Source: Agaricicola taiwanensis
Lineage (GTDB): Bacteria > Pseudomonadota > Alphaproteobacteria > Rhizobiales > Methylopilaceae
Length of the DNA: 64,000 bases
Assembly (NCBI RefSeq): GCF_014635245.1
Contig: NZ_BMCP01000001.1
Location: 496,001-560,000 of the forward strand
Direction: 5' to 3'
The position numbers and the translations under genes were made by a program. Every line of letters begins with the position of its first letter. Position 1 is the first letter of the stretch. A model generated the notes under the pieces. The model searched no databases, was not told the DNA's origin, and saw nothing but the letters and a program-made list of their open reading frames with translations. Positions 1 to 64,000 of the stretch are shown here, piece by piece.

Positions 1-1
1 C

Positions 2-1123
2 CGCACCGCCCCCGGCCGGCAGGCCATGGACGATTTCGCGGCACGCCTCGCCGGCGCGGCGCGGCCGATCGCGCTTGTGGGTGGCAGCGGCTGGTCGGAG
101 GCATCCGTTGCCTCGCTGACGCGCGCCGCCGGGACCATGGGCCTTCCGGTCGCCACCACCTTCCGCCGTCAGATGCTGTTTCCGGCAAGCCATCCCTGTT
201 TCGCCGGTCACCTCGGCATCGGACCGAACCCCAAGCTCGTGAAGCGCATCAAGGAAAGCGACCTCGTCCTCCTGATCGGTACGCGGTTGAGCGAGATGCC
301 GAGCCAAAGCTATGAGCTTCTTGGCATCCCTGACCCCGGCATGCCGCTTGTCCACGTCCATTCCGATGCGGAGGAACTGGGACGGGTCTATCAGCCGGTG
401 CTCGCGATCCACGCCGAACCGGATTGTTTTGCGCCGGCGCTCGAGGAGATCGCCGGACGGGTGGGCCCGCGCTGGAAGTCCTTGGCGGATGAGGCCCACG
501 CCGAGGAGCGTGCCTGGAGCGAGATGGCACCAGCCCATCCGGGCGAGGTGCAGCTCGGCGAGGTCATGATGTGGCTTCGCGGCAGGCTTCCCAAGGACGC
601 CATCGTCACGAATGGCGCAGGTAACTACGCAAGCTGGATCCATCGCTTTTACCGTTTCGAAGAGTTCGGCACACAGCTAGCGCCCACCTCCGGTTCCATG
701 GGCTATGGCCTGCCTGCAGCGGTGGCCGCCAAGAAGCTTCACTCCGATCGCCCGGTGGTTGCCTTTGCCGGCGATGGCTGCTTCATGATGACCTGCCACG
801 AATTCGCCACTGCCGTGCAGCATGATCTTCCACTGGTGGTGGTCGTGGTGGACAACGGCATCTACGGCACCATCCGCATGCATCAGGAACGGCACTACCC
901 TGGCCGCATCAGCGGGACACGGCTCGTCAATCCCGACTTCGCCGCCATGGCGCAGGCCTTCGGCGGCCATGCGGAGAGGGTGGAGCGGACGGACGAATTC
1001 GCGCCGGCCTTCGAACGCGCTGTGGCATCAGGCCGGCCTGCCCTCATTCACGTGAAGTTTGATCCCGAGGCCATCACGCCGACGACGACTCTGACGGCCA
1101 TCCGAGCGGCGGCACATAAATAA
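2..1123 (+). CDS. Thiamine-diphosphate-dependent enzyme, acetolactate synthase large subunit-like (5' partial)
   Basis: The reading frame is open from the left edge, so the N-terminal Pyr domain lies outside the window; an internal ATG at 26 is probably not the true start. What remains is the central domain (GGSGW and LLIGTRLSE segments) and the C-terminal PP domain. The PP domain shows the ThDP/Mg-binding GDG, followed about 26 residues later by DN in VVVDNGIYG. The tail resembles acetolactate synthase or related 2-oxo-acid carboligases/decarboxylases. Such enzymes bind ThDP and Mg2+ and act on pyruvate or other 2-oxo acids in the cytoplasm. The gene ends 16 bases before the convergent M42 peptidase gene, so it is not part of the NAGGN operon. 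The family is secure; the substrate is not, because the substrate-pocket half is missing. Confidence 0.8.
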   Translation, partial: RTAPGRQAMDDFAARLAGAARPIALVGGSGWSEASVASLTRAAGTMGLPVATTFRRQMLFPASHPCFAGHLGIGPNPKLVKRIKESDLVLLIGTRLSEMPSQSYELLGIPDPGMPLVHVHSDAEELGRVYQPVLAIHAEPDCFAPALEEIAGRVGPRWKSLADEAHAEERAWSEMAPAHPGEVQLGEVMMWLRGRLPKDAIVTNGAGNYASWIHRFYRFEEFGTQLAPTSGSMGYGLPAAVAAKKLHSDRPVVAFAGDGCFMMTCHEFATAVQHDLPLVVVVVDNGIYGTIRMHQERHYPGRISGTRLVNPDFAAMAQAFGGHAERVERTDEFAPAFERAVASGRPALIHVKFDPEAITPTTTLTAIRAAAHK

Positions 1124-1139
1124 TCTTCAGTCCTATCCG

Positions 1140-2306
1140 TCAGGGCTTCTTCGGCTCGAGGCCAGGGGCGTTGCCGTCTTTTTCCAGCCGGGCCTCTTCG
1201 GTCGGCTGGTGGGTAAAGCCCTCGATCGGACCGATCTCCAGCGCATCGCGCTCGATTTCCACGGAACTGGTGGCATAGGCCGTGACAAGCTCCGCCACGG
1301 AGCGCAGCGCATGCAGATGAATGCGCTCGTAGCCATGGCTGGAATCGACGCCGAAGGTGATCAGCGCGGTGCGCACGTCATGGCCGGCCTCGATGGCGGA
1401 GGCGCTGTCGGAGCGATAGTAGCGGAAGACGTCGCGTTGGAAGCGGATGTCGTGCTCGCGGCAGAGGCGCACCAGCTTGCGCGTGAGGTGATAATCGAAA
1501 GGCCCGGTCATATCCGCCATGGCGATGGTGACGCCAAACTCCTGGCTGGATTGGCCTGGGGCGGTGACACCGTTGTCGATGGTGACCATGGAGGCCACGT
1601 CACTCGACACCACGGACGAGGCGCCGATCCCCACCTCCTCGGCGATGGACAGCAGGATATGAGTATCGACGGGCAGCTCGGCCCCGCTTTCCCTCAGTGA
1701 CTTCACAGCGGCGAACAGGAGCGCGACACCGGCCTTGTCGTCGAGATGCCGTGACACGATGAACCCGTTGTCGAGAAACTCCGGCTGCGGATCGATGGCC
1801 ACGGTATCGCCGGGGGCGACGCCAAGCTTCATCAGGTCGGCGACGGAGCGCGACATGGCGTCGATGCGCAGCTCGATGTGGTCCCAACCCACCGGCTGCG
1901 TATCCACTTCATCGCCAAAGGCATGGCCGGAGGATTTCAGCGGCAGGATGGTTCCCCGATAGGTGCCGGCATCGGTGAAAATGGTGCAGCGCGCGCCTTC
2001 GGCAAACCGGGCGGACCAGGTGCCGATGGAGACCAGCGACAGCCGCCCATTGTCCTTCAACTGGCGCACCTGTGCGCCGAGCGTGTCCACATGGGCGATC
2101 AAGGCGCGAGCCGGCGCCGGTGATGTGCCGGTAAGTTTGGCCTGAATGGCGCCGCGCCGGGTCAATGCGTAGTCGACACCGAGTCTTTCAAATTCAGAGC
2201 AGCAGAAGCGGACGATCTGGTCCGTGTAGCCCGTGGGGCTGGGGATCGCGAGCAGCTCCTTCAGGAGGTGGCTGAGATATTCGGTGTCGATGGCGAGGCG
2301 TGGCAT
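1140..2306 (-). CDS. M42-family peptidase of the NAGGN osmoprotectant system
   Basis: This 388-residue protein looks like a cytoplasmic dinuclear-metal aminopeptidase of family M42. Visible metal-site motifs in order are HVDTLG (about residue 72), the DDKAGVALL segment in the middle, EEVG (about residue 220), and a late DSSHGYERIH stretch. It is the last gene of a minus-strand group behind the NAGGN synthetase and amidotransferase. A peptidase of this kind is a standard companion of those two genes; it probably hydrolyses N-acetylglutaminylglutamine amide or a related dipeptide when osmotic stress ends. That role is inferred from neighbourhood. The 114-base gap from the synthetase holds no obvious terminator. 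Confidence 0.85.
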   Translation of the reverse strand: MPRLAIDTEYLSHLLKELLAIPSPTGYTDQIVRFCCSEFERLGVDYALTRRGAIQAKLTGTSPAPARALIAHVDTLGAQVRQLKDNGRLSLVSIGTWSARFAEGARCTIFTDAGTYRGTILPLKSSGHAFGDEVDTQPVGWDHIELRIDAMSRSVADLMKLGVAPGDTVAIDPQPEFLDNGFIVSRHLDDKAGVALLFAAVKSLRESGAELPVDTHILLSIAEEVGIGASSVVSSDVASMVTIDNGVTAPGQSSQEFGVTIAMADMTGPFDYHLTRKLVRLCREHDIRFQRDVFRYYRSDSASAIEAGHDVRTALITFGVDSSHGYERIHLHALRSVAELVTAYATSSVEIERDALEIGPIEGFTHQPTEEARLEKDGNAPGLEPKKP

Positions 2307-2420
2307 GAAACGTCCGGTTGAAGCGTTTTCGGCAGATGCAGAAGCCGATTTTGCAAATCACAGACGCCATATAGCAAAATAACCGGCATGTTCGATGAAT
2401 ACCCGCGTGCGGCGGTGCAC

Positions 2421-4214
2421 TTAAAAGCCGGCTGCGCGGCGGGCCGAAGCCGGGATGGATTGCGGGAAGAGCAGATCGACGAAGCGCTCCGCGGTCGGTT
2501 GGGGCTCATGGTTGGCAAGCCCCGGCCGTTCGTTCGCCTCGATGAAGGCATAGCCCGGCCCCTTGTAGTCCGGCACCATGAGGTCGATGCCCGTGACGGG
2601 AATATCTATGGCCCGGGCGATGCGCACCGCCGCCTCCACCAGCGTCGGATGAACGTGATCGGTGACGTCGTGGATGGTGCCGCCGGTGTGGAGGTTCGCC
2701 GTCCGGCGAACAGCGAGCTCCAGGCCCGATTCCAGCACGTCCTCCAGCGCGTGGCCGCTGGTCATGATGCAGCGCTTGGTTTCGGTATCGAGCGGAATAC
2801 GCGACTCTCCACCGGTTGAGGCGGCACGGCGCCGGCTCTGCCGCTCGATCAATTGCCGGATGGTGGAACGCCCGTCGCCGATGACCCGCGCCGGCCGGCG
2901 GATGGCGGCGGCGACCAGCTTGTAATTGATGACGATGAGCCGCAGATCCTCGCCGGTCACGCATTGCTCGATGATGACCCGGTCGGAGATCTTGGCGGCG
3001 CTCTCGATGGCGGTCTCGATGGCGCCGATGCTGTCGAGACCGACAGCGACACCGCGGCCCTGCTCGCCGCGCGCCGGCTTCACGACCACCTGCCCATGCT
3101 TGGCCAAAAACGCTTCCAGTGCCGGAACGTCGTCTATATCGGCTTCCATCTGCTCCGGCACCGTGATTCCGGCACGTTCCGCCACCCGCCGCGTCACGGC
3201 TTTGTCGTCGCAGATGGACATGGCGATGGCGGTCGTCAGTTCGGTGAGGGATTCCCGGCAGGCAATGGTCCGGCCGCCATAGGTCAGGCGGAAGAACCCT
3301 CCCTCCGCGTCGGTGATTTCCACACCGATGCCGCGCCGCCGCGCCTCGTCCACCAGGATGCGCGCATAGGGGTTGAGCTTGTTCTCCGGAGGCTCACCGA
3401 CGAAGAGCCGTTCATTGATGGGGTTCTTGTGCTTGATGGAGAAGAAGGGCACCCGCACAAAGCCCAGCTTGTCGTAGAGCGATATGGCCTGCTCGTTGTC
3501 GTGCAGGACCGAGAGGTCCATGAAGGCCGCACCACGTGCCTGGAACATCTCGGCAAGATGCCTCACCAGGGCCTCGCCGACGCTTGGTCGGGTCGCCTGG
3601 GCGTCCACGGCCAGGCACCAGAGCGATGTGCCGCGCTCGGGATCGGCGAAGGCGCGGCCGTGGTCGACGCCGGTGACCGTGCCGAGGATCGCACCCGTGA
3701 CCTCATCCTCGGCGACAAGATGCACCAGCGCACGCGCATCGCGAGACGACCAGAAGAAGTCGGGACGGACCTGCACCATGTTCCGGGTGGCATAGATGCG
3801 GTTCACCTCATCGGCATCGCTGCGCGAGGCGACACGCCGGACCGCGAAGCCCTTGAACGTCCGGCGTGACGGCCTGTAATGCGAAAGGTCCAGCCGGTAG
3901 GTATGTGACGGGTCGAGGAACAGTTCCTGCGGGGCAGCGGCAATGACCACATGGGGGTCGCGCACATAGACCGCGATGTCGCGCTGATCCGGCGCTTCCT
4001 CGCGCATGCATTGGGCGATCTTGGCAGGATCGGCGAAGGTCTGTGCGAAGATCAGGCGGCCCCAGCCGCAGTCCAGCACCGCGTCGATTGCTGCCGGCTC
4101 CGTGCCGGGGGTTTCCTGCGGCACGGGTGGGCGCAGGCCCTGTTCGCGCAGGCGGCGGAAGCGATGGGAGTAGGCATCGCGTCCGCGTTTGCCGGGAGGT
4201 GTCGTCATGGACAT
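2421..4214 (-). CDS. ngg: N-acetylglutaminylglutamine synthetase (GNAT plus ATP-grasp fusion)
   Basis: This 597-residue fusion enzyme makes N-acetylglutaminylglutamine, the direct precursor of the osmoprotectant NAGGN. The N-terminal half (about 110-280) is a GNAT acetyltransferase, with a DLSVLHDNEQAISLYDKLGF stretch typical of the acetyl-CoA fold. The C-terminal half (about 330-590) is an ATP-grasp ligase, with VVKPARGEQGRGV, RLIVINYKLVAA and FIEANERPGL. The combination is specific for this family. It lies 63 bases downstream of the amidotransferase gene. The start at 4214 has an AAGG/AGGGA ribosome site upstream; a second ATG two codons later is possible. Osmotic induction is known for the Sinorhizobium system; I see no specific operator here. 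Confidence 0.9.
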   Translation of the reverse strand: MSMTTPPGKRGRDAYSHRFRRLREQGLRPPVPQETPGTEPAAIDAVLDCGWGRLIFAQTFADPAKIAQCMREEAPDQRDIAVYVRDPHVVIAAAPQELFLDPSHTYRLDLSHYRPSRRTFKGFAVRRVASRSDADEVNRIYATRNMVQVRPDFFWSSRDARALVHLVAEDEVTGAILGTVTGVDHGRAFADPERGTSLWCLAVDAQATRPSVGEALVRHLAEMFQARGAAFMDLSVLHDNEQAISLYDKLGFVRVPFFSIKHKNPINERLFVGEPPENKLNPYARILVDEARRRGIGVEITDAEGGFFRLTYGGRTIACRESLTELTTAIAMSICDDKAVTRRVAERAGITVPEQMEADIDDVPALEAFLAKHGQVVVKPARGEQGRGVAVGLDSIGAIETAIESAAKISDRVIIEQCVTGEDLRLIVINYKLVAAAIRRPARVIGDGRSTIRQLIERQSRRRAASTGGESRIPLDTETKRCIMTSGHALEDVLESGLELAVRRTANLHTGGTIHDVTDHVHPTLVEAAVRIARAIDIPVTGIDLMVPDYKGPGYAFIEANERPGLANHEPQPTAERFVDLLFPQSIPASARRAAGF

Positions 4215-4277
4215 TGGCCTTGGTCCCTAGAAATGTTCAGCAGCCGGGAGAGCACAGGTTCTCGATCAGCGTACCCG

Positions 4278-6050
4278 CTAGATGTTGTTCGCCTGGAGCC
4301 ACAGTTCCAACTGGGCCGCCTGCCAGAGCTCCGATCCCCTGAGGGGCGTGATGTGATCCTTGGGATTGGCGAAGAGCGCGTCGAGATACTCCCGGCGGAA
4401 CAATCCCCGCGAGCGGGCATGTTCATTGGTCAGTGCGTCCCGCGCCATCTCCAAGAAGGGGCCATCGAGATACTTCAGCGCCGGCACCGGGAAATAGCCC
4501 TTCGGCCGGTCGATCACCTCATGCGGGATCACCCGGCGGGCGACATCCTTGAGGATGCCCTTGCCACCATCCTTCAGCTTATGCGCGGCCGGAATGCGCG
4601 CCGCCAGCTCGATCAGTTCATGGTCGAGGAACGGCACGCGGGCTTCCAGGCCCCATGCCATGGTCATGTTGTCGACCCGCTTCACCGGATCGTCGACCAG
4701 CATGATGGTGCTGTCGAGGCGCAACGCCTTGTCCACCGCATCCGTCGCCCCCGGCAGGCCCATGTGTTCGGCAACGAAGGCCAGCGCGTGATCCTCGCCG
4801 ACCAGATCAGGGGCCACCTGACGGGCGAAGGTCTGGTGGTCGCGGTCGAAGAACACCTTGGCATAATCGGCCACGGGGTCATTGGAGGATGCTAGCGGTG
4901 GATACCAATGGTAGCCGCCGAACACCTCATCCGCGCCCTGGCCGCTCTGCACCACCTTCACATGTTTCGCCACTTCCTTCGATAGGAGATAGAAGCCGAC
5001 GTTGTCATAGGAGACCATCGGCTCCGACATCGCCCGGATCACGCCCGGCAGCGCATCCATCAGATTGACCGAGGGCACGAAGATCTTGTGGTGATCGGTG
5101 CCATAGTGCTTGGCAACCAGATCGGAATAGACGAACTCGTCGCCCTGTTCGCCGTTGGCGGCCTCGAAGCCGATGGAGAAGGTGCCGAGGTTCTGCTGGC
5201 CCGCCTCGGCCAGGAGCCCCACGACCAGGCTGGAATCGAGCCCGCCGGAGAGCAGCACTCCCACGGGCACATCCGCCACCATGCGCCGGTCCACGGAGCG
5301 TTTCAGCGCTTCCAGCAGCATATCGCCCCAGTCATGCGCCGGGCGGCTCACATCGGCGGAGCTCCGCTCGTAGCTCACCTGCCAGAAGGTCGTGTCGGTC
5401 TCACGGCCATCAGGCTCGATCACCCGCACGGTCGAGGGCGGCAGTTTTTCGACGCCCTTCAGGATGGTGCGGGGAGCGGGCACCACGGCGTGGAACGTCA
5501 TGTAGTGCTGGAAGGCCACCGGATCGATGCTGGTGTCGATATCGCCGCTGGCGATCAGGGCGGGCAGCGATGAGGCAAAGCGCAACCGGTTGTCGCCGCG
5601 TGCGATGTAGAGCGGTTTGATGCCCAGCCGATCACGCATGAGGATCACGCGGCCGCTGTCGCGCTCGTGGATGGCGGCGGCGAACATGCCGTGGAAGCGT
5701 TTGGGTGCCTCCTCGCCCCAGGCGTGCCACGCCTTCAGGATCACTTCCGTATCGCCGTGGGAGAAGAAGCGATAGCCGCGCGCCTCGAGATCGCGGCGCA
5801 GTTCCTCATAATTATAGATGCAGCCGTTGAAGGCGATGGTCAGGCCGAGCTCGGGGTCCACCATGGGCTGTTCAGCCCGGCTCGACAGGTCGATGATGCT
5901 GAGGCGGCGGTGACCGAAAGCGACGCGGCCTCGTGAGACAAATCCTTCGGAGTCTGGCCCGCGTGGGATCAGCGCTTTCGCCATGCGCGCCGTGGCCTCC
6001 ATGGACGCCGGCGCGCCGTCGAATGTAATGTCACCGCAAATTCCACACAC
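4278..6050 (-). CDS. asnO: N-acetylglutaminylglutamine amidotransferase (asparagine-synthetase-like)
   Basis: This protein converts N-acetylglutaminylglutamine to its amide (NAGGN), the last biosynthetic step. The N-terminal class II glutamine amidotransferase domain runs to about residue 200 and needs cysteine as residue 2. That fixes the start at the GTG at 6050, giving MCGICGD, with a GAGGG ribosome site eight bases upstream. A longer open frame back to 6176 would bury the catalytic Cys and is rejected. The asparagine synthase domain follows, with the ATP-pyrophosphatase loop SGGLDSS at residues 268-274. The length of 590 residues fits the NAGGN subfamily. It is first gene of the asnO-ngg-peptidase group, so the promoter should lie in 6051-6195. 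Confidence 0.9.
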   Translation of the reverse strand: MCGICGDITFDGAPASMEATARMAKALIPRGPDSEGFVSRGRVAFGHRRLSIIDLSSRAEQPMVDPELGLTIAFNGCIYNYEELRRDLEARGYRFFSHGDTEVILKAWHAWGEEAPKRFHGMFAAAIHERDSGRVILMRDRLGIKPLYIARGDNRLRFASSLPALIASGDIDTSIDPVAFQHYMTFHAVVPAPRTILKGVEKLPPSTVRVIEPDGRETDTTFWQVSYERSSADVSRPAHDWGDMLLEALKRSVDRRMVADVPVGVLLSGGLDSSLVVGLLAEAGQQNLGTFSIGFEAANGEQGDEFVYSDLVAKHYGTDHHKIFVPSVNLMDALPGVIRAMSEPMVSYDNVGFYLLSKEVAKHVKVVQSGQGADEVFGGYHWYPPLASSNDPVADYAKVFFDRDHQTFARQVAPDLVGEDHALAFVAEHMGLPGATDAVDKALRLDSTIMLVDDPVKRVDNMTMAWGLEARVPFLDHELIELAARIPAAHKLKDGGKGILKDVARRVIPHEVIDRPKGYFPVPALKYLDGPFLEMARDALTNEHARSRGLFRREYLDALFANPKDHITPLRGSELWQAAQLELWLQANNI

Positions 6051-6195
6051 TGTATCAGCCCTCGCTTTCGGCTGTGATTGTCTCCGTGAAAGAAAGGCCG
6101 CATCCGCGCAGGCAAATAGCGCTGCGGGTGCGACCACGCTCAATTGAGGAACGGCTGTCTTAGCCGAAGGTTCCACTCAAAGGGAACATTGAAGC

Positions 6196-9100
6196 TCAAT
6201 ATTCCCATTCGATGCCGACGCCGACCTTCGAATTGCCATCCGCGCCCGCCTCGCCCTGGATGCGGATGCGTTCGGTGACATCGATATCGACGGTCACGCG
6301 GCTTGATTCCGGCGTCGCGCCCTGGCGTGCGCCGATGGAGATATTGTCGTTGATGTAGCGCCCGACCGCGACGGCCGGGCTGCCGCTTTCGTCGGTCGTG
6401 ACATCCAGTGTATCGACGCCAAGATTGCGCCGGATGCTGTCGAGTGCTCCCGGGCCGCCCCCGGCACCTGCCAGGCTCGCCAGCGCCTGGGCGATCTGGA
6501 TCGCCTGTCCCGGCGACAGTTCCCCTGTTGCGCGGTTGAAGAGGAGGCGCGCCATGACCTCATCCTGCGGCAGCATAGGCTGCGACGAGAGGTTGAACGC
6601 CGGCTGCGAGGCGCTTCCCGTTACGGCGATATAGGCGGTGACATCGCCGGCACGGGTTTCGGCGATCAGGTCCAGCGTCGGCGTGATATCACCGGGGAAG
6701 GTGGCGATACCGCGGGTGAACTCCAGCCGCTGGCCAAGGATCGTCAGCGTGCCGCGCCGCATCTCGAAGCCGCCATCGATCTGCGGCGCATTGGTGGTGC
6801 CGCGCACGCGCAGGTCACCGGAGAGTTCGGAATCGATGCCTTGCCCGCGCAGGAACACCTGGTTGGGCGCGGAGATGGTGAGATCCAGCCTCGCGTTGAA
6901 GGCGCTTTCCGAGCGCGCCCGCTCACGGTCCTCGGCCGCCTGCTGCGCGACACGCCGACGGATTTCTGGTGGCGCGTTGCGATGCTCCACCTGGATGGCC
7001 GAGCTTCCGGCAGGGAACCGTTCGGGCAGGGTGATCTCCATGCGGCGCACGGTGATGGTGCCGCCGATCCGCGGCTCGCGCGCAAGCGGGCCCTGCAGCG
7101 TGATGTTGGCATTGGCTCGTGCCGTGACGATCTTTGTGTCGGCAACCAACGCGTCACTCGCCGTGATGGTGAGATTGCCGGGAAAACCGCCGGCTGGATC
7201 GATGTTGACCCGGCCCTGTCCCCGCAACGTGCCGCCACCTTGCGTGGAGGCGGAGAAGCTGCTGAGGGTGACCGAGCGGCCATCGCCGGACACGGCGGCG
7301 TTCATGTTGGTGAGGTTCAGGCCAAGACCCGGGCTGGAGAAACTGCCGCCCGCCAGCCGCGCAGAGCCGCCGACCGACGGTGCGGTGGTGGGGCCGCGCA
7401 CCGTGCCGTCGATGGTGACATTTCCGTCGAGCCGCTCGCCCGTCGCGGCAAGGTGGGTGTTGAGGAGGCTCGCATCGATGGTGCCTCGGGCACGCAGATC
7501 GAGATCGCCCGCGCCCAGGGGAGCGGATCCTGTGAGGGTCAGATTGGTGCCGCTGCCCGTCGCTGTGGCCGTCAGGTTGGTGCGTCCATCGGCAAGGGTG
7601 CCGTTTGCCTTCACGGCATAGGCGCCAAGACCGAAGTCCCGCGTCTGCGGTACGCTCAGGCCCGCGACGGAGAGCTCATACTTGCCGTTCGGCCGCGCGG
7701 CAGCGCCGGTGACCGTCGCCGTTCCATTGAGCGTTCCGGCGATGCCGAGGCCCGGTGCGAAGGCCTCGGCAATGGCGAGCGGCAATCGTTCGATGGCGAC
7801 ATTGAGATCGAGCGTCGACCCCGCCCGCCCGCGAGCCGTCACCCGGCCGTCGTTTGCCCGAAGCGTCAGGCCTTCGGTCTCGACAGCCCCCTCCACCAAC
7901 CGGAGACGGGTAGGCTCTTCCAGGGTAACGCGCAGGCTTTGCCGTGTCACATCGAGGCGCGCAAGCTGCATGGCCATGTCATTGGCAGAGACCGTTCCGC
8001 CGGCCGCCAGGGTGCCGCCCATGGCTTCGGTATTCAGCGTGAAGGCAGCGGCATCGAGCGGCCCGTCGACCGTGAGATTGACTGTCGGTACGTCAACTCC
8101 GGCCGAGATGCGCTCGGCTTTGAGATTTCCTTTGATGCTTCGCGCGCCGAATGGGTCGGTGACATCGGCATTGAGCGTCGCCGTTCCCACCGCAACGCCC
8201 GCGGCCACGAGATCGCGCGCCGATGCTTCCACGCGGGCGACCGCCGCCTCGCCGGTGCCGCCGAGGGTCACGCGCCCGTTAAGCGCGCCACGGGCGTCAA
8301 CCGGCAGGAAAGCGGCAAGGTCGGCAAGATCGCCGATGACGAGCCGAATGTCGCCGCTCGGGGCATCCGGCGTCGCCAGCATCGAGCCCTCAAGCTCCAC
8401 CGATCGGGTCGAGAGGGACAGGTCGTCGAGACGCAGGCCATCGCTTTCCATGGCAAAGCTGGTCCGGCCGGTCACCGGTGCATTGTCGGCGGTGCCGTCG
8501 ATGGACACCGTTCCCTTGGGCTGGGTCTGGAGATCGGAGGCATCGACTTCCGCGGTGAGGGTCACACGTGGCGTCGCGATCGCAAGGTCGCCGTCCACTG
8601 CGGCGGGCGAGGCCATGCCATCGAAGGCAAGCTGCAGGTCGATACCGCGCAACTGCAGCTGGCGCAGGTTGAATCCGCCATCGGCCTGCTGCGAGGCATC
8701 AAGGGATAGATTGAGCCGGTCACCGATCAGCTCATCGGCATAGGGCAGCTGCAGTGCCAGGGCCTCGGCCGCCATCTGCGCCTTCACGTCGTAGATGTTG
8801 CCATTGGGAACAGCGGTGACATCGGCGGCGAGATTGCCGATCTGGCGGGCTTCATAGGCCACATCCTTGCCAAGCACTTTCGCCGTCACTTCCGGCTGCG
8901 TGAGCACGCCGGTCGCGCGACCGCTGGCGCTGAACCCGGCCCATCGAACAGGGGCGGGGATCAATCCGGTGAAGCGCTCCGCGCCACCCAATGTCACGTT
9001 GAAAGCAAGGTTGTTGCCGTCGTCATTGAGGTCGAGAAGACCGCTGACCACTCCGCTTGCGGCCGCGCTGGCAAGTTCCGCGCGCTCAATCTGGATGGTG

Positions 9101-10026
9101 GAGGCGTCGCTCGCCACTACCGCTCCGGCCGACAGCGAAGTCTGTCCTTCCACGAGCCGGGAATAGGCCGCGGGTGCGATGCCGCTGAGGTCTCCCCGGG
9201 CATCAAGATCGACCTTCACGCCGCCTTCCGCACGGGAAAGGCGTGTGGTGGCATCCAAGCGCCCCGCATCGCCGGCCGTCAGTGCCAGCGTGACGAGGCC
9301 GGCATCGATTTGCCCCGTCCCATCGATGAGGAGTTCAACGGGCGGCAAGCCCGGGATGTCGAGAAGGCGCGCCACGACGCCGCCTTCGGGTTCCGAGGCC
9401 TTCACCCTGGCATCGATGGCGCCGGTTTCCGGCACATAGCCGAGCCGTGCCACCATCTGGCCGGAAACGCCGTCCGTGCGCTTGGCGTCGAGGTCGAGCC
9501 GGAAACCTTCGGTCGGGTCGACGAGGCGGGCGGCGCCTGCGAGCGAGAGGCTCGCCTCGGCGCCTGCGACGGGCTGGGCGAGCGTGAGGTTGGCGACGTT
9601 GAAACGTTCGATCTCGATGCCGACGGGAAGCCCCGTGGACTGCTGGCTCGGCTCCGGCGGAGCCGGCGCGGTGGAGGGAAGAGGACGGCGCGCCACCGAA
9701 ACGGTCCCCACCTCCAGCGCCTCGGCGGAGAAGACACCCGACAGAAGCGAGGCGGGGCGCCAGGCGAGCCGCGCGCTGTCGATGGTGAGCCAGGGGCCTT
9801 CGCGGTCCGAAATCCGGATATCGGTCAGGGTGAAGTCGGATGCGATCGCGCCTGAGGCATTGCCGATCTCCACCTTCAGATCGTCAGACGCGGCAAGCGA
9901 AGTGCCCCAGGAGAGGGCGTAGCGCAGGCCTGCTTCGGTCCGCATCAGGGCAAACCCCGCCAGCACCGCGAGGGCGATGACCAGAGCGAAGGCGAAAAGC
10001 CCTATGCGGATCAGGCGCCGTACCAC
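6196..10026 (-). CDS. tamB: Translocation and assembly module inner-membrane subunit TamB
   Basis: This is a very large (1276-residue) envelope protein. One N-terminal membrane anchor (about residues 7-28) is followed by a long periplasmic repeat-rich beta region (AsmA/TamB-like, many GxxTLNGxxT-type strands). The C-terminal DUF490/TamB domain ends in VGIEWEY. In Proteobacteria TamB works with TamA to insert outer-membrane proteins and may carry lipids across the periplasm. The start is GTG, one base after the tamA stop (TGA-G-GTG), so translation is probably coupled. Size, anchor, C-terminal domain and tamA partner all agree. The opposite strand carries several long open frames caused by the high-GC repeat composition; these are shadows. 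Confidence 0.9.
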   Translation of the reverse strand: MVRRLIRIGLFAFALVIALAVLAGFALMRTEAGLRYALSWGTSLAASDDLKVEIGNASGAIASDFTLTDIRISDREGPWLTIDSARLAWRPASLLSGVFSAEALEVGTVSVARRPLPSTAPAPPEPSQQSTGLPVGIEIERFNVANLTLAQPVAGAEASLSLAGAARLVDPTEGFRLDLDAKRTDGVSGQMVARLGYVPETGAIDARVKASEPEGGVVARLLDIPGLPPVELLIDGTGQIDAGLVTLALTAGDAGRLDATTRLSRAEGGVKVDLDARGDLSGIAPAAYSRLVEGQTSLSAGAVVASDASTIQIERAELASAAASGVVSGLLDLNDDGNNLAFNVTLGGAERFTGLIPAPVRWAGFSASGRATGVLTQPEVTAKVLGKDVAYEARQIGNLAADVTAVPNGNIYDVKAQMAAEALALQLPYADELIGDRLNLSLDASQQADGGFNLRQLQLRGIDLQLAFDGMASPAAVDGDLAIATPRVTLTAEVDASDLQTQPKGTVSIDGTADNAPVTGRTSFAMESDGLRLDDLSLSTRSVELEGSMLATPDAPSGDIRLVIGDLADLAAFLPVDARGALNGRVTLGGTGEAAVARVEASARDLVAAGVAVGTATLNADVTDPFGARSIKGNLKAERISAGVDVPTVNLTVDGPLDAAAFTLNTEAMGGTLAAGGTVSANDMAMQLARLDVTRQSLRVTLEEPTRLRLVEGAVETEGLTLRANDGRVTARGRAGSTLDLNVAIERLPLAIAEAFAPGLGIAGTLNGTATVTGAAARPNGKYELSVAGLSVPQTRDFGLGAYAVKANGTLADGRTNLTATATGSGTNLTLTGSAPLGAGDLDLRARGTIDASLLNTHLAATGERLDGNVTIDGTVRGPTTAPSVGGSARLAGGSFSSPGLGLNLTNMNAAVSGDGRSVTLSSFSASTQGGGTLRGQGRVNIDPAGGFPGNLTITASDALVADTKIVTARANANITLQGPLAREPRIGGTITVRRMEITLPERFPAGSSAIQVEHRNAPPEIRRRVAQQAAEDRERARSESAFNARLDLTISAPNQVFLRGQGIDSELSGDLRVRGTTNAPQIDGGFEMRRGTLTILGQRLEFTRGIATFPGDITPTLDLIAETRAGDVTAYIAVTGSASQPAFNLSSQPMLPQDEVMARLLFNRATGELSPGQAIQIAQALASLAGAGGGPGALDSIRRNLGVDTLDVTTDESGSPAVAVGRYINDNISIGARQGATPESSRVTVDIDVTERIRIQGEAGADGNSKVGVGIEWEY

Positions 10027-10027
10027 C

Positions 10028-11902
10028 TCAGAATGCCTGCCCTAAGCTGATGTAGAAGGCGGCCACGGGGTCGTCTTCACGGGGATTGAGAGGAAACGCC
10101 ACATCGGCACGAATGGGTCCGATGGCGGTGTAGTAACGCAGGCCCAAACCGGCCGCGTACTGGATGTCCTGGTTGAAGTCGGGAAATTCCCGATCGAAGG
10201 CGGCGCCCGCATCGACAAAGGGCACGATCCCGATCTTGTCGGTGACCTTCACGCGCAGTTCGAGCGAGCCTTCAAGAAGGCTGCGGCCGCCGATGATGGT
10301 GTCTTCGTCGAGGCGCGGGCTGACGCTCTGATAGGTGTAGCCGCGGATCGAACCGCCGCCGCCGGCAAAGAAGCGCCGGTTGGCGGGGAGGTCGCGGATC
10401 TCGGCGCCGAGCGCGGTGCCGGCTCCGATCCGGCCCGCCACCACGAAGCGGTGGGCATCATCGATGGCCCGATAAGCGGAGACCTGGCCCTTGGCGATGG
10501 TCATGCCGGCTTGCGAACCATCGGCATAGGGGAAGGGCGTGACCGTGAGAGCGGCTCGGAATCCTTCCGTGGGATCAAGCTTGCTGTCGGTGTTGTCCCA
10601 GGTAACGCCCAGGGGGATGCCGATCAGCGTATAGTCGTTGCGTCCAAAGACATCGTCGATCCGGGAGCGGTCGACCTCGATGCCCGCCTGCACCGAGAGG
10701 TGCTCGGTGATCTCGCGCTTGATGCTTGCGACGCCGCCGACACCTACCCGCGTGTAAGCGTCAGGAGCCTCGCGTGTCGCCAGTACGGAAACGGTCAGAT
10801 CATCCTTCGGTGTGATGATGCTGGGCTTGGTGAAAGTGATCCCGAGCTTATACTCTAGATCGTCATAGGCGTTGGCACCAAGGCGCGAAACATTGGCATC
10901 CAGCCTCAGCCCCTCGGCGCCGCCGAACAGGTTGCGATGACCCCAATAGGCGCCGACACCAGCGCCCTCGCTGGTGGAATAACTCGCCTCCGCGCCGACA
11001 TAGCGGCGGGGTCGTTCGGCTACCTCCACCCGGATGGGCAGGCTGCCATCGGGGTTGAGCTGATCGCCCTCGACGATGCGGACCGTTTTGAAGACGGCAA
11101 GCTCGCTCAGTTTTTCCCGATAGCGCGCGATCTTGGCGGGGCTGTAGGGCTCGCCCGTGGCGAAGGGCGCACGTTCCGCCACGATCTCCGGTCGCAACCG
11201 GTCTGTGCCCGACACCGTGACTTCGCCGAAGGTCGCCGGCGCGCCGGGATCGAGAATGATCGTCAGGTCCATGGTGGAGGTGCTGTGGTTCACCACCGCC
11301 TCACGCTCGGCCACCCTGGCGAGCGGCCGGCCCGTCTCGCGGATCTGACGCACGATGGCCCGTTCGCCCGCGATGATGTCGGCCGACCGCGCCGGCTCGC
11401 CAGTAGTCAGCCCTGCCTTGCCGAGGTCGATGGGAACAGGACTCGGCCTTCCATCTGCCGTGACCGTTCGGATCGATTGAAACTTGAATTCCGGACCGGG
11501 CTCGACGGTAACGATGATCGGCACCGGGCCCGCCTGCGCGGCGCGCGCCACGGCGGCACTGGCTCCCGGAGCATCGACCGCGACACCTGCAACCGTCACC
11601 CGGACAACAGCGCCATAACGTGCCTCGGCCTGAAGGGCGGCGATGAGATACTCCGGCTCCGCCCTGGCGCGCACAAGGAGCGCCTCCGGTGCGTCCACCG
11701 GCTGGTCCTTCAGCTCTTCGAGATTGGATGCATCCTCGAGCCGATCTTCCAGATCGGTCTCGGCGGGAACGGAGAAGGTAACGTCATAGGTGATGCGGCC
11801 CGCATTTTCCTGAGCCCCGGCCGGCCCATACGCCATCAGCGCGGCACCGATCCCCGCCAGGAGGCGCCAACGCGGAAACGACGGGTAAAACGCAAACACC
11901 AT
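10028..11902 (-). CDS. tamA: Outer-membrane Omp85-family assembly protein TamA
   Basis: This outer-membrane protein has periplasmic POTRA domains in its first half (about residues 35-290) and a 16-strand Omp85 barrel in the C-terminal half. The barrel ends in an aromatic residue (YISLGQAF), as required for BAM recognition. A GSIRGY segment (about residue 520) is the conserved loop-6 motif of the superfamily. The start chosen is the ATG at 11902, which places a normal signal peptide (MVFAFYPSF... to GPAGAQ) at the N terminus. A TTG at 11941 would add 13 residues in front of it. It is followed one base later by tamB. The length of about 624 residues is usual for alphaproteobacterial TamA. Confidence 0.9.
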   Translation of the reverse strand: MVFAFYPSFPRWRLLAGIGAALMAYGPAGAQENAGRITYDVTFSVPAETDLEDRLEDASNLEELKDQPVDAPEALLVRARAEPEYLIAALQAEARYGAVVRVTVAGVAVDAPGASAAVARAAQAGPVPIIVTVEPGPEFKFQSIRTVTADGRPSPVPIDLGKAGLTTGEPARSADIIAGERAIVRQIRETGRPLARVAEREAVVNHSTSTMDLTIILDPGAPATFGEVTVSGTDRLRPEIVAERAPFATGEPYSPAKIARYREKLSELAVFKTVRIVEGDQLNPDGSLPIRVEVAERPRRYVGAEASYSTSEGAGVGAYWGHRNLFGGAEGLRLDANVSRLGANAYDDLEYKLGITFTKPSIITPKDDLTVSVLATREAPDAYTRVGVGGVASIKREITEHLSVQAGIEVDRSRIDDVFGRNDYTLIGIPLGVTWDNTDSKLDPTEGFRAALTVTPFPYADGSQAGMTIAKGQVSAYRAIDDAHRFVVAGRIGAGTALGAEIRDLPANRRFFAGGGGSIRGYTYQSVSPRLDEDTIIGGRSLLEGSLELRVKVTDKIGIVPFVDAGAAFDREFPDFNQDIQYAAGLGLRYYTAIGPIRADVAFPLNPREDDPVAAFYISLGQAF

Positions 11903-12056
11903 GTCAGCCGCTAACCATGTTGAGGCGCAGTCATGACTCAATTTGATTCTTTAGGCTACCCCTGCACTTTTGGGTAAGGTTGACAGCGGGTTAACAGTGG
12001 GTGCTTCCCACAGCTCTTCGTCGGCGTTCGCTCGCCCGATGACGGACCTCTCCGGT
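11903..12056. promoter_or_regulatory. Intergenic region between glpK end and tamA start
   Basis: This 154-base spacer must contain the promoter of tamAB and the end of the glpDK transcript, since both operons run on the minus strand. A small inverted repeat, GTGGG-tgctt-CCCAC (11997-12011), may be a weak terminator for glpK, but no T-run follows it. A TTGACA/TATAAT pair for tamA is not clear. The stretch is more AT-rich than its flanks. Confidence 0.35.
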
Positions 12057-13556
12057 CTAGGTCTTTGGGTCGGTCAAAACGCGGGAAACCGCATCGCGCC
12101 AGCCCCGGTACTTCGCCTCTCGGCGAGGCTCGTCCATCTCCGGCTGGAAACGCTGGCCGAGCTGCCAGTGCTTTGCCATTTCGTCAGGGGCCGGGCACAG
12201 TCCGGCGGCCAGGCCCGCGAGATAGGCGGCACCCACCGCCGTGGTTTCCAGAACCTTGGGCCGGTCGACCGGCAGGCCCAGAATGTCGCTGAGGAACTGC
12301 AGCGTCCAGTCGCTCGCCACCATGCCGCCATCCACCCGCAGCACGGTGTCCGCGCCCGCGGCCGCCGGCCAGTCCCGCCGCATGGCGGCGAGAAGATCGC
12401 GCGTCTGATAGCCGACGCTCTCCAGCGCGGCGCGGGCAAGTTCAGCCCGGGTGGTACCGCGCGTCAGGCCATGCAGCGCACCGCGCGCTTCCGGGTCCCA
12501 CCAGGGCGCGCCAAGACCGACGAAGGCCGGCACGAGGTAGACGTTCTGCGCCGGATCGGCTCGCTCCGCCAGCTCTTGTGTTTCGGCCGCATTGGCGATG
12601 ATGCCGAGCCCGTCGCGCAACCACTGAACGGCGGCGCCGGCAACGAAGATGGCGCCTTCCAGCGCATAGGTGGGCACACCGTCGAGCTGATAGGCGATAG
12701 TCGTCAGCAGCCGGTTCTCCGACCGCACTGGTTTTGAGCCGGTGTTCACCAGCGCGAAGGCGCCGGTGCCATAGGTGACCTTGGCCATACCTGGCGTGAA
12801 GCAGGCCTGACCGACCGTGGCCGCCTGCTGGTCGCCGGCCACCCCACGGATGGCGATGGGACCGCCGAAGAACTGGGGAAGTGTTTCACCGAAGGACCCG
12901 GCATTGTCCCGAACCTCGGGCAGCATGCTGCCCGGTATCCGGAACAGATCGAGCAGTTCCTCGTCGAAGCGCCCGTCGTGAATGTTGTAGAGCAGCGTGC
13001 GGGCGGCATTGGTGGCATCGGTCGCATGAACTCTGCCGCCGGTCAGTCGCCAGATCAGGAAACTGTCCACCGTGCCGAAGGCGAGATCGCCGCGCATCGC
13101 CGCCTCGCGCGCGCCCGGCACCGTATCGAGGATCCAGCCGATCTTGGTTGCCGAGAAATAGGCATCGAGCAGAAGCCCGGACTTCTCCGTCACCAGTGCT
13201 TCCCGGCCCTGCGCCTTCATGTCGGCGCAGACAGAGGCGGTGCGGCGGTCCTGCCAGACGATGGCGCGGTGGATGGCCTTGCCGCTGCGCCTGTCCCAGA
13301 CCAGCGTCGTCTCCCGCTGATTGGTGAGGCCGATGGCGGCGATGTCGCTGGCTTTCAGGCCGGCGCGCGCCATAGCCTCCGATACGGTTGCGACCGTTGT
13401 TGCCCATAGATCCTCGGCATCGTGCTCCACCCAACCGGGCTGAGGATAGTGTTGGGCGAACTCCCGCTGCGCCACCGCCACGGGATCCAACCCTGCGCGA
13501 AAGACGATGGCACGGGTGGATGTGGTGCCCTGGTCGATGGCGACGAGATAGCTCAT
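12057..13556 (-). CDS. glpK: Glycerol kinase
   Basis: This 499-residue FGGY-family kinase phosphorylates glycerol to sn-glycerol 3-phosphate with ATP in the cytoplasm. The N terminus carries [12 protein letters not shown]. Other family landmarks are TNQRETT (about residue 80), the GVAGDQQAA segment near 240 and the [19 protein letters not shown] region near 300. The length is canonical. Its ATG overlaps the TGA of the upstream glpD by four bases (ATGA), so the two are co-translated. No glycerol facilitator, glp ABC transporter or glpR regulator is in the window. Confidence 0.95.
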
Positions 13557-15097
13557 CCGAAATCAGCCAGCGAGGGAGATGAGGCGGCAGTCTCCGCGCC
13601 GCCGCGTGCCCCCAGCATCCAGCGGTCAAGGGCCTGGACGTCATCGAGGCTCATGCGAAGACCGAGCTTGCTGCGCCGCCAGATCACGTCGGTGGCCGTC
13701 AGCGCCCATTCGCGGGTCATGAGATAGCGCACCTCGCGCTCGGTCAGACCTGCGCCAAAGGCTTTGCCCATGTCGGTTTCGTTTCGAGCTTCTCCGAGCA
13801 TCGTGAAGGCGTCCGTCCCATAGGCCCGGGCCATCCGCGTCACATCCCGATCGGTCAGGAACGGATATTTGTGCGCGAGGGCGGCCACCAGCGCGTCGAT
13901 GTTGTCGTGGGGGAAATGTCCGCCCGGCAGCGCGGCCTCGTGCGTCCAGGGGGCAAGAACCGTGAGATGGTCGGCCAGTTTGTCGAGCACGGATTCCGCA
14001 AGCCGGCGATAGGTGGTGATCTTGCCGCCGAAAACCGTCAAGAGCGGCGCGCGGCCGGTGGAGGCATCAAGTTCGAGCACATAGTCACGGGTGGCATCCT
14101 GCGCCTTCGAGGTGCCGTCATCGTAAAGCGGCCGCACGCCGGAGTAGCTCCAGCGCAGGGTGTCGCGTGTTACCGGACGGGCGAAATAGTCCGATACCGC
14201 TCCCAGCAGATAATCGATCTCATCATCATCGATGGTGACCTCGGCGGGATCGCCGTCGAAGTCGACGTCGGTTGTGCCGATCAGCGTGAAGTCGTGCTCG
14301 TAGGGAATGGCGAAGACGATCCGCTTGTCGGCATTCTGGAAGATATAGGCATGGGGGTGCGAAAAGAGCGCATCGACGATGATATGGCTGCCTTTGACCA
14401 GCCGCACATGGCCAGGGCTGTCGACGCCCAGGCGCTGCAACACATCTCCCGCCCAGGGCCCCGCCGCGTTGACCACCGCGCGCGCTGTCACGATCTGCCG
14501 GCGGCCGGCATGTTCGGTGATAAGCGTCCAGCCTCCCGGCACCCGCTCGGCCGAGATCAGGCTGGTGCGGGTGCGGATGTCCGCGCCCCGTTCGCGGGCA
14601 TCGACTGCGTTGAGCACCACCAGCCGCGCGTCATCGACCCAGCAATCGGAATATTCGGAGGCCTTCTTGTAGGAGGCCTTCAGGGGCTTTCCGGAAGGGT
14701 CTCCCTCCAGCGGGAAGGTGCGGGCGGGCGGCAGCAGGCTGCGCCCCCCGAGATGATCATAGATGAAGAGGCCGAGGCGGAGCATCCATCCCGGCCGCAG
14801 GCCCGAATGGTGCGGCAGCACGAAGCGGAGCGGCCAGATGATGTGCGGCGCGAGCTTCAGCAGCACCTCGCGTTCCGCCAGAGCCTCGCGCACCAGGCGG
14901 AATTCATAGTGCTCCAGATAGCGCAGGCCGCCATGGATCAGCTTGGTGGAAGCCGAGGAGGTCGCGCCCGCGAGATCGCCCTTCTCCATGAGCACCACGG
15001 ACAGGCCGCGGCCCGCCGCATCCCGCGCGATGCCGCAGCCGTTGATCCCCCCGCCGATCACGGCGAGATCGAAATCCATCTTTGGCGGCATGGTCAT
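13553..15097 (-). CDS. glpD: Aerobic glycerol-3-phosphate dehydrogenase
   Basis: This is an FAD-dependent, membrane-associated dehydrogenase that oxidises glycerol 3-phosphate to dihydroxyacetone phosphate and feeds electrons to quinone. The dinucleotide-binding [17 protein letters not shown] motif sits right at the N terminus (residues 11-27). It is followed by the [16 protein letters not shown] signature. The C-terminal DAO domain is complete. The start is placed at the ATG at 15097, which has a GAGG ribosome site nine bases away; an upstream ATG at 15187 would add 30 unrelated residues. glpK follows with a four-base overlap. Product and pathway are secure. Confidence 0.93.
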
Positions 15098-15225
15098 GGC
15101 CGCCGCCTCGTGGATCGGCACTGTGATGTCAGACAGGAGGTGGCGGCTAGGCGGTGCATGCGATCCGTGGTCCTTCAGCGCCCACACAATGCACGCAAAG
15201 CCGCTCGCTTAGAAGCCCTTCCACA

Positions 15226-17118
15226 TCAGATCGAATCGGATCCGAAACCACGCAGGATGCCGCGGCTCTCCAGATAGCCGATAAGGCGGGCGGTGCTGGC
15301 CGGCAGTTCTTCCTCGCCGGTGTCCAGCGCCAGTTCCGGATCGTGCGGTTCCTCGTATGAGGCGTCGACGCCCGTGAAGTTGACGATCTCGCCGGCGCGG
15401 GCACGCCTGTAGAGACCTTTCGGGTCACGCCCTTCGCAAACCTCCAGTGAGGTGCGCAGGTGAATCTCGTGGAACAGGTGGCCGGCGATGGTGCGCGCCC
15501 GCGCCCGGTCCGCCGCTGCCGGCGAGACAAGCGCGACAACCACGATGTGGCCATCGCGCGCCAGCAGCGTCGCCACTTCCGCCGTGCGGCGGATGTTTTC
15601 GCTGCGCTCGGTTTCCGTGAAGCCGAGATCGGCGTTGAGCCCCGTTCTCAGCGTGTCGCCATCGAGAAAGACGGACGAGCCGCCGCGATTGAAGACGGAA
15701 CGCTCGAGCGCGCGGGCCAGGGTGGACTTGCCGGAGGAGGGCAGGCCGGTGAGCCAGATGACGGCTCCGGAATGGCCATGTCGGGCGGTGCGCTCCGCCG
15801 CGGTGACATCGGAGGTCACGGCCGTGACGTTGGTGGCCCGGACGGCCGCGCTTTCGGTGACGGACATCAGGATACCACCGCCGGCGATGCGCCGGTCGAT
15901 CTCGATCACGAAGCGCCCCAGCACCGGGTTGACCGTATGCGCATCGGCCGCGATGGGGCGTGGAAGGTCGAGCGTGATCTCGCCGACCTGGTTCCTCTCG
16001 ATGCGCGTCGCGGCGGCCGTTGCCAGGATCTCGGTGTCGATCACGCTGTCGATGGACGAGACGGTCGCCGGCGCGCTTGCGGTCGCAAGCCGCACCGTCA
16101 CTTCGCGGCCCGCGATCAGCGGCTCGGCCCCAAGCCAGAAGACGCGGGCCTTCAACTGCCGTGCCGTCTTGGCACGCGCTGCCGGCAGGCAGCCGACGTC
16201 ACCGCGGGCGACGAAGATCGGGCGGTCGAGCGTGATGCCGATGGATCGGCCGGCCCCGGCGGTGGAGGTATCATTGGCAGGCCATGCTTCGAGTGACTTG
16301 ACCCGTGCCTGGGCGCCTGATGGCACGAAGACGATGTCGTCACCGACGTTGAGCCGCCCCGTTTCGATGCGACCCGCGAGGATGCGGCGCTCGTCGAACT
16401 TGTAGACCGCCTGTACGGGAAAGCGCAGCCCGAGCTCGGCCGAGGGGCGCGCCGCGCGGGTAAGATCGAGCGCCTCGATCACGGTCGGCCCATCAAACCA
16501 GCCGAGCGAACCCGAGCGGCTGGCAACGAAATCGCCTTCGCGTGCCGAGATGGGAATGACCTGGCTGGGTGCGATGCCGAGGCCGGCGAGATAAGCGGTC
16601 AGCTCGCTCTCGATGGCGCGGAAGACATCCTCCGCATAGCCGACCCGGTCCATCTTGTTGACCACCGCGATCACCTGGCGGACGCCGAGGAGGTGCAGCA
16701 GGAAGCCATGGCGGCGGGTCTGCTCGCGCACGCCCTCCGCGGCATCGACCATGAGCACCGCGGCGTCGGCCTGGGCCGCGCCGGTCACCATGTTGCGAAG
16801 GAACTCCACGTGGCCCGGCGCGTCGATCAGGATGAAGTCGCGCGCCTCCGTCGCGAAGCGGATCTGGCTTGTATCGATGGTGATGCCCTGGTCTCGCTCG
16901 GTCTGCAGGGCATCCAGAAGGAAGGACCATTCGAAGGGCATGCCGCGGCGACGGCTGACGTCCTGCAGCATCTCCAGCTTGCCGTCGGGCAGCGCGTTGG
17001 TTTCGTGGAGGAGGCGGCCGATCAGCGTTGATTTGCCGTGATCGACATGGCCGACGATGACGATGCGGACAAGGTCACGCTCGGGAGCGGCCGCGGCGGG
17101 AACAAGGTTGAGGTTCAT
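15226..17118 (-). CDS. cysNC: Bifunctional sulfate adenylyltransferase subunit 1 / adenylylsulfate kinase (CysN-CysC fusion)
   Basis: This two-enzyme fusion (about 630 residues) works in sulfate activation. The N-terminal CysN part is an EF-Tu-like GTPase with GHVDHGKST, DAPGHVEF and NKMD motifs; it drives ATP sulfurylase with CysD. From about residue 440 the CysC part begins, with P-loop GLPSSGKST; it phosphorylates APS to PAPS. The start is the ATG at 17118, which has GAGGAC seven bases upstream; a TTG at 17136 would overlap the cysD stop. It lies 14 bases after cysD. The fusion is common in rhizobia, where it also serves sulfation of cell-surface molecules. Confidence 0.93.
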   Translation of the reverse strand: MNLNLVPAAAAPERDLVRIVIVGHVDHGKSTLIGRLLHETNALPDGKLEMLQDVSRRRGMPFEWSFLLDALQTERDQGITIDTSQIRFATEARDFILIDAPGHVEFLRNMVTGAAQADAAVLMVDAAEGVREQTRRHGFLLHLLGVRQVIAVVNKMDRVGYAEDVFRAIESELTAYLAGLGIAPSQVIPISAREGDFVASRSGSLGWFDGPTVIEALDLTRAARPSAELGLRFPVQAVYKFDERRILAGRIETGRLNVGDDIVFVPSGAQARVKSLEAWPANDTSTAGAGRSIGITLDRPIFVARGDVGCLPAARAKTARQLKARVFWLGAEPLIAGREVTVRLATASAPATVSSIDSVIDTEILATAAATRIERNQVGEITLDLPRPIAADAHTVNPVLGRFVIEIDRRIAGGGILMSVTESAAVRATNVTAVTSDVTAAERTARHGHSGAVIWLTGLPSSGKSTLARALERSVFNRGGSSVFLDGDTLRTGLNADLGFTETERSENIRRTAEVATLLARDGHIVVVALVSPAAADRARARTIAGHLFHEIHLRTSLEVCEGRDPKGLYRRARAGEIVNFTGVDASYEEPHDPELALDTGEEELPASTARLIGYLESRGILRGFGSDSI

Positions 17119-17132
17119 GGTTCTGTCCTCGC

Positions 17133-17927
17133 TCAAAGATAGCCTGCCGCCCGAAGGCGCTCGAAGGAATCCTCGGCTTCATGGTCCATGGCGCGCCCGG
17201 AGCGTTCGGACGTGCGGGTGGTCGCGAGTTCCAGGATGATCTCATCCAGCGTCGAGGCATCTGAGGGAACAGGCTTGGTGATGTCCTTGTCGCCGAGCGA
17301 GCGATAGCGCTCGCCATTGCGGGAGAAATAGAGCGGGATCACCGGGATGTTCTCGCGGCGGGTGTAGGTCCAGATGTCGACCTCGGTCCAGTGCAGGATC
17401 GGATGGACCCGCACATGCGTGCCCGGCGCCCGCACGGTGTTGTACTGATCCCAGAACTCCGGCGGCTGGTCTTTGACATCCCAGGCGCCGTTGGTGCCGC
17501 GCGGCGAAAAAAACCGCTCCTTGGCGCGCGTGGCCTCTTCGTCTCGGCGGATCCCCGCGATCAGCCCGTCAAAGCCGTGCTTGGCAAGCGCCAGCTTGAG
17601 GCCCTCGGTCTTACGGGCGGCGGAACGAGCGGCCGGCGGCAGAGTGGCGTCCGTCGTCTCCAGCGCGGGGCATTCCTCCACGATCAGGTCCAAATCCCAC
17701 GCCTTCGCGTAACGGTCGCGGAACTCGTACATTTCGGGGAACTTGCGGCCCGTATCGACATGCATGACCGGGAACGGCAGCCGGCCGAAAAAAGCCTTTC
17801 GCGCGAGCCAGATCATGACGTTGGAATCCTTTCCCAGCGACCAGAGCAGGGAAACTTTCTTCATCTGCGCGAACGCCTCGCGAAAGATGAAAATGCTCTG
17901 GGCTTCCAGTTCGTCGAGACGGTCCAT
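17133..17927 (-). CDS. cysD: Sulfate adenylyltransferase subunit 2
   Basis: This is the catalytic subunit of ATP sulfurylase, which makes APS from sulfate and ATP in complex with CysN. The PP-loop motif appears as WSLGKDSNVMIWLARKAF near residue 30, followed by HVDTGRKFPEMYEFRD. The late RYRSLGD stretch and C-terminal RAGYL-type tail also fit. At 264 residues it is shorter than typical CysD (about 300); most of the difference is at the N terminus and in the middle, with no frameshift seen. The frame is open back to 17963 but contains only poor start codons, so the ATG at 17927 is kept. It is the first gene of the minus arm of a divergent sulfate-assimilation locus. Confidence 0.92.
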   Translation of the reverse strand: MDRLDELEAQSIFIFREAFAQMKKVSLLWSLGKDSNVMIWLARKAFFGRLPFPVMHVDTGRKFPEMYEFRDRYAKAWDLDLIVEECPALETTDATLPPAARSAARKTEGLKLALAKHGFDGLIAGIRRDEEATRAKERFFSPRGTNGAWDVKDQPPEFWDQYNTVRAPGTHVRVHPILHWTEVDIWTYTRRENIPVIPLYFSRNGERYRSLGDKDITKPVPSDASTLDEIILELATTRTSERSGRAMDHEAEDSFERLRAAGYL

Positions 17928-18069
17928 CAGGGGTGCCAGTTGGTTGGAGAAGTAGAAAATCCATCAGTCATCCGTATTTTAAACTCGCAAAACAAGCCAA
18001 AAATACAGTTGCAAACAGGGGTCTGATTAAATTACAACAGATAAACCGTCAATATGAGAATTAGACAAA
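17928..18069. promoter_or_regulatory. Divergent promoter region of the sulfate-assimilation locus
   Basis: These 142 bases separate cysD (minus) from the SUMT gene (plus) and are clearly AT-rich against both coding flanks. They must carry promoters in both directions. Sulfate-assimilation genes are usually activated by LysR-type regulators (CysB/Cbl) whose sites are degenerate; I cannot point to a defined box. Runs such as ATTTTAAACTC and GATTAAATTACAAC are candidates for promoter elements. Confidence 0.5.
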
Positions 18070-18900
18070 ATGATTTCGTATTTATCACTTCTTGGAAGGG
18101 CGGGGTCCTGGGAAAAGGCGGTGGCCGATGCGGCCGCGCCAGGTGTCGTGCACCTGGTCGGGGCGGGTCCTGGCGATCCCGACCTCCTGACAATCAAGGC
18201 GCTGCGCGTTCTCGAGGCGGCCGACATCATTTTTCATGATGATCTCGTAACCGAGGACATCCTGGCTCTGGCCAGGCCCGCGGCTGAACGTGTTTTCGTG
18301 GGTAAGCGGTCCGGCCGCCCGGGTATTGGCCAGGCCGCCATCAACCGCCGCCTGGTGGAGGCGGCGCGTCGTGGCCTTAACACCGTGCGGCTCAAGGGTG
18401 GTGACCCCTTTGTCTTCGGGCGGGGTGGCGAGGAAATGGAATATCTGCGCGAGGCAGGTATCAAGGTCTCCGTTGTGCCGGGTGTCTCGGCCGCCTTCGG
18501 CTGCGCCGCCGAGGCCGGGATTCCTTTGTCTCATCGCGGCGAAGCCAACCGCATCGCCCTGGTTACCGCTCATCGCGCCACCGATGCCGCGGCGGTCGAT
18601 TGGAACGGGTTTGGCGCGGCGGATATGACGGTGGTGGTCTACATGGGCCGCGACAGTGCAGCCGCCGTCGCTGCCGGTCTGATTGCCGCCGGCCGCGCCC
18701 CCGAAACACCGGCGGCGGTTCTTGCCCGCGGCACGCGAGCGGATTCGGCCGCAGCCGTGGGGCGGCTCGACCGCCTGGCCGCGCTGGTTGCGGAGGCAGG
18801 CGAGGGGCCGGCTCTCCTCGTTATCGGCGAGGTGGTGAAACATTCAAAGCCGTGGCGGGAATCCCTGACCGCACTGGCAGCGGCACGTCTGGCAGGCTGA
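18070..18900 (+). CDS. cobA: Uroporphyrinogen-III C-methyltransferase (SUMT) for siroheme synthesis
   Basis: This enzyme adds two methyl groups from SAM to uroporphyrinogen III, making precorrin-2, the precursor of the siroheme needed by the adjacent sulfite reductase. Family motifs in order are HLVGAGPGDPDLLTIKA (about residue 27), RLKGGDPFVFGRGGEE (about 110), VPGVSAAFG (about 137) and VVYMGRD (about 190). It has only the methyltransferase domain; the dehydrogenase/ferrochelatase part of full CysG is absent. The ATG at 18070 has no good ribosome site. A GTG at 18121 preceded by GGGAAAAGG could be the true start and would lose 17 residues that are not conserved. Confidence 0.9.
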   Translation: MISYLSLLGRAGSWEKAVADAAAPGVVHLVGAGPGDPDLLTIKALRVLEAADIIFHDDLVTEDILALARPAAERVFVGKRSGRPGIGQAAINRRLVEAARRGLNTVRLKGGDPFVFGRGGEEMEYLREAGIKVSVVPGVSAAFGCAAEAGIPLSHRGEANRIALVTAHRATDAAAVDWNGFGAADMTVVVYMGRDSAAAVAAGLIAAGRAPETPAAVLARGTRADSAAAVGRLDRLAALVAEAGEGPALLVIGEVVKHSKPWRESLTALAAARLAG

Positions 18901-18905
18901 GGATC

Positions 18906-19220
18906 ATGGTCGCTCCCCAACAGCAGAAACTTCGCGTCACCGGCCCGGTAGCCATCACCGGCAACAGCCTGGCCGAAGGTATCGTCGTCTGGCGCACGGC
19001 CGATGGCACCTGGTCGCGGCGGATGTCCGATGCGGCGGTGGTTTCGACCTCCGAAGAGGCCCTTGCGCTGCTGCAGATGGCTGAAAAGGACGGGATCAAC
19101 GCCGTCGGCTGCTACGTCGCCCATGTTGCAACCGACAGCCAGGGCCGTGCAAAGCCACTCAATCTGCGTGAACGCATTCGAACCGAAGGCCCGACCGTCG
19201 CCCTGCCGGGGCAGGTCTGA
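18906..19220 (+). CDS. DUF2849 protein of the sulfite-reduction operon
   Basis: This small soluble protein (104 residues) reads MVAPQQQKLRVTGPVAIT and matches what I know of the DUF2849 family. That family sits almost always between siroheme methyltransferase and sulfite/nitrite reductase genes in Alphaproteobacteria. No catalytic motif or membrane segment is visible. The C-terminal part reads LRERIRTEGPTVALPG. Its function is unknown; a helper role for sulfite reductase or siroheme delivery is inferred from constant neighbourhood only. The start ATG at 18906 lies five bases after the SUMT stop, and the reductase starts nine bases after its end. A longer in-frame open stretch from 18600 overlaps SUMT and is not needed. 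Confidence 0.85.
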   Translation: MVAPQQQKLRVTGPVAITGNSLAEGIVVWRTADGTWSRRMSDAAVVSTSEEALALLQMAEKDGINAVGCYVAHVATDSQGRAKPLNLRERIRTEGPTVALPGQV

Positions 19221-19229
19221 GGAGCAGTC

Positions 19230-20885
19230 ATGTACATCTACGACCAGTTCGACCGGACCTTCCTGCAGCAGCGCGTCGCGGAATTCAGCGATCAGGTGGA
19301 GCGGCGCCTTGCAGGTCAGCTGACCGAGGATGAGTTCAAGGTGCTGCGCCTCATGAACGGCGTCTACCTGCAACTCCACGCCTATATGCTGCGCATCTGC
19401 ATTCCCTACGGGACGCTGTCATCCGCGCAGTTGCGCATGCTGGCCCATGTGGCGCGCACCTATGATCGCAACTATGGCCACTTCACCACGCGGCAGAACA
19501 TCCAATACAACTGGATCGCGCTGAAGGACCTGCCCAGCGCTATGGCGGACCTCGCCACCGTCGGCATCCACGGCATCCAGACCTCAGGAAACTGCATCCG
19601 GAACACGACGACCGATCATCGCGCCGGTGCGGTTGCAGGTGAAGTGGACGATCCGCGTGTCTGGGCCGAGATCATCCGGCAGTGGTCCACCAACCATCCG
19701 GAGTTCACCTATCTGCCGCGCAAGTTCAAGATCGCCGTTTCCGCGGCGGAGGAAGATCGCGCCGCCGTGCTCGTCCACGACATCGGCCTCCGGCTTCTGG
19801 ATGACGGAAACGGCAGGGCCGTGTTCCGCGTCATGGTGGGCGGTGGTCTCGGCCGGACACCCTTTGTCGGCAAGGTCATCCGTGAAAATCTGGCCCCGGA
19901 GCATCTGCTGAGCTATCTGGAAGCGATCCTGCGCGTCTACAACGCCGAAGGCCGGCGCGACAACATCTACAAGGCGCGCATCAAGATCCTGGTGCACGAA
20001 CTCGGTGCCGAGGAGTTTTCCCGGCGCGTGGAGGCGGAATGGGAGAGCATTCGCGACGGCTATTTGAAGCTGGACGAGGTCGCGATCTCCGATATCCGGT
20101 CGCGGTTCAGATATCCTGACTTCGAGGCGCTGCAGGATGCGCCGTCCGAACTGGTCGCGGCGCTGATGAATCCGGCATTCGCGCGCTGGCACGAAAATTC
20201 CGTCGGCCGCCACAAGGTCCCTGGTTACGCCATCGTCACTCTTTCGCTGAAGCCGGTGGGAGGACCCCCGGGCGATGCGACAGCCGAGCAGATGGATGCC
20301 ATCGCCGATCTCGCCGACAGATACGGCTTCGGCGAAATCCGGGTGGCGCATGAGCAGAACCTGTGCCTGCCCCACGTCCGGCAGAAGGACTTGCCCGAAC
20401 TGTGGCGCGAGCTCGATGCCATCGGCGTCGCCACACCGAACGTCGATTTCATCACCGACATCATCTCCTGCCCTGGCCTCGATTACTGCGCGCTGGCCAA
20501 CGCCCGGTCCATCCCGCTGGCCGAGGCGCTGACGGAGCGTTTCGCCGACCTCGATCGGGCCAAGAACATTGGACGCCTCCATGTGAATATTTCCGGCTGC
20601 ATCAACGCCTGCGGCCATCATCACATCGGTCACATCGGTATCCTCGGCGTGGAGAAAAACGGCCAGGAGTTCTACCAGCTGACGCTGGGGGGCAAGGCTG
20701 ACGAGAACGCGGCGCTGGGCCAGCTTTTGGGACCAGCGGTGCCCTATGACGGCGTGGTTGATGTCATCGAACGCGTGGTCGACACCTATCTTGACCTGCG
20801 GCAGGGCGAGGACGAGATCTTCGTCGATGCGGTCAAGCGCCTTGGCGTGGCACCTTTCAAGGAGAGGGCCTATGTCGCTGATTAA
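19230..20885 (+). CDS. cysI: Assimilatory nitrite/sulfite reductase hemoprotein (sulfite reductase in this context)
   Basis: This siroheme and [4Fe-4S] enzyme performs six-electron reduction of sulfite to sulfide. The cluster/siroheme ligands are visible as a C-x5-C pair (Cys414, Cys420, in SCPGLDYCAL) and a C-x3-C pair (Cys457, Cys461, in SGCINACGHHH). The N-terminal ferredoxin-like half carries HFTTRQNIQYNW and NCIRN-type substrate-site segments. The 551-residue length fits the single-polypeptide family that does not need a CysJ flavoprotein; none is present. Sequence alone does not separate nitrite from sulfite reductases in this family. The operon (SUMT, DUF2849, DUF934, cysH, sulfate uptake) argues for sulfite. 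It overlaps the next gene by 14 bases. Confidence 0.9.
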   Translation: MYIYDQFDRTFLQQRVAEFSDQVERRLAGQLTEDEFKVLRLMNGVYLQLHAYMLRICIPYGTLSSAQLRMLAHVARTYDRNYGHFTTRQNIQYNWIALKDLPSAMADLATVGIHGIQTSGNCIRNTTTDHRAGAVAGEVDDPRVWAEIIRQWSTNHPEFTYLPRKFKIAVSAAEEDRAAVLVHDIGLRLLDDGNGRAVFRVMVGGGLGRTPFVGKVIRENLAPEHLLSYLEAILRVYNAEGRRDNIYKARIKILVHELGAEEFSRRVEAEWESIRDGYLKLDEVAISDIRSRFRYPDFEALQDAPSELVAALMNPAFARWHENSVGRHKVPGYAIVTLSLKPVGGPPGDATAEQMDAIADLADRYGFGEIRVAHEQNLCLPHVRQKDLPELWRELDAIGVATPNVDFITDIISCPGLDYCALANARSIPLAEALTERFADLDRAKNIGRLHVNISGCINACGHHHIGHIGILGVEKNGQEFYQLTLGGKADENAALGQLLGPAVPYDGVVDVIERVVDTYLDLRQGEDEIFVDAVKRLGVAPFKERAYVAD

Positions 20886-21375
20886 GGACGACCGCAAGGT
20901 CGCGGATATCTTCACCCGCATCGACAATGACGCGGCGATGCCGGAGAGCGGATCGGTATTGGTCACGGCTGAACGGCTGGAAGCGGAGTGGGAGGCGTTG
21001 GCCTCACGGGCCGACCCTGTCGGCGTGATCTGGCCCAACAACCGTCCCGTTGTCGATCTTGCGCCCTATCTCTCCGGGCTGGCGGTGGTGGCGCTCGTCT
21101 TCCCCATCTTTCGCGATGGCCGGGCCTATACCCAGGCCCGCCATCTGCGCGAGCGGCACGGCTATGCGGGCGAGTTGCGGGCGACCGGCAATGTGCTGCG
21201 TGACCAATTCCTGATGATGCATCGCGCCGGCTTCGATGCCTTCGAGGTGACAAAGCCCGGTGATGACGATGCTTTCACCGAGGCCTTGAGGCGCTACACC
21301 ATGTTCTATCAGCCGGCGGTCGATGGCCGCCAGACCGTTCTGCGCCAGCGCCTCCACAGCCGAGGAATAGGCTGA
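20872..21375 (+). CDS. DUF934 protein of the sulfite-reduction operon
   Basis: This 167-residue protein belongs to the DUF934 family, which follows sulfite reductase in many Proteobacteria and precedes cysH. No cofactor motif is obvious. Conserved-looking segments are IWPNNRPV (about residue 54), VVALVFPIFRDGRAYTQARHLRERH and a late DAFTEALRRYTMFYQP. A role as electron-transfer or assembly partner of the reductase is only guessed from context. The start ATG at 20872 lies inside the end of the reductase gene. Its stop shares one base with the cysH start (TGATG), so translational coupling is likely. Confidence 0.85.
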   Translation: MSLIKDDRKVADIFTRIDNDAAMPESGSVLVTAERLEAEWEALASRADPVGVIWPNNRPVVDLAPYLSGLAVVALVFPIFRDGRAYTQARHLRERHGYAGELRATGNVLRDQFLMMHRAGFDAFEVTKPGDDDAFTEALRRYTMFYQPAVDGRQTVLRQRLHSRGIG

Positions 21376-22091
21376 TGTTCGCTGGTGGGCTCGGGCAAGT
21401 CGCTGACGACGCCACCATGGCGCGTGCGGCGGAGCTCGAGGCGCGGCTCGGCCATGCATCTCCGCAAGACATCATTGAAGCTGCTGTGAGGGCCTACGAA
21501 GGCCGCATCACGCTGGTGTCGTCCTTCGGCACCGAGGCGGCCGTGCTCCTGGATCTTGTGGCCGAAGTCGACCCGGCGACGCCGGTTCTCTTTCTCGATA
21601 CCGGCATGCTGTTCAGCGAGACGCTCGATTATCGCGACATTCTGATCGAGCGCCTCGGCCTGACCGACGTTCGCACGCTGGCGCCGGAGGAAGAGGCGGT
21701 TCGCGCGGAAGATCCCGACAGCTTCCTTTGGCAATCCGCCCCCGACGCCTGTTGCGCCCTGCGCAAGGTCGCGCCTTTGGCGCGCGCTCTAGAGGGTTTC
21801 GCCGCCTGGATCAACGGCCGCAAGCGTTATCAGGCGGTGACGCGGCGCCGGCTGCCGGTGGTGGAAGCCGATGGAACACGCATCAAGTTCAGCCCCCTTG
21901 CCTCCTGGGGCCGCGCGGAAATCGAAGCTTGGTTCGAAAGACGCGCTCTGCCCAACCATCCCTTGGCGGCGCAAGGCTTTCCTTCGATTGGTTGCATGCC
22001 CTGCACCAGCCGGGTGAAGCCGGGAGAAGACATCCGTGCCGGCCGCTGGCGCGGACAGGGTAAGATCGAGTGCGGAATCCACGTGAAGTGA
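21375..22091 (+). CDS. cysH: Adenylyl-sulfate reductase, thioredoxin-dependent, Fe-S type
   Basis: This enzyme reduces activated sulfate to sulfite using thioredoxin. The four cysteines that bind a [4Fe-4S] cluster in APS-using enzymes are present: Cys126-Cys127 (in DACCALRK) and Cys207-x2-Cys210 (in IGCMPCT). The redox-active ECGIH stretch closes the protein. That pattern predicts APS rather than PAPS as substrate. [13 protein letters not shown] near residue 40 is the nucleotide-binding segment. The length of 238 residues is normal. It is translationally coupled to DUF934. The APS kinase domain in cysNC would then not be required for cysteine synthesis. Confidence 0.92.
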
Positions 22092-22134
22092 ATGCAGCTC
22101 TCAGACGTGTCCTTATGACCAGGAGTATCACCCG

Positions 22135-23127
22135 ATGTGGAAGAAACTGATCACCCTCACTGTTGCCAGTGTTCTGGCGGTTCCCGCCGTGGCGGCCGAG
22201 TTCAGCCTGCTTAACGTGTCCTATGATCCGACACGTGAGCTTTACGCCGAAGTCAATGAAGCTTTTTCCGCAAGGTATCTCGCGGAAACCGGAGACAGTG
22301 TCACCATAAGGCAATCGCACGGCGGCTCCGCCAAACAGGCTCGGTCGGTGATTGAAGGCCTTGAGGCTGATGTGCTCACGCTGGCCTTGGCCTATGACAT
22401 CGATGCTGTGGCCGACGTCGGCCGGCTCGACAAGGGTTGGATCTCGCGCCTACCCGACAATTCGGCACCTTACACCTCGACCATCGTGTTTCTGGTCCGC
22501 AAGGGAAACCCGAAGAACATCCGCGATTGGGGTGATCTGATTCGCCCGGGCATTCAGGTCATCACGCCAAATCCAAAAACGTCTGGCGGTGCCCGCTGGA
22601 ACTATCTCGCGGCCTGGGGATACGAGTTGAAGCGCAGCGGCGGTGATGCGGCCAAAGCGAAGGACTTCGTGCGGGCGCTTTTCAAGAATGTGCCCATTCT
22701 GGACACCGGTGCCCGAGGGGCTACGCTGACATTCGCTGAACGTGGCATAGGCGATGTTCTACTGGCGTGGGAGAACGAGGCCTTTCTTGCCGTCAATCAA
22801 CTCGGTCCCGACAAGTTCGATATCGTTGTTCCCTCCGTCTCCATCGTGGCCGAGCCTTCCGTCGCGATCGTCGACAAGAACGTGGATGCCAAGGGCACGC
22901 GCAAGGTCGCGGAGGCCTATCTCTCCTTTCTCTATACGCCGCAGGGGCAGGAAATCGCCGCCAAACATTATTACCGGCCGCGCGACGAGAACATCGCCTC
23001 TCGCTACCGGCAGGTCTTTCCAAAGCTCAGTTTGTTCACCATCGATGATATGTTTGGAGGATGGTCGAAGGCCCAGCCGGAGCATTTTGGTGACGGCGGT
23101 ACCTTCGATGAGATATTCCAACGATGA
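22135..23127 (+). CDS. Periplasmic sulfate-binding protein
   Basis: This is a 330-residue extracytoplasmic solute-binding protein of the sulfate/thiosulfate (Sbp/CysP) family. A signal peptide ends at VPAVAA (about residue 20) and is followed by [16 protein letters not shown], the family N terminus. The [20 protein letters not shown] segment and [18 protein letters not shown] anion-site region are both present. It binds sulfate for ABC import. The ribosome site is AGGAG upstream of the ATG. Normally cysT, cysW and cysA follow; here only cysA does, 88 bases on. Its TGA overlaps an ATG (ATGA), the usual coupling to a downstream gene. Confidence 0.92.
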
Positions 23128-23219
23128 TCACCCGTCCCATCTCACCCGGAGCCGGCGCCCTTTGTGCTCCGGCTTCTGAGGCAGTGCCCATCCATTGTCT
23201 CGCCGAGGTTCGCTCATGA
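23124..23219 (+). other. 31-codon open frame plus hairpin in place of cysT-cysW
   Basis: A short frame starts at the ATG that overlaps the binding-protein stop (ATGA) and ends in a TGA that overlaps the cysA start (ATGA). Both junctions are those expected of a translationally coupled operon, and the frame is open throughout. It encodes no recognisable permease sequence. Inside it is an inverted repeat, CCGGAGC-N13-GCTCCGG, which could instead form an intercistronic stem-loop. It may be the scar of an in-frame loss of the two permease genes, or simply a spacer. I would not annotate it as a functional gene. Confidence 0.35.
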
Positions 23220-24262
23220 ACATCGATGTCGCCGCCGTCACCAAGCAGTTCGGCACCTTCACCGCTCTCAATGCCGTCGACCTTCACATCGCCTCCGGCG
23301 AGCTCCTGGCGCTGCTCGGGCCATCCGGTTCCGGCAAGACCACGCTTTTGCGCATCATCGCGGGGCTGGAATGGCCTGATAGCGGCGAAGTTCGTTTCGA
23401 TGGCCAGGATGCGCTCGACCGCTCGGTGCGTGAGCGCGACGTCGGCTTTGTCTTCCAGCACTACGCCTTGTTCCGTCACATGAGCGTCTTCGAGAACATC
23501 GCCTTCGGCCTGAGGGTAAAGCCGCGGCGCGAGCGGAAATCCGAAGCGGAAATCCGGGCCCATGTCAGCCGCCTTCTGGAACTGGTTCAGATCGGCGAGC
23601 TTGCCGACCGCTTTCCGGCTCAGCTTTCAGGCGGCCAGCGGCAGCGCGTGGCGCTGGCGCGCGCGCTCGCCATCGAACCCAAGGTGCTGCTGCTGGATGA
23701 ACCCTTCGGCGCGCTGGATGCCAAGGTGCGGAAGGACCTGCGCCGCTGGCTGCGTCACCTCCACGAGGAACTCCATGTCACCTCGATCCTCGTCACCCAT
23801 GATCAGGAGGAGGCGCTTGATGTGGCCGATCGTGTCGTGGTGATGGACCGAGGACAGATCGTTCAAGTGGGATCGGCGCAGGACATCTACGAGCAGCCGG
23901 CGACCTCCTTCGTGCATGACTTCATCGGTGAATCGATTGTCCTGAACGCCACGCTGGACCAGGGCGCCGTTCGGGTGGGCGAGGCGGAGGTGGGTCGCAC
24001 GGAGCGCTCGAACGGACGGGCCCGTCTCTTTGTGCGGCCTCACGATGTGTCGCTTGTAACACCGCAGGAAGGACCGCTGACCGGTGAGGTGCGCGCCTTG
24101 CGAGCTCTAGGGCCCAACCAAAGAGTGGAGATCGCCCTCGATGACATAACCGGCGAGAGCCGCCTGGTGGAGGTCGAAGCCGGGCGCAACCGGCATCTCG
24201 GCATTGGCGAAAAGGTTGGCCTGAAGCTTGACCGTTACCGGCTGTTCGAGGCGCGCCCGTAA
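23216..24262 (+). CDS. cysA: Sulfate/thiosulfate ABC transporter ATP-binding protein
   Basis: This 348-residue ABC ATPase energises sulfate import. Walker A is GPSGSGKTT (about residue 36), the signature is [16 protein letters not shown] (about 140), Walker B is [11 protein letters not shown], and the switch His lies in THDQEEALD. The C-terminal part (from about 250) is a TOBE/regulatory domain. The ATG at 23216 gives the family start [13 protein letters not shown] and has GAGG seven bases upstream; an ATG at 23195 lacks this. No membrane permease gene is adjacent, so this ATPase must pair with permeases encoded elsewhere or be an orphan. Confidence 0.92.
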
Positions 24263-24367
24263 AGCGCGTTTTCTGACGGTGCTGTGATCGACCTTACCAA
24301 ATGGTAATTTAACGGACACAATCCCGCCGGGTTACCTGATTGCTATGGTGCCCGGAGGACCTTTCTC

Positions 24368-24655
24368 ATGAACCGCGAACAATATCAGGCTTTCGGACTG
24401 CGCTTCACCAAGGTGCCCACGTGGCAGATCGTGCTGATCGTGGCCGCGGTGCTGGCCATCGGCATTGCTCTGGCGGTTGTGGCGACGGGCATTTTCTTGA
24501 TCGCGTTCCCTATCATGCTCTTGGCGGGCGCGGCTTATCGCCTGTTCGGAACGCGCACCAACCCACCCGCCGCTTCGCGTGGTCCGGCTCGGCGCGACGA
24601 TGTGATCGAAACCGAGTATCGCGTCATCGAACCTGGCGAAGACGCGCGGCGCTAA
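24368..24655 (+). CDS. Small two-helix membrane protein of unknown function
   Basis: This 95-residue protein has two hydrophobic stretches packed together (about residues 20-42 and 44-60), a short basic N terminus, and a soluble C-terminal tail rich in Arg, Asp and Pro. I recognise no family. The ATG is preceded by CCCGGAGG, a good ribosome site. It stands alone on the plus strand, convergent with the PRC-barrel gene and separated from it by a strong hairpin. An inner-membrane location is predicted; function is unknown. Confidence 0.65.
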   Translation: MNREQYQAFGLRFTKVPTWQIVLIVAAVLAIGIALAVVATGIFLIAFPIMLLAGAAYRLFGTRTNPPAASRGPARRDDVIETEYRVIEPGEDARR

Positions 24656-24672
24656 CGGCGCTGTCAATGGAA

Positions 24673-24701
24673 CGCCGCCCCATCCGAGGGATGAGGCGGC
24701 G
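24673..24701. terminator. Hairpin between convergent genes
   Basis: An inverted repeat with 13-base arms (24673-24685 and 24689-24701) and a three-base loop (GAG) has one G-T-compatible mismatch. It sits in the 72-base gap between two convergent genes, where a bidirectional terminator is expected. No strong T-run follows on either strand. Confidence 0.6.
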
Positions 24702-24727
24702 CGAGGTTCCAGCGATGCGGCTTTAGG

Positions 24728-25129
24728 TTAGATGGCGCCCCAATAGGGCGAGGCACCGTAATACCGGTAGATCTCCTCATCGCGTGTGCGATCGTCCCAA
24801 TCGAAATCATCACCGCGCGAATGGGCCGGTGCGCCCTTGAGCTGGTCTTCCGTGACGTCAAGCTCATAGCCGTCGATGCTCTCGTTGTAGCGCAGCAGCG
24901 ACCATGGCAGAGCGTAATGGTCGTGGCCGATGCCCATGAAGCCGCCGAAGGACATGACGGCATAGGCGACCCGGCCCGAGCGCTTGTCGATCATGATGCG
25001 CTCGATCGAGCCGAGCTTATCACCATCAGGACGACGTACGGCCGTGCCTTCAACCTTGTCGCTTGCGATAAGGCTGCGGGTTTCACGACGGTTCTGACTG
25101 TCGGTGAGATGGCCCTGTGTGTTTTCCAT
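24728..25129 (-). CDS. PRC-barrel domain protein
   Basis: This 133-residue soluble protein has one PRC-barrel domain (about residues 25-95). The domain begins KVEGTAVRRPDGDKLGSIER and continues with GRVAYAVMSFGGFMGIGHDHYALPW, the usual family pattern. The C-terminal tail is acidic and aromatic, with DDFDWDD and RYYGASPYWG. Stand-alone PRC-barrel proteins of this type are common in Rhizobiales and often linked to stress, but the molecular role is unknown. Upstream (25130-25217) lies its own promoter region. Domain call good, function open. Confidence 0.85.
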   Translation of the reverse strand: MENTQGHLTDSQNRRETRSLIASDKVEGTAVRRPDGDKLGSIERIMIDKRSGRVAYAVMSFGGFMGIGHDHYALPWSLLRYNESIDGYELDVTEDQLKGAPAHSRGDDFDWDDRTRDEEIYRYYGASPYWGAI

Positions 25130-25217
25130 AGTTCAAATCTCCCGCATATCCTGTTCGGCCCCCAGGCCGCTTGATTGGGAAATCCGGAAAGAGCGGAGAG
25201 AGTTCCGGGAATAATTC

Positions 25218-26042
25218 TTAAGTCAGAGGGAACGATTTCGCCCTCAGCGCGTGCAGGGCGATCCCGCTGGACGTCGCGACATTTAGGGAATCAAAACCGT
25301 CCGCCATGCTGATCCGGACGGTATGAGCTCGTTGGAGTACCTCGTGCGGCAGGCCCGGCCCTTCCGCGCCGAGCAGGAGCGCGGACTGCGCCGCCGGCAC
25401 GAGATCGCTGAGATCTGTCGTTCCCGATGGGCTCAGGGCATAAGCGGCCACTCCATGCGCCGCCAAGGCGTCCACAAGCACCTCCGCCGAACCGATGCGG
25501 GCAAACGGAATCTTGAGGCAGCCACCCACCGAAACCCTTACGGCCTTGCGGTAAAGCGGGTCGCATGACGTGTCGTCGAGAAAGACGGCATTGACGCCGA
25601 AGGCAGCGGCGTTGCGGAAGATGCCCCCCATGTTGTCGTGATTGGCAATTCCGACCAGCGCAAGCACGAGAGCCCGCGGCGGCAGCGATGTCAGAAGATC
25701 GTCCGCCATCAGGGGTGCGCCGATACGTCCGACGGCCAGGATGCCGCGGTGGATGTGGAAGCCGACGACTGCATCCATGACGGGGCTTGCAGCCGCGTAG
25801 ACAGGCACATGTCTCGGCACCGAGGCGAGCAGAGGCTGAAGGCCATCGAGCCGATTGGCGGCGATCAGGATGGAATCGAGGTCGAACCGCGCGCCGCCAA
25901 GCAGCACCCGGAGCACGACCTCACCTTCAGCGATGAAGCAGCCTTGCCGGCCGATGAGATCGCGCTCACGCACGTCGCGATAGGCTGCGATGCGAGGATC
26001 GTCGCGATCTTCGATACGGATGGCGTGGCTGGTTTCTGTCAT
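25218..26042 (-). CDS. SpoU/TrmH-family RNA 2'-O-methyltransferase
   Basis: This SAM-dependent SPOUT methyltransferase probably methylates a ribose in rRNA or tRNA. The three knot motifs are visible: NHDNMGGIFRNAAAFG, LLLGAEGPGLP and SLNVATSSGIALHAL. An N-terminal substrate-binding domain (about residues 20-100) precedes them, as in the RlmB/TrmH group. The start is placed at the ATG at 26042, giving MTETSHAIRIEDRDD; an ATG at 26090 would add 16 low-complexity residues. The target nucleotide cannot be read from sequence. It is a single gene divergent to the alcohol dehydrogenase. Confidence 0.85.
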   Translation of the reverse strand: MTETSHAIRIEDRDDPRIAAYRDVRERDLIGRQGCFIAEGEVVLRVLLGGARFDLDSILIAANRLDGLQPLLASVPRHVPVYAAASPVMDAVVGFHIHRGILAVGRIGAPLMADDLLTSLPPRALVLALVGIANHDNMGGIFRNAAAFGVNAVFLDDTSCDPLYRKAVRVSVGGCLKIPFARIGSAEVLVDALAAHGVAAYALSPSGTTDLSDLVPAAQSALLLGAEGPGLPHEVLQRAHTVRISMADGFDSLNVATSSGIALHALRAKSFPLT

Positions 26043-26170
26043 GCCCGTCGCTCTACCATGATGGGCTCTGAAGGGCATCTGCCCACACAAGACTTGGGTT
26101 GAGAGCCTCCGACCCTATTTGCGCTTGAGGGGTCTGATGACCATTACGCCCGGCAAGGAGGAGGAAGCCC

Positions 26171-27364
26171 ATGACCGAGAACCTCACCGGCACCTGGAAT
26201 TTCCCGACGCGGATGCTCGTCGGCCCGGGGCGGATCGCCGAACTGGCGCAAAGCTGCCGCGCCTGCAGCATCGAAAGTCCGTTGGTGGTCACCGATCAGG
26301 GGCTGGCGGATCTGCCGGTGGTGGCGAAGGCGATCAAGGTGCTGACCGGCGCCGGGCTTTCACCGGACGTATTCTCCGACGTAAAGGGCAACCCCACGCT
26401 CGATAACGTTCAGGCCGGTCTCAAGGCCTATCGCAACGGCGGCCATGACGGCGTTGTGGCCATCGGCGGAGGGTCTGCCATGGACGTCGGCAAATGCGTG
26501 GCTTTCATGGCCCGTCAGACCCATTCGATCTGGGATTTCGAGGAGGCGGGTGAGCGATGGAAGCAGGCCGACGCCAAGGCCGTCGCCCCCGTCATCGCGG
26601 TGCCCACCGCGGCGGGCACGGGTTCGGAAGTCGCGCGCGGGGCCGTTGTGACCAACCTCGCCACCAAGGAAAAGCGGCCGATCTTTCATCCCAAGATGAT
26701 GCCGAAGATCGTCATCGCCGATCCCGAATTGTCGGTCGGTCTGCCCCCCGCTATGACAGCGGCCACCGGTCTGGACGCGCTCACCCACTGTGTGGAGGCC
26801 TATTGCGCCAAGGGTTTTCACCCTATGGCTGACGGAATTGCGCTGCAGGGCATCGCCCTCATCGCGCGTTATCTGCCGCGCGCTTTTGCAAAAGGTGATG
26901 ACATCGAGGCGCGGTCCCGCATGTTGGCCGCCGCCGCCATGGGCGCCACTGCCTTTCAGAAGGGTCTTGGCGCCACACATGCGATCTCGCATCCGGTTAA
27001 CGCCTTTTATGACACGCATCATGGGCTGACGAACGCCATCGTCATGCCCTATGTGCTGCTGTGGAACCGGCCCGTCATCGAGCACAAGATGGCGATCCTG
27101 TCCCGTGTGCTCGACCTCCAGCCCAATCTGACGCAGCACGGCTTTGATGCGGTGCTGGGCTGGCTCCTGGACCTGCGTATCTCGCTGAACATCCCCAATT
27201 CCCTTGCCGAACTCGGTGTCCCGGAGGATCGGGTCGAAGCCATGGCCGAGCAGGCCATGCGCGATCCCTCCGCGGAGTGCAACCCGCGACCCATGACGCA
27301 GGATGATTTCGCCAGGGTGATCCGCGCGGCGATCTGCGGCGACCTCACCATATCCGGCGGGTGA
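26171..27364 (+). CDS. Iron-containing alcohol dehydrogenase
   Basis: This 397-residue group III alcohol dehydrogenase uses NAD(P) and Fe2+. The nucleotide site GGGSAMDVGK lies near residue 98. The PTAAGTGSEVARGAV stretch is near 145, and the metal-binding histidines appear in ALTHCVEAY, GATHAISHPVNA and DTHHGLTNAI. A GGAGGA ribosome site precedes the ATG. The substrate is not defined; members act on ethanol, lactaldehyde, propanediol, 4-hydroxybutyrate and others. It is convergent with the flippase gene, with a 12-base gap, so there is no shared operon. The family is secure. Confidence 0.88.
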   Translation: MTENLTGTWNFPTRMLVGPGRIAELAQSCRACSIESPLVVTDQGLADLPVVAKAIKVLTGAGLSPDVFSDVKGNPTLDNVQAGLKAYRNGGHDGVVAIGGGSAMDVGKCVAFMARQTHSIWDFEEAGERWKQADAKAVAPVIAVPTAAGTGSEVARGAVVTNLATKEKRPIFHPKMMPKIVIADPELSVGLPPAMTAATGLDALTHCVEAYCAKGFHPMADGIALQGIALIARYLPRAFAKGDDIEARSRMLAAAAMGATAFQKGLGATHAISHPVNAFYDTHHGLTNAIVMPYVLLWNRPVIEHKMAILSRVLDLQPNLTQHGFDAVLGWLLDLRISLNIPNSLAELGVPEDRVEAMAEQAMRDPSAECNPRPMTQDDFARVIRAAICGDLTISGG

Positions 27365-27376
27365 CCACCCCCGCGC

Positions 27377-28885
27377 TCAGGAGGTGCGCGGCGGCATCGA
27401 GGTCTTGGCTGTCTGCGGCGCCCGTCCCATCCGCATGAGGGCAGGCGCTGCCAGTGGATGCAGATCCTTCCAGACGGACCGTATGAAGGAGCGGAAGAAA
27501 AGGCCGAGGGTGCCGAAATAGATCACCACACCGGCGGGAACGAGGATGACCACCTCCAGAAGGCGGCTGAGGTCGGTGAGCACATAAAGCCGCAGGCCGA
27601 TCAGCGCCGCCAGCATGATCGTTGCCGACAGGAACGGCGGGAAGATGTCTTGCAGGGCCTTGAGGGGCGGCAAGCCGACGGCCCGCCTCAGCAGGGCCAG
27701 CGTCGGAACCAGGCCTGCGTAAGCCCTTCCGGCATAGCCGAACGCCATGGCTGATATGCCGAAGGGTGCCGCGAGAAAACAGATGACCACGTCGGCCACC
27801 AGGGTGACGAAGCTGCGGGCCGACGCCAGATGGGTCTTGCCGGCGGCGGCGAGAAGAGGCTGGACGAAATAGTTGATCGCGGCCACTCCGCCGAACAGGC
27901 AAAGGGCAAACATCACGGGGCCGCTCTCCGCCCATTTTTCGCCGAAGAGCAGGACGACGAGATCGCCGCCGAGGCCGGCGAGGCCGAAGAAGGCGGGCAG
28001 GGCGATCAGCGAAACCGCCCTGGTCACACTGCGATAGCCCCGAACCAGCGCTTCATCGCCTTCCAGGCGCGAGAAGCCCGCTATGGCTGCCTTTCGCATC
28101 GGCGTGATGGTCAGGTCGAAGACGAAGTTCACGATGCGGCTGCCGACCTTGTAGAAGCCGACCGCTGTGGAACTGATCAGCAAGCCTGCCAGCAGTTCCG
28201 GTACGCGGCGGCTGATCTGGCCGAAGACGGCCGAAGCACTGAGATGGATTCCATAGCGGAACATCACCGCGAATTTCTGGCGGTGAAAGGTCCAGGATGG
28301 AGACCAGGAAGCCGCCTGCCAGATGATGATCGTCTGGATCAGGGAGTTGATGATGCGATTGATGACAAGCGCCCAGACGCCGAAGCCGGCGAAGGCAAGA
28401 ACGACGCCGATGATGCCGGCGCCTATCGTGGCGAACGTGGTACGTTTTGCCAGGCTCTTGAACTGAAACTCGCGCTCCAGCTTCGCCTCATGGGTGGCGC
28501 GCAAGGCATCGATCACGAGTGAGGCTGACAGGGCTGCGAGAACGAGACCGAAGTCGTGGCCATAGCTTCCGCTGAGGAAATGTCCGCCCGCAATGCCCAC
28601 GAGCGCGACAAGGGTGATGGAGAAGATCAGGTTGCCCCAGAACGCGGTGGAGGCAGCCTCCTGATCCCAGACCTTTTCGCGGATCAAGGCCGCCGGAAAA
28701 CCGCCGAGTGCCAGTGACCGGCTAAGGTCGATGAACACGCTGGCAAAGGCGACGATGCCGAATTCAATAGGGCCGAGCAGGCGCGCCAGGATGGCGAAGA
28801 TGATGAAGTTTACGACATTGGCCCCGCCCTGACCTACGAGGGACCAGAACGAACCGGCAGCGAATTGCTGCTTTACGCCTCCCAT
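27377..28885 (-). CDS. Polysaccharide (O-antigen/exopolysaccharide) flippase, Wzx/MVF-like
   Basis: This 502-residue integral membrane protein has about 12-14 hydrophobic segments and belongs to the polysaccharide transport (PST)/MOP superfamily. The N terminus GSFWSLVGQGGANVVNFIIF and the following FGIVAFASVFIDL segment are typical of Wzx-like lipopolysaccharide biosynthesis proteins. Such flippases move undecaprenyl-linked sugar units across the inner membrane. No glycosyltransferase or polymerase gene is adjacent, so this is an isolated copy with unknown substrate. Its promoter should be in the AT-rich stretch upstream of 28885. Confidence 0.85.
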   Translation of the reverse strand: MGGVKQQFAAGSFWSLVGQGGANVVNFIIFAILARLLGPIEFGIVAFASVFIDLSRSLALGGFPAALIREKVWDQEAASTAFWGNLIFSITLVALVGIAGGHFLSGSYGHDFGLVLAALSASLVIDALRATHEAKLEREFQFKSLAKRTTFATIGAGIIGVVLAFAGFGVWALVINRIINSLIQTIIIWQAASWSPSWTFHRQKFAVMFRYGIHLSASAVFGQISRRVPELLAGLLISSTAVGFYKVGSRIVNFVFDLTITPMRKAAIAGFSRLEGDEALVRGYRSVTRAVSLIALPAFFGLAGLGGDLVVLLFGEKWAESGPVMFALCLFGGVAAINYFVQPLLAAAGKTHLASARSFVTLVADVVICFLAAPFGISAMAFGYAGRAYAGLVPTLALLRRAVGLPPLKALQDIFPPFLSATIMLAALIGLRLYVLTDLSRLLEVVILVPAGVVIYFGTLGLFFRSFIRSVWKDLHPLAAPALMRMGRAPQTAKTSMPPRTS

Positions 28886-29254
28886 TCCAGCCCTCCAAAC
28901 AAAGCGCGGCGTCCCCGCAGCCCGCGCTCAACCTGCATCGCTCGCACCTTTTCGCGGATGTCCGTTTTTGCGTGAGTGCCTGAAAGTTCAACAGAACTTC
29001 ATCGCACCACCAAATGCGTAAACAGCTCAGGCTGTTCCATAATATTATATTACTTGCGTATAGCGTGATTTTTCGCAACGATATATTCACGCAAGATTTA
29101 GTCCGGAGTGACTATTGGCGGAGCCGCATCAAAGACTATATGCGAGCCGCTTCGGAACCTTGCTGGACGACCACCGCGACGAAGCCTATGACACGGGCAG
29201 CCGTTTGACGGCAGTTTGCTGCTGCCGTGCGATTTCATGTGCCGGATAAAGCCG
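28886..29254. promoter_or_regulatory. AT-rich divergent intergenic region with two inverted repeats
   Basis: These 369 bases separate the flippase (minus) and the glutamine amidotransferase (plus). The part from about 29000 to 29110 is strikingly AT-rich. It holds a perfect palindrome AACAGC-tcag-GCTGTT (29021-29036) and a spaced inverted repeat CTTGCGT ... ACGCAAG (29053-29059 and 29089-29095). Both look like regulator sites. No convincing gene is present; short frames here have no supporting ribosome site. Confidence 0.45.
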
Positions 29255-30112
29255 ATGCGTCTTCTTGTGGTTGAAGGAAATGCCCCCGACGGGCGCGCAC
29301 GCCAGGAGGCGCGTGGCGAGATCACCTATGGCGAGCTTTATTCGAACCTGCTGCGCGGCTTCGTTCCCAACGCGGTGGTGGACATCTGCCTGCCGACCGA
29401 TCCTGGCGCCAATGTGCCGGATGCGGATGGACTGTCCGGCTACGACGGGGTCGTCATCACGGGTTCGGCGTTGAACATCTATGATGCCACGCCCGAATGC
29501 ATGCGCCAGGTCGACCTGGCGCGCGCGATCTTCGACGCGGGCGTCCCCTTCTTCGGGTCGTGCTGGGGCCTTCAAGTGGCGGCAACGGCGGCAGGCGGCG
29601 TTGTGCGCCGCAACCCAAAGGGCCGCGAGATCGGCCTTGCCCGCAAGATAACGCTGACGGACGCCGGCAAATCCCATCCCATGCATGCCGGTAAGGGGCC
29701 GGCCTATGATGCGCCCAGCATCCATACCGACGAGGTCGGCACGCGTCCGGAAGGCATGATCGTGACCGCATCCAATGCCACCTCCGATGTCCAGGCCGCC
29801 GAGATCCGCCACGGCAGCGGCATCTTCTGGGGCGTTCAGTATCATCCTGAGTTCACGCTGAACGACATCGCCGCCATCGTGGCCCGCTATGGGCCGACCC
29901 TGATGCAAGAGGGGCGGGTACGGTCAGAGGAGGAGGCTATCGGTCATGCCAGTGAACTCAGGGCATTGGGTGACGATCCCACGCGCACCGATCTGGCCTG
30001 GAAGTTGGGCATCGATGCCGATGTCCTCGATGCCGACAGGCGTATGATCGAGATCCGCAACTGGATCGAGCACATGGTCAAGCCGGTCATGAGCAAGCGC
30101 GTGCGCGATTAG
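29255..30112 (+). CDS. Class I glutamine amidotransferase-like protein
   Basis: This stand-alone class I glutaminase-type protein has 285 residues. The nucleophile elbow is GSCWGLQ with Cys103, and the catalytic pair follows in VQYHPEF (His197, Glu199), so the triad is complete. A C-terminal extension of about 80 residues is mainly helical. Relatives include GMP-synthase-like amidotransferases and gamma-glutamyl-compound hydrolases; the acceptor is unknown here because no synthetase partner is adjacent. The ATG at 29255 starts right at the first beta strand (MRLLVVEGN). Upstream in-frame ATGs exist but add only unrelated residues. It overlaps the convergent TetR gene by four bases at the stops. 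Confidence 0.8.
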   Translation: MRLLVVEGNAPDGRARQEARGEITYGELYSNLLRGFVPNAVVDICLPTDPGANVPDADGLSGYDGVVITGSALNIYDATPECMRQVDLARAIFDAGVPFFGSCWGLQVAATAAGGVVRRNPKGREIGLARKITLTDAGKSHPMHAGKGPAYDAPSIHTDEVGTRPEGMIVTASNATSDVQAAEIRHGSGIFWGVQYHPEFTLNDIAAIVARYGPTLMQEGRVRSEEEAIGHASELRALGDDPTRTDLAWKLGIDADVLDADRRMIEIRNWIEHMVKPVMSKRVRD

Positions 30113-30789
30113 GACAGGCTGTCCATCGGCCTGCCGGCATCCGCAACAGTTCGAGCGATCGGCACGATTGCCTTGGTGGGAGCAGGCGCGAAAATGAGCC
30201 GGACAAACGACCGGAACGCGAGAATCTGCCGTTCCAGCCGATGCGGCTCGTTCAGCGCCTTCGACATGATGATGCCGCCGTCAACCACGCAGGACAGCAT
30301 GTCCGCCACGTCATCAAGGTCGATCAGCTCCCGCGGGGGATGAACTGCGGCGATATCGTCGAGCACCTTGCGAAAGCGCATGTTCCAGCTGCGGACGGAA
30401 GCGGCCGTCAGCGTGCGCACCTCCCGGTCGAACAGCCGCTCCTGATAGCAGACGCTGGCGATGAGGCAGCCGGGATGACCGTTGGGCAGGTCCGACATGA
30501 TCTCGGCCAGCAGCTTCAATGAGATCAGGAAGGCCTGTAGCGGGTCATCGGAGAGCTCCCGGCCACGCTGGAAGATGTCGTCGAACAGCGCGTCGGTGGT
30601 CGCCACGTAGCGCCTGATCATCTCATGCGCGAGTTCGTTCTTGTCGCGGAAATGATAGAAGAAGCCGCCCTTGGTGATCCCGGCTTCCGCCACAAGCTCT
30701 TCGATCGACGTCGCGCTGAAGCCCTTCGCGAGGACGGCCGCCTCCGCGATGGTAAGAAGTCGCTCGCGCGTGGCAAGGCCTTTGGCCAT
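30109..30789 (-). CDS. TetR/AcrR-family transcriptional regulator
   Basis: This 226-residue repressor-like protein has an N-terminal helix-turn-helix (about residues 8-55, ending ITKGGFFYHFRDKNEL) and a C-terminal ligand/dimer domain. The start at 30789 gives MAKGLATRERLL, the usual TetR beginning; an ATG further up at 30843 is unlikely. It is divergent to the homocysteine S-methyltransferase gene, with 206 bases between, so that gene or itself is the likely target. The effector is unknown. Its last bases overlap the stop of the convergent amidotransferase gene. Confidence 0.85.
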   Translation of the reverse strand: MAKGLATRERLLTIAEAAVLAKGFSATSIEELVAEAGITKGGFFYHFRDKNELAHEMIRRYVATTDALFDDIFQRGRELSDDPLQAFLISLKLLAEIMSDLPNGHPGCLIASVCYQERLFDREVRTLTAASVRSWNMRFRKVLDDIAAVHPPRELIDLDDVADMLSCVVDGGIIMSKALNEPHRLERQILAFRSFVRLIFAPAPTKAIVPIARTVADAGRPMDSLS

Positions 30790-30995
30790 GGCCGTGATCC
30801 AGCTTCCTGTACTGACGGTATAGTTTTCACGGTGTCGCGACAAGAGCAGTCAGATGTTCTGCATCGTCGGCATCCATAACTCGTTGATGGCGCGTCAACA
30901 TTTCCGATGAGGCGGGAGTGGACTGCGAGACGACTATCTCACGTCCGTCTTCTGGCTCAGAAATCCCGCATCGAAACGCGTTCAGGGAGACAATC
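30790..30995. promoter_or_regulatory. Divergent promoter region, TetR regulator / homocysteine S-methyltransferase
   Basis: The 206-base region carries both promoters. A short dyad, GTACTGACGGTAT, around 30808-30820 is a possible TetR operator, but the arms are only three to four bases. I looked for a SAM-responsive riboswitch before the methyltransferase and saw none of the conserved core. Confidence 0.35.
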
Positions 30996-31952
30996 ATGCC
31001 AAAGTACCGGGACCATCTACCCCAGACGCGCGATCGGATGTTCCTGTCCGATGGCGGAATGGAAACGACGCTGATTTTCCATGAGGGTCAGGATCTGCCG
31101 TGCTTCGCCTCCTTCATTCTCCTCGAAACGGATGAGGGACGGACCCGCTTGAAGAGCTATTACGAGCGCTACCTGTCCATCGCCCGGCAGAACGGCGTGG
31201 GCTTTGTGCTCGACAGCGCCACCTGGCGCGCCAATCCCGACTGGGGCGCGCAGCTTGGCTATAATGCGCAGGGCCTGCGCAGGATCAACGAAGCTTCCAT
31301 CGCGATGTTGGCCGATCTGCGCCACCGCTGGGAGGCACCGGAAACACCGTGCGTGATCAGCGGAGCCGTGGGCCCTCGCGGCGATGGCTACAAGATCGGC
31401 GTCATGAGTGCCAGTGAGGCTGAGGAGTATCACCGCGCCCAGGTCGAAGCCTTTGCGGGCACCGAAGCGGATATGGTCACAGCTTTCACCCTGACAACCG
31501 TCGATGAAGCCATCGGCATCGCTCGGGCGGCGCGGGCCTGCGCGATCCCCAGCGCAATATCCTTCACGGTGGAAACCGATGGCAGACTTCTGTCCGGCCG
31601 TACCATCGCCGAAGCCATCGAGATCGTGGATCAGGAAACGGACGGCGCACCGGCCTACTTCATGATCAATTGCGCCCATCCCACGCACTTCGATCGCGCG
31701 CTGCCGAGCGACGAGAAATGGATGGCCCGCATTGGCGGCATCAAGGCGAACGCCTCAAGCAAAAGCCACGCCGAACTCGATGAGGCGGAAACCCTTGATG
31801 CCGGTGATCCGGTTGCTTTGGGCGCGCAGTACCGGCAGTTGCAAAGCCGGCTTCCGAGGATGCGCATTCTCGGCGGCTGCTGCGGCACGGATCATCGTCA
31901 CGTGGCCGCCATGGCAAGAGCTTGCCTGCCGATGACCGCCTCAGCCCTGTGA
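30996..31952 (+). CDS. Homocysteine S-methyltransferase family protein
   Basis: This 318-residue TIM-barrel enzyme probably transfers a methyl group to homocysteine to make methionine; S-methylmethionine, betaine or a related compound would be donor. The zinc-binding cysteines expected of the family are present: one in INCAHP (about residue 226) and an adjacent pair in GGCCGT (about 293-294). The start MPKYRDHLPQTRDRMFLSDGGMETTL is typical, with a GGGAGA ribosome site before the ATG at 30996. It stands next to a divergent TetR regulator. MmuM-like identity is likely but the methyl donor is not proven. No cobalamin domain is present. Confidence 0.85.
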   Translation: MPKYRDHLPQTRDRMFLSDGGMETTLIFHEGQDLPCFASFILLETDEGRTRLKSYYERYLSIARQNGVGFVLDSATWRANPDWGAQLGYNAQGLRRINEASIAMLADLRHRWEAPETPCVISGAVGPRGDGYKIGVMSASEAEEYHRAQVEAFAGTEADMVTAFTLTTVDEAIGIARAARACAIPSAISFTVETDGRLLSGRTIAEAIEIVDQETDGAPAYFMINCAHPTHFDRALPSDEKWMARIGGIKANASSKSHAELDEAETLDAGDPVALGAQYRQLQSRLPRMRILGGCCGTDHRHVAAMARACLPMTASAL

Positions 31953-32053
31953 GTGACCGGGAGGCTGCTCTTCAGGCGGAGGCTGCGGCTTCCGCCTTGG
32001 CGGTGGCTGGAAAGGCTGCCCGCATATCGAGCCTCATGGCTTCCCTGTAACCG

Positions 32054-33433
32054 CTACACCATCGCCATTGCTTCGAAGTCGTCGAGAATCGAACGAAGGA
32101 GAGTCAATGCGTCCCTCAGTTCGACAAGATTCGATGCGCCGCCAAGACAGAGACGAAAGCCATTGGCCATCGGATCGAGTGGCTGCAGGGGAGTTGGCGA
32201 GGCCAGGGTCAGCCCCGCCTGGGCGGCCTCTGCAAACAGAGATATCGCAGTCCGACCGAGCGACATCGTCACCCAAAGATGGAAGGCAGGGACAGTTGGA
32301 ATCACGGGTATGAAATCACCGAGCAGCTCGCGCGCCAGATCCACTCGCTCTGCCGCCGCTGCCCGCTTCATCTTTACCTGCTCGGCTAGGCTGCCGTTCT
32401 TCATCATCCGGACGACGGCTTCCGACATCACGGCGTTGGCCATCCAGCCCGTTGCCCTGATGGAGTTCACGATGCGGTCGCGGAACGGTGGGGGCGCGAC
32501 CATAGCGCCAATCCGCAGCCCGGGAGCCAGGCATTTGGCAAAACTGACCACATAGAAGGCACGATCCGGGATGAATGACGTCACTGTCGGAAGCGGATCG
32601 CTGGACAGGAAGCCGTAAGCATCGTCCTCGATGACCCAGGCATCATGCCGACGGACGATCTCGGCGATCTCACGCCGCCGCTCAACAGGCATTATGCTTG
32701 CCGAAGCGGTCTGGAACGTGGGTGTGAGATAGAGGGTTTTGGCACCGCTTTCCTTGAACGCTTCGTCAAGCCGGTCAGGGATAATGCCGTGGTGATCCAT
32801 CAGCACTCCCTTCAGCGCATATCCCTCCATCAACGCCAGCGCCATCATCCCGGAATAGGTCAGATTTTCAGCAAGCACCGGCGTGCCCGGCTTGGACAAC
32901 AGCCGCATCGCTATCGAAATGGCATGCTGGGCGCCGTGGGTGATGAACAGGTTGTTTGGCGATATCTCCAGGGAAGCTTGGCCAAGCCAGTCCGCCACGG
33001 CACGGCGGTGTTCTTCCCGACCCTGGTGGGGCAGGTATCCAAGAAGCCGGGGAAACTGTTTGTCTTCCATGACCTCGGTCATGGTCCGGGAGATGAGCTC
33101 GTCTTCGCCTGTTGGCGGAGGCGTGTTCAAGGCCAGATTGATCCGGCGCGGGCTTTCGTGCGCTGAAGCCTCGGTTACTCCCAAAGGCTGGTTGGTTGGA
33201 AGGAGGAAGGTGCCCTTGCCGACTTTGCCCGAGATCAAGCCGCGCCGCTCCGCAGCCGCATAGGCCTTCGACACTGTTCCGACGCTGAGGCCAAGCTTGT
33301 CGGCCATCTCCCGGTGTGTCGGCAGACGGTCACCGGCGCTTACATTCCCGGCGGCGATGTCGGCCTGAAGCGCCGCGACTATTTGCAGATAGCGGGGGCC
33401 TTCGCCGAAGGGCAGCTTTGGATACCAACTCAT
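32054..33433 (-). CDS. MocR-type GntR regulator with aminotransferase-like domain
   Basis: This 459-residue regulator has two domains. An N-terminal GntR winged helix (about residues 10-75, with DRLPTHREMADKLGLSVGTV) is joined to a fold-type I aminotransferase domain that binds PLP. Lys300 in SFAKCLAPGLRIG is the expected Schiff-base lysine. The start at 33433 gives MSWYPKLPFGEG; an ATG at 33517 would add 28 residues without support. It is divergent to the molybdenum-hydroxylase operon that begins with the NIPSNAP gene and is the obvious candidate to control it. MocR proteins commonly respond to PLP adducts of amines or amino acids; the signal here is unknown. Confidence 0.88.
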   Translation of the reverse strand: MSWYPKLPFGEGPRYLQIVAALQADIAAGNVSAGDRLPTHREMADKLGLSVGTVSKAYAAAERRGLISGKVGKGTFLLPTNQPLGVTEASAHESPRRINLALNTPPPTGEDELISRTMTEVMEDKQFPRLLGYLPHQGREEHRRAVADWLGQASLEISPNNLFITHGAQHAISIAMRLLSKPGTPVLAENLTYSGMMALALMEGYALKGVLMDHHGIIPDRLDEAFKESGAKTLYLTPTFQTASASIMPVERRREIAEIVRRHDAWVIEDDAYGFLSSDPLPTVTSFIPDRAFYVVSFAKCLAPGLRIGAMVAPPPFRDRIVNSIRATGWMANAVMSEAVVRMMKNGSLAEQVKMKRAAAAERVDLARELLGDFIPVIPTVPAFHLWVTMSLGRTAISLFAEAAQAGLTLASPTPLQPLDPMANGFRLCLGGASNLVELRDALTLLRSILDDFEAMAMV

Positions 33434-33705
33434 AGCAATCCTCCAATGACCGCACGAGATATGACAATTCGGCAATTGTCGCAATCCAGCACTGATTCCA
33501 AGCCCACCTTTATACACACTCCTCAGACGCCTCGACGCCCCCTTTGCCGTCGCGGTTCGCTGACTTAGCTGACAGATTATTATAATCCCGTCTGGCGTAC
33601 CGCTCCTCGCTTATCCTACTTGCATGTCCTATTTTTCGGGTTGCATGCATGGGGGGATCGCCATATTGTCATGCTAACGATGGGTGAATTGCAAGGATTC
33701 AATAC
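33434..33705. promoter_or_regulatory. Divergent promoter region, MocR regulator / molybdenum-hydroxylase operon
   Basis: This 272-base spacer is less GC-rich than its flanks and should contain both promoters and the MocR sites. MocR operators are usually direct repeats; I could not define a clear pair by eye. Features noted are the ATATTGTCATGCTAACG stretch at 33662-33678 and TTGCATGCATG near 33640. No gene is seen. Confidence 0.45.
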
Positions 33706-34026
33706 ATGATCTATGAAATTCGCATATACGAACATGTGGATGGCAGGGCTGACGCCGTCCGCCGGCGGTTTACGGAAGAGGTGGCGCCGCGCTTTCCCAA
33801 GCACGATATCGAGCTGCTGGGTGCGTTCACTGATCTCGATACGGGAATGCTGACCTATATGACCCGCTTCCCCGATGAGGAGTCCCGCAAGCGCGCATGG
33901 GCGTCGTTCGGAGCCGATCCGGAGTGGAAAGCGATCAAGGCCGCCAGTGAAGTGGATGGTCCGCTCATCGCCAAACAGCACGTCAGCGTGGTCGCGCCGG
34001 CAATGACCGGTCTGCCGATCACCTGA
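33706..34026 (+). CDS. NIPSNAP-family protein
   Basis: This small soluble protein (106 residues) has a NIPSNAP/dimeric ferredoxin-like alpha-beta barrel fold. The N terminus MIYEIRIYEHVDGRADAVRRRF and the later RFPDEESRKRAWASFGADPEW are the family signature. NIPSNAP proteins often accompany catabolic genes in Proteobacteria; their reaction is not established. It begins the plus-strand catabolic group, 43 bases before the FAD-subunit gene, and is divergent to the MocR regulator. The domain is confident; the function is unknown. Confidence 0.85.
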   Translation: MIYEIRIYEHVDGRADAVRRRFTEEVAPRFPKHDIELLGAFTDLDTGMLTYMTRFPDEESRKRAWASFGADPEWKAIKAASEVDGPLIAKQHVSVVAPAMTGLPIT

Positions 34027-34069
34027 TTGGCCTAGCGGTGATTTCTCATTTTCACAGGATCGAATAATA

Positions 34070-34948
34070 GTGAAGCCAGCTCCATTCTCCTATGTTCGCC
34101 CGTCTTCGCTGGCAGAGGCATGTGATGCGTTGGCGTCTGATCCTGATGCCCGCGTCATCGCCGGTGGCCAGACGCTCGTGCCCATGTTGGCCATGCGGCT
34201 TGCGCGCCCGACGCTCCTTGTCGATGTCACAGCAATTGCAGATCTCGTCGGGATTCAGGAAACCGAAGCCGGCATCGAGATTGGCGCCGCAACGCGGCAG
34301 GCGCACGCACTTGTTTCAGATCTCATCAGGACCCAGGTGCCCCTTCTCAGCAAAGCCCTGCCCAACGTGGGTCATCCCCCAACCAGGGCGCGTGGCACGG
34401 TGGGCGGCTCCATCGCCCATGGCGACCCTTCAGCCGAGATCGCCCTCGCGGCCACGGTGTTGAACGCCACGATACACTACCGGGACGGCGACGAAGATCT
34501 GGAATTCCAACCGGACGAATACTTCATCGGCCCGACCCTGACCGCGGCTCCGCCGAGCGGATGTCTGACCAAAGTGGTGTTCCCGAAGCGGCCGGAAGGG
34601 CGCGTCGGAGCAGGCTTCCAGGAGATTGCCTCTCGAAGAAGCGACTATGCCTTCGCCTCGGCGGGCGGGCAGGTTGTTCTTGATCAGGCCGGCACCTGTG
34701 TCGCCGCTCTCCTCGGTATCGGCAGTGTCGGGGACGTTCCTGTTGCAATCGATGTCGGCGGGCTCGTCGGAACGCGTCTGGACGACGGTCAAATCGCGGA
34801 GGCTGTCGCCGCGGCGCTTGAGGGGCTGGAGGTCGTGGACGACTTGCATGCGACCGCAAGTTATCGGAAGCGCGCCGCAGCCCGCCTGGCGTTTCTCGCT
34901 CTTGTCGAGGCGCGGGATGACGCGCGAGCCGGAGGAGCGGCAGCATGA
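34070..34948 (+). CDS. Molybdenum hydroxylase FAD-binding subunit (CoxM/XdhB type)
   Basis: This is the medium subunit (292 residues) of a three-subunit molybdenum hydroxylase. It carries FAD and passes electrons from the Fe-S subunit to an acceptor. FAD-binding motifs are AGGQTLVPML (about residue 31) and the TVGGSIAHGDPSAE stretch (about residue 108). The start is GTG at 34070. It overlaps the Fe-S subunit gene by four bases (ATGA). The order M-S-L matches CO-dehydrogenase-like operons, but the large subunit lacks the CO-dehydrogenase active-site loop, so another substrate is expected. Confidence 0.9.
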   Translation: MKPAPFSYVRPSSLAEACDALASDPDARVIAGGQTLVPMLAMRLARPTLLVDVTAIADLVGIQETEAGIEIGAATRQAHALVSDLIRTQVPLLSKALPNVGHPPTRARGTVGGSIAHGDPSAEIALAATVLNATIHYRDGDEDLEFQPDEYFIGPTLTAAPPSGCLTKVVFPKRPEGRVGAGFQEIASRRSDYAFASAGGQVVLDQAGTCVAALLGIGSVGDVPVAIDVGGLVGTRLDDGQIAEAVAAALEGLEVVDDLHATASYRKRAAARLAFLALVEARDDARAGGAAA

Positions 34949-35445
34949 AGGTTTCACTGACCGTCAACAATCGAAAGACCGACATCGACGTCGAGCCACG
35001 CACGACCCTTCTGGATGCGTTGCGCGATGAACTGAGCCTCAAGGGCACGCACGCCGGCTGCGAGCATGGTGTCTGCGGTGCCTGTACCGTCATGGTCGAC
35101 GGCGTGGCCGTGCGCTCCTGCCTTATGTTCGCCGTTCAGGGAGAGGGCCTCGACATCACCACGATCGAGGGGATTGCGCGCGGCGAAGGTGAATTGGGAA
35201 TCGTTCAGGACGCCTTTTGCGAAACGCACGGTCTTCAGTGTGGGTATTGCACGCCCGGCATGATTGTCGCGGCGCAGGCGCTCCTGCGGCAGAACCAGAC
35301 GCCTACGGATGACGAAATTCGCGAGGCCATCTCCGGCAATATCTGTCGATGCACCGGCTACGGCCAGATTGTCGAGGCTATACGCCTTGCTGCGAAGCGC
35401 ATGCGCGAGAGCAATGCCCTCAGGGCCGGGGAGGTCGCGGAATGA
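34945..35445 (+). CDS. Molybdenum hydroxylase [2Fe-2S] subunit (CoxS/XdhC type)
   Basis: This small subunit (166 residues) carries two [2Fe-2S] clusters. The plant-ferredoxin-like site is GCEHGVCGACTV (about residues 39-50), with the fourth Cys further on. The second, helical site is CGYCTPGM (about 98) and NICRCTGY (about 133). It shuttles electrons between the molybdenum and flavin subunits. It overlaps both neighbours by four bases, so the three subunits are translated as a unit. The assignment to the family is certain. Confidence 0.93.
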   Translation: MKVSLTVNNRKTDIDVEPRTTLLDALRDELSLKGTHAGCEHGVCGACTVMVDGVAVRSCLMFAVQGEGLDITTIEGIARGEGELGIVQDAFCETHGLQCGYCTPGMIVAAQALLRQNQTPTDDEIREAISGNICRCTGYGQIVEAIRLAAKRMRESNALRAGEVAE

Positions 35446-37844
35446 ACCAGCAGAATAACCGCTTCATTTCCGGCAATCGACGCGTTCGCGAAGACCGCCG
35501 CTTCGTGGTCGGCAAGGGCAAGTTCGTCGCCGACATCGATATTCCTGACATGGCCCATGTCGCGCTTGTCGCCGCCCAGTATCCGGCAGCAAAGATCCTC
35601 AATATCGACCCAACGGCCGCACTCGCCATGGAGGGGGTCGTTGCCGTTCTGACAGGGGACGAGCTGGCTGCCGCGGTCAATCCGTTGATGAACGGGCTCG
35701 ACACGCCAAACGTGAAGCGGTTCCCGCTTGCCGTCGGTCAAAACCGCTACGCGGGAGAATGGGTCGCGGCGGTCGTTGCCGAAACCAGAGCGCTCGCCGA
35801 AGACGCGGCGGAAAAGGTCGTCGTCGATGTCGAAAGGCTCGCCTTTATCACCGATGCGGAAGCGGCGCTGGAACCCAGTTCGCCTCCGTGTCACCCGGAG
35901 CATGGGTCCAATCTCCTGCTCGACCGAACCTTCGACTGGGGTCCCGTCGAGGAAGATTTCGCACGCAGCGAGGAGAAGCTCAGCCTCCGCGTGACCTGGG
36001 GCCGAAATTCGACCGTGCCGATCGAAACCTTCGGCGTCATCTGCAAATGGGATCCCTGGTCGGAAATACTCGACGTCTGGGCATCGATCCAGATGCCGAA
36101 ATATGCCGATCAGATCGCGCGTTCCCTGAAAATCCCCGGCAACGCCGTGCGGGTTCACTACGATGTCGATGTCGGCGGCAGCTACGGCGTCAAACGCGGC
36201 ATCAAACACACGGTCCTCTGTGGCTATCTCGCCAGAAAGCTCGGACGGCCGATCCGCCTCATCGAGGACCGCCTGGAGAACATGCGGGCCGGCGATGCAC
36301 ATGGGCCAGAGCGCATCTTTGACATCGACGTCGCCTTCGACCGGGACGGCACGGTTCGCTCCATGAAGATCCGCGCGCTGGACAATGCCGGTGCATATGC
36401 CGGCCGTGCACCCTTCCAGCTGGGAAAGCCGATTGGCGCAATCGTCGGTCCCTACCAGATCGCTTCGGTCCAATACCGAGCGATGTCGGTGACGACGAAC
36501 AAGACCGTACAGGAGGCGGTGCGAGGCTTCGGCCAGTCTCCGACCAATTACGCCATCGAGACCATGATGGACCGCGTCGCCGACCATCTCGGAATGGACA
36601 GGATCGAACTCAGGCGGCGCAATTTCATCCGGTACGACCAGTTCCCCTATGAGATTCCGTCGGGCAGTTCCTATGATTCCGGCGATTACCACACGGTTGT
36701 CGACAAGGTCCTTGCTCAGGCAAACTACGAAGACATCGTCGCCGAACGGGACAGGCTGCGTGCGGAGGGGCTTTGCGCAGGCATAGGCATTGCTGCCTGC
36801 CTCGAGCCCTCGGGCGGCAATTCATCCTTCGAGCCGTTGCTCAACGAGAACAACCGGACGTCGACCTGGATGGAAGGCAGCCGGGTGAATATTGATGCCC
36901 TCGGCGAGGTGACCGTCGCCATTCACACCACGAGTTCAGGGCAGGGACATGAGACACTCGCCGCCACGGTCGTGGGCGAGGTGCTTGGCATCGATCCCGA
37001 CCGTATTCGTGTGATCCGTCCCGATAGCCTTGGCAGCCTTCCCGGAAACTCGCCGGTCGGAAGCCGCATGGCGATCATGCTCGGTGGCGCTGCAGCGGGG
37101 GCCGCCCGCAATCTGCGCAAGCAGATCGTTGCGATCGCCTCACATGCCATGGGCATCGATCCGTCCGTGGCACGTTATGAAGACGGTGCGGTCTTGGCGC
37201 CGGATGGTCGATCTGTCGGTTGGGATGAAGTGGTGGATATTGCGCACCGCCGGTTCCACGATCTGCCGCCGGACACCAACCCGGGCCTGACGGCAAGTTT
37301 CATCCAGCAGGTCCCGACGGGCGTCGCCCTGCCGAAGGATGGCAGGGTACAGATGTATCCCTGCTATTCATTCGAGTTCCACGTCGTCCTCCTGTCGTTC
37401 GATCCGGTGCTCGCACGTCCGGAAATTCGCCGTTACGTCATTGGCCATGACTGCGGCACGGTGATCAATCCCCATATCGTGAAGGGTATGACCCTCGGCG
37501 GCATCGCGCACGGCATCGGCGCGGCCCTGCTGGAGGAGTTCGTCTATGACGGGGAAGGTCAACTTATGACGCAAAGCTTCCTCGACTACCTTATGCCGTC
37601 CTCACACGAAGTGCCGGAAGTCGAGATCGTTCACCACTGCACACCTTCTCCGCTGACCGAGTTCGGGCAGAAGGGATCCGGTGAAAGTGGTTATCTCGGG
37701 GCACCTGCGGCCATCTCAGGCGCCATTCACGATGCCGTACGCCCCTGGGGCGTGCAGCTCGACAAACTCCCCATCCGCATGAGCGCGGTGAGCGACGCGA
37801 TAGCCGCCGCACAGGAAAAAGGCAATTTACCCAATGATCATTGA
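35442..37844 (+). CDS. Molybdenum hydroxylase large, molybdopterin-binding subunit
   Basis: This is the catalytic subunit (800 residues), binding molybdenum cofactor and hydroxylating a carbon next to a heteroatom or carbonyl. The N-terminal a/b hammerhead domain (about 20-130) is followed by the two cofactor-binding domains. The base Glu is in GSGESGYLG (Glu748). The active-site loop reads VRGFGQ near residue 360, not AYRCSFR, so this is not form I CO dehydrogenase; it resembles N-heterocycle or aldehyde hydroxylases. Start ATG at 35442 overlaps the Fe-S subunit stop. The substrate is probably a heteroaromatic acid, inferred from the following decarboxylase-like gene. Confidence 0.9.
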   Translation: MNQQNNRFISGNRRVREDRRFVVGKGKFVADIDIPDMAHVALVAAQYPAAKILNIDPTAALAMEGVVAVLTGDELAAAVNPLMNGLDTPNVKRFPLAVGQNRYAGEWVAAVVAETRALAEDAAEKVVVDVERLAFITDAEAALEPSSPPCHPEHGSNLLLDRTFDWGPVEEDFARSEEKLSLRVTWGRNSTVPIETFGVICKWDPWSEILDVWASIQMPKYADQIARSLKIPGNAVRVHYDVDVGGSYGVKRGIKHTVLCGYLARKLGRPIRLIEDRLENMRAGDAHGPERIFDIDVAFDRDGTVRSMKIRALDNAGAYAGRAPFQLGKPIGAIVGPYQIASVQYRAMSVTTNKTVQEAVRGFGQSPTNYAIETMMDRVADHLGMDRIELRRRNFIRYDQFPYEIPSGSSYDSGDYHTVVDKVLAQANYEDIVAERDRLRAEGLCAGIGIAACLEPSGGNSSFEPLLNENNRTSTWMEGSRVNIDALGEVTVAIHTTSSGQGHETLAATVVGEVLGIDPDRIRVIRPDSLGSLPGNSPVGSRMAIMLGGAAAGAARNLRKQIVAIASHAMGIDPSVARYEDGAVLAPDGRSVGWDEVVDIAHRRFHDLPPDTNPGLTASFIQQVPTGVALPKDGRVQMYPCYSFEFHVVLLSFDPVLARPEIRRYVIGHDCGTVINPHIVKGMTLGGIAHGIGAALLEEFVYDGEGQLMTQSFLDYLMPSSHEVPEVEIVHHCTPSPLTEFGQKGSGESGYLGAPAAISGAIHDAVRPWGVQLDKLPIRMSAVSDAIAAAQEKGNLPNDH

Positions 37845-38814
37845 CGCCCACGCTCACCTCGTCCCGCCCGCATTGCTCGACGAATTGCGCGACCGCCGCA
37901 CCGAATTTCCATCCGTCTCCATGACGGAAAAGGATGGCAGCCTGGCTTTTTCATTCGCCGGCAAAGCCCCGACGCGGCCGGTATCGCCCGGTCTTACCAA
38001 TGTCGCGAAGCGGTTGGGCTGGATGGATGAGAACGGCATCGACCGGCAAGTCGTGGGCGGCTGGCTCGACATGTTCGGCAATGATCTTCCCGCAGAAGAG
38101 GGCGCCGAGTGGGCGCGCACGATCAATCGCCACCTGAAACAGGCCGCAAAAGACAGCGGCGACCGCTTCATCGGACTATCCGTCGTCCCGCTTCAGGATG
38201 GCGCTCGCGCTGCAGAAACCCTACGCGCGGCTCACGCCGACGGGTTCAAGGGTACCATGATCGGCACCCAGCCGAAGGGAAAGGGCGGGGTCCTCGATGA
38301 TCCGGACCTCACCCCTTTCTGGGAAGCCGCAAACGAACTTGGGTCGATCGTCGCGATCCATCCGGTGTTCGACGCTGGCGACGATCGCGTGAAGTTTCAC
38401 GGGATGGAAAACGCCGTGGGCCGCGTTACCGACACCCTCATCGCCGTGAGCAGGATCATCTACTCCGGGCATGTCGAGCGCTATTCCAACGTCAAATTCG
38501 TAGTCGGCATCGGCGGGTCTGCTCTGCCCTATGTGATCGGGCGCCTGAAAAGGAACCATTCGCTTCATCCCGACGACATGGCCGATCCTGCCAAGGCCTT
38601 GTCCATGATGTACTACGACACGTTGGTTCATGATCCCCTGGCTCTGAAGCTGCTGATCGACACCGTGGGTGCCGATCGTATTCTGCTCGGCTCGGACATG
38701 CCTTTCCCCATTGGCGATCCGAAGCCACGGGCAATCCTCGAAAGCGTCGGTCTCAGCGGCGCCCAGCGCCAGTCGATCGAAGGCGGGCTGATTGAGACAC
38801 TGATCGGCGCTTAA
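37834..38814 (+). CDS. ACMSD-family amidohydrolase (decarboxylase-like) lacking the usual catalytic His
   Basis: This 326-residue TIM-barrel metal enzyme belongs to the 2-amino-3-carboxymuconate-6-semialdehyde decarboxylase group, which performs non-oxidative decarboxylation of aromatic acids. Metal ligands fit: His6 and His8 (in DAHAHLVPP), His176 (AIHPVF) and Asp288 (LGSDMPFP). The catalytic His that normally opens the AHGGGALPY motif is replaced: the protein reads GIGGSALPY with Ile226. That suggests altered chemistry, for example hydrolysis or another acid/base. It overlaps the hydroxylase large subunit by 11 bases and so is in the same operon. Confidence 0.85.
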   Translation: MIIDAHAHLVPPALLDELRDRRTEFPSVSMTEKDGSLAFSFAGKAPTRPVSPGLTNVAKRLGWMDENGIDRQVVGGWLDMFGNDLPAEEGAEWARTINRHLKQAAKDSGDRFIGLSVVPLQDGARAAETLRAAHADGFKGTMIGTQPKGKGGVLDDPDLTPFWEAANELGSIVAIHPVFDAGDDRVKFHGMENAVGRVTDTLIAVSRIIYSGHVERYSNVKFVVGIGGSALPYVIGRLKRNHSLHPDDMADPAKALSMMYYDTLVHDPLALKLLIDTVGADRILLGSDMPFPIGDPKPRAILESVGLSGAQRQSIEGGLIETLIGA

Positions 38815-38832
38815 CGCACGCGTGGGAGGAGC

Positions 38833-39303
38833 ATGCTGATGAAAATGGAATTGAACGGATCGGAACACATCGCGGCCAGCAGGCGCCAGCTATGGGACGG
38901 ACTGAACGACCCGGCGGTTCTCACCATGTGCATTCCCGGCTGCAAGGCAATGGTCCAGACCGCCCCCGATAGCTACGACGTGGCGATGCAGCTCAAGGTC
39001 GCCGCCGTGGGCGGGGGGTTTGATGGAAAGGTCGCCCTCTCGGACAAGATCGAGCTCGAGCGCTGCCGGATCGCGGTGTCGGGTGCGGGAACGCTGGGCA
39101 CGGGCTCCGGCACGGCCGAATTCGTGATCACCGAGATCGATGCCGAAAATTGTCAGCTGGACTATGCAGGGACCGGAGAGATCGGCGGGCTTGTTGCGGG
39201 CGTTGGCCAACGAATTCTCGGCTCCGTTGCAAAACACCTGACGAAGCAGTTCTTTACCGCGCTCCGGAAACATTTCGCCGAACTCGAAAAAGCGGAGGTG
39301 TGA
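38833..39303 (+). CDS. CoxG-like SRPBCC-family protein
   Basis: This 156-residue protein of the carbon-monoxide-dehydrogenase subunit G (CoxG) family has a START/SRPBCC helix-grip fold. The N-terminal part MELNGSEHIAASRRQLWDGLNDPAVL is diagnostic. A short hydrophobic or amphipathic C terminus may attach it to the membrane. In CO-oxidising bacteria CoxG anchors the hydroxylase to the membrane, and similar proteins accompany many Mo-hydroxylases. The ATG at 38833, at 38839 or at 38845 could be the start; GGGAGGAG precedes the first. It sits within the Mo-hydroxylase operon. Confidence 0.87.
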   Translation: MLMKMELNGSEHIAASRRQLWDGLNDPAVLTMCIPGCKAMVQTAPDSYDVAMQLKVAAVGGGFDGKVALSDKIELERCRIAVSGAGTLGTGSGTAEFVITEIDAENCQLDYAGTGEIGGLVAGVGQRILGSVAKHLTKQFFTALRKHFAELEKAEV

Positions 39304-39307
39304 CATC

Positions 39308-40114
39308 ATGTCGATCACAACCTCCGGAGAACGTTTTGTCACAGTTGGAGGTGCTCATAGCATCTTCCTGTCGGAACGGCCGGCCGTCGGCGGTGCGCTG
39401 CCAGTCCTCTTTCTCAATTCCCTCGCAGCAGATCTGACGATGTGGGATGGCGTGCGTGACGGCCTCGGCCTTCATTCGGCCGCCTACGATGCCCGCGGAC
39501 ATGGCCGCTCTGACGCGGTCGCCGGCGATGCGACCATTGATGAGTTCGCGGATGACGCGGCCGCGGTGATGGCTGCCGCCGGCTTGGAAAGGGCTGTCCT
39601 TTGCGGGCTTTCGCTGGGCGGACTGACGGCCATGCGACTTGCTGAGCGGATGCCGGATCGTGTCGCGGGCCTGGTGTTGGCGAATACCGCTGTTAGTTTT
39701 CCGCCAGCGCAAATGTGGCGCGATCGCGCGGAACTCGCTCGAGCCGGTTCGTTCTCGCAACTCGTCCAGCCCACTCTGGAACGCTGGCTGACGCCATCCT
39801 ACCGTCAAGCGCGGCCGGACGTCGCCGAGAAGGTGCGCGAGATGATACAATCGACGGCCGCGGAGGGATATGCCGCCGCCTGCGCCATTCTGGGTAATGC
39901 AGATACCGGGCAGGCATTGCGGGACTTTGACGGACCGGTGCTGGTCATCGCTGGAAGGCATGACCAATCCACTCCCATCGCCCGGGCCGAAGAGATGGTC
40001 GCATTGGCTGATAACGCCGAGCTTCTTGTGCTCGAAGCCGCACATCTTTCCGCCGTCGAGTGCGCGGCCGAATTCGGCGCAGCATTGAAGCGGTTCGTCG
40101 AACGGGCAAGCTGA
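39308..40114 (+). CDS. Alpha/beta-fold hydrolase, 3-oxoadipate enol-lactonase-like
   Basis: This 268-residue soluble serine hydrolase has its nucleophile elbow at GLSLGG (about residues 99-104), an acid near residue 218 (RHDQSTP region) and the terminal His in EAAHLSAVE (about residue 242). It resembles PcaD-type enol-lactonases and related ring-fission-product hydrolases such as N-formylmaleamate deformylases. It is last in the operon, four bases after the CoxG-like gene. In this context it would hydrolyse a lactone, ester or formamide late in the pathway. Family good, substrate unknown. Confidence 0.85.
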   Translation: MSITTSGERFVTVGGAHSIFLSERPAVGGALPVLFLNSLAADLTMWDGVRDGLGLHSAAYDARGHGRSDAVAGDATIDEFADDAAAVMAAAGLERAVLCGLSLGGLTAMRLAERMPDRVAGLVLANTAVSFPPAQMWRDRAELARAGSFSQLVQPTLERWLTPSYRQARPDVAEKVREMIQSTAAEGYAAACAILGNADTGQALRDFDGPVLVIAGRHDQSTPIARAEEMVALADNAELLVLEAAHLSAVECAAEFGAALKRFVERAS

Positions 40115-40518
40115 CCGGGCCGAGCCGGGCGCTTGAGCAGATCGGCGGCGGGGCAGGCGCAAAACCGGCCCGCTCCCACTGGCCTTGATGGTCGGATAGG
40201 TCGAAGAGGACAGCGGCTGTAATGATCATGAATGCAGGGCTCTGGAATTCAGCCGAAAGTGCTTCAACAAAGGCAAAATCGACATTGAAGTGGCCGGCAA
40301 TCAACTAACAGTGCTTGGCTATTGTTGCTGAAGGTGGTGCCGCCTGCACCATTATCTCGTAATTGCACTTATTGTACCAATATATCTGGTTGTTTTGAAT
40401 GGGATTGATGTATAATTTGTTTGACATTCCTGCGGCCCCTTTCTACCCTCGGAGGTAGCTTATCGTAGTGCCGCGCACGGTCTGCCTAATGATAGCGGCG
40501 CAAGGGAGGGAGAAGGCC
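40115..40518. promoter_or_regulatory. Intergenic region upstream of a NitT/TauT-type ABC transporter
   Basis: No gene is evident in these 404 bases. The second half is AT-rich. A promoter candidate is TTGACA (40421-40426), 17 bases, TACCCT (40444-40449); a TATAAT also occurs at 40411-40416. Upstream, TGGTGC-cgcct-GCACCA (40335-40351) is an inverted repeat suited to a regulator. The region therefore probably gives the transporter its own control, separate from the hydroxylase operon. Confidence 0.45.
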
Positions 40519-41493
40519 ATGCGTTCAATTTTGGCCCCCATTTTGGCGGCAAGCACTATTCTGTTCTGTTCCGGCGCGGGAGCGCAGGAAAAGCTTACTG
40601 AATTGTCCATTGTAGTCTTCGGGCCTCCTTCGCTCGGAGCCTTCCTGCCGCCGATCATCAAGGCGCAGAAATTCGACGCCGCGCATGGGCTGGACATCAC
40701 CTTTGCCGAACGTACCCCGGACGCCTATGCGGCTCAGTTCAACTCGGGAGAGTTCAAAATCGGTGGCAGCGCAGCGCTGCTCACCGTCGGTCTTGCGGAA
40801 ACGCGCGGGGTCAAGGCGACGTACCTGTTCAACCTTTTTGATTTCTGGGGTGCGGTCGTTACCACGCGGGACGATGTCCAGAGCCTCGGCGACCTCGCCG
40901 GCAAGGATTTGGCGGCAGCAACCGGCACAACCAACTACCAGATGTTCCGATGGCTGGCGAAGGCGCAAGGCTTTGATCTTTCCCAGGTCAAGGCCGTCAA
41001 TACCGCCACGCCGGGCCTCGTAGGTTACGTGATGGCTGATCGCGCGGCGGGCGTTCAACTCTGGGAGCCGGGCTTCACGTCGTTGATGGCGCAGAACGAC
41101 AAGGTTCGTTCGCTGGACCTCAACATTGCCGCTACCTGGGAGAAATTCGCCGGATCGCCCAACATTCCCTATCTGGGCGTGGCGGCAGACAGTGCTTGGG
41201 CGGAAAGCAACAAGGAAACCGTTTCAGCGCTCTACAACGCATATCATGATGCGGCAGAGTGGGTGAAAGCCAATCCTGATAAGGCCGCTGCCCTCATATC
41301 CGGAGGCAAGACCGACGTTTCTGAGAACTATGCGGAACTGATCCGGGCCAACGACCGCCTCGGTCTCAATGTTCAATGGGCGAAGGACGTCAAGGACGAG
41401 ATCAAGAAGGTCTACGAAGTCGGCCTTGAGATCGAATATTTCCCTTCCATGCCGACAGACGCGACGATCTATGAGGGCGGGGGTGCGCGATGA
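40519..41493 (+). CDS. ABC transporter substrate-binding protein, NitT/TauT family
   Basis: This 324-residue periplasmic binding protein belongs to the NMT1/SsuA/TauA group. It has a signal peptide (basic MRS, hydrophobic core, cleavage near GAGAQ, residue 23). The start at 40519 has a GGGAGGGAG ribosome site. The pocket segments SAALLTVGLAETRG and AATGTTNYQM are typical. Family members bind sulfonates, nitrate, pyrimidine precursors or aromatic carboxylates. Its position downstream of the Mo-hydroxylase operon suggests that pathway's substrate. It overlaps the permease gene by four bases (ATGA). Confidence 0.88.
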   Translation: MRSILAPILAASTILFCSGAGAQEKLTELSIVVFGPPSLGAFLPPIIKAQKFDAAHGLDITFAERTPDAYAAQFNSGEFKIGGSAALLTVGLAETRGVKATYLFNLFDFWGAVVTTRDDVQSLGDLAGKDLAAATGTTNYQMFRWLAKAQGFDLSQVKAVNTATPGLVGYVMADRAAGVQLWEPGFTSLMAQNDKVRSLDLNIAATWEKFAGSPNIPYLGVAADSAWAESNKETVSALYNAYHDAAEWVKANPDKAAALISGGKTDVSENYAELIRANDRLGLNVQWAKDVKDEIKKVYEVGLEIEYFPSMPTDATIYEGGGAR

Positions 41494-42296
41494 GCATGAA
41501 GTCTGATGCTGCGCAGCCAGACTTCGCTCTGATCGACGCCGCACTGAAGGTATTCTGGACGGCCGCGCCCTTCATTCTGATCGCGGCCTGCTGGCAGGTC
41601 GCGTCCCTCTTCTTCCCGCCTTTCCTGTTTCCTTCACTGCTGGACGTCTTTTCTCGCGTGTTCGAGATCCTGACGTCCTGGTCGCAGTTTTCCAGTGTGC
41701 TCGCGACGGCGATGCGCATCCTCGGTGGCCTTGCTGGAGCTTTTCTCATCGGAACCGTCCTCGGTGTTCTGATTGTTCAATGGCAACCCCTGGACCGTCT
41801 GTTGACGCCGGTGTTGATCTTCTTTCAGGGCGTCCCGGCGCTGAGTTGGGTCGTCTTTGCCATCATCTGGTTTCACGGCATTGAATTCCGCATCCTGTTC
41901 ATCATGGTGGTCACCACACTTCCCGCCTTCACGTTCCAGGTGGTGGGAGCGTTGCGCGGGATGAACAAGGACTTGCTGGAAATGGTGATGAGCTTCCGCC
42001 CCAACCGGCGCAAGTTCTTCGGCGCCATGGTGCTTCCGGCCGTGCTGCCGGAAATCCTCACCGCCTGGAAGGTCAATCTCGGCAACGCAAGCCGTGTCGT
42101 GGTCGTTGCCGAACTGGTCGGCTCGTCGGGTGGCGTGGGCTATCAGCTTCTTCAGCAGCAGCAGTTGTTTGACATGGCCGGTGCGCTTGCGTGGACCCTG
42201 CAACTCGTCTTCTTCGTCCTTCTCTTCCAGTGGTTCCTGAGCTTTATCGAGCGCGTCGCGTTTCGCTACCGCGCCGTATCGGAGCGTTCACTATGA
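41490..42296 (+). CDS. ABC transporter permease, NitT/TauT family
   Basis: This 268-residue inner-membrane protein has about six hydrophobic helices. The cytoplasmic EAA-like loop appears before the helix at VLPAVLPEILTAWKVNLGNA. It forms the channel for the adjoining binding protein and ATPase. Four-base overlaps at both ends (ATGA) show the three genes are a translational unit. The sequence resembles SsuC/TauC-type permeases. The role is clear, the substrate is not. Confidence 0.9.
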   Translation: MSMKSDAAQPDFALIDAALKVFWTAAPFILIAACWQVASLFFPPFLFPSLLDVFSRVFEILTSWSQFSSVLATAMRILGGLAGAFLIGTVLGVLIVQWQPLDRLLTPVLIFFQGVPALSWVVFAIIWFHGIEFRILFIMVVTTLPAFTFQVVGALRGMNKDLLEMVMSFRPNRRKFFGAMVLPAVLPEILTAWKVNLGNASRVVVVAELVGSSGGVGYQLLQQQQLFDMAGALAWTLQLVFFVLLFQWFLSFIERVAFRYRAVSERSL

Positions 42297-43075
42297 TGCG
42301 TACCGCCGAAACGAACGTCCCGGCGGCTCCGATCGGAGACCCCAATGGAGCGACGATACGGTTTCAGAATGTCCGCAAGAGCTTTGGGCAGTTCGTAGCA
42401 GTCGACGGACTGAACCTCGACGTCCAGCAAGGTCAACTCGTGGCTCTTCTTGGAAAGACCGGTTGCGGCAAGTCAACGATATTCAACATGATATCCGGGC
42501 TGACGTCGGCAACGGAGGGCGAAGTATCGGTAATGGGGCAGAACCCATTCGAGCGCTTCAACTGGTATCGCGGCAAGATGGCCATCGTTTTCCAGAACGA
42601 CCGCCTGCTGCCCTGGCGCACGGCGGTTCGCAACGTCGAACTCGGGCTTGAGGTTCTCGAGTTGCCAAAGGCGGAGCGCAAGGAACGCGCCATGCAATGG
42701 CTCGAAAAGCTGGGCTTGAAGGGGCATGAGCACGACTACCCGCACGCGCTTTCCGGCGGCATGCGCCAGCGCGTATCGATCGCACGCGCTTTCGCCACCG
42801 ACGCACCGCTTCTGCTGTGCGATGAGCCGTTCTCGGCTCTGGACGAAATTACGTCCACGCGGTTGCGAACCGAATTCGCGCGGCTGGTGCGCGAGAACGG
42901 CAAGACGGCTGTCTTTATCACGCATTCCATCAACGAGGCATTCGACATTGGAGACCGGATCATTGTCCTGAGGCGCCCCGCCGAAATTGCGCAAGATATC
43001 CGCATGTCCGCTGATGTCGGTGAGGAAGAGCGTGAGCGGATCCGCGAGATAATCCGCACATCTCTGTCGCACTAG
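42293..43075 (+). CDS. ABC transporter ATP-binding protein, NitT/TauT family
   Basis: This 260-residue ATPase drives the preceding permease. Walker A is LLGKTGCGKST (about residue 52), the signature is LSGGMRQRVSIARAFA, Walker B is LLLCDEPFSALDE, and the switch His is in FITHSINEA. The ATG at 42293 overlaps the permease stop; a longer frame beginning at 42191 would lie inside the permease. It ends the transporter operon; the next gene begins some 230 bases further on. Confidence 0.92.
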   Translation: MMRTAETNVPAAPIGDPNGATIRFQNVRKSFGQFVAVDGLNLDVQQGQLVALLGKTGCGKSTIFNMISGLTSATEGEVSVMGQNPFERFNWYRGKMAIVFQNDRLLPWRTAVRNVELGLEVLELPKAERKERAMQWLEKLGLKGHEHDYPHALSGGMRQRVSIARAFATDAPLLLCDEPFSALDEITSTRLRTEFARLVRENGKTAVFITHSINEAFDIGDRIIVLRRPAEIAQDIRMSADVGEEERERIREIIRTSLSH

Positions 43076-43307
43076 TTTGACCGGGGGCACCACGAATTGT
43101 CAGCTCCGGACGGCAGCGCCTCTGTCGCGGCTGAAAAGAAAGAGATTCAGTCCCAATATTTCCATCACTCGCCCAAGAACACTGCTGGAGTGACAGGAGC
43201 AGCGACCGGAAAGCCGCCATGGTTCGGGGGCTCGGCTCGCAGTCGATGTAAGTAATGACGGAGTGCAGCTAAACCCATTTGTGCTTGAAAAAGCGGGGCC
43301 GGTACTG
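43076..43307. promoter_or_regulatory. Intergenic region before the first TctC gene
   Basis: This roughly 230-base spacer lies between the ABC ATPase and the first TctC. I see no gene with a ribosome site. A sigma70-like promoter is not evident. An in-frame GTG at 43263 could extend the TctC gene by 15 residues, which would move its signal sequence inward. The minus strand is open through here but has no recognisable product. Confidence 0.3.
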
Positions 43308-44267
43308 ATGAAGCAAACCTTTGCGATGGGTATCACGGCCTCAGTGGGAACAGGCACGGAAGCCTTGGCGCTGAAGTATCCTTCAAGGCCGATAACACTC
43401 AACGTGGGCTTTGCTCCCGGCGGTCCAAACGACATTCTGGGACGACTTGTTGCCAAGGCCTTGTCGGCAAGGCTTGGCCAGCCGGTCAGCGTGGAAAACC
43501 TTCCTGGAGAGTCGGGAAACATCGCCACCGAGGCAGCGGTGAAATCCGCTCCGGACGGTCACACATTGCTTCTCTTAGGGCCTGCAAATGTAATCAACAT
43601 CTCGATTCACAAAGAACTGAGCTACGATTTCCAGAAAGATATTATTCCGGTGGCCGGCATCACCCGGGAACCATTGGTAATGGTGGTCCATCCCTCCGTT
43701 CCGGCAAGAACCGTGCCGGAGTTCATCGCATACGCAAAGACAAAACCAGCGGATCTCAGGGTGGCTTCCACAGGCAATGGAAGTTCTCCCCATGTCACCA
43801 TGGTGCTTTTCAACTCGATGACTGGGCTGGACCTGCCTATCGAGCACTTTCAGGGCGGTGGACCGGCGTTGAAGAACATCATCTCCGGAAGCACGAAGAT
43901 GATGTTCGAGCCGATGTCCGCGTCCATCGATCTGGTCAGGAGCGGCAAGCTTCGCGCGCTTGCCGTCACCACAGCAGGACCCTCGGCCTCCTTGCCCGGA
44001 ATCCCGGCCGTGGCCGAGACCATTGCCGGCTTCGAGGCAAGCGCGGTGACGGGTATCGGCACACCTGCCGGCACGCCTAAGGAGATCGTGGACAAGCTGA
44101 ACGCGGAGATTAACGCCGCTCTGTCCGATCCTGCGGTTCTCGCCGAACTGGCCGCAACTGGCGGTGAGCATATCGGCGGTTCTCCTGAGGATTTCGCCAA
44201 TGTGCTGGAAGGCGAGATCGCGAAATGGAGCGCTGTCGTGAAAGCTGCCGGTGTAACGGCGGATTAG
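43308..44267 (+). CDS. Tripartite tricarboxylate transporter binding protein (TctC/Bug), first of four
   Basis: This 319-residue periplasmic binding protein of the TctC/Bug family binds carboxylates for TctAB. The mature N terminus YPSRPITLNVGFAPGGPNDILGRLVAKAL is the family pattern. The signal sequence (MKQTFAMGITAS..., cleavage possibly after EALA) is weakly hydrophobic, so export is less certain than for its neighbours. A GTG start at 43263 is possible; neither start has a strong ribosome site. The next gene downstream is another binding protein, not a permease. Confidence 0.83.
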   Translation: MKQTFAMGITASVGTGTEALALKYPSRPITLNVGFAPGGPNDILGRLVAKALSARLGQPVSVENLPGESGNIATEAAVKSAPDGHTLLLLGPANVINISIHKELSYDFQKDIIPVAGITREPLVMVVHPSVPARTVPEFIAYAKTKPADLRVASTGNGSSPHVTMVLFNSMTGLDLPIEHFQGGGPALKNIISGSTKMMFEPMSASIDLVRSGKLRALAVTTAGPSASLPGIPAVAETIAGFEASAVTGIGTPAGTPKEIVDKLNAEINAALSDPAVLAELAATGGEHIGGSPEDFANVLEGEIAKWSAVVKAAGVTAD

Positions 44268-44363
44268 TGCATTCGAAAAAAGAAGCGAGTTCCGCCGCGG
44301 GATTACTTTGTCGGAAGCTCGACAGGACTTTTGTCACGCATGTTTAACGGGAGGATTAAGAGC

Positions 44364-45368
44364 ATGAAAAGTGTAATAGACGGACAGAAATGGTGGACTG
44401 GAGTGACATCGGGCCTGCTGGCTTGCGGCATCCTGCTGGCGCCGGCGGTGACCATGGCAAACGACAAGTTTCCGGAAAAGGAAGTCACGATCGTCGTGCC
44501 GTTCACACCGGGCGGCGTCACTGACCTCAATGCACAGATCCTGGCAAAGCACCTTGCCAAGCACTGGGGCCAGAAAGTCTCTCTTCAGGGCATGCCGGGC
44601 GCGGGAGGGGCCAAGGGAACCATGCATGTTTTGGCTGCGCCCAAGGACGGCTATACCATGATGATGAGCGCGACCGGGCAAGCAACACAGAACCCGGCCA
44701 TCGACAGCAAATCGCCCTACAAATGGGATGATCCAACTCTCGTCGCTCGCACCAGCTTGAGCCCACTCGTATTCGTCGTTAAGGGAGATTCTCCCTGGAA
44801 TTCCCTTGAGGACGTTGTCAACGACGTCAAGGCAAATCCGGAAAAATATAAATTCGGAACCTCCGGAAGGGGTGGCGTCGGTGCAATTGCGCTCTCCGTG
44901 CTTCTAGGCAGCAGCGGGGTCGATGTCTCCAAGGTCGGCACCGTCGAGAAGCAGGGAGGTGGACCCCTTCTTGAAGCAGTGGTCACCGGTGAAACACACT
45001 TTGCCGCTCAATATCTGGCCGAGATGGGTGACTTGCTGAAAAGCAAAGCAATCAAGCCGCTGGCGGTGAGCACGTCTGAGCGCGTCAAGCAATTGCCCGA
45101 TACTCCGACTGCAAAGGAAGCGGGATATGAGAACTTCAGCTTGATCGGCTGGAATGGCATCGTTGGTCCCGGTGATCTTCCCGAGGAAGCCGTGAACGAT
45201 TGGGCGAAGGCTCTCGAGGCTTTGTCGTCTGACGCCGACTTCGTCGCGGAAACCGAAGCGTCGGGCGCGGTCGTTTCCTTCCTCGGACCGAAGGAGTTCA
45301 AGAGCGCTTTGAAGGTCGAGTATGAAACGGCGCTGGACCTGGTGACCAAGCTGGGACTGCGTCGCTAA
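44364..45368 (+). CDS. Tripartite tricarboxylate transporter binding protein (TctC/Bug), second of four
   Basis: This 334-residue TctC/Bug protein has a clear signal peptide (hydrophobic GVTSGLLACGILLAPAVTMA, cleavage about residue 32). FPEKEVTIVVPFTPGGVTDLNAQILAK follows, the usual first strand and Pro-rich ligand loop. GGAGG lies nine bases before the ATG at 44364. It is monocistronic at its 3' side, because a perfect 12-base-arm hairpin follows the stop. It binds an unknown carboxylate. It differs clearly from the first and third binding proteins, so these are not recent duplicates. Confidence 0.88.
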   Translation: MKSVIDGQKWWTGVTSGLLACGILLAPAVTMANDKFPEKEVTIVVPFTPGGVTDLNAQILAKHLAKHWGQKVSLQGMPGAGGAKGTMHVLAAPKDGYTMMMSATGQATQNPAIDSKSPYKWDDPTLVARTSLSPLVFVVKGDSPWNSLEDVVNDVKANPEKYKFGTSGRGGVGAIALSVLLGSSGVDVSKVGTVEKQGGGPLLEAVVTGETHFAAQYLAEMGDLLKSKAIKPLAVSTSERVKQLPDTPTAKEAGYENFSLIGWNGIVGPGDLPEEAVNDWAKALEALSSDADFVAETEASGAVVSFLGPKEFKSALKVEYETALDLVTKLGLRR

Positions 45369-45384
45369 CAAACCGGTCCGCAAA

Positions 45385-45415
45385 ACCTACCGCCTTCGGT
45401 CTGAAGGCGGTAGGT
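45385..45415 (+). terminator. Strong hairpin terminator after the second TctC gene
   Basis: A perfect inverted repeat with 12-base arms (45385-45396 and 45404-45415) and a seven-base loop begins 16 bases past the stop codon. It is followed by AATTTGATCACTTTT, which is AT-rich though not a pure T-run. It should end or attenuate transcription between the second and third binding-protein genes. Confidence 0.75.
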
Positions 45416-45554
45416 AATTTGATCACTTTTAGGCCCAACAGAATTACTCAAGAAGTCCGCTCACTAACTGCGCTGTCCGTCGGCCTATCAGCCTCGCAGC
45501 TGCGGATCTGTTTACGGAAACTAGCGGACTAAATCTTGTCTTGCGAGGTAAGCG

Positions 45555-46463
45555 ATGTCTGGCCCGGAAATTCACAATACAGAGCAGAATCTGGACAGAG
45601 AAGTCCGACTGATTGTGCCTATCGAGGCAGGCGGAATTATAGACATGATAGCAACGCCTTTGGCTGGGGAGCTTCGGCGGTCGCTCGGTGGTCAGGTAAG
45701 GGTGGAATACGTTCCGGGTGCTCTGACCCAAACCGGATCGGCCTTAGCCGCCGCTTCCCCTGGGGATGGATTTACTCTTCTTGCCCACTCTCGCCAGCTT
45801 ATCACCAACGTTTACACGACGACCAATGCGGTTCAGCCGCTGACTGACCTCAAACCCCTGTCGATGGTGGCGACAACTCCCTTCGTGCTGGCCGTCAACC
45901 CTTCGCTTCCGATCTACAGCATCAGTGATCTTGTCGATGCCGCAAGCAAGGCGCGCCTCTCTTATGCAAACTCTGGACGTGCCTCCAACCAGCAAATGGC
46001 AATGGAGCTCTTCAAGGACATGAGTGGCCTGGCTTTCGTCAGGCGCGAGTACGACGGCGGGGGTGGCGCTCAAGACGCAGTGGTCTCAGGAGAAAGCGAC
46101 ATTGGCATCTTTGCCCAGGTCGCGATCATGCGGCATATCGAGCAGTCAAAGCTGAGAGCAATAGCGGTGACCGGGGCCGAGCGCTCCGCAGCGCTACCCG
46201 ACATCCCGACTGTCGCCGAGTCTGGATTCGGCAAGTACCAGTTTATCAGCTGGGTAGGCCTTTTTGCTCCGGGATCCACACCGCCGGGCACTGTTGCCCG
46301 CTTAAGCAACTCCCTGACGAGCACCATACGGGCACCGGCGTTCTCGTCCCTTATGAGACAGCAGGGCGCCAAGGCCATTGGCAGTACTTCTTGCGAGTTC
46401 GCAAGCTTCATCGCCGAGGAGCTGTCGCAGTGGAAGGATATAATTGGCAGGAGCGGGGTCTAA
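45555..46463 (+). CDS. TctC/Bug-family protein without signal peptide, third of four
   Basis: This is a 302-residue TctC/Bug fold protein. The family pattern starts at about residue 16 (REVRLIVPIEAGGIIDMIA), preceded only by MSGPEIHNTEQNLD, which is polar. There is no hydrophobic export sequence. The start is firm: GAGG lies six bases upstream, and an in-frame TAA stands just two codons above the ATG, so no longer protein is possible. It may be cytoplasmic and non-transport, or a decayed copy. The rest of the chain is complete (LSYANSGRASNQQMAMELF, SWVGLFAPGSTPPG). Confidence 0.82.
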   Translation: MSGPEIHNTEQNLDREVRLIVPIEAGGIIDMIATPLAGELRRSLGGQVRVEYVPGALTQTGSALAAASPGDGFTLLAHSRQLITNVYTTTNAVQPLTDLKPLSMVATTPFVLAVNPSLPIYSISDLVDAASKARLSYANSGRASNQQMAMELFKDMSGLAFVRREYDGGGGAQDAVVSGESDIGIFAQVAIMRHIEQSKLRAIAVTGAERSAALPDIPTVAESGFGKYQFISWVGLFAPGSTPPGTVARLSNSLTSTIRAPAFSSLMRQQGAKAIGSTSCEFASFIAEELSQWKDIIGRSGV

Positions 46464-46855
46464 GTTACTGGTACCTCTTCGTGCTAGGTCCCGGATGCCC
46501 TCGATCGGATGCCTTCGGTGGTGGCGGCATGAGCGATGGCTTTTCGAGCAATTCCGGACACCTCAAAACCCAGCGGATGAGACGCCGCACGCCCCTCCTA
46601 TGACATCACTGTCATGCCTCTGCGTAATTGTATCATAGGATGTATGCTACTTGGCTTGCATTATCATACGTCAATTGACAGCAAGCTGCCGCCTATCCTA
46701 TGTTGCTGGCGGAGGAAGGCTTTGTGCGTTCTGCGGCTGAGGCCGAGGTGGGCGCGGTGGGTGATCAGCGCCACTGGCCGTCGGATGTTTCCTAAAACCA
46801 TAACTGGGCAAAAAAGAAGCTGGACAGATTGAGCCAGCAAAACGGGGAGAAGAGC
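46464..46855 (+). promoter_or_regulatory. Promoter region of the tctCBA operon
   Basis: No certain gene lies in these 392 bases. A sigma70-like promoter TTGACA (46675-46680), 18 bases, TATGTT (46699-46704) is the best candidate for the following operon. A frame open from 46679 to 46795 (ATG at 46700, 31 codons) reads like protein sequence but has no family match and may be a relic. The AT content rises between 46600 and 46690. Confidence 0.4.
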
Positions 46856-47848
46856 GTGCGTAACAGACTCAGAACAAATTTTTGGCTCGCGCCGGTGTTA
46901 GCCGCGGCTTCGCTGCTGCATACCCCGCTCTATGCCCAGGACGTCCCAAAGGATTATCCCAACAGGCCTATTGAATGGATCATACCTGCCGCTCCGGGCG
47001 GCGGAATTGACCTGTTTGGCCGAACGGTGACGAGAGTATTGAGCGAGCAAGGGATTGTCACCCAATCGTTCCAGATAACCAACAAGCCAGGCGCGGGTGG
47101 TGCGATCGGCATGGCCGAAATGGTGCAAAGAAAGGGAGACATCAACACCCTGCTGGGCGTTGCTCTTCACGTGCACCTGACCCCTCTGCTGCAGGGGACC
47201 CCGCATTCCTACAAAGATATGACGCCTATCGCAAAACTGTTCGCGGAATATGCGATGATGGTGGTGCGCAAGGACTCCCCGATAAAGAGCCTGGACGATG
47301 TCGTTGAGGCGATTAAGAAAGATCCGGGCAGCATCAAGTTTGGCGGATCGACGATCGGGAATACGGATCATTTGACTGCTGCCAACTTGGCAAAGGTTTC
47401 CGGCGTTGATCCCAGGAAGATCACCTTCGTGCCATATACAGGCGGTGAGTCCAACGCGGCGATACTGGGTGGCCATGTGGATGTCGGCATGGGCGGCCCC
47501 GACTTGATTGATCTCGTCACTGGCGGGGAAATGCGTGTCCTCGGCGTGGCTTCGCCAGAGCGGCTTTCTGGTCCTTTCGCGGAGCTGCCGACGTTCAAGG
47601 AGCAGGGCTACGAGGTTGTCACCGAAACATGGAGAGGCGTGTTTGGTCCGCCTGCGATGCCCGCAGCCGGGGTCAAATATTGGCAAGATGCTCTTGGTAA
47701 GATGGTGAAGACCGACGCTTGGCGGACAGAGCTCACCAAGAACCAGTGGGTAGATCGCTTTGAAACGGAAAGCTTTCCTGCCACTCTCGATCGAGAGCAC
47801 GAAGAATTTCGCAAATCCTTGATCGAACTTGGTCTTGTTGCGAAATAG
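46856..47848 (+). CDS. tctC: Tripartite tricarboxylate transporter binding protein (TctC/Bug), fourth of four
   Basis: This 330-residue periplasmic binding protein heads a complete tctC-tctB-tctA operon. The start is the GTG at 46856, with GGGGAGA about six bases upstream. A TTG at 46829 would put nine polar residues before the signal peptide. The signal peptide reaches LYAQ (about residue 27), followed by YPNRPIEWIIPAAPGGGIDLFGR. It presents a carboxylate to the membrane subunits encoded immediately downstream (five bases to tctB). The substrate is unknown. Confidence 0.9.
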   Translation: MRNRLRTNFWLAPVLAAASLLHTPLYAQDVPKDYPNRPIEWIIPAAPGGGIDLFGRTVTRVLSEQGIVTQSFQITNKPGAGGAIGMAEMVQRKGDINTLLGVALHVHLTPLLQGTPHSYKDMTPIAKLFAEYAMMVVRKDSPIKSLDDVVEAIKKDPGSIKFGGSTIGNTDHLTAANLAKVSGVDPRKITFVPYTGGESNAAILGGHVDVGMGGPDLIDLVTGGEMRVLGVASPERLSGPFAELPTFKEQGYEVVTETWRGVFGPPAMPAAGVKYWQDALGKMVKTDAWRTELTKNQWVDRFETESFPATLDREHEEFRKSLIELGLVAK

Positions 47849-47853
47849 CGCCT

Positions 47854-48375
47854 ATGTCCGGGTATAGTCATGTCGCAGGTAGGGCGGCTGAACTTTTGTT
47901 CACCGTCCTGCTGGTCATCTTTTCCCTGGCATTCATATGGTATTCTACTGTTATTCCTGACCCGCCCCGTAATGTTGCCGTAGGGCCGCGCACTTTTCCG
48001 TTCATTCTCGGAGGATTGCTGCTTGCCTGCTCATCGTTTCTGGCTTTCAAGCAGGTTTCTCAGGTCTTCTCGGGCCGTGTAGACGATCCTGCCGTTGAAG
48101 AGAGTGTTCCCGTAGAGGACGATGCGGAGATTGGTGATTGGTCCGGCGTCTTTGTGACCCTGGGAGCCTTCTTGGTCTTGCTCTTGGTTTTAGAGTGGCT
48201 GGGATTCTTATTGTCATTCACCTGCTTCATATTCTTCCTTTCCACTTACTTCGTGCCCAAAAAATGGAAAGTAAATCTTCTGGTCGCGCCGGTGTTCGCG
48301 ACCACATTCTATCTGATGTTCACAAAGCTGCTGGGCGTTATTCTCCCAAACGGCCTCCTTTCATCTATCATCTAA
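47854..48375 (+). CDS. tctB: Tripartite tricarboxylate transporter small membrane subunit TctB
   Basis: This 173-residue inner-membrane protein has four predicted helices. The first is around residues 11-33, then VGPRTFPFILGGLLLACSSF, and a closely spaced pair in the last 70 residues. A charged loop (about 70-90, VPVEDDAEI) separates the halves. TctB is the small subunit that pairs with TctA in secondary, binding-protein-dependent uptake. It lies between tctC and tctA with 5- and 13-base gaps. Lower GC than the window average is visible here. Confidence 0.88.
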   Translation: MSGYSHVAGRAAELLFTVLLVIFSLAFIWYSTVIPDPPRNVAVGPRTFPFILGGLLLACSSFLAFKQVSQVFSGRVDDPAVEESVPVEDDAEIGDWSGVFVTLGAFLVLLLVLEWLGFLLSFTCFIFFLSTYFVPKKWKVNLLVAPVFATTFYLMFTKLLGVILPNGLLSSII

Positions 48376-48388
48376 GGAAGTGAGCGAG

Positions 48389-49900
48389 ATGGAGAGTTTC
48401 GCGAACATACAAGCCGGTTTCGCGCTGGCTCTTCAGCCGATGTATCTGTTGATGGCCTTGGGCGGCGCTGCGCTCGGAACAGCGATTGGCGTCCTGCCGG
48501 GAATCGGACCGTCTCTCGCAATCTCACTCCTGCTGCCGTTCACGTTCCAACTTGTAGATCCAGTCGGTGCCTTCATAGCATTTGGGGGAATTTTCTATGG
48601 GGCGATGTATGGTGGTTCGACCACGACCATCCTGATCAACACTCCGGGTGAGAGTTCCTCTGTGGTGACGGCTCTCGACGGCTACAAGATGGCGCAGAAT
48701 GGACGCGCAGGCGCGGCGCTCTCCACCGCGGCGATCGGTTCATTCTTCGCCGGTACCGTTGCTACATTTGCGCTGATGATCTTGGCGGAGCCGTTCGTTT
48801 CCTTCGCTCTGAGCTTCGGCCCGGCGGAGTATTTCGCTCTGATGGTTCTGTCGCTCTGTACCGTTACGGCGATCGGGGGAGGGCACCCGAGCAAGGCAGC
48901 ATTTTCCACGCTGCTCGGTCTCTCGATGGGAATGATTGGCCTGGACAGCACCAGCGGACAGCTGCGGTTTACGTTCGGCGAAGCGTCCCTGTTCGACGGC
49001 ATTGATGTTGTTGTCGCCGCCATAGGTCTGTTCGCGGTGAGTGAAGTTCTTTTCGGGCTAGGCAATCTTCGCCGCCAGCCGGAATCGCGGCTCGTTTCGC
49101 CCGGCCCGCTCAGGATGACCAAAGAAGAATGGAAGCGCTCGATCGCACCTTGGTTCCGGGGGTCGGGACTGGGCTTTATTATCGGCGTTTTGCCTGGAGC
49201 TGGAGCCACCATCGCTTCTTTCATGGCCTATGCACTGGAGAAAAAGGTCTCCAGGCATCCGGAGCAGTTCGGCAAGGGTGCGATCGAGGGCGTGGCCGGA
49301 CCGGAAGCAGCGAACAATGCTTCGGCTGGCGGAGCGCTCGTGCCCTTGCTGACGTTAGGAATTCCCGGGTCCGCTACCGGCGCCGTCATGCTCGCCGCGT
49401 TCCAAGGCTACGGAATAAATACGGGACCTCTACTTTTGAAAAATCATCCCGATCTTGTCTGGGGTCTTATCGCCAGTCTGTACATCGGCAATCTGATGCT
49501 ACTCGTGCTGAACTTACCGCTTGTTGGTCTGTGGGTGAAATTGCTGAAGATTCCGGAGGCACTTCTTTATCCAATGATCCTGACACTGAGCACTCTCGGT
49601 GTGTATAGTTTGAATCGGAGCATTTTTGATCTTTATATGCTCTTCGGGATCGGCATCATAGGTTTTCTGTTGCGACGGTTTCGCTATCCGCTTGCCCCGG
49701 TGATCCTCGGACTGGCGTTGGGGCCGCTGTTGGAAACGGAATTCCGCCGGGCATTGATCGGATCACGAGGTGACTGGAGTGTGTTTGTTGGCAGCCCAAT
49801 CGCAGCCTCCGCACTCCTTCTGACGCTCGCCTTTATCCTGGTTCCTATTCTTATCAAGGCCGTCCGTTCTGTCTCCGGTGTTAAGCCGCAAATGCCCTGA
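48389..49900 (+). CDS. tctA: Tripartite tricarboxylate transporter large membrane subunit TctA
   Basis: This 503-residue polytopic permease has about 11-12 helices. The conserved first repeat [16 protein letters not shown] and [26 protein letters not shown] are present, with the second repeat [13 protein letters not shown] and [18 protein letters not shown]. The ATG at 48389 is preferred because AAGGAAG lies eight bases before it; a GTG at 48380 is too close to that site. It completes the first TctCBA transporter. The region of about 300 bases after it holds no clear gene on the plus strand. Confidence 0.92.
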
Positions 49901-50199
49901 GACCGCATGGAGCCTTCGTCTCGGGACGCGCTGTCGAAGCTATGGCGGCCGCCCAATCACCACGAGGCGGACTGCAGCTCAGCGTCGGTGGCGCGTCACC
50001 TCCATCATTCCAGGGCTGCCCGTTCATCACGCTTACTTGCGCTTCGGGCGATACCAGTCGCTCCGACAGCAGCTGCACCATGCTGGCGTTGGCGATGGCT
50101 CCCGAACCTGTGTTGCTGATCCGGCGGGCACCGGATGCTGTAATCCGCCCGGGACTGATAGTAGGATACGGTTATAATTTTGTCAGGTGATGCAGCAAC
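49901..50199. other. Intergenic region with a coding-like open frame on the minus strand
   Basis: Between tctA and the LysR gene the minus strand is open from about 50172 down to 49881 (about 95 codons, internal ATG at 50081). The part around 50150-50030 looks coding-like (GARRISNTGSGAIANASMV). The last 30 residues do not, and I cannot name a family. It could be a decayed gene end or chance. The plus strand should hold the LysR promoter, including GGTTATAATTTTG at 50170-50182. Confidence 0.25.
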
Positions 50200-51135
50200 A
50201 TGCCACAGCTCCCTCCGCTTAATGCGATCCGCGCTTTTGAAGCTGCCGCGCGCCTTCAGAGCTTCAAACATGCTGCCGAAGAACTTCGCGTCACCGACAG
50301 CGCGATCTCGCGGCACATCGCGCTGCTCGAGGCATGGCTGAGGGTAAAACTGTTTCGAAGGCTGACGCGCCAGGTTGTGCTGACGGCTGAAGGAGCCGCT
50401 CTTTTTTCCGAAACCTCGCCGGCGCTCAGCCGCATAGCCGCAGCGGCGGAGAGCATCTCTCGGGTCAACGACGCCGAGACACGGATCGCGGTCAGCGCGT
50501 CACCGACATTCACGATGCGATGGCTCATTCCACGGCTGCCCGACTTCCTGCGTTCAAATCCCGGTATCGACATTTCCCTCACAACATCGATCGAGCCGGC
50601 CGATTTTATGTCCGGCTACGACATGGCTATCCGCCGTGTATCGCAAGTCTCGCCAGATCTTGGATATGTGCGCATTCTCGACGAATTGCGGATCCCGGTC
50701 TGTCATCCCTCACTGAAGGAACGCATCAATCCCGAAGACCCGACCACCTTTCTTTCGCAGGAACTGCTCCACGCACGCACCTCTCTGGGCGCCTGGGCGG
50801 AATGGCTGGCCGAAGTCGGCGTGACCGAAGGTCTCCCGCCCCAGACGACCTTCTTCGACGAGATGTATTTCGTCGTGCAAGCTGCCGCCAGTGGTCTTGG
50901 CTTCGGCATCGTGCCGGCACCGCTGGTGATCGACGAGGTGCTGTCCGGCAAGCTGGCGCTGCCTTATCCCTACGCCTCCCGCCGCGCAAATCACTACCAT
51001 GCAATCTTCCCCAAGACGCGGCGGCGCAACCGGGCGATAGCGTCGTTCTGCGACTGGATGGCCGAGCAGGGGCAGGTTTCCGCGCGCCTCGTCTGCCACG
51101 CCCTCGATCTCGATCCGAGTTCGCATGACAGTTGA
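50200..51135 (+). CDS. LysR-family transcriptional regulator, GcvA-like
   Basis: This 311-residue regulator has an N-terminal winged helix-turn-helix (about residues 6-65: LNAIRAFEAAARLQSFKHAAEELRV...). A C-terminal effector domain binds a small molecule. The PPLNAIRAFEAAARL start marks the GcvA-like subgroup. It precedes the FMN alpha-hydroxy-acid enzyme gene in the same direction with 230 bases between, so it probably controls that gene or the catabolic cluster. The effector is unknown. The ribosome site is weak. Confidence 0.87.
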   Translation: MPQLPPLNAIRAFEAAARLQSFKHAAEELRVTDSAISRHIALLEAWLRVKLFRRLTRQVVLTAEGAALFSETSPALSRIAAAAESISRVNDAETRIAVSASPTFTMRWLIPRLPDFLRSNPGIDISLTTSIEPADFMSGYDMAIRRVSQVSPDLGYVRILDELRIPVCHPSLKERINPEDPTTFLSQELLHARTSLGAWAEWLAEVGVTEGLPPQTTFFDEMYFVVQAAASGLGFGIVPAPLVIDEVLSGKLALPYPYASRRANHYHAIFPKTRRRNRAIASFCDWMAEQGQVSARLVCHALDLDPSSHDS

Positions 51136-51365
51136 GTAATCCTGTCCTGTTCCTCCAAAAAGATCTGTTGTGAGGCAAGGCCATGTTCCCCAAATTGCTG
51201 AGGTTGTCCGCCACGGCATTTTCGTGCGGGGACACGGGGAGAACAGGCCAGGCCGAGCCATCGGGGATGCGAGTTCTGCAGGCCATTGATGGTACGAACT
51301 GCACGGTCGTCTCGTAGCTCTGGCAGCGTTCTTCCAAAGCACCAGAAGACCGGCAGGAGCAGCAA
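51136..51365 (+). promoter_or_regulatory. Intergenic region upstream of the FMN hydroxy-acid enzyme
   Basis: The 230 bases between LysR and the FMN enzyme gene show no convincing gene. A good ribosome site (GGAG, seven bases before the start) ends it. It is the place where the upstream LysR-type regulator would be expected to act; no clear T-N11-A dyad was fixed by eye. Confidence 0.35.
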
Positions 51366-52397
51366 ATGATGTCGCAGTTCGTCTCACTGGTTCAGCTGAA
51401 AGACGCGGCTGCCAGCAATCTGTCAGCCGATCTGGCTGATCATATCGCAAGTGCCGCCGGAACCGAGGCCACGCTCCGCCGTAACCTGATGGCCTTCGAA
51501 AGCATCGCTTTTCGTCCTCGCGTTCTGCGCGACGTATCCCGCGTCGATACCAGTGGCATGGTCCTGGACCGCAAGTGCCGCCTGCCGGTCGTGTTGGCTC
51601 CGGTCGCCTCGCTGCACCGCATCGCCCCGGACGCGGATTGTGCTCTGGTCCGTGCCGCGGGACGTTTTGGTGTGCCCACCTTCATCAGCAGCATAGCCGA
51701 AGCAGGATTTGAAGCGATCGCAGGTGCAGGCCCCGGCGCGTTGGCTCTGCAGCTCTATGTACGCCAGGATCCCGTGGAGGTCGCAGCGATCGTCAAAAGG
51801 GCCCAGGATGCAGGCTATGCCGCCATTGCTGTTACGGTGGATTCCGCGAATTACGGCATCAGGGATCGACAGCGCCTTGGCAAGTATCCGTCACCTGCAA
51901 CTCATGCCCCAGGACGGGATCATCAGGCTCGCCTGACTTGGGAGATACTCGACGAGATCATGTCCGCAGCAGCGCCGATTCCGGTGATGCTGAAGGGCAT
52001 TCAAACCGCCGAAGATGCCGTTCAGGCCGTCCGCTGCGGCGTCAAAACACTCTACATCTCCAATCACGGCGGTCGCCAGTTGGACCATAGCCGGGCCACC
52101 CTGGATGTGCTGCGCGAGGTTCGCGCCGCCATCGGGCCGGAGACGACGATCATCCTCGACAGCGGAATTCGTCGGGGCACGGACGTGCTCAAGGCGATCG
52201 CTCTCGGAGCCAACGCCGTCGGGCTCGGACGGCTGATGGTGTGGGCGCTGGCGGCCGGCGGCGAACAAGGCGTTGTCAGCATGCTCGAACTGCTGGAGGA
52301 AGAGATGCAGAACGCAATGGCGTTGCTCGGCGTCCGCTCGCTCGCGGAACTCAATTCCAGCTATGTCGCCGACGTTCCGCCTCTTTCCTGGTCCTAA
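51366..52397 (+). CDS. FMN-dependent alpha-hydroxy-acid oxidase/dehydrogenase
   Basis: This 343-residue TIM-barrel flavoprotein of the lactate/mandelate dehydrogenase and glycolate oxidase family oxidises an (S)-2-hydroxy acid to the 2-oxo acid. The active-site His and Arg are in ISNHGGRQLDH (His234, Arg237). The FMN phosphate site is the LDSGIRRGTDVLKAIALGANAVGLGR stretch. QLYVRQDP and AVTVDS are also present. It is somewhat shorter than most family members (360-390); the membrane-interacting loop seems reduced. The nearby ThDP decarboxylase and ALDH make a mandelate-like pathway plausible. It is convergent with the TauE gene, overlapping by four bases at the stops. Confidence 0.87.
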   Translation: MMSQFVSLVQLKDAAASNLSADLADHIASAAGTEATLRRNLMAFESIAFRPRVLRDVSRVDTSGMVLDRKCRLPVVLAPVASLHRIAPDADCALVRAAGRFGVPTFISSIAEAGFEAIAGAGPGALALQLYVRQDPVEVAAIVKRAQDAGYAAIAVTVDSANYGIRDRQRLGKYPSPATHAPGRDHQARLTWEILDEIMSAAAPIPVMLKGIQTAEDAVQAVRCGVKTLYISNHGGRQLDHSRATLDVLREVRAAIGPETTIILDSGIRRGTDVLKAIALGANAVGLGRLMVWALAAGGEQGVVSMLELLEEEMQNAMALLGVRSLAELNSSYVADVPPLSWS

Positions 52398-53185
52398 CCT
52401 CCCATCGCGCCCCGGAACAGCAGCACAACTGCACCGCAGCACAGCACGACCTGAAAGGCGGTGAAGAAGGTGCGGTCGCTAAGCCGTTTCGACACGCGGC
52501 GGCCGACCAGGCCCGTGATCAATCCGGGCCCAAGCAGCAGAAGCGCCTCTGTGACGATCTGGAGGCCGATCTCTCCTGCGATGGCCAGCATACAGACACG
52601 CCACACGAGGACCACCGCGGTGACAAGGATAAGCGTCCCGCGAAACGTCTCCCGATCCGGCGCGAAAAACTTCAAGAAGAGTGAGATGAAGGAGATCGAT
52701 CCCGCTCCGATCACGCCTGAGATCAAGCCCGCCACCAAGCCAAACACGGGGCTCACGATGCGCACATGCTTCTCGACCAGTGGCCGCAACGGCTCGAGCC
52801 AGCCGCGCGCATCGATGAGAACCGAGGCAAGGATCACGGCACCGGCCAGAACGCTCAAAGCGCCGCCGCTGATCCGTGCAAAGATCAGGACCCCGACGGC
52901 GATGGACGGCACGAGCACGATCGTCAGGCGCAGCACCACGTCGCGCCTGCCGTAGCGGAGACCGTCCGGTATGAACTGGATGTGAGACATGACGTTTGTG
53001 ACGGCCGCCAACAGCACCGCGTGGTGCGGCCCCACCACGAAAGACCCCGCCACTATGAGAAGCGGCACGGCACCATATCCAAACACGCCCTTGACGAAAA
53101 ACGCCGCGCCGAAAATCACGACGAGCGACAGGACCTGAATCAGCGTCGCGCCTTCAAAAGCCGTGACGCCGAAAATCTGCACCAT
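52394..53185 (-). CDS. TauE/SafE-family membrane permease
   Basis: This 263-residue inner-membrane protein has about eight helices in two similar halves, typical of the sulfite exporter TauE/SafE family (KGVFGYGAVPLLIVAGSF and SGVIGAGSISFISLFLKFF). Members export small organic or inorganic anions such as sulfite or sulfoacetate; many have no known substrate. The start is put at the ATG at 53185, 13 bases after the MarR stop; a start at 53239 would overlap MarR. It likely shares a transcript with MarR. A role in exporting an acid product of this catabolic locus is a guess. Confidence 0.85.
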   Translation of the reverse strand: MVQIFGVTAFEGATLIQVLSLVVIFGAAFFVKGVFGYGAVPLLIVAGSFVVGPHHAVLLAAVTNVMSHIQFIPDGLRYGRRDVVLRLTIVLVPSIAVGVLIFARISGGALSVLAGAVILASVLIDARGWLEPLRPLVEKHVRIVSPVFGLVAGLISGVIGAGSISFISLFLKFFAPDRETFRGTLILVTAVVLVWRVCMLAIAGEIGLQIVTEALLLLGPGLITGLVGRRVSKRLSDRTFFTAFQVVLCCGAVVLLFRGAMGG

Positions 53186-53198
53186 GGTCGGTGTCCCG

Positions 53199-53681
53199 TC
53201 AGTCGGCGTCGTCTCTCGACGATTTCGGTTCCTGGGCAAGCGCCCGCACGGCGCGATGGAGCAGATCGAACAATTGAATCCGTTCGGCTTCGGTCATCTC
53301 GCGCGATGCGGCCAGGTTCACCGCGATTGCGCAGTCCGCAAGCTCTTTCTGGATCGCCCACCCGGCGTCCGTCAGGAAGACATTGACCTTTCGCCGGTCG
53401 TCCCGGTCCCGGACACGCCTGATCAGCCCTTTGCGCTCCAGCGCATCCAAGATCGAAGTCGATGTTGCCTTCTTCACTTCGACAAGGTTGGAAAGCTCCG
53501 ACGAGCTCACGCCGTCATTCTCCGCCAGGCGGCGAAGGTGGTTGAACTGCGCATGGGTGACGCCTGCCTTCTCGAGGCGTGCAGCGATGGCACCCGAGAA
53601 GTTCTTATGCGCCCGCCTGAGCAACAGTCCCAGGCCTATGGGGCCGGGGACTGCGGGCGACTTCGTAGGATTTTCTGTCAA
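53199..53681 (-). CDS. MarR-family transcriptional regulator
   Basis: This winged-helix regulator of about 160 residues matches the MarR family (LEKAGVTHAQFNHLRRLAENDGVSSSELSNLVEVKKATSTSIL, then the DRDDRRKVNVFLTDAG wing). The start is uncertain. A TTG at 53681 has AGGGGA seven bases upstream and gives MTENPTKSP; ATGs at 53720 and 53747 lack ribosome sites. It lies between the ALDH and TauE genes on the same strand. A palindrome CCGGGC-a-GCCCGG (53748-53760) just upstream could be its operator. MarR proteins often sense aromatic acids, fitting the surrounding genes. Confidence 0.85.
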   Translation of the reverse strand: MTENPTKSPAVPGPIGLGLLLRRAHKNFSGAIAARLEKAGVTHAQFNHLRRLAENDGVSSSELSNLVEVKKATSTSILDALERKGLIRRVRDRDDRRKVNVFLTDAGWAIQKELADCAIAVNLAASREMTEAERIQLFDLLHRAVRALAQEPKSSRDDAD

Positions 53682-53778
53682 GGATGTGTCCCCTGGTCTC
53701 CCCGATCCATAGGACCGCATAGCACACAGAGGAAACTGGAAACACACCCGGGCAGCCCGGCAGCATCCATGTCCGCCG

Positions 53779-55206
53779 CTAAGCCGCTTCGTAGCCGAGA
53801 AAGGCCTTCACTTCGGTGAAATCCTCAAGCCCCTCTTTGCCCTGCTCACGCCCGTTCCCTGACTGCTTGTAGCCCCCGAACGGCACATCGCACCGGGCCG
53901 GCGCATAGTTGATGTAGATCCGGCCGGCGCGGATCTTCCTGCCGACGCGTTCGAGCTCACCTCGATCATGGCCGCAGACATAGGCGGCAAGACCATATTG
54001 GCTTTCGTTGGCGATCCGGATGGCATCGTCCACGTCCTCATAGGCCATGATGCTGAGGACGGGCCCAAAAATTTCCTCCTGCGCGATGGTCATATCGTTG
54101 GTCACGTCCCGAAAGACCGTGGGCCGAACGAAATAGCCCTTCTCCAGCCCTTCAGGCTTTCCTGGACCCCCGGTGGCGAGGACCGCCCCTTCACTTATGC
54201 CGCATTCGATCAGGCGCTGGACCTTGTCCCATTGGGCCTTGCTGACAAGCGGACCAAGATCCGTGCCCTGCCGGCGCGGATCACCGGTCTTGACGGTTTC
54301 GGCTGTGACCCGCGCAATCTCCGCCGCTTCGTCCATGCGGCTGCGTTCCACCAGCATCCGGGTCGCGGCCAGGCAGGACTGACCCGTGTTGCGGAAACAG
54401 GCCTTCACGCCGGCGACGACCGCCGATTCGAAATCGGCGGAAGGCAGGATGATATTGGCTGACTTGCCTCCCAGTTCCTGATGGACGCGCTTCACCGTAT
54501 CCGCCGCCGCCTTTGCGACTGCGATGCCGCCGCGGGTCGAGCCGGTGAAGCTCACCATATCGACGTCGGGATGAGCGGAAAGCCGCGCGCCGACATTCGG
54601 CCCGTCACCTTGCACAAGGTTGAAGACCCCGCGCGGCAGACCCACCGCTGCAATTGCCTCGGTCAGTGTGACAGCGCTCAGCGGCGCAATCTCGGACGGC
54701 TTCCATACGATCGTGTTGCCTGTCACCAGTCCGAAGGCGATCTTCGAGGCCGCTTGGTTGAGGGGCCAGTTCCACGGGGTGATGAAGGCACATACACCAA
54801 CCGGTTCGCGCACGACGCGACTGGTTCCCACCATGTGCTCGAACTCATAATCCCGCGCCAGCTTCGCAGCCATCACGAAGCGCTCGATGCAGTTCGCGAC
54901 GTGCGCCGTGCGGGCCCAGTCGAGCGGCGAACCCATCTCGCGGGAGATCCGATCGACCAACTCGTCGGTCCGGGCTTCTATCTGCTGCACGACGGCCTCG
55001 ACGAGATCCGCCCGTTCGGCAACGGGTACCATTGCCCATCCGTCGAAGGCTGCCCGCGCGGCTGCGACAGCATCCTCCACGTCCCGTTCGGACGCCGTAC
55101 CGACCTGTGCCGTCACCTCCTCGGTCGCGGGATCGTTGACGTCGAGTTTGGGGCCACCTGCCGGCCTCCAACTACCATCGATATAGAGATTGAGATCGTT
55201 CGCCAT
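53779..55206 (-). CDS. Aldehyde dehydrogenase family protein
   Basis: This 475-residue NAD(P)-dependent aldehyde dehydrogenase oxidises an aldehyde to the acid. The catalytic Cys is Cys278 in NTGQSCLAATR; the general base Glu lies in HQELGGKSANI about 35 residues earlier. The FTGSTRGG cofactor-site segment and WNWPLNQAASKIA segment are present. The start at 55206 has GGAGG six bases upstream and gives MANDLNLYIDGSW. It is 56 bases behind the ThDP decarboxylase gene and would oxidise that enzyme's product, a benzaldehyde-dehydrogenase-like step. The exact aldehyde is unknown. Confidence 0.9.
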   Translation of the reverse strand: MANDLNLYIDGSWRPAGGPKLDVNDPATEEVTAQVGTASERDVEDAVAAARAAFDGWAMVPVAERADLVEAVVQQIEARTDELVDRISREMGSPLDWARTAHVANCIERFVMAAKLARDYEFEHMVGTSRVVREPVGVCAFITPWNWPLNQAASKIAFGLVTGNTIVWKPSEIAPLSAVTLTEAIAAVGLPRGVFNLVQGDGPNVGARLSAHPDVDMVSFTGSTRGGIAVAKAAADTVKRVHQELGGKSANIILPSADFESAVVAGVKACFRNTGQSCLAATRMLVERSRMDEAAEIARVTAETVKTGDPRRQGTDLGPLVSKAQWDKVQRLIECGISEGAVLATGGPGKPEGLEKGYFVRPTVFRDVTNDMTIAQEEIFGPVLSIMAYEDVDDAIRIANESQYGLAAYVCGHDRGELERVGRKIRAGRIYINYAPARCDVPFGGYKQSGNGREQGKEGLEDFTEVKAFLGYEAA

Positions 55207-55262
55207 ACTTGCCTCCAAGGTGCGTGCATTCAACAATGCAATCGTGTGGGTGATCCGGCCGA

Positions 55263-56999
55263 TCAGTGATCTGCGAGGCGCACGTGCAGCAGAACGGATG
55301 TTCCCTCGCGCGCCGTCCTCACTGCCTCTCGAACGGTTTCGGTAACGGCTGCCGGATCATCAAGCCGATAGCCCTTGAAGCCGAACATTCCCGCCATGGC
55401 CGAGAATTCAGTGTCGTTTCGGAACCGAGACGAAAACTCTCCGCGTTCCCTGGCTGCCCCCTGAGGATAGACTCGAAGGGTCGATTCCTTGACTGCCGAC
55501 CAACCGGCGTTGTCGAGGATCACGGTGAGGATGGGCAGGTCATATTGGCGCGCGACCGCCAGCACCGAAGTCGGGGCGTTGTAGTAGAAGGAGCCATCCC
55601 CGACGACCTGCACGACCAACCTGTCCGGCCGCGCCATCTTGTATCCCAATGCCATGCCGCCCGACGCACCGAGCCCACCTCCCGCCGTGCGGGAAAGCGT
55701 CCCGGCCAGAGGCCGCGCGACCTGCTGGAGCAGCGCCGGCTGGTTCCGGACTGCTTCCTGGAAGATCATGTCCTCCGGCTGCAATTCCAGTCCGAGCGCC
55801 CTCAGCACATGGCTCGGGTTCAGGGCACCCGCCTGGCCGGCATCGGACGCCGCGGCCGCGAACCTTTCCTTTTGCTTGCTGCGGGCAGCACGCAGGGCGG
55901 TCACGCGTTCCGCGGCGGCATTCGCGGCCGTATCGGTACGGTCCCGCTCGATAAGACCGATCAGTTGATTGAGGATCGTCGCGCTCTGTCCCTCGATACG
56001 CAGGTTGGCCGGAAAGCTCCACACGGGCGATCCGGTCTTCATCGCATCGATGTCGATGTGCGCCCACCAAGATCCCGCCGCGGGTCCTCCCTGCGAGGGA
56101 ATCCACGGCACGTCGCTGTCTACCACAAGGCCGACATCCGCCTGGCCGAGCCGCTCGCCGGGCAGACCGCCGGCGAAGCAGTCCATCTCGTGATTGATGT
56201 TGGTCACCATGGAATTTTCGATCACCGCGGCGCCGACAAGCTCGGACAGCTTCTGGATTGCTTCCGACGTTCCCGGGGTCTGACCGCCGTAGGAGGTTAT
56301 GATAAGCGGCCGTTCGGCCGCGAGCAGGCGGCGGGCAAGCTCCTGAAGATCGCCTTCAGAGGCGCCGCGCGACGGCATGGGATGATACCAATCGGGATCA
56401 AACCGTTGCAGCCGCTCCGTCTCGATGGTGCCGGTCAATGCTTCGCGCGGCAGCATGAGATAAACGGGCCCCTTGATGCCCGAATGCATGAGCGAGTGCG
56501 CGCGGCGGACAACTTCCCCGGCATGGGCGGCAGACTGAAGGGTATATTCCCATTTCACGTAAGGCCGAACCAGGGCCGCCTGATCGTAAGGCTCCTGGAT
56601 GAAGTGGACGTAGTTGTCGCGCGTTCCCTTCAGTTCGCCATGGCTGGTGTAGGGCGCCTTTCCCGCCATGAGGAGTATGGGCAAACGCGAGCGGCAGGCG
56701 TTGTGCATGCCCATTGCGGCGTTCGCGGTGCCCACGTCGACGTGCACCAGAACGGCCTGTCCGCGACCGGTCGCCATCGCATAGCCCAGCGCCATGTGCA
56801 CGGCCGTGCTCTCATGTGGGCAGATTATCATCTCGGGCGGTTTGCGCCCCTCCGCGCGCCAGCGCGCCATTTCCTCGAGCAAGGGCGCATGATCGGTCCC
56901 AAGATTTGCGAAGATGTACTCGATCTCAACGTCGACCAGCGCTTCCAGCAGATGGTGCGCGGCCGTACGCGCGACGGCTTGCATAGTGTCCATCATCAT
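55263..56999 (-). CDS. Thiamine-diphosphate-dependent decarboxylase, benzoylformate decarboxylase / acetolactate synthase-like
   Basis: This 578-residue ThDP enzyme has the usual Pyr, central and PP domains. The ThDP-activating Glu is Glu63 (PHESTAVHM); the GDG motif is at 467-469, with DN at 496-497. The LSRTAGGGLGASGGMALGYKMARP stretch precedes GDG. It likely decarboxylates a 2-oxo acid to an aldehyde, which the next gene (ALDH) would oxidise. Three consecutive ATGs (56999, 56996, 56993) follow the tctA stop, with GAGGA just before; the second or third has better spacing. The substrate is inferred, not proven. Confidence 0.85.
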   Translation of the reverse strand: MMMDTMQAVARTAAHHLLEALVDVEIEYIFANLGTDHAPLLEEMARWRAEGRKPPEMIICPHESTAVHMALGYAMATGRGQAVLVHVDVGTANAAMGMHNACRSRLPILLMAGKAPYTSHGELKGTRDNYVHFIQEPYDQAALVRPYVKWEYTLQSAAHAGEVVRRAHSLMHSGIKGPVYLMLPREALTGTIETERLQRFDPDWYHPMPSRGASEGDLQELARRLLAAERPLIITSYGGQTPGTSEAIQKLSELVGAAVIENSMVTNINHEMDCFAGGLPGERLGQADVGLVVDSDVPWIPSQGGPAAGSWWAHIDIDAMKTGSPVWSFPANLRIEGQSATILNQLIGLIERDRTDTAANAAAERVTALRAARSKQKERFAAAASDAGQAGALNPSHVLRALGLELQPEDMIFQEAVRNQPALLQQVARPLAGTLSRTAGGGLGASGGMALGYKMARPDRLVVQVVGDGSFYYNAPTSVLAVARQYDLPILTVILDNAGWSAVKESTLRVYPQGAARERGEFSSRFRNDTEFSAMAGMFGFKGYRLDDPAAVTETVREAVRTAREGTSVLLHVRLADH

Positions 57000-57004
57000 C
57001 TTCC

Positions 57005-58516
57005 TCAGGTTTCGGGGAGTTCGGCCAAATGCGCGCCGGATTTCTTCGCGGGCTTCAGCCAGACCCACAGCAAGACGCACATGAAGGCCAGGGCCACGGC
57101 ACTGATCGGCCGCGTGATAAAGACGCTCGGGTCCATGTCACTGGCGGTCAGGGCGTTGCGCAGATTTTGCTCGAGAATCGGCCCAAGCACGATTCCCAGA
57201 ACCGCCGGAGCCGTCGGGAAGTTGAACTGGACCAGCAGGTAGCCGATGAGACCGAAGATCAGGACGAGCTTGAGGTCAAAGGGATTGGACGCCATCGAGA
57301 AGCCTCCGGCTGCGGCGATGACGAGGATGCTGGGTACAAGGAGACCGTTCGGGATCTCCAGCACCCGTTTGGCAAGACCGCGCCCGGCGAGGCCCATGGC
57401 CAGCATGAGGCAGTTCGAGAGGAACAGCAGCATCAGGATGACGTAGAAAAGGTCGGGATTGCGGGGAATGAAGAACGGCCCTGTTTCGAGCCCCTGGATC
57501 TGCAGCGCCCCTATCATGATCGCGGTCAGCGGATCGCCCGGGATGCCGAGAGTGAGCAGTGGCACCAGCGCGCCGCCGGTCACCGCATTGTTGGCCACCT
57601 CGCAGGAGATGACGCCCTTGACCTCGCCTCGACCGTACCGGTCCTTTGATCGGGCCGCACGGAGCGCCTCCGAATAACTGATCCATGATGCGATCGAGGG
57701 GCCGGTTCCCGGCAAGACTCCGATGAGCGTGCCGATCGCGGCGCTCTTGATCGTCAGCCAGTAGTTGCGAACGATGACGGTCGCCACCTCCAGGACGCTG
57801 GCGCGCTCCTGCAGGGGAAGAGCCTCGACATCGTCCCCGTCCCTGCGCGCCATCAGCAGCATCTGCGGCAGGGCAAACAGTCCGATCAGTGCGGCCGAGG
57901 CGGAAATGCCGGCCATCAGGTTGGCTTGACCGAACAGAAAGCGGCCGACGCCGGACACCGGATCGATGCCCACCGTTGAGGCCGCGATTCCGATGAAGGC
58001 GGCCGCCAATCCCTTGACCATGGATCCGCGGGAGATTCCCGCCACGCAGACGATACCGATCAGCGCAAAGGTGAAATATTCAACCGAGGTGAAGGTCAAG
58101 GCCACCCGCGACAGCATGGGCGCGACGAGGGCGAGGACGGCAACCGAAAACAGGCCACCCACGAAAGATGACAGCAGGGCGGCCACGATGGCTCGGTCTC
58201 CCTGCCCCTTCCGGGCCATGGTATAGCCGTCGAGTGCTGTCGCCACTGATCCGGGCGCACCGGGTGTGTTGAGCAGGATCGCAGGTATGGAGCCGGCGAA
58301 GTAGCCCGAGCAATAGATGCCCAGAATGAAAGCCAGCGAGGTGACCGGCCCCATGACATAGGTCAGCGGCAGAAACAGCACGGTTGCTTTCGTCGCGGTG
58401 AGCCCGGGCGCCGCGCCGAAGATCATGCCTACGAACGCTCCGAAAGTAACGCACAACAATACGATCGGGTCGGCAACAGTGACCGCTGCCCCGGCAAGGT
58501 GAGAGATCACGTCCAT
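57005..58516 (-). CDS. tctA: Tripartite tricarboxylate transporter large membrane subunit TctA (second system)
   Basis: This 503-residue TctA permease has paired repeats: GAAPGLTATKATVLFLPLTY and SIPAILLNTPGAPGSVATALDGY in the first half, LPGTGPSIASWISY and [19 protein letters not shown] in the second. The start at 58516 overlaps the tctB end by ten bases; a longer frame from 58684 lies inside tctB. It is followed five bases later by the ThDP enzyme gene, so transport and catabolism are co-expressed. It is the membrane core for the binding protein at 58996-59964. Confidence 0.92.
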   Translation of the reverse strand: MDVISHLAGAAVTVADPIVLLCVTFGAFVGMIFGAAPGLTATKATVLFLPLTYVMGPVTSLAFILGIYCSGYFAGSIPAILLNTPGAPGSVATALDGYTMARKGQGDRAIVAALLSSFVGGLFSVAVLALVAPMLSRVALTFTSVEYFTFALIGIVCVAGISRGSMVKGLAAAFIGIAASTVGIDPVSGVGRFLFGQANLMAGISASAALIGLFALPQMLLMARRDGDDVEALPLQERASVLEVATVIVRNYWLTIKSAAIGTLIGVLPGTGPSIASWISYSEALRAARSKDRYGRGEVKGVISCEVANNAVTGGALVPLLTLGIPGDPLTAIMIGALQIQGLETGPFFIPRNPDLFYVILMLLFLSNCLMLAMGLAGRGLAKRVLEIPNGLLVPSILVIAAAGGFSMASNPFDLKLVLIFGLIGYLLVQFNFPTAPAVLGIVLGPILEQNLRNALTASDMDPSVFITRPISAVALAFMCVLLWVWLKPAKKSGAHLAELPET

Positions 58517-58947
58517 GTGGGTAGCACCAGTTGAAAGCCGCGTGTGAAAGCCAGGTAGAGACCGATCGACAGTCCAAGCGGCAAGAGCACCAGGAGTAGC
58601 TTGTTGCGGATGCCAAGCGTCCACATCGTGACCAAAGCCAGGAGTGCCGCGCCCACGCGGAAATCCCACCAGGCGAACCACCAATAGAAGGCGATCACCA
58701 TGGCGCCGACGACGGCGACCTGTGTGTCAATCAACTTCGGCAGCGGGGCAGCGGCGGAGCGAAGCCCACGCACCAGCAGGATCAGGCCGCAAATCAGCAG
58801 GCCCCAGGCACAGATCAGCGGAAAGAAGTTTGGTGGCAGCGTAGCGCCGGCAGCCCCGCGACCCATGTCGAGGGACAGCCACACCATAACAGCGCCGCCT
58901 CCCGTCAAGGTGGCGCCGCTGACCGTGTTCTCATGTCTGAGGGCCAT
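58507..58947 (-). CDS. tctB: Tripartite tricarboxylate transporter small membrane subunit TctB (second system)
   Basis: This 146-residue membrane protein has four helices. The family pattern LPPNFFPLICAWGLLICGLILLVRG follows a first helix. It is the small membrane subunit for the second TctCBA uptake system. It is 48 bases downstream of tctC; the gap contains a 12-base perfect palindrome that may form an attenuating hairpin. It overlaps the tctA start by ten bases. Confidence 0.87.
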   Translation of the reverse strand: MALRHENTVSGATLTGGGAVMVWLSLDMGRGAAGATLPPNFFPLICAWGLLICGLILLVRGLRSAAAPLPKLIDTQVAVVGAMVIAFYWWFAWWDFRVGAALLALVTMWTLGIRNKLLLVLLPLGLSIGLYLAFTRGFQLVLPTWT

Positions 58948-58973
58948 TGTTTTCCTCCCTTGGTGAATCCTTG

Positions 58974-58985
58974 CGCGTGCACGCG
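58974..58985. repeat. Perfect palindrome between tctC and tctB
   Basis: CGCGTGCACGCG is a 12-base perfect palindrome in the 48-base gap between the binding-protein and small-subunit genes. It may be an intercistronic hairpin that raises binding-protein expression relative to the membrane subunits, or a regulator site. Confidence 0.4.
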
Positions 58986-58995
58986 GGAATGCTTG

Positions 58996-59964
58996 TTATT
59001 TGTTGACCAGTCCGGATTCCTCGAGGATTGGACGGATCGACTCTCCCGCCTCCTCGATCGCGGCACGAAACTCCTTCGGCCCGAGATAGGCGGCCTCGAA
59101 GTAGTACTGCTTGAGGCGTTCATTAAAGGTCGGGTCGTCCAGGGCTTCCTTGAGAGCAGCCGAGACCTTGTCGATCACCTCCGGCGGGGTACCCTTGGGT
59201 GCGACAAGGCCGAACCATTGGGAACGGAGATAGTCGAAGCCCTGCTCCTGGTAGGTCGGCACATCAGGCAGGTACTGCCAGCGCTTTTCGGCAGCGAGAC
59301 CCAGCACCCGGATGTTGCTCTTGTCCTTGTCGAACATCGGCGGGTAGTTCGAGCCGCCGCCGGAAAAGAAATCGACCTCGCCCGATAGCAGTTTTACCGA
59401 GCCGGCCGGGCCGCTTTCCGAATTGATGTAAGTCGCCTTCAGATTGTTCTGGGCAAGGAATACGGCCATCGCCAGATGAGGGCCAGAGCCGATGCCGGCG
59501 GCCGTCCAGGTGAGACGTTCACCCTTCCTTAGCGCCTCCACGAGCTCGGTCAGCGACTTGTACGGACTGTCCGCGCTCACCGCGACACCCGACGGAATCT
59601 CGACCATCCGAGCGACCGTTTCGAAATCATCGGCGGTGTACATGGAACTGTCCATGATCGGCCGTGCCGCTAGCGTCGAATCCGAGCCGATGCCGAAGGT
59701 ATAGCCGTCAGGCTTTTCCTGCTTCAGGTTGGCCAAACCGACGGCTCCGCCAGCGCCCGGCTGGTTGATGATGACCACCGGTTGCCCCAGCTTCCTTTCC
59801 AGCAAAGGTGCGACCAGACGGGCCAGGCCGTCCGTTGCGCCACCCTGTCCGAAGGGTACGACGAGTTCGATCGGCTTGTTGGGGTAGTCCTGGGCTGCTG
59901 CCGAGAACGTGCAGAAGGCCAGCGCGGCAGCGGCGATGGTCCCCATAAGCTTCGCCTGTTTCAT
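58996..59964 (-). CDS. tctC: Tripartite tricarboxylate transporter binding protein TctC (second system)
   Basis: This 322-residue periplasmic Bug/TctC protein has a clear signal peptide (MKQAKLMGTIAAAALAFCTFSAAAQ, cleaved about residue 25) and the family start YPNKPIELVVPFGQGGATDGLARLVAPLL. It captures a carboxylate for the TctBA subunits encoded just downstream. GGGAGGAG precedes the ATG. It starts the minus-strand tctC-tctB-tctA-ThDP-ALDH operon; upstream lies a hairpin that ends the UbiD operon. Confidence 0.91.
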   Translation of the reverse strand: MKQAKLMGTIAAAALAFCTFSAAAQDYPNKPIELVVPFGQGGATDGLARLVAPLLERKLGQPVVIINQPGAGGAVGLANLKQEKPDGYTFGIGSDSTLAARPIMDSSMYTADDFETVARMVEIPSGVAVSADSPYKSLTELVEALRKGERLTWTAAGIGSGPHLAMAVFLAQNNLKATYINSESGPAGSVKLLSGEVDFFSGGGSNYPPMFDKDKSNIRVLGLAAEKRWQYLPDVPTYQEQGFDYLRSQWFGLVAPKGTPPEVIDKVSAALKEALDDPTFNERLKQYYFEAAYLGPKEFRAAIEEAGESIRPILEESGLVNK

Positions 59965-60037
59965 TTTTTCTCCTCCCTATGTTTTTGAATTACGTCCCAT
60001 TGGATCGTTCGCGCCGTACTTTCCGCGCAGCATTACG

Positions 60038-60062
60038 CCCGGGGCGGTCAACCCGCCCCGGG
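60038..60062 (-). terminator. GC-rich hairpin after the UbiD operon
   Basis: A perfect inverted repeat with ten-base arms (60038-60047 and 60053-60062) and a five-base loop lies ten bases past the amidohydrolase stop. No T-run follows, so termination may be Rho-assisted or partial. It separates the ubiX-ubiD-Rieske-amidohydrolase operon from tctCBA. Confidence 0.6.
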
Positions 60063-60071
60063 CCACGGCCG

Positions 60072-61316
60072 TCAGGCCGACAGCCTGCGTTTCAACTCCC
60101 TGCGTTCAAGCTTTCGGGGACTGAAGACCGGCTCCAGGTTGAAGACCCGTGCGGCGTTGCCGCCCAAGATGTTCCTCTTTGCCGTTTCGCCCAGGAATGG
60201 CAGATCATAGATCACGCTGGGCAGGTCCATGTCCCAATGCGGGTAGTCGGAAGAGTAGAGCAGCTGCGTCTCGGCGTTGATCATCTCGAAGGTCAGTTCG
60301 AGCGCCTTCGCGTTATCCACCATCTCCATCGGCTGCGAGGTGTAATACATGTCGCGCATGTATTCTGACGGCTTTTTCTTGAGCAACGGCGCGTCGGAGT
60401 GGCGCATCATGTATTCGTTGTCGAGCCGCTGCATCAGGAATGGCAGCCACGCCAGTCCTGCCTCGATCCACATGACCTTCAGCTTGGGAAAGCGTTCAGG
60501 CAGGCCGTTGATGACCCAGTTCGACAGGTGCAGCATGTTGTGCCATGCAAAGCCCAGGGCGTGGAGCGTCAGGAAGCGATTGCAGGTCGATAGACCAGGT
60601 TCCTGCCCTCCAAGCCCCGTGTGGAAGCCAAGCGGCAGATTACGTTCCTCGAGCATCTTGTAGGTGCGGACATAGGCGTTGTCATAAACGCCGCGATAAC
60701 GGGTCGATGTGACCATGAAACCGATCACGCCGGGCTTCTCGCCGAACTCCTCAATGATCTTCGTACACGCCTCCGGATCGTTGAACGGCAGGTAGAGCAT
60801 GGACTTCAGGCGCGGGTCTCCGCTCAACACGCGCTCGCACAGCCAGCGATTGTAGCCGAAGGCAAGCTCCACCTCGAGATCGACGCGGGGCGACAGGCCG
60901 AGGTTCAGCAGCGGCGTCGGAAACATACAAGCAATGTCTGTTCCCATCGCATCCATCCAGCGGCGCATCAGCGTCACGTCGCGATGCGGGGTCGGCGGCA
61001 CCACCTCGGACTTGCGTTTGGGATATCGGATGAGGCGGCCACCCAGATCCTGATATTGGCCGAAACCCGTCGATATGCCCTTGCGGCTGATACCCTGATA
61101 GAGGATCTCGTTGCGCAGGACCTCGTTCGGCACATATTCGGCGATCTCTTCCGACGCTTCGTTCTCGTAGTGGTGTGAATCCACGTCGACAATCAGGAAG
61201 TCCTCGTATCCGCGAGCGTCGGCCTGCTGTTGAGCATGGGCGAGGTGAACGGACGTGTCGAAAGGTTCGGTAGTCAGGTCGCGGACCGTGGTCACCTGAC
61301 GTTCTGCAATCGTCAT
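60072..61316 (-). CDS. Amidohydrolase-family metal-dependent hydrolase/decarboxylase
   Basis: This 414-residue TIM-barrel protein is of the amidohydrolase_2 family. The first metal-site motif reads DVDSHHYE, with Asp in place of the first His of the usual HxH. Later, GFHTGLG holds the barrel His, WIEAGLAWLPFLMQRLDNEYM the central Glu segment, and SSDYPHWD the final Asp. Such proteins hydrolyse or decarboxylate aromatic or cyclic acids. The start at 61316 overlaps the 114-residue gene's stop by four bases (ATGA), so they are coupled. It is the last gene of the ubiX-ubiD operon. The reaction is unknown. Confidence 0.85.
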   Translation of the reverse strand: MTIAERQVTTVRDLTTEPFDTSVHLAHAQQQADARGYEDFLIVDVDSHHYENEASEEIAEYVPNEVLRNEILYQGISRKGISTGFGQYQDLGGRLIRYPKRKSEVVPPTPHRDVTLMRRWMDAMGTDIACMFPTPLLNLGLSPRVDLEVELAFGYNRWLCERVLSGDPRLKSMLYLPFNDPEACTKIIEEFGEKPGVIGFMVTSTRYRGVYDNAYVRTYKMLEERNLPLGFHTGLGGQEPGLSTCNRFLTLHALGFAWHNMLHLSNWVINGLPERFPKLKVMWIEAGLAWLPFLMQRLDNEYMMRHSDAPLLKKKPSEYMRDMYYTSQPMEMVDNAKALELTFEMINAETQLLYSSDYPHWDMDLPSVIYDLPFLGETAKRNILGGNAARVFNLEPVFSPRKLERRELKRRLSA

Positions 61317-61657
61317 GCGACGGCTCCTTCTTTGTGATCGATAAGGGAGGTTTGGCGGGCAGGGCGTACGTGGCCCATCTGCTCCCACAGGCCGAGTTCA
61401 AAGACTTCCATCCGACCGGCATCGAGAAGGGCAAGCGCCGCAATCGCGATTTCGGTGGGCGTTAGCGCACTGTTGCGGCCAACGGGCATCAGGCGAGCGC
61501 CCGATTCGGCCTTGGCGACGTAGAGGCGGACGAGCGCAGCGAGAGCCTGGCCCAAAGCGTCGTCGTCAAAGTCGCCGATGCGGCCTTCTTCGATCGACTT
61601 GTCAACCAGAGCAGCGATACGGCTCGCGGTTTCGGCGAAATTCTCAGATGGTGACAT
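61313..61657 (-). CDS. Conserved-looking small protein of unknown function in the UbiD operon
   Basis: This small protein has 114 residues (start MSPSENFAETASRIAALV), is mainly helical and soluble, with no cysteine, signal peptide or membrane segment. A central RLYVAKAESGARLMPVGRN and a helix EIAIAALALLDAGRMEVFELGLW follow. I recognise no family. It overlaps the Rieske gene end by 14 bases and the amidohydrolase start by four bases, so it must be made with them. Partner or assembly function is possible; nothing in the sequence shows catalysis. Confidence 0.75.
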   Translation of the reverse strand: MSPSENFAETASRIAALVDKSIEEGRIGDFDDDALGQALAALVRLYVAKAESGARLMPVGRNSALTPTEIAIAALALLDAGRMEVFELGLWEQMGHVRPARQTSLIDHKEGAVA

Positions 61658-62009
61658 AGAGATGGCCGTCCCTTTCCGTGACCTCGAACTTCTTGAGCCG
61701 CAGGCGCGCATCGCAGACGTTCACGCCATCTGAAAGCCTGTATTCATAGCCGTGCCACGGGCACACGATGTGCATCTCCGATGAATTGAATTTCTGGCCC
61801 TGAAATAGGTTTTGAGCGTCTACATCGTCGACGACAGCCGCCATCCGAACGCCTTCACAGGCGGGGCCGCCCTGATGTGGGCATAGGTTTCTGTAGGCAT
61901 AAAACTGCCCCTCATGGTGAATGACGCCAATCTCTAGGTTGTCCACTTCGAGGATGCAGGCCCCTCCATCAGGAATATCCTCACGTCGTCCTACGCAAAC
62001 TTCGCTCAT
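61644..62009 (-). CDS. Rieske [2Fe-2S] ferredoxin-like protein
   Basis: This 121-residue single-domain Rieske protein has cluster ligands Cys43-x-His45 (in LCPHQGG) and Cys83-x2-His86 (in CPWHGYEY). Both fit the ferredoxin component of ring-hydroxylating dioxygenases or nitrite-reductase-small-subunit-like proteins. No oxygenase or reductase gene is in view, so its partner is unknown. It lies 78 bases after ubiD and overlaps the small unknown gene by 14 bases. An electron-transfer role is a reasonable inference. Confidence 0.9.
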   Translation of the reverse strand: MSEVCVGRREDIPDGGACILEVDNLEIGVIHHEGQFYAYRNLCPHQGGPACEGVRMAAVVDDVDAQNLFQGQKFNSSEMHIVCPWHGYEYRLSDGVNVCDARLRLKKFEVTERDGHLYVTI

Positions 62010-62087
62010 GTCAGTACTCCGTATGCTTCAATATGGTATGGAACCATACGATATTCATAATCGGCGCGGCTGTCGACTGCAAAAGGT

Positions 62088-63767
62088 CTATCTGCCTGAC
62101 AATTTTTGTTCGCTTTCCTCCGGATCGACCCTGCTCTCCGGCTTCAGGCCTTCGATCTGCAACTCCTTGCTGATCTTGCCGTTTTCGAGATACTCCCCGC
62201 GTGCTGCACGTTGCGCCGCCGCATCCCAGACGCGGTGCCACGCCCCTAGGGAATAGCCATGCCACGGCGCCTGTGGGCTAAGTCTAGGAAGATCCAACTC
62301 CTCCCAGATCGCCTTCGCCCGCTCCATGTATTCTTTGCCTGGCAAGGCCAGTGGCGGCATGGGAGATTTCATCGTCGCGTCGATCAGGAGCGAGGAATCC
62401 TCCTCGCCGTCGTGCTCGCGCTTCGGACCGTGCCCCTGGCCCCGATGCGGCAGGATCTGGATGTCCTGAACCGGGTTGGTTCGATAGGCCATCGCCCACA
62501 GCAGCGAGTCGGGGCTGTCGACGTCGATGTCGTCGTTGACGGCGATGCAGAGCTTGCCGCAATCGCCCTTGAAATAGGCCGCGCCATAAAGCGCCCGCCA
62601 GATCTCCGATCGCGGAGTGCCTGGTTCCATCGTGACAACCGTGACCCTCAGAAGGCCGGTCAGGGGTTCATGCAGCGACACCTTCCGCACACCGCGGATC
62701 GATAAGGTCGATTTCAGGTGATGAGTGAACAGCGGTTCATAGGCGACCCGCTTGATCACCGAGCTCTCCGACGGCGCAACCTGACTGATGTAGCTGGGAA
62801 TCACAGCGTCCTTGCGCCGGGTGACAGCGGTAACCCGCATCGGCATGTTGTATTCCTCGAGAGCGACATGCCCGTGGCTCTCACCAAACGGACCCTCGGG
62901 CTCGACGCGGGTCACGTCGATCCATCCCTCGATGACAACCTCGGCCTCCGCAGGGACCATCAGCGGCACGGTCCGGGCGCGGGTGATGGCAATTGGCGCT
63001 CCCGCAAGCCCGCCCGCCACGTCGAATTCATCCACGCCGACCGGCAGTTTCTGCGGTCCCATGAACGCCACGTAGGGTGGGCAGCCCAGCACGATAGCGA
63101 TGGGCATCTCCCTGTCGCCGGCCTTCTGGTGCTTGAGATAATGCTGGTAACCGCCAGCGCCGCCGACACGCGTCGCCATGCGTACCACCAGCCTGTCCGG
63201 TGCTTTGAGGGCGCAGCGATAGGTGCCCATGTTCTGGACCCCATCCTCCGGATCGATCGTAATCACGTTGGTGGCCGTCAGGGTCGGGGCAGAATCGAAC
63301 CCCGGCGTCGATACCGGGATCGGCAGCATGTCCACGCCATGCCCCTCGCGCGACAGGATCTCGCCCTCTTCGACGATCTCCTGGCATGGTGCATTCGTGG
63401 TTTCCTGAGGTTTGATCGGGTTTGAGATCGCCCGGTCCCACTTGGCCTGGATCTCGTCCAGCGCGCAGCCCATGCCGGTGGAGTAGACGGCTCTGCTGGC
63501 CGCCATGCCACCGACGATCACCGGGATCTCGTAACGGCGTCCCTTGCCGTCACGGATATTGGTGAACAGGAACGCGCGCCGGTCCTCCTCCTTCAGACCA
63601 CCGACATACTGCCAGCGCACGAGCGGATGCATTTCGCTGTCCTTGTCCACCGGACGGTCGACGCGCATAAGCAGTCCCGCGGCGTCGAGCGCAGCGATAT
63701 GTTCGTGAAGATCACGATAGGGCCGAATGCCTTGCATACCCATTGCTTGTTTCCCTTCCACCCGCAT
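62088..63767 (-). CDS. ubiD: UbiD-family decarboxylase
   Basis: This 559-residue enzyme depends on prenylated FMN made by the neighbouring UbiX and (de)carboxylates aromatic or conjugated acids. The prFMN/Mn site segments are NMGTYRCALKAPDRLVVR (the NxGxYR pattern) and PFGESHGHVALEEY, the acidic pair of the E-R-E active site. GDCGKLCIAVNDDIDVDSPDSLLWAMAYR is the conserved C-terminal metal region. The start at 63767 shares one base with the ubiX stop (TGATG); an ATG at 63743 with a GGAAGGGA site is an alternative. The family is too diverse for a substrate call from sequence. Confidence 0.9.
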   Translation of the reverse strand: MRVEGKQAMGMQGIRPYRDLHEHIAALDAAGLLMRVDRPVDKDSEMHPLVRWQYVGGLKEEDRRAFLFTNIRDGKGRRYEIPVIVGGMAASRAVYSTGMGCALDEIQAKWDRAISNPIKPQETTNAPCQEIVEEGEILSREGHGVDMLPIPVSTPGFDSAPTLTATNVITIDPEDGVQNMGTYRCALKAPDRLVVRMATRVGGAGGYQHYLKHQKAGDREMPIAIVLGCPPYVAFMGPQKLPVGVDEFDVAGGLAGAPIAITRARTVPLMVPAEAEVVIEGWIDVTRVEPEGPFGESHGHVALEEYNMPMRVTAVTRRKDAVIPSYISQVAPSESSVIKRVAYEPLFTHHLKSTLSIRGVRKVSLHEPLTGLLRVTVVTMEPGTPRSEIWRALYGAAYFKGDCGKLCIAVNDDIDVDSPDSLLWAMAYRTNPVQDIQILPHRGQGHGPKREHDGEEDSSLLIDATMKSPMPPLALPGKEYMERAKAIWEELDLPRLSPQAPWHGYSLGAWHRVWDAAAQRAARGEYLENGKISKELQIEGLKPESRVDPEESEQKLSGR

Positions 63768-64000
63768 CAATCCGCCCCCGAACGTTTCGGCTGGCCGTTC
63801 CATCGCACCACCGTTCCTGCGTCGAAGCCGAGCAGGTCCAGGGCCCGGCCCGCGAGATGGTTCACGATATCCATGACCGTCTGGGGCCTGTAGTAGAGCC
63901 CGATGACGGGCGGCATGACGATCGCGCCGTTGCGCAAAGCCTGGTCCATGATGCTGACGTGACCGGCGTGAAGCGGCGTCTCGCGGAACATCAGCACCAG
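63767..64000 (-). CDS. ubiX: UbiX-family flavin prenyltransferase (5' partial)
   Basis: Only the C-terminal 77 or so residues are in the window; the frame runs on past the right edge. The typical UbiX end is clear: MFRETPLHAGHVSIMDQALRN, then AIVMPPVIGLYYRPQTVMDIVNHLAGRALD. UbiX makes prenyl-FMN from FMN and dimethylallyl phosphate, the cofactor of UbiD. It ends in a TGATG junction with ubiD, showing a dedicated cofactor-supply pair at the head of this operon. Confidence 0.9.
   Translation of the reverse strand: MVLMFRETPLHAGHVSIMDQALRNGAIVMPPVIGLYYRPQTVMDIVNHLAGRALDLLGFDAGTVVRWNGQPKRSGAD

Follow-up and report, generated by a model that had tools for sequence, protein, structure and literature searches.

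A predicted dinuclear oxygenase with a conserved small partner protein in a UbiD/Mo-hydroxylase gene cluster of Agaricicola taiwanensis

In the 64,000-nucleotide stretch of A. taiwanensis DNA analysed here (the window), genes for a small Rieske ferredoxin, a 114-residue protein (Unk) and a protein annotated as an amidohydrolase (AH) lie beside a UbiD decarboxylase gene. We think it quite likely that these three products form a multicomponent monooxygenase, serving a ring-acid pathway together with UbiD and a Mo-hydroxylase. AH itself, judged from its sequence and predicted structure, is probably a metal-dependent enzyme that uses O2 and is partnered with Rieske and Unk. The basis for this explanation is computed: predicted fold, ligand conservation, gene conservation, co-occurrence and the continuity of the cluster in relatives.

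The five genes belong to a longer run

The five reading frames and their junctions are as first described, all on the minus strand. UbiX and UbiD meet at TGATG, 78 bases separate UbiD from Rieske, the Rieske and Unk frames overlap by 14 bases, and Unk and AH are joined at ATGA.

63767..64000, minus: UbiX flavin prenyltransferase, 3′ part in the window; continues to C1:560360 (complete frame L003 9768-10361, 197 residues)
62088..63767, minus: UbiD-family prenylated-FMN (prFMN) decarboxylase, 559 residues; PF01977
61644..62009, minus: small Rieske [2Fe-2S] ferredoxin, 121 residues, predicted electron donor to AH; PF00355/PF22543, motifs CPH...CPWH
61313..61657, minus: Unk, 114 residues, four helices in its model, proposed dedicated third component; no Pfam or NCBIfam family, conserved neighbourhood
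60072..61316, minus: AH, predicted amidohydrolase-related dinuclear oxygenase (ARO) and terminal oxygenase component, 414 residues; PF04909, PDB relatives, ligands

UbiD, Rieske and AH (as Amidohydro_2) were all recognised in a Pfam scan of the cluster genes. UbiX was identified from its sequence, from 71–72% homologues at the same place in loci L042 and L087, and from a 56% match to an annotated UbiX gene. With PF01977 in UbiD (E 6.8e-47) and the UbiX frame adjoining it, the original reading of a prenyl-FMN decarboxylase and its cofactor maker is supported at the level of predicted function. That the five genes make up the whole run, however, proved wrong, as genes on the same strand continue:

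58996..59964, minus: TctC, tripartite tricarboxylate transporter receptor; PF03401
58507..58947, minus: TctB; PF07331
57005..58516, minus: TctA permease (start inferred); PF01970
55263..56996, minus: ThDP-dependent enzyme (PRK08327 equivalog), probable 2-oxoacid decarboxylase; NF006203 611.9 bits, cut-off 456
53779..55206, minus: aldehyde dehydrogenase; 69–70% identical in L042/L087
53199..53747, minus: MarR regulator (start uncertain); PF01047
52394..53239, minus: TauE/SafE-type exporter; homologue after the cluster in L087

A further block lies apart in the window, at 32–40 kb:

32054..33517, minus: GntR-aminotransferase (MocR-type) regulator of the split-off block; homologues adjoin the cluster in L042, L087 and L043
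33688..34023, plus: NIPSNAP-domain protein; PF07978
34070..34948, plus: Mo-hydroxylase FAD subunit; PF00941, 67–73% in L042/L087
34945..35445, plus: Mo-hydroxylase [2Fe-2S] subunit; PF01799/PF00111
35442..37844, plus: Mo-hydroxylase large subunit; PF02738/PF20256, 78–82% in L042/L087
37834..38814, plus: AH2, second PF04909 protein, ACMSD-like; best PDB matches ACMSD, 6e-35
38833..39303, plus: CoxG; PF06240
39308..40114, plus: alpha/beta hydrolase, 3-oxoadipate enol-lactonase-like; TIGR02427 221 bits, below the cut-off of 255.85

In L042 and L087 a single cluster unites both window blocks, with the Mo-hydroxylase, ACMSD-like, CoxG and enol-lactonase-like genes preceding UbiX; in L043 the two blocks stand side by side. 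Beyond the window end, a second CoxG copy (L003 10482-10949), 65% identical to the first, lies ahead of UbiX. A search for AH2 on plasmids gave no match.

AH is a predicted dinuclear oxygenase

The ARO class is young, and for most of its members the natural substrates and partner proteins have yet to be described. AH matches PF04909 in Pfam (E 2e-24) and its best PDB matches by sequence are ARO chains; the mononuclear partner AibH1 likewise matches, at about 9e-16. When the AH model was compared with 1000 aligned chains, the top ten rows were all AROs (Z 38.9–35.5, with 8sm7 at 38.9). PtmU3 came eleventh, followed by mononuclear enzymes (Z ≤ 32.0), PtmU3 and the best mononuclear-type entry being effectively tied (32.6 and 32.0).

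The metal ligands of AibH2 are D25, H27, H211, E265, D337 and H340, with D342 in the second sphere (PMC7782822, in part). The corresponding AH residues, numbered from the second codon, are D45, H47, H231, E284, D356 and H359, with D361 as the second-sphere acid; none of the seven varies in an alignment of 21 sequences or in one of 38. Equivalents of H211, E265, D337 and H340 were taken from the AibH2 alignment; for D25 and H27, the 8sm7 alignment was combined with the offset between residues in the model alignment. An acid two residues past the last His is, according to an excerpt of PMC7782822, conserved only in binuclear enzymes. The mononuclear ACMSD/LigW type is recognised by the absence of this +2 acid; AH has it, as the invariant D361 of DYPHWD. 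The same contrast is found inside the window, where AH2 is closest to ACMSD and AH to the AROs.

The original prediction saw no oxygenase for the Rieske protein to serve. That statement falls if AH is what it appears to be, as its sequence and model combine the published marks of a dinuclear oxygenase: fold, ligands, acid and an adjacent small Rieske protein with a CxH...CxxH-type motif. A Rieske homologue lay within the stretch examined around 73 of the 80 AH loci surveyed, and none was there in the other 7.

AH could instead be a PF04909 hydrolase or decarboxylase of the usual mononuclear kind, with the Rieske protein serving an oxygenase encoded elsewhere. Such an enzyme would be useful for the ring cleavage that the cluster implies, the remaining characterised PF04909 enzymes are cofactor-free or mononuclear in the excerpt of PMC10811679, and AibH1, a single-Zn protein that shares five of the ligands (PMC7782822, in part), is among the sequence matches. 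We nevertheless regard this as distinctly unlikely: the model places ten ARO structures above the mononuclear ones, the best sequence matches are ARO chains, the six ligands and the +2 acid are all invariant, a Rieske protein would be superfluous for a plain hydrolase yet recurs near AH at the frequency given above, and the cluster already encodes the ACMSD-like AH2. No alpha subunit of a Rieske non-heme oxygenase was found among the Pfam-scanned cluster genes, and a LigXa-type alpha subunit used as query gave no match in the window or L003.

The predicted oxygenase AH resembles the known AROs (AibH2, SfbO, PtmU3, 8sm7, 8sm8, 8sm9) in its PF04909 TIM barrel, six ligands, second-sphere acid and adjacent small Rieske protein; the acid corresponding to D342 of AibH2 is E313 in PtmU3. 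It differs in sequence (24–30% identity to ARO structures, 19% to PtmU3), in being embedded in a UbiD/Mo-hydroxylase cluster, and in having Unk between the Rieske protein and the oxygenase; the published aib gene table lists no third protein, with locus number Rhow_000805 missing from it. The three-component 2-aminoisobutyrate monooxygenase AibH1H2-AibG-AibF likewise combines an oxygenase with a Rieske ferredoxin, but the window has no AibH1-like second subunit next to AH and no recognised AibF-like reductase, and Unk is extra. Some relatives carry two to five AH copies. The cluster shows no recognisable ferredoxin reductase, and two oxidoreductase queries gave no match in the window. An FAD enzyme overlapping Rieske in Aminobacter (L187) was considered as the missing reductase and rejected, its Pfam family, FAD_binding_3, being of the aromatic-ring hydroxylase type. 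The 'amidohydrolase' genes in such triads would merit re-annotation.

Unk accompanies the Rieske–AH pair

The 114-residue protein was originally called unrecognised and remains so, with no Pfam, NCBIfam or PDB-fold match. In a profile search of the PDB most matches were de novo helical designs, the best E being 0.0057; Foldseek gave no match for the model, and a further fold comparison on 9 chains gave nothing useful. No relevant sequence or Foldseek match to known effectors (MmoB-like) was obtained, the second fold comparison covering those 9 chains only. Unk is nevertheless a real gene: its protein is 70–72% identical in L042 and L087 and has the same partners in dozens of loci, and nucleotide changes relative to these two loci fall mostly at third codon positions (31/13/62 and 27/15/60). 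The model has four helices (pLDDT 85.4). No alignment column is invariant, and only T68, L88 and W91 are nearly so.

Unk adjoins Rieske and AH in nearly all the places where it was found. Unk and the AH subfamily occurred in the same 17 of 385 genomes and neither in the other 368, a raw count that ignores kinship (13 of 277 genera). At 18 further class-level Unk loci, Rieske lay within about 1.3 kb in all 18 and AH adjoined in 17. A phylum-wide search matched 4 of 398 genomes; the match in G441 (E 3.8e-5), inside a 1042-residue frame with no AH or Rieske nearby, was judged false. A single-sequence search of plasmids gave no Unk match at 1e-5, though plasmid-borne triads exist. Two second copies are exceptions: in L052 Unk adjoins Rieske but the stretch examined gave no AH, and in L050 it is beside Mo-hydroxylase genes.

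Among the 80 AH loci of named genomes, Unk was present in 56 and absent from the stretch examined in 24. Together with the 7 loci lacking Rieske, this means that neither partner must be encoded in cis. When genomes whose AH locus is without Unk were searched, 17 of 18 had Unk elsewhere and one had none; 20 Unk places from genomes whose sampled AH was without Unk all had an adjoining AH, and 19 of them also Rieske. Unk distances follow AH more closely than Rieske: the partial r is 0.55 with AH, given Rieske, and 0.31 with Rieske, given AH. Unk would thus be a dedicated third component of the Rieske–AH pair.

MmoB is the small extra effector protein of sMMO. A common logic of dinuclear hydroxylase, Rieske ferredoxin and small extra protein may link the triad to the multicomponent dinuclear hydroxylase systems described in part of PMC7782822. 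The hydroxylases described there are four-helix bundles, however, whereas AH is a predicted TIM barrel, and the searches above gave no sequence or fold match of Unk to a solved protein that would mark it as an effector. We suggest, tentatively, that Unk founds a new effector or coupling family for TIM-barrel dinuclear oxygenases. On that view, this clade's AROs would be multicomponent monooxygenases, each with its own regulatory protein, a solution that arose independently of sMMO/MmoB, and the enzyme encoded here would act in sequence with a Mo-hydroxylase and a prFMN decarboxylase in a heteroaromatic-acid pathway not yet described.

A conceivable alternative, to which we lend similarly guarded credence, is that Unk is an assembly factor and no catalytic effector, either a helper in metal loading or folding or a structural subunit replacing AibH1; AH could be an oxygenase in this case too. 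AH loci without Unk are mostly in genomes that have Unk elsewhere, so sharing in trans is possible, as for a helper, and a small, helical protein with so few near-invariant positions is what might be expected of one. The position of Unk between Rieske and AH, the overlapping frames and the AH-tracking distances suit a stoichiometric partner equally, and none of these points is decisive.

The pairing of AROs with Rieske proteins is already published, and the third protein is the new element in the literature searched. We found no account of it there, although a gene-neighbourhood figure in PMC10811679, a source seen in part, may show Unk unlabelled. A conserved, unnamed protein that accompanies one ARO branch could help to account for weak activity, should AROs of that branch be tested in the absence of their own partners.

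UbiD and the triad are separable

Linkage was counted over the 80 AH loci, within the stretch examined around each, the triad being Rieske-Unk-AH. Joint conservation of the five-gene set, originally named as a check, is not borne out: UbiX, UbiD and the triad were contiguous on one strand in only two loci (L042 and L087). Counting other UbiD subfamilies and strands, all were within the stretch in 5 of 80. UbiD-family genes of two subfamilies were found around 10 of 80 loci, a count without a background rate, and 70 had no UbiD in the stretch. In a further five loci, UbiD genes of a second subfamily (27–28%) are found close to the triad or pair; those of L045 and L046 sit immediately next to Rieske. 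The link between UbiD and the triad may be functional, given the 10 loci.

A single new decarboxylation module made up of the five genes, in which the Rieske protein supports UbiD/prFMN redox or another step, is highly improbable. Tight packing in the window, the shared order in L042 and L087 and the second-subfamily UbiD genes in five more loci speak for it. Against this, most AH loci are without UbiD in the stretch, and elsewhere UbiD/UbiX of the window's subfamily accompanies Mo-hydroxylase genes with no triad; the module reading is weakened because UbiD/UbiX and the triad are separable. The Neorhizobium/Sinorhizobium plasmid clusters L186 and L188 resemble the window in UbiD (55–56%), UbiX, CoxG, a xanthine-dehydrogenase-family enzyme, TctC and the ThDP enzyme, but have no triad in the stretch; on the N. 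petrolearium plasmid a triad is found at a distance of about 60 kb. L188 and L189 are unannotated and are described solely through the sequence matches made here.

Triads adjoin many different catabolic genes. The triad might have come from another pathway and been captured beside UbiD by rearrangement. This variety of neighbours fits such an origin, as do CoxG at both ends of the split and the finding of UbiD (E ≤ 1e-100) in only one of 41 close relatives, which is the window genome itself. We consider capture unlikely, since L042 and L087 share the order UbiX-UbiD-Rieske-Unk-AH-TctC and have the Mo-hydroxylase block attached to it, and proteins of both blocks are 53–86% identical.

A proposed ring-acid pathway

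The cluster is likely to function in the catabolism of a (hetero)aromatic acid. Of the original idea of a ring-processing module outside any named pathway, ring-acid catabolism is probable and no named pathway was found, but the five genes are not its natural unit. That absence of a named pathway holds for the literature searched, a comparison that excludes the dipicolinate pathway, which has reportedly been published.

In our proposal, a carboxylate would be taken up by the tripartite transporter (TctC/TctB/TctA) and processed by the Mo-hydroxylase and by UbiD, with prFMN supplied through UbiX. The Rieske ferredoxin would receive electrons from an NAD(P)H reductase and hand them on to AH. With a putative Fe/Fe or Mn/Fe site of ARO type in its predicted TIM barrel, AH would activate O2 and hydroxylate a C–H bond. 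Unk may bind the oxygenase or the oxygenase–ferredoxin interface and be needed for productive coupling or assembly. The ring product would be opened and hydrolysed by AH2 and the enol-lactonase-like hydrolase, and the last steps would be 2-oxoacid decarboxylation by the ThDP enzyme and aldehyde oxidation. We infer the AH metals and O2 chemistry, the role of Unk, the order of steps and the substrate class. An ARO linked to defined catabolic genes (UbiD, Mo-hydroxylase, enol-lactonase-like hydrolase, ThDP enzyme) narrows the substrate search.

Riboflavin/lumichrome catabolism, which uses a xanthine-oxidase-type enzyme, a ThDP heterocycle decarboxylase and a true Rieske dioxygenase (PMC12746152, in part), was set aside as a model on account of that dioxygenase and a listing that counts no UbiD.

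The best PDB relatives of UbiD, and its closest family structures, are 6h6x (2.4e-35) and 6h6v (1.1e-33), which we take to be HmfF, 2,5-furandicarboxylate decarboxylase. A Glu pair and an Arg of UbiD align with HmfF and presumably form the E-R-E motif. In one pairwise alignment, a Ser of UbiD aligns to the His at 6h6x chain position 296, taken as H297 of the published numbering with a shift of one residue. This His is reported to be key for furans (PMC7976604, in part), and with Ser in its place furandicarboxylate is not supported as the substrate.

Gene content at the end of the window

A check of the sequence bore out the original prediction as to the reading frames and junctions of the following five genes.

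60072-61316, minus strand: AH, an amidohydrolase-related protein (PF04909) of 414 residues
61313-61657, minus strand: Unk, a protein of 114 residues
61644-62009, minus strand: a small Rieske protein of 121 residues
62088-63767, minus strand: UbiD
63767-64000, minus strand: UbiX, running past the end of the window

UbiX is truncated at the window end; in a contig stretch reaching past that end (L003) it is full-length, with 197 residues. Further genes lie downstream of AH on the same strand, encoding TctC, TctB, TctA, a ThDP enzyme (scoring above the family cut-off of the PRK08327 equivalog), an aldehyde dehydrogenase, MarR and TauE.

AH and the Rieske protein probably form a known kind of oxygenase pair

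AH and the Rieske protein are very probably an amidohydrolase-related dinuclear oxygenase (ARO) plus Rieske protein, a kind already known. The top PDB sequence matches of AH were 8sm7 (2.6e-38), AibH2 (6m1w_B, 1.3e-30) and SfbO (8sm6, 1.2e-29), followed by 8sm9 and 8sm8. Lower matches comprised chains that we assigned to AibH1 from their entries (∼9e-16), 5-carboxyvanillate decarboxylase (4e-14), ACMSD (1e-10) and PtmU3 (2.5e-9). An AlphaFold2 model of AH, built from 38 sequences (pLDDT 84.8, pTM 0.87), was compared with 1000 aligned chains, and the first ten rows were exclusively AROs, from 8sm7 (Z 38.9, rmsd 2.3 over 336 residues), SfbO (38.6) and AibH2 (36.6) down to 8sm8 (35.5). PtmU3 ranked eleventh with a Z of 32.6; next was 4dzi at 32.0, which counts as a tie by the rule of the tool.

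The six metal ligands of AibH2 and its D342 were taken from PMC7782822. Their equivalents in AH, numbered from the second codon, are D45, H47, H231, E284, D356, H359 and D361, and all seven are invariant in alignments of 21 (A1) and 38 (A4) sequences. According to PMC10401708, 555 AibH2-like proteins have all six ligands, with an adjacent small Rieske protein in 90%; PMC10811679 likewise looks for AROs by their gene neighbours. In the window, AH has the six ligands and a small Rieske protein next to it, so the earlier view that the Rieske protein lacks an oxygenase to use it is not supported. The best PDB match of AH2, a second PF04909 protein of the window (37834-38814), was ACMSD (6e-35), and the method therefore does not label every PF04909 protein an ARO.

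Unk accompanies this branch of probable oxygenases

We searched 385 genomes of the class twice, for Unk at E ≤ 1e-3 and with an AH profile at E ≤ 1e-80, scoring at most four AH candidates per genome. Both searches returned the identical 17 genomes, including that of the window; 368 had neither protein and none had one alone. The naive chance of such identity is 6e-30, although the genomes are related, the hits of the Unk search falling in 13 of 277 genera. At all 18 non-self Unk loci a Rieske gene lies within ∼1.3 kb, and at 17 of them AH adjoins Unk, the exception being L033, where it is 6 kb off. Counting all copies, AH at these loci shows 46-64% identity.

Named genomes were then scanned with A1, and the best 80 loci of a larger candidate set were retained. 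In the stretch around each, a Rieske homologue was found at 73 and Unk at 56. With the window locus counted, Rieske, Unk and AH all fall within 2 kb at 56 of 57 Unk-bearing loci, mostly in that order; Unk follows AH in L026, L027 and L070, and the order in Aminobacter (L187) is AH-Unk-Rieske. Hosts of this triad include Alphaproteobacteria, Burkholderiaceae MAGs, Amycolatopsis, Mycobacterium and an Acidobacteria MAG.

There were 24 AH loci without Unk. The genomes of 18 of these were searched, and Unk was present elsewhere in 17 (31 places in total); only the genome of L079 had no Unk anywhere. AH adjoins Unk at all 20 of the 31 places inspected, and a Rieske gene is visible at 19, L133 stopping at a contig edge. 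When 89 AH proteins were placed in a quick tree, most branches included loci with Unk, and one clade took in 12 of the 18 entries with Rieske but no Unk. Unk therefore appears to be a component of this ARO branch, perhaps one that can be shared in trans.

The exceptions to the pairing of Unk with AH are second Unk copies in two Rhodospirillales MAGs. These paralogues have lysine-rich N-termini and lie apart from the AH genes: one (L050, 15064-15444) adjoins Mo-hydroxylase genes, and the other (L052, 19371-19919) adjoins a Rieske gene, and no AH turned up in the stretch around it. The same MAGs carry four to five tandem ARO-like genes after a single Rieske-Unk pair (L050, 5000-11224; L052, 8649-13773). 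At L157, L167 and L174-L177, an AH of the same subfamily has neither Rieske nor Unk within ∼1.5 kb and a Rieske-Unk pair lies elsewhere in the genome, at 6 kb from AH in L157. Genes for a Rieske oxygenase of LigXa type and a reductase of VanB type lie within 10 kb of the triad in a Paracoccaceae MAG (L057), Stappia (L059) and Salipiger (L184), where they might serve as a common source of electrons.

No Pfam or NCBIfam family was found for Unk, apart from isolated weak hits from one or two members, and its plasmid homologues are annotated as 'hypothetical protein'. A model from 45 sequences (pLDDT 85.4, pTM 0.66) has four helices (3-23, 32-51, 67-80 and 85-95) and gave no PDB match by Foldseek at E ≤ 0.001. 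The best-conserved part is a C-terminal FELGxW stretch. Unk appears to be a dedicated third protein of the ARO-Rieske pair, not described in the literature searched.

A larger cluster of relatives lies as two blocks in the window

The order UbiX-UbiD-Rieske-Unk-AH-Tct genes-ThDP enzyme, then aldehyde dehydrogenase, is kept in a Roseicyclus MAG (L042) and Rhodobacterales bacterium HKCCE2091 (L087), at 62-86% identity per protein; a few opposite-strand genes separate the last two. Upstream, both continue with genes for an alpha/beta hydrolase, CoxG, AH2, three Mo-hydroxylase subunits and a NIPSNAP protein (53-82%). Propylenella binzhouense (L043) keeps UbiD to TctA and MarR, followed by Mo-hydroxylase, AH2, CoxG and NIPSNAP genes, and has no UbiX within the stretch around the locus. 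In the window, the Mo-hydroxylase, AH2, CoxG, hydrolase and NIPSNAP block stands apart from UbiD and the triad; it lies on the plus strand at 32-40 kb. One CoxG copy sits in this block and another before UbiX, beyond the window end. The arrangement resembles an ancestral cluster broken in two.

A search of 41 relatives for UbiD (E ≤ 1e-100) gave a hit in one, the window genome itself. The cluster is therefore sporadic among relatives, and perhaps mobile.

On a Neorhizobium petrolearium plasmid, a Rieske-Unk-AH-ThDP set (L185, 8214-11795) lies ∼60 kb from a UbiD/Mo-hydroxylase set (L186, 9971-19109), a separation resembling the split in the window.

UbiD recurs near AH

A UbiD-family gene is present in the stretch around 10 of the 80 AH loci. 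UbiD of the window's subfamily (51-85% identity) occurs near AH in L042, L043, L050, L083 and L087, and UbiD of another subfamily (27-28%) in L045, L046, L048, L117 and L119, immediately adjoining Rieske in the first two of these. UbiX was found at five of the 80 best AH loci (L042, L048, L087, L117 and L119), each with UbiD and the full triad. The five genes form a contiguous one-strand unit at two of the 80 loci, L042 and L087. That UbiD stands near this oxygenase more than once would favour a functional link, though 70 of the 80 loci have no UbiD within the stretch around them.

Clusters lacking the triad can also carry a UbiD of this first subfamily: in L186 and L188 it is accompanied by CoxG, Mo-hydroxylase, UbiX, TctC and a ThDP enzyme. 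The nearest structures to the window UbiD are 6h6x and 6h6v, which we take to be HmfF. HmfF has a furan-specific histidine (its role is given in PMC7976604), whereas the window UbiD has serine at that position.

A proposed pathway

The cluster matches no characterised pathway in the literature searched. The gene set suggests a route, of which the step order and substrate are inferred, that would begin with carboxylate uptake and Mo-dependent hydroxylation of the ring. Decarboxylation by the prFMN enzyme would follow, then oxygenation by the triad and a hydrolysis step by the alpha/beta hydrolase; the final steps would be 2-oxoacid decarboxylation and aldehyde oxidation. Against 3-oxoadipate enol-lactonase the hydrolase scored 221 bits (cut-off 255.85).

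At 43263-49900, between the two pathway blocks, several tripartite transporter receptor-like genes stand in a row with a TctA-like permease. A frame resembling an FMN-dependent alpha-hydroxy-acid dehydrogenase (51366-52397) adjoins a LysR-like regulator (50200-51135); all of these were named by eye.
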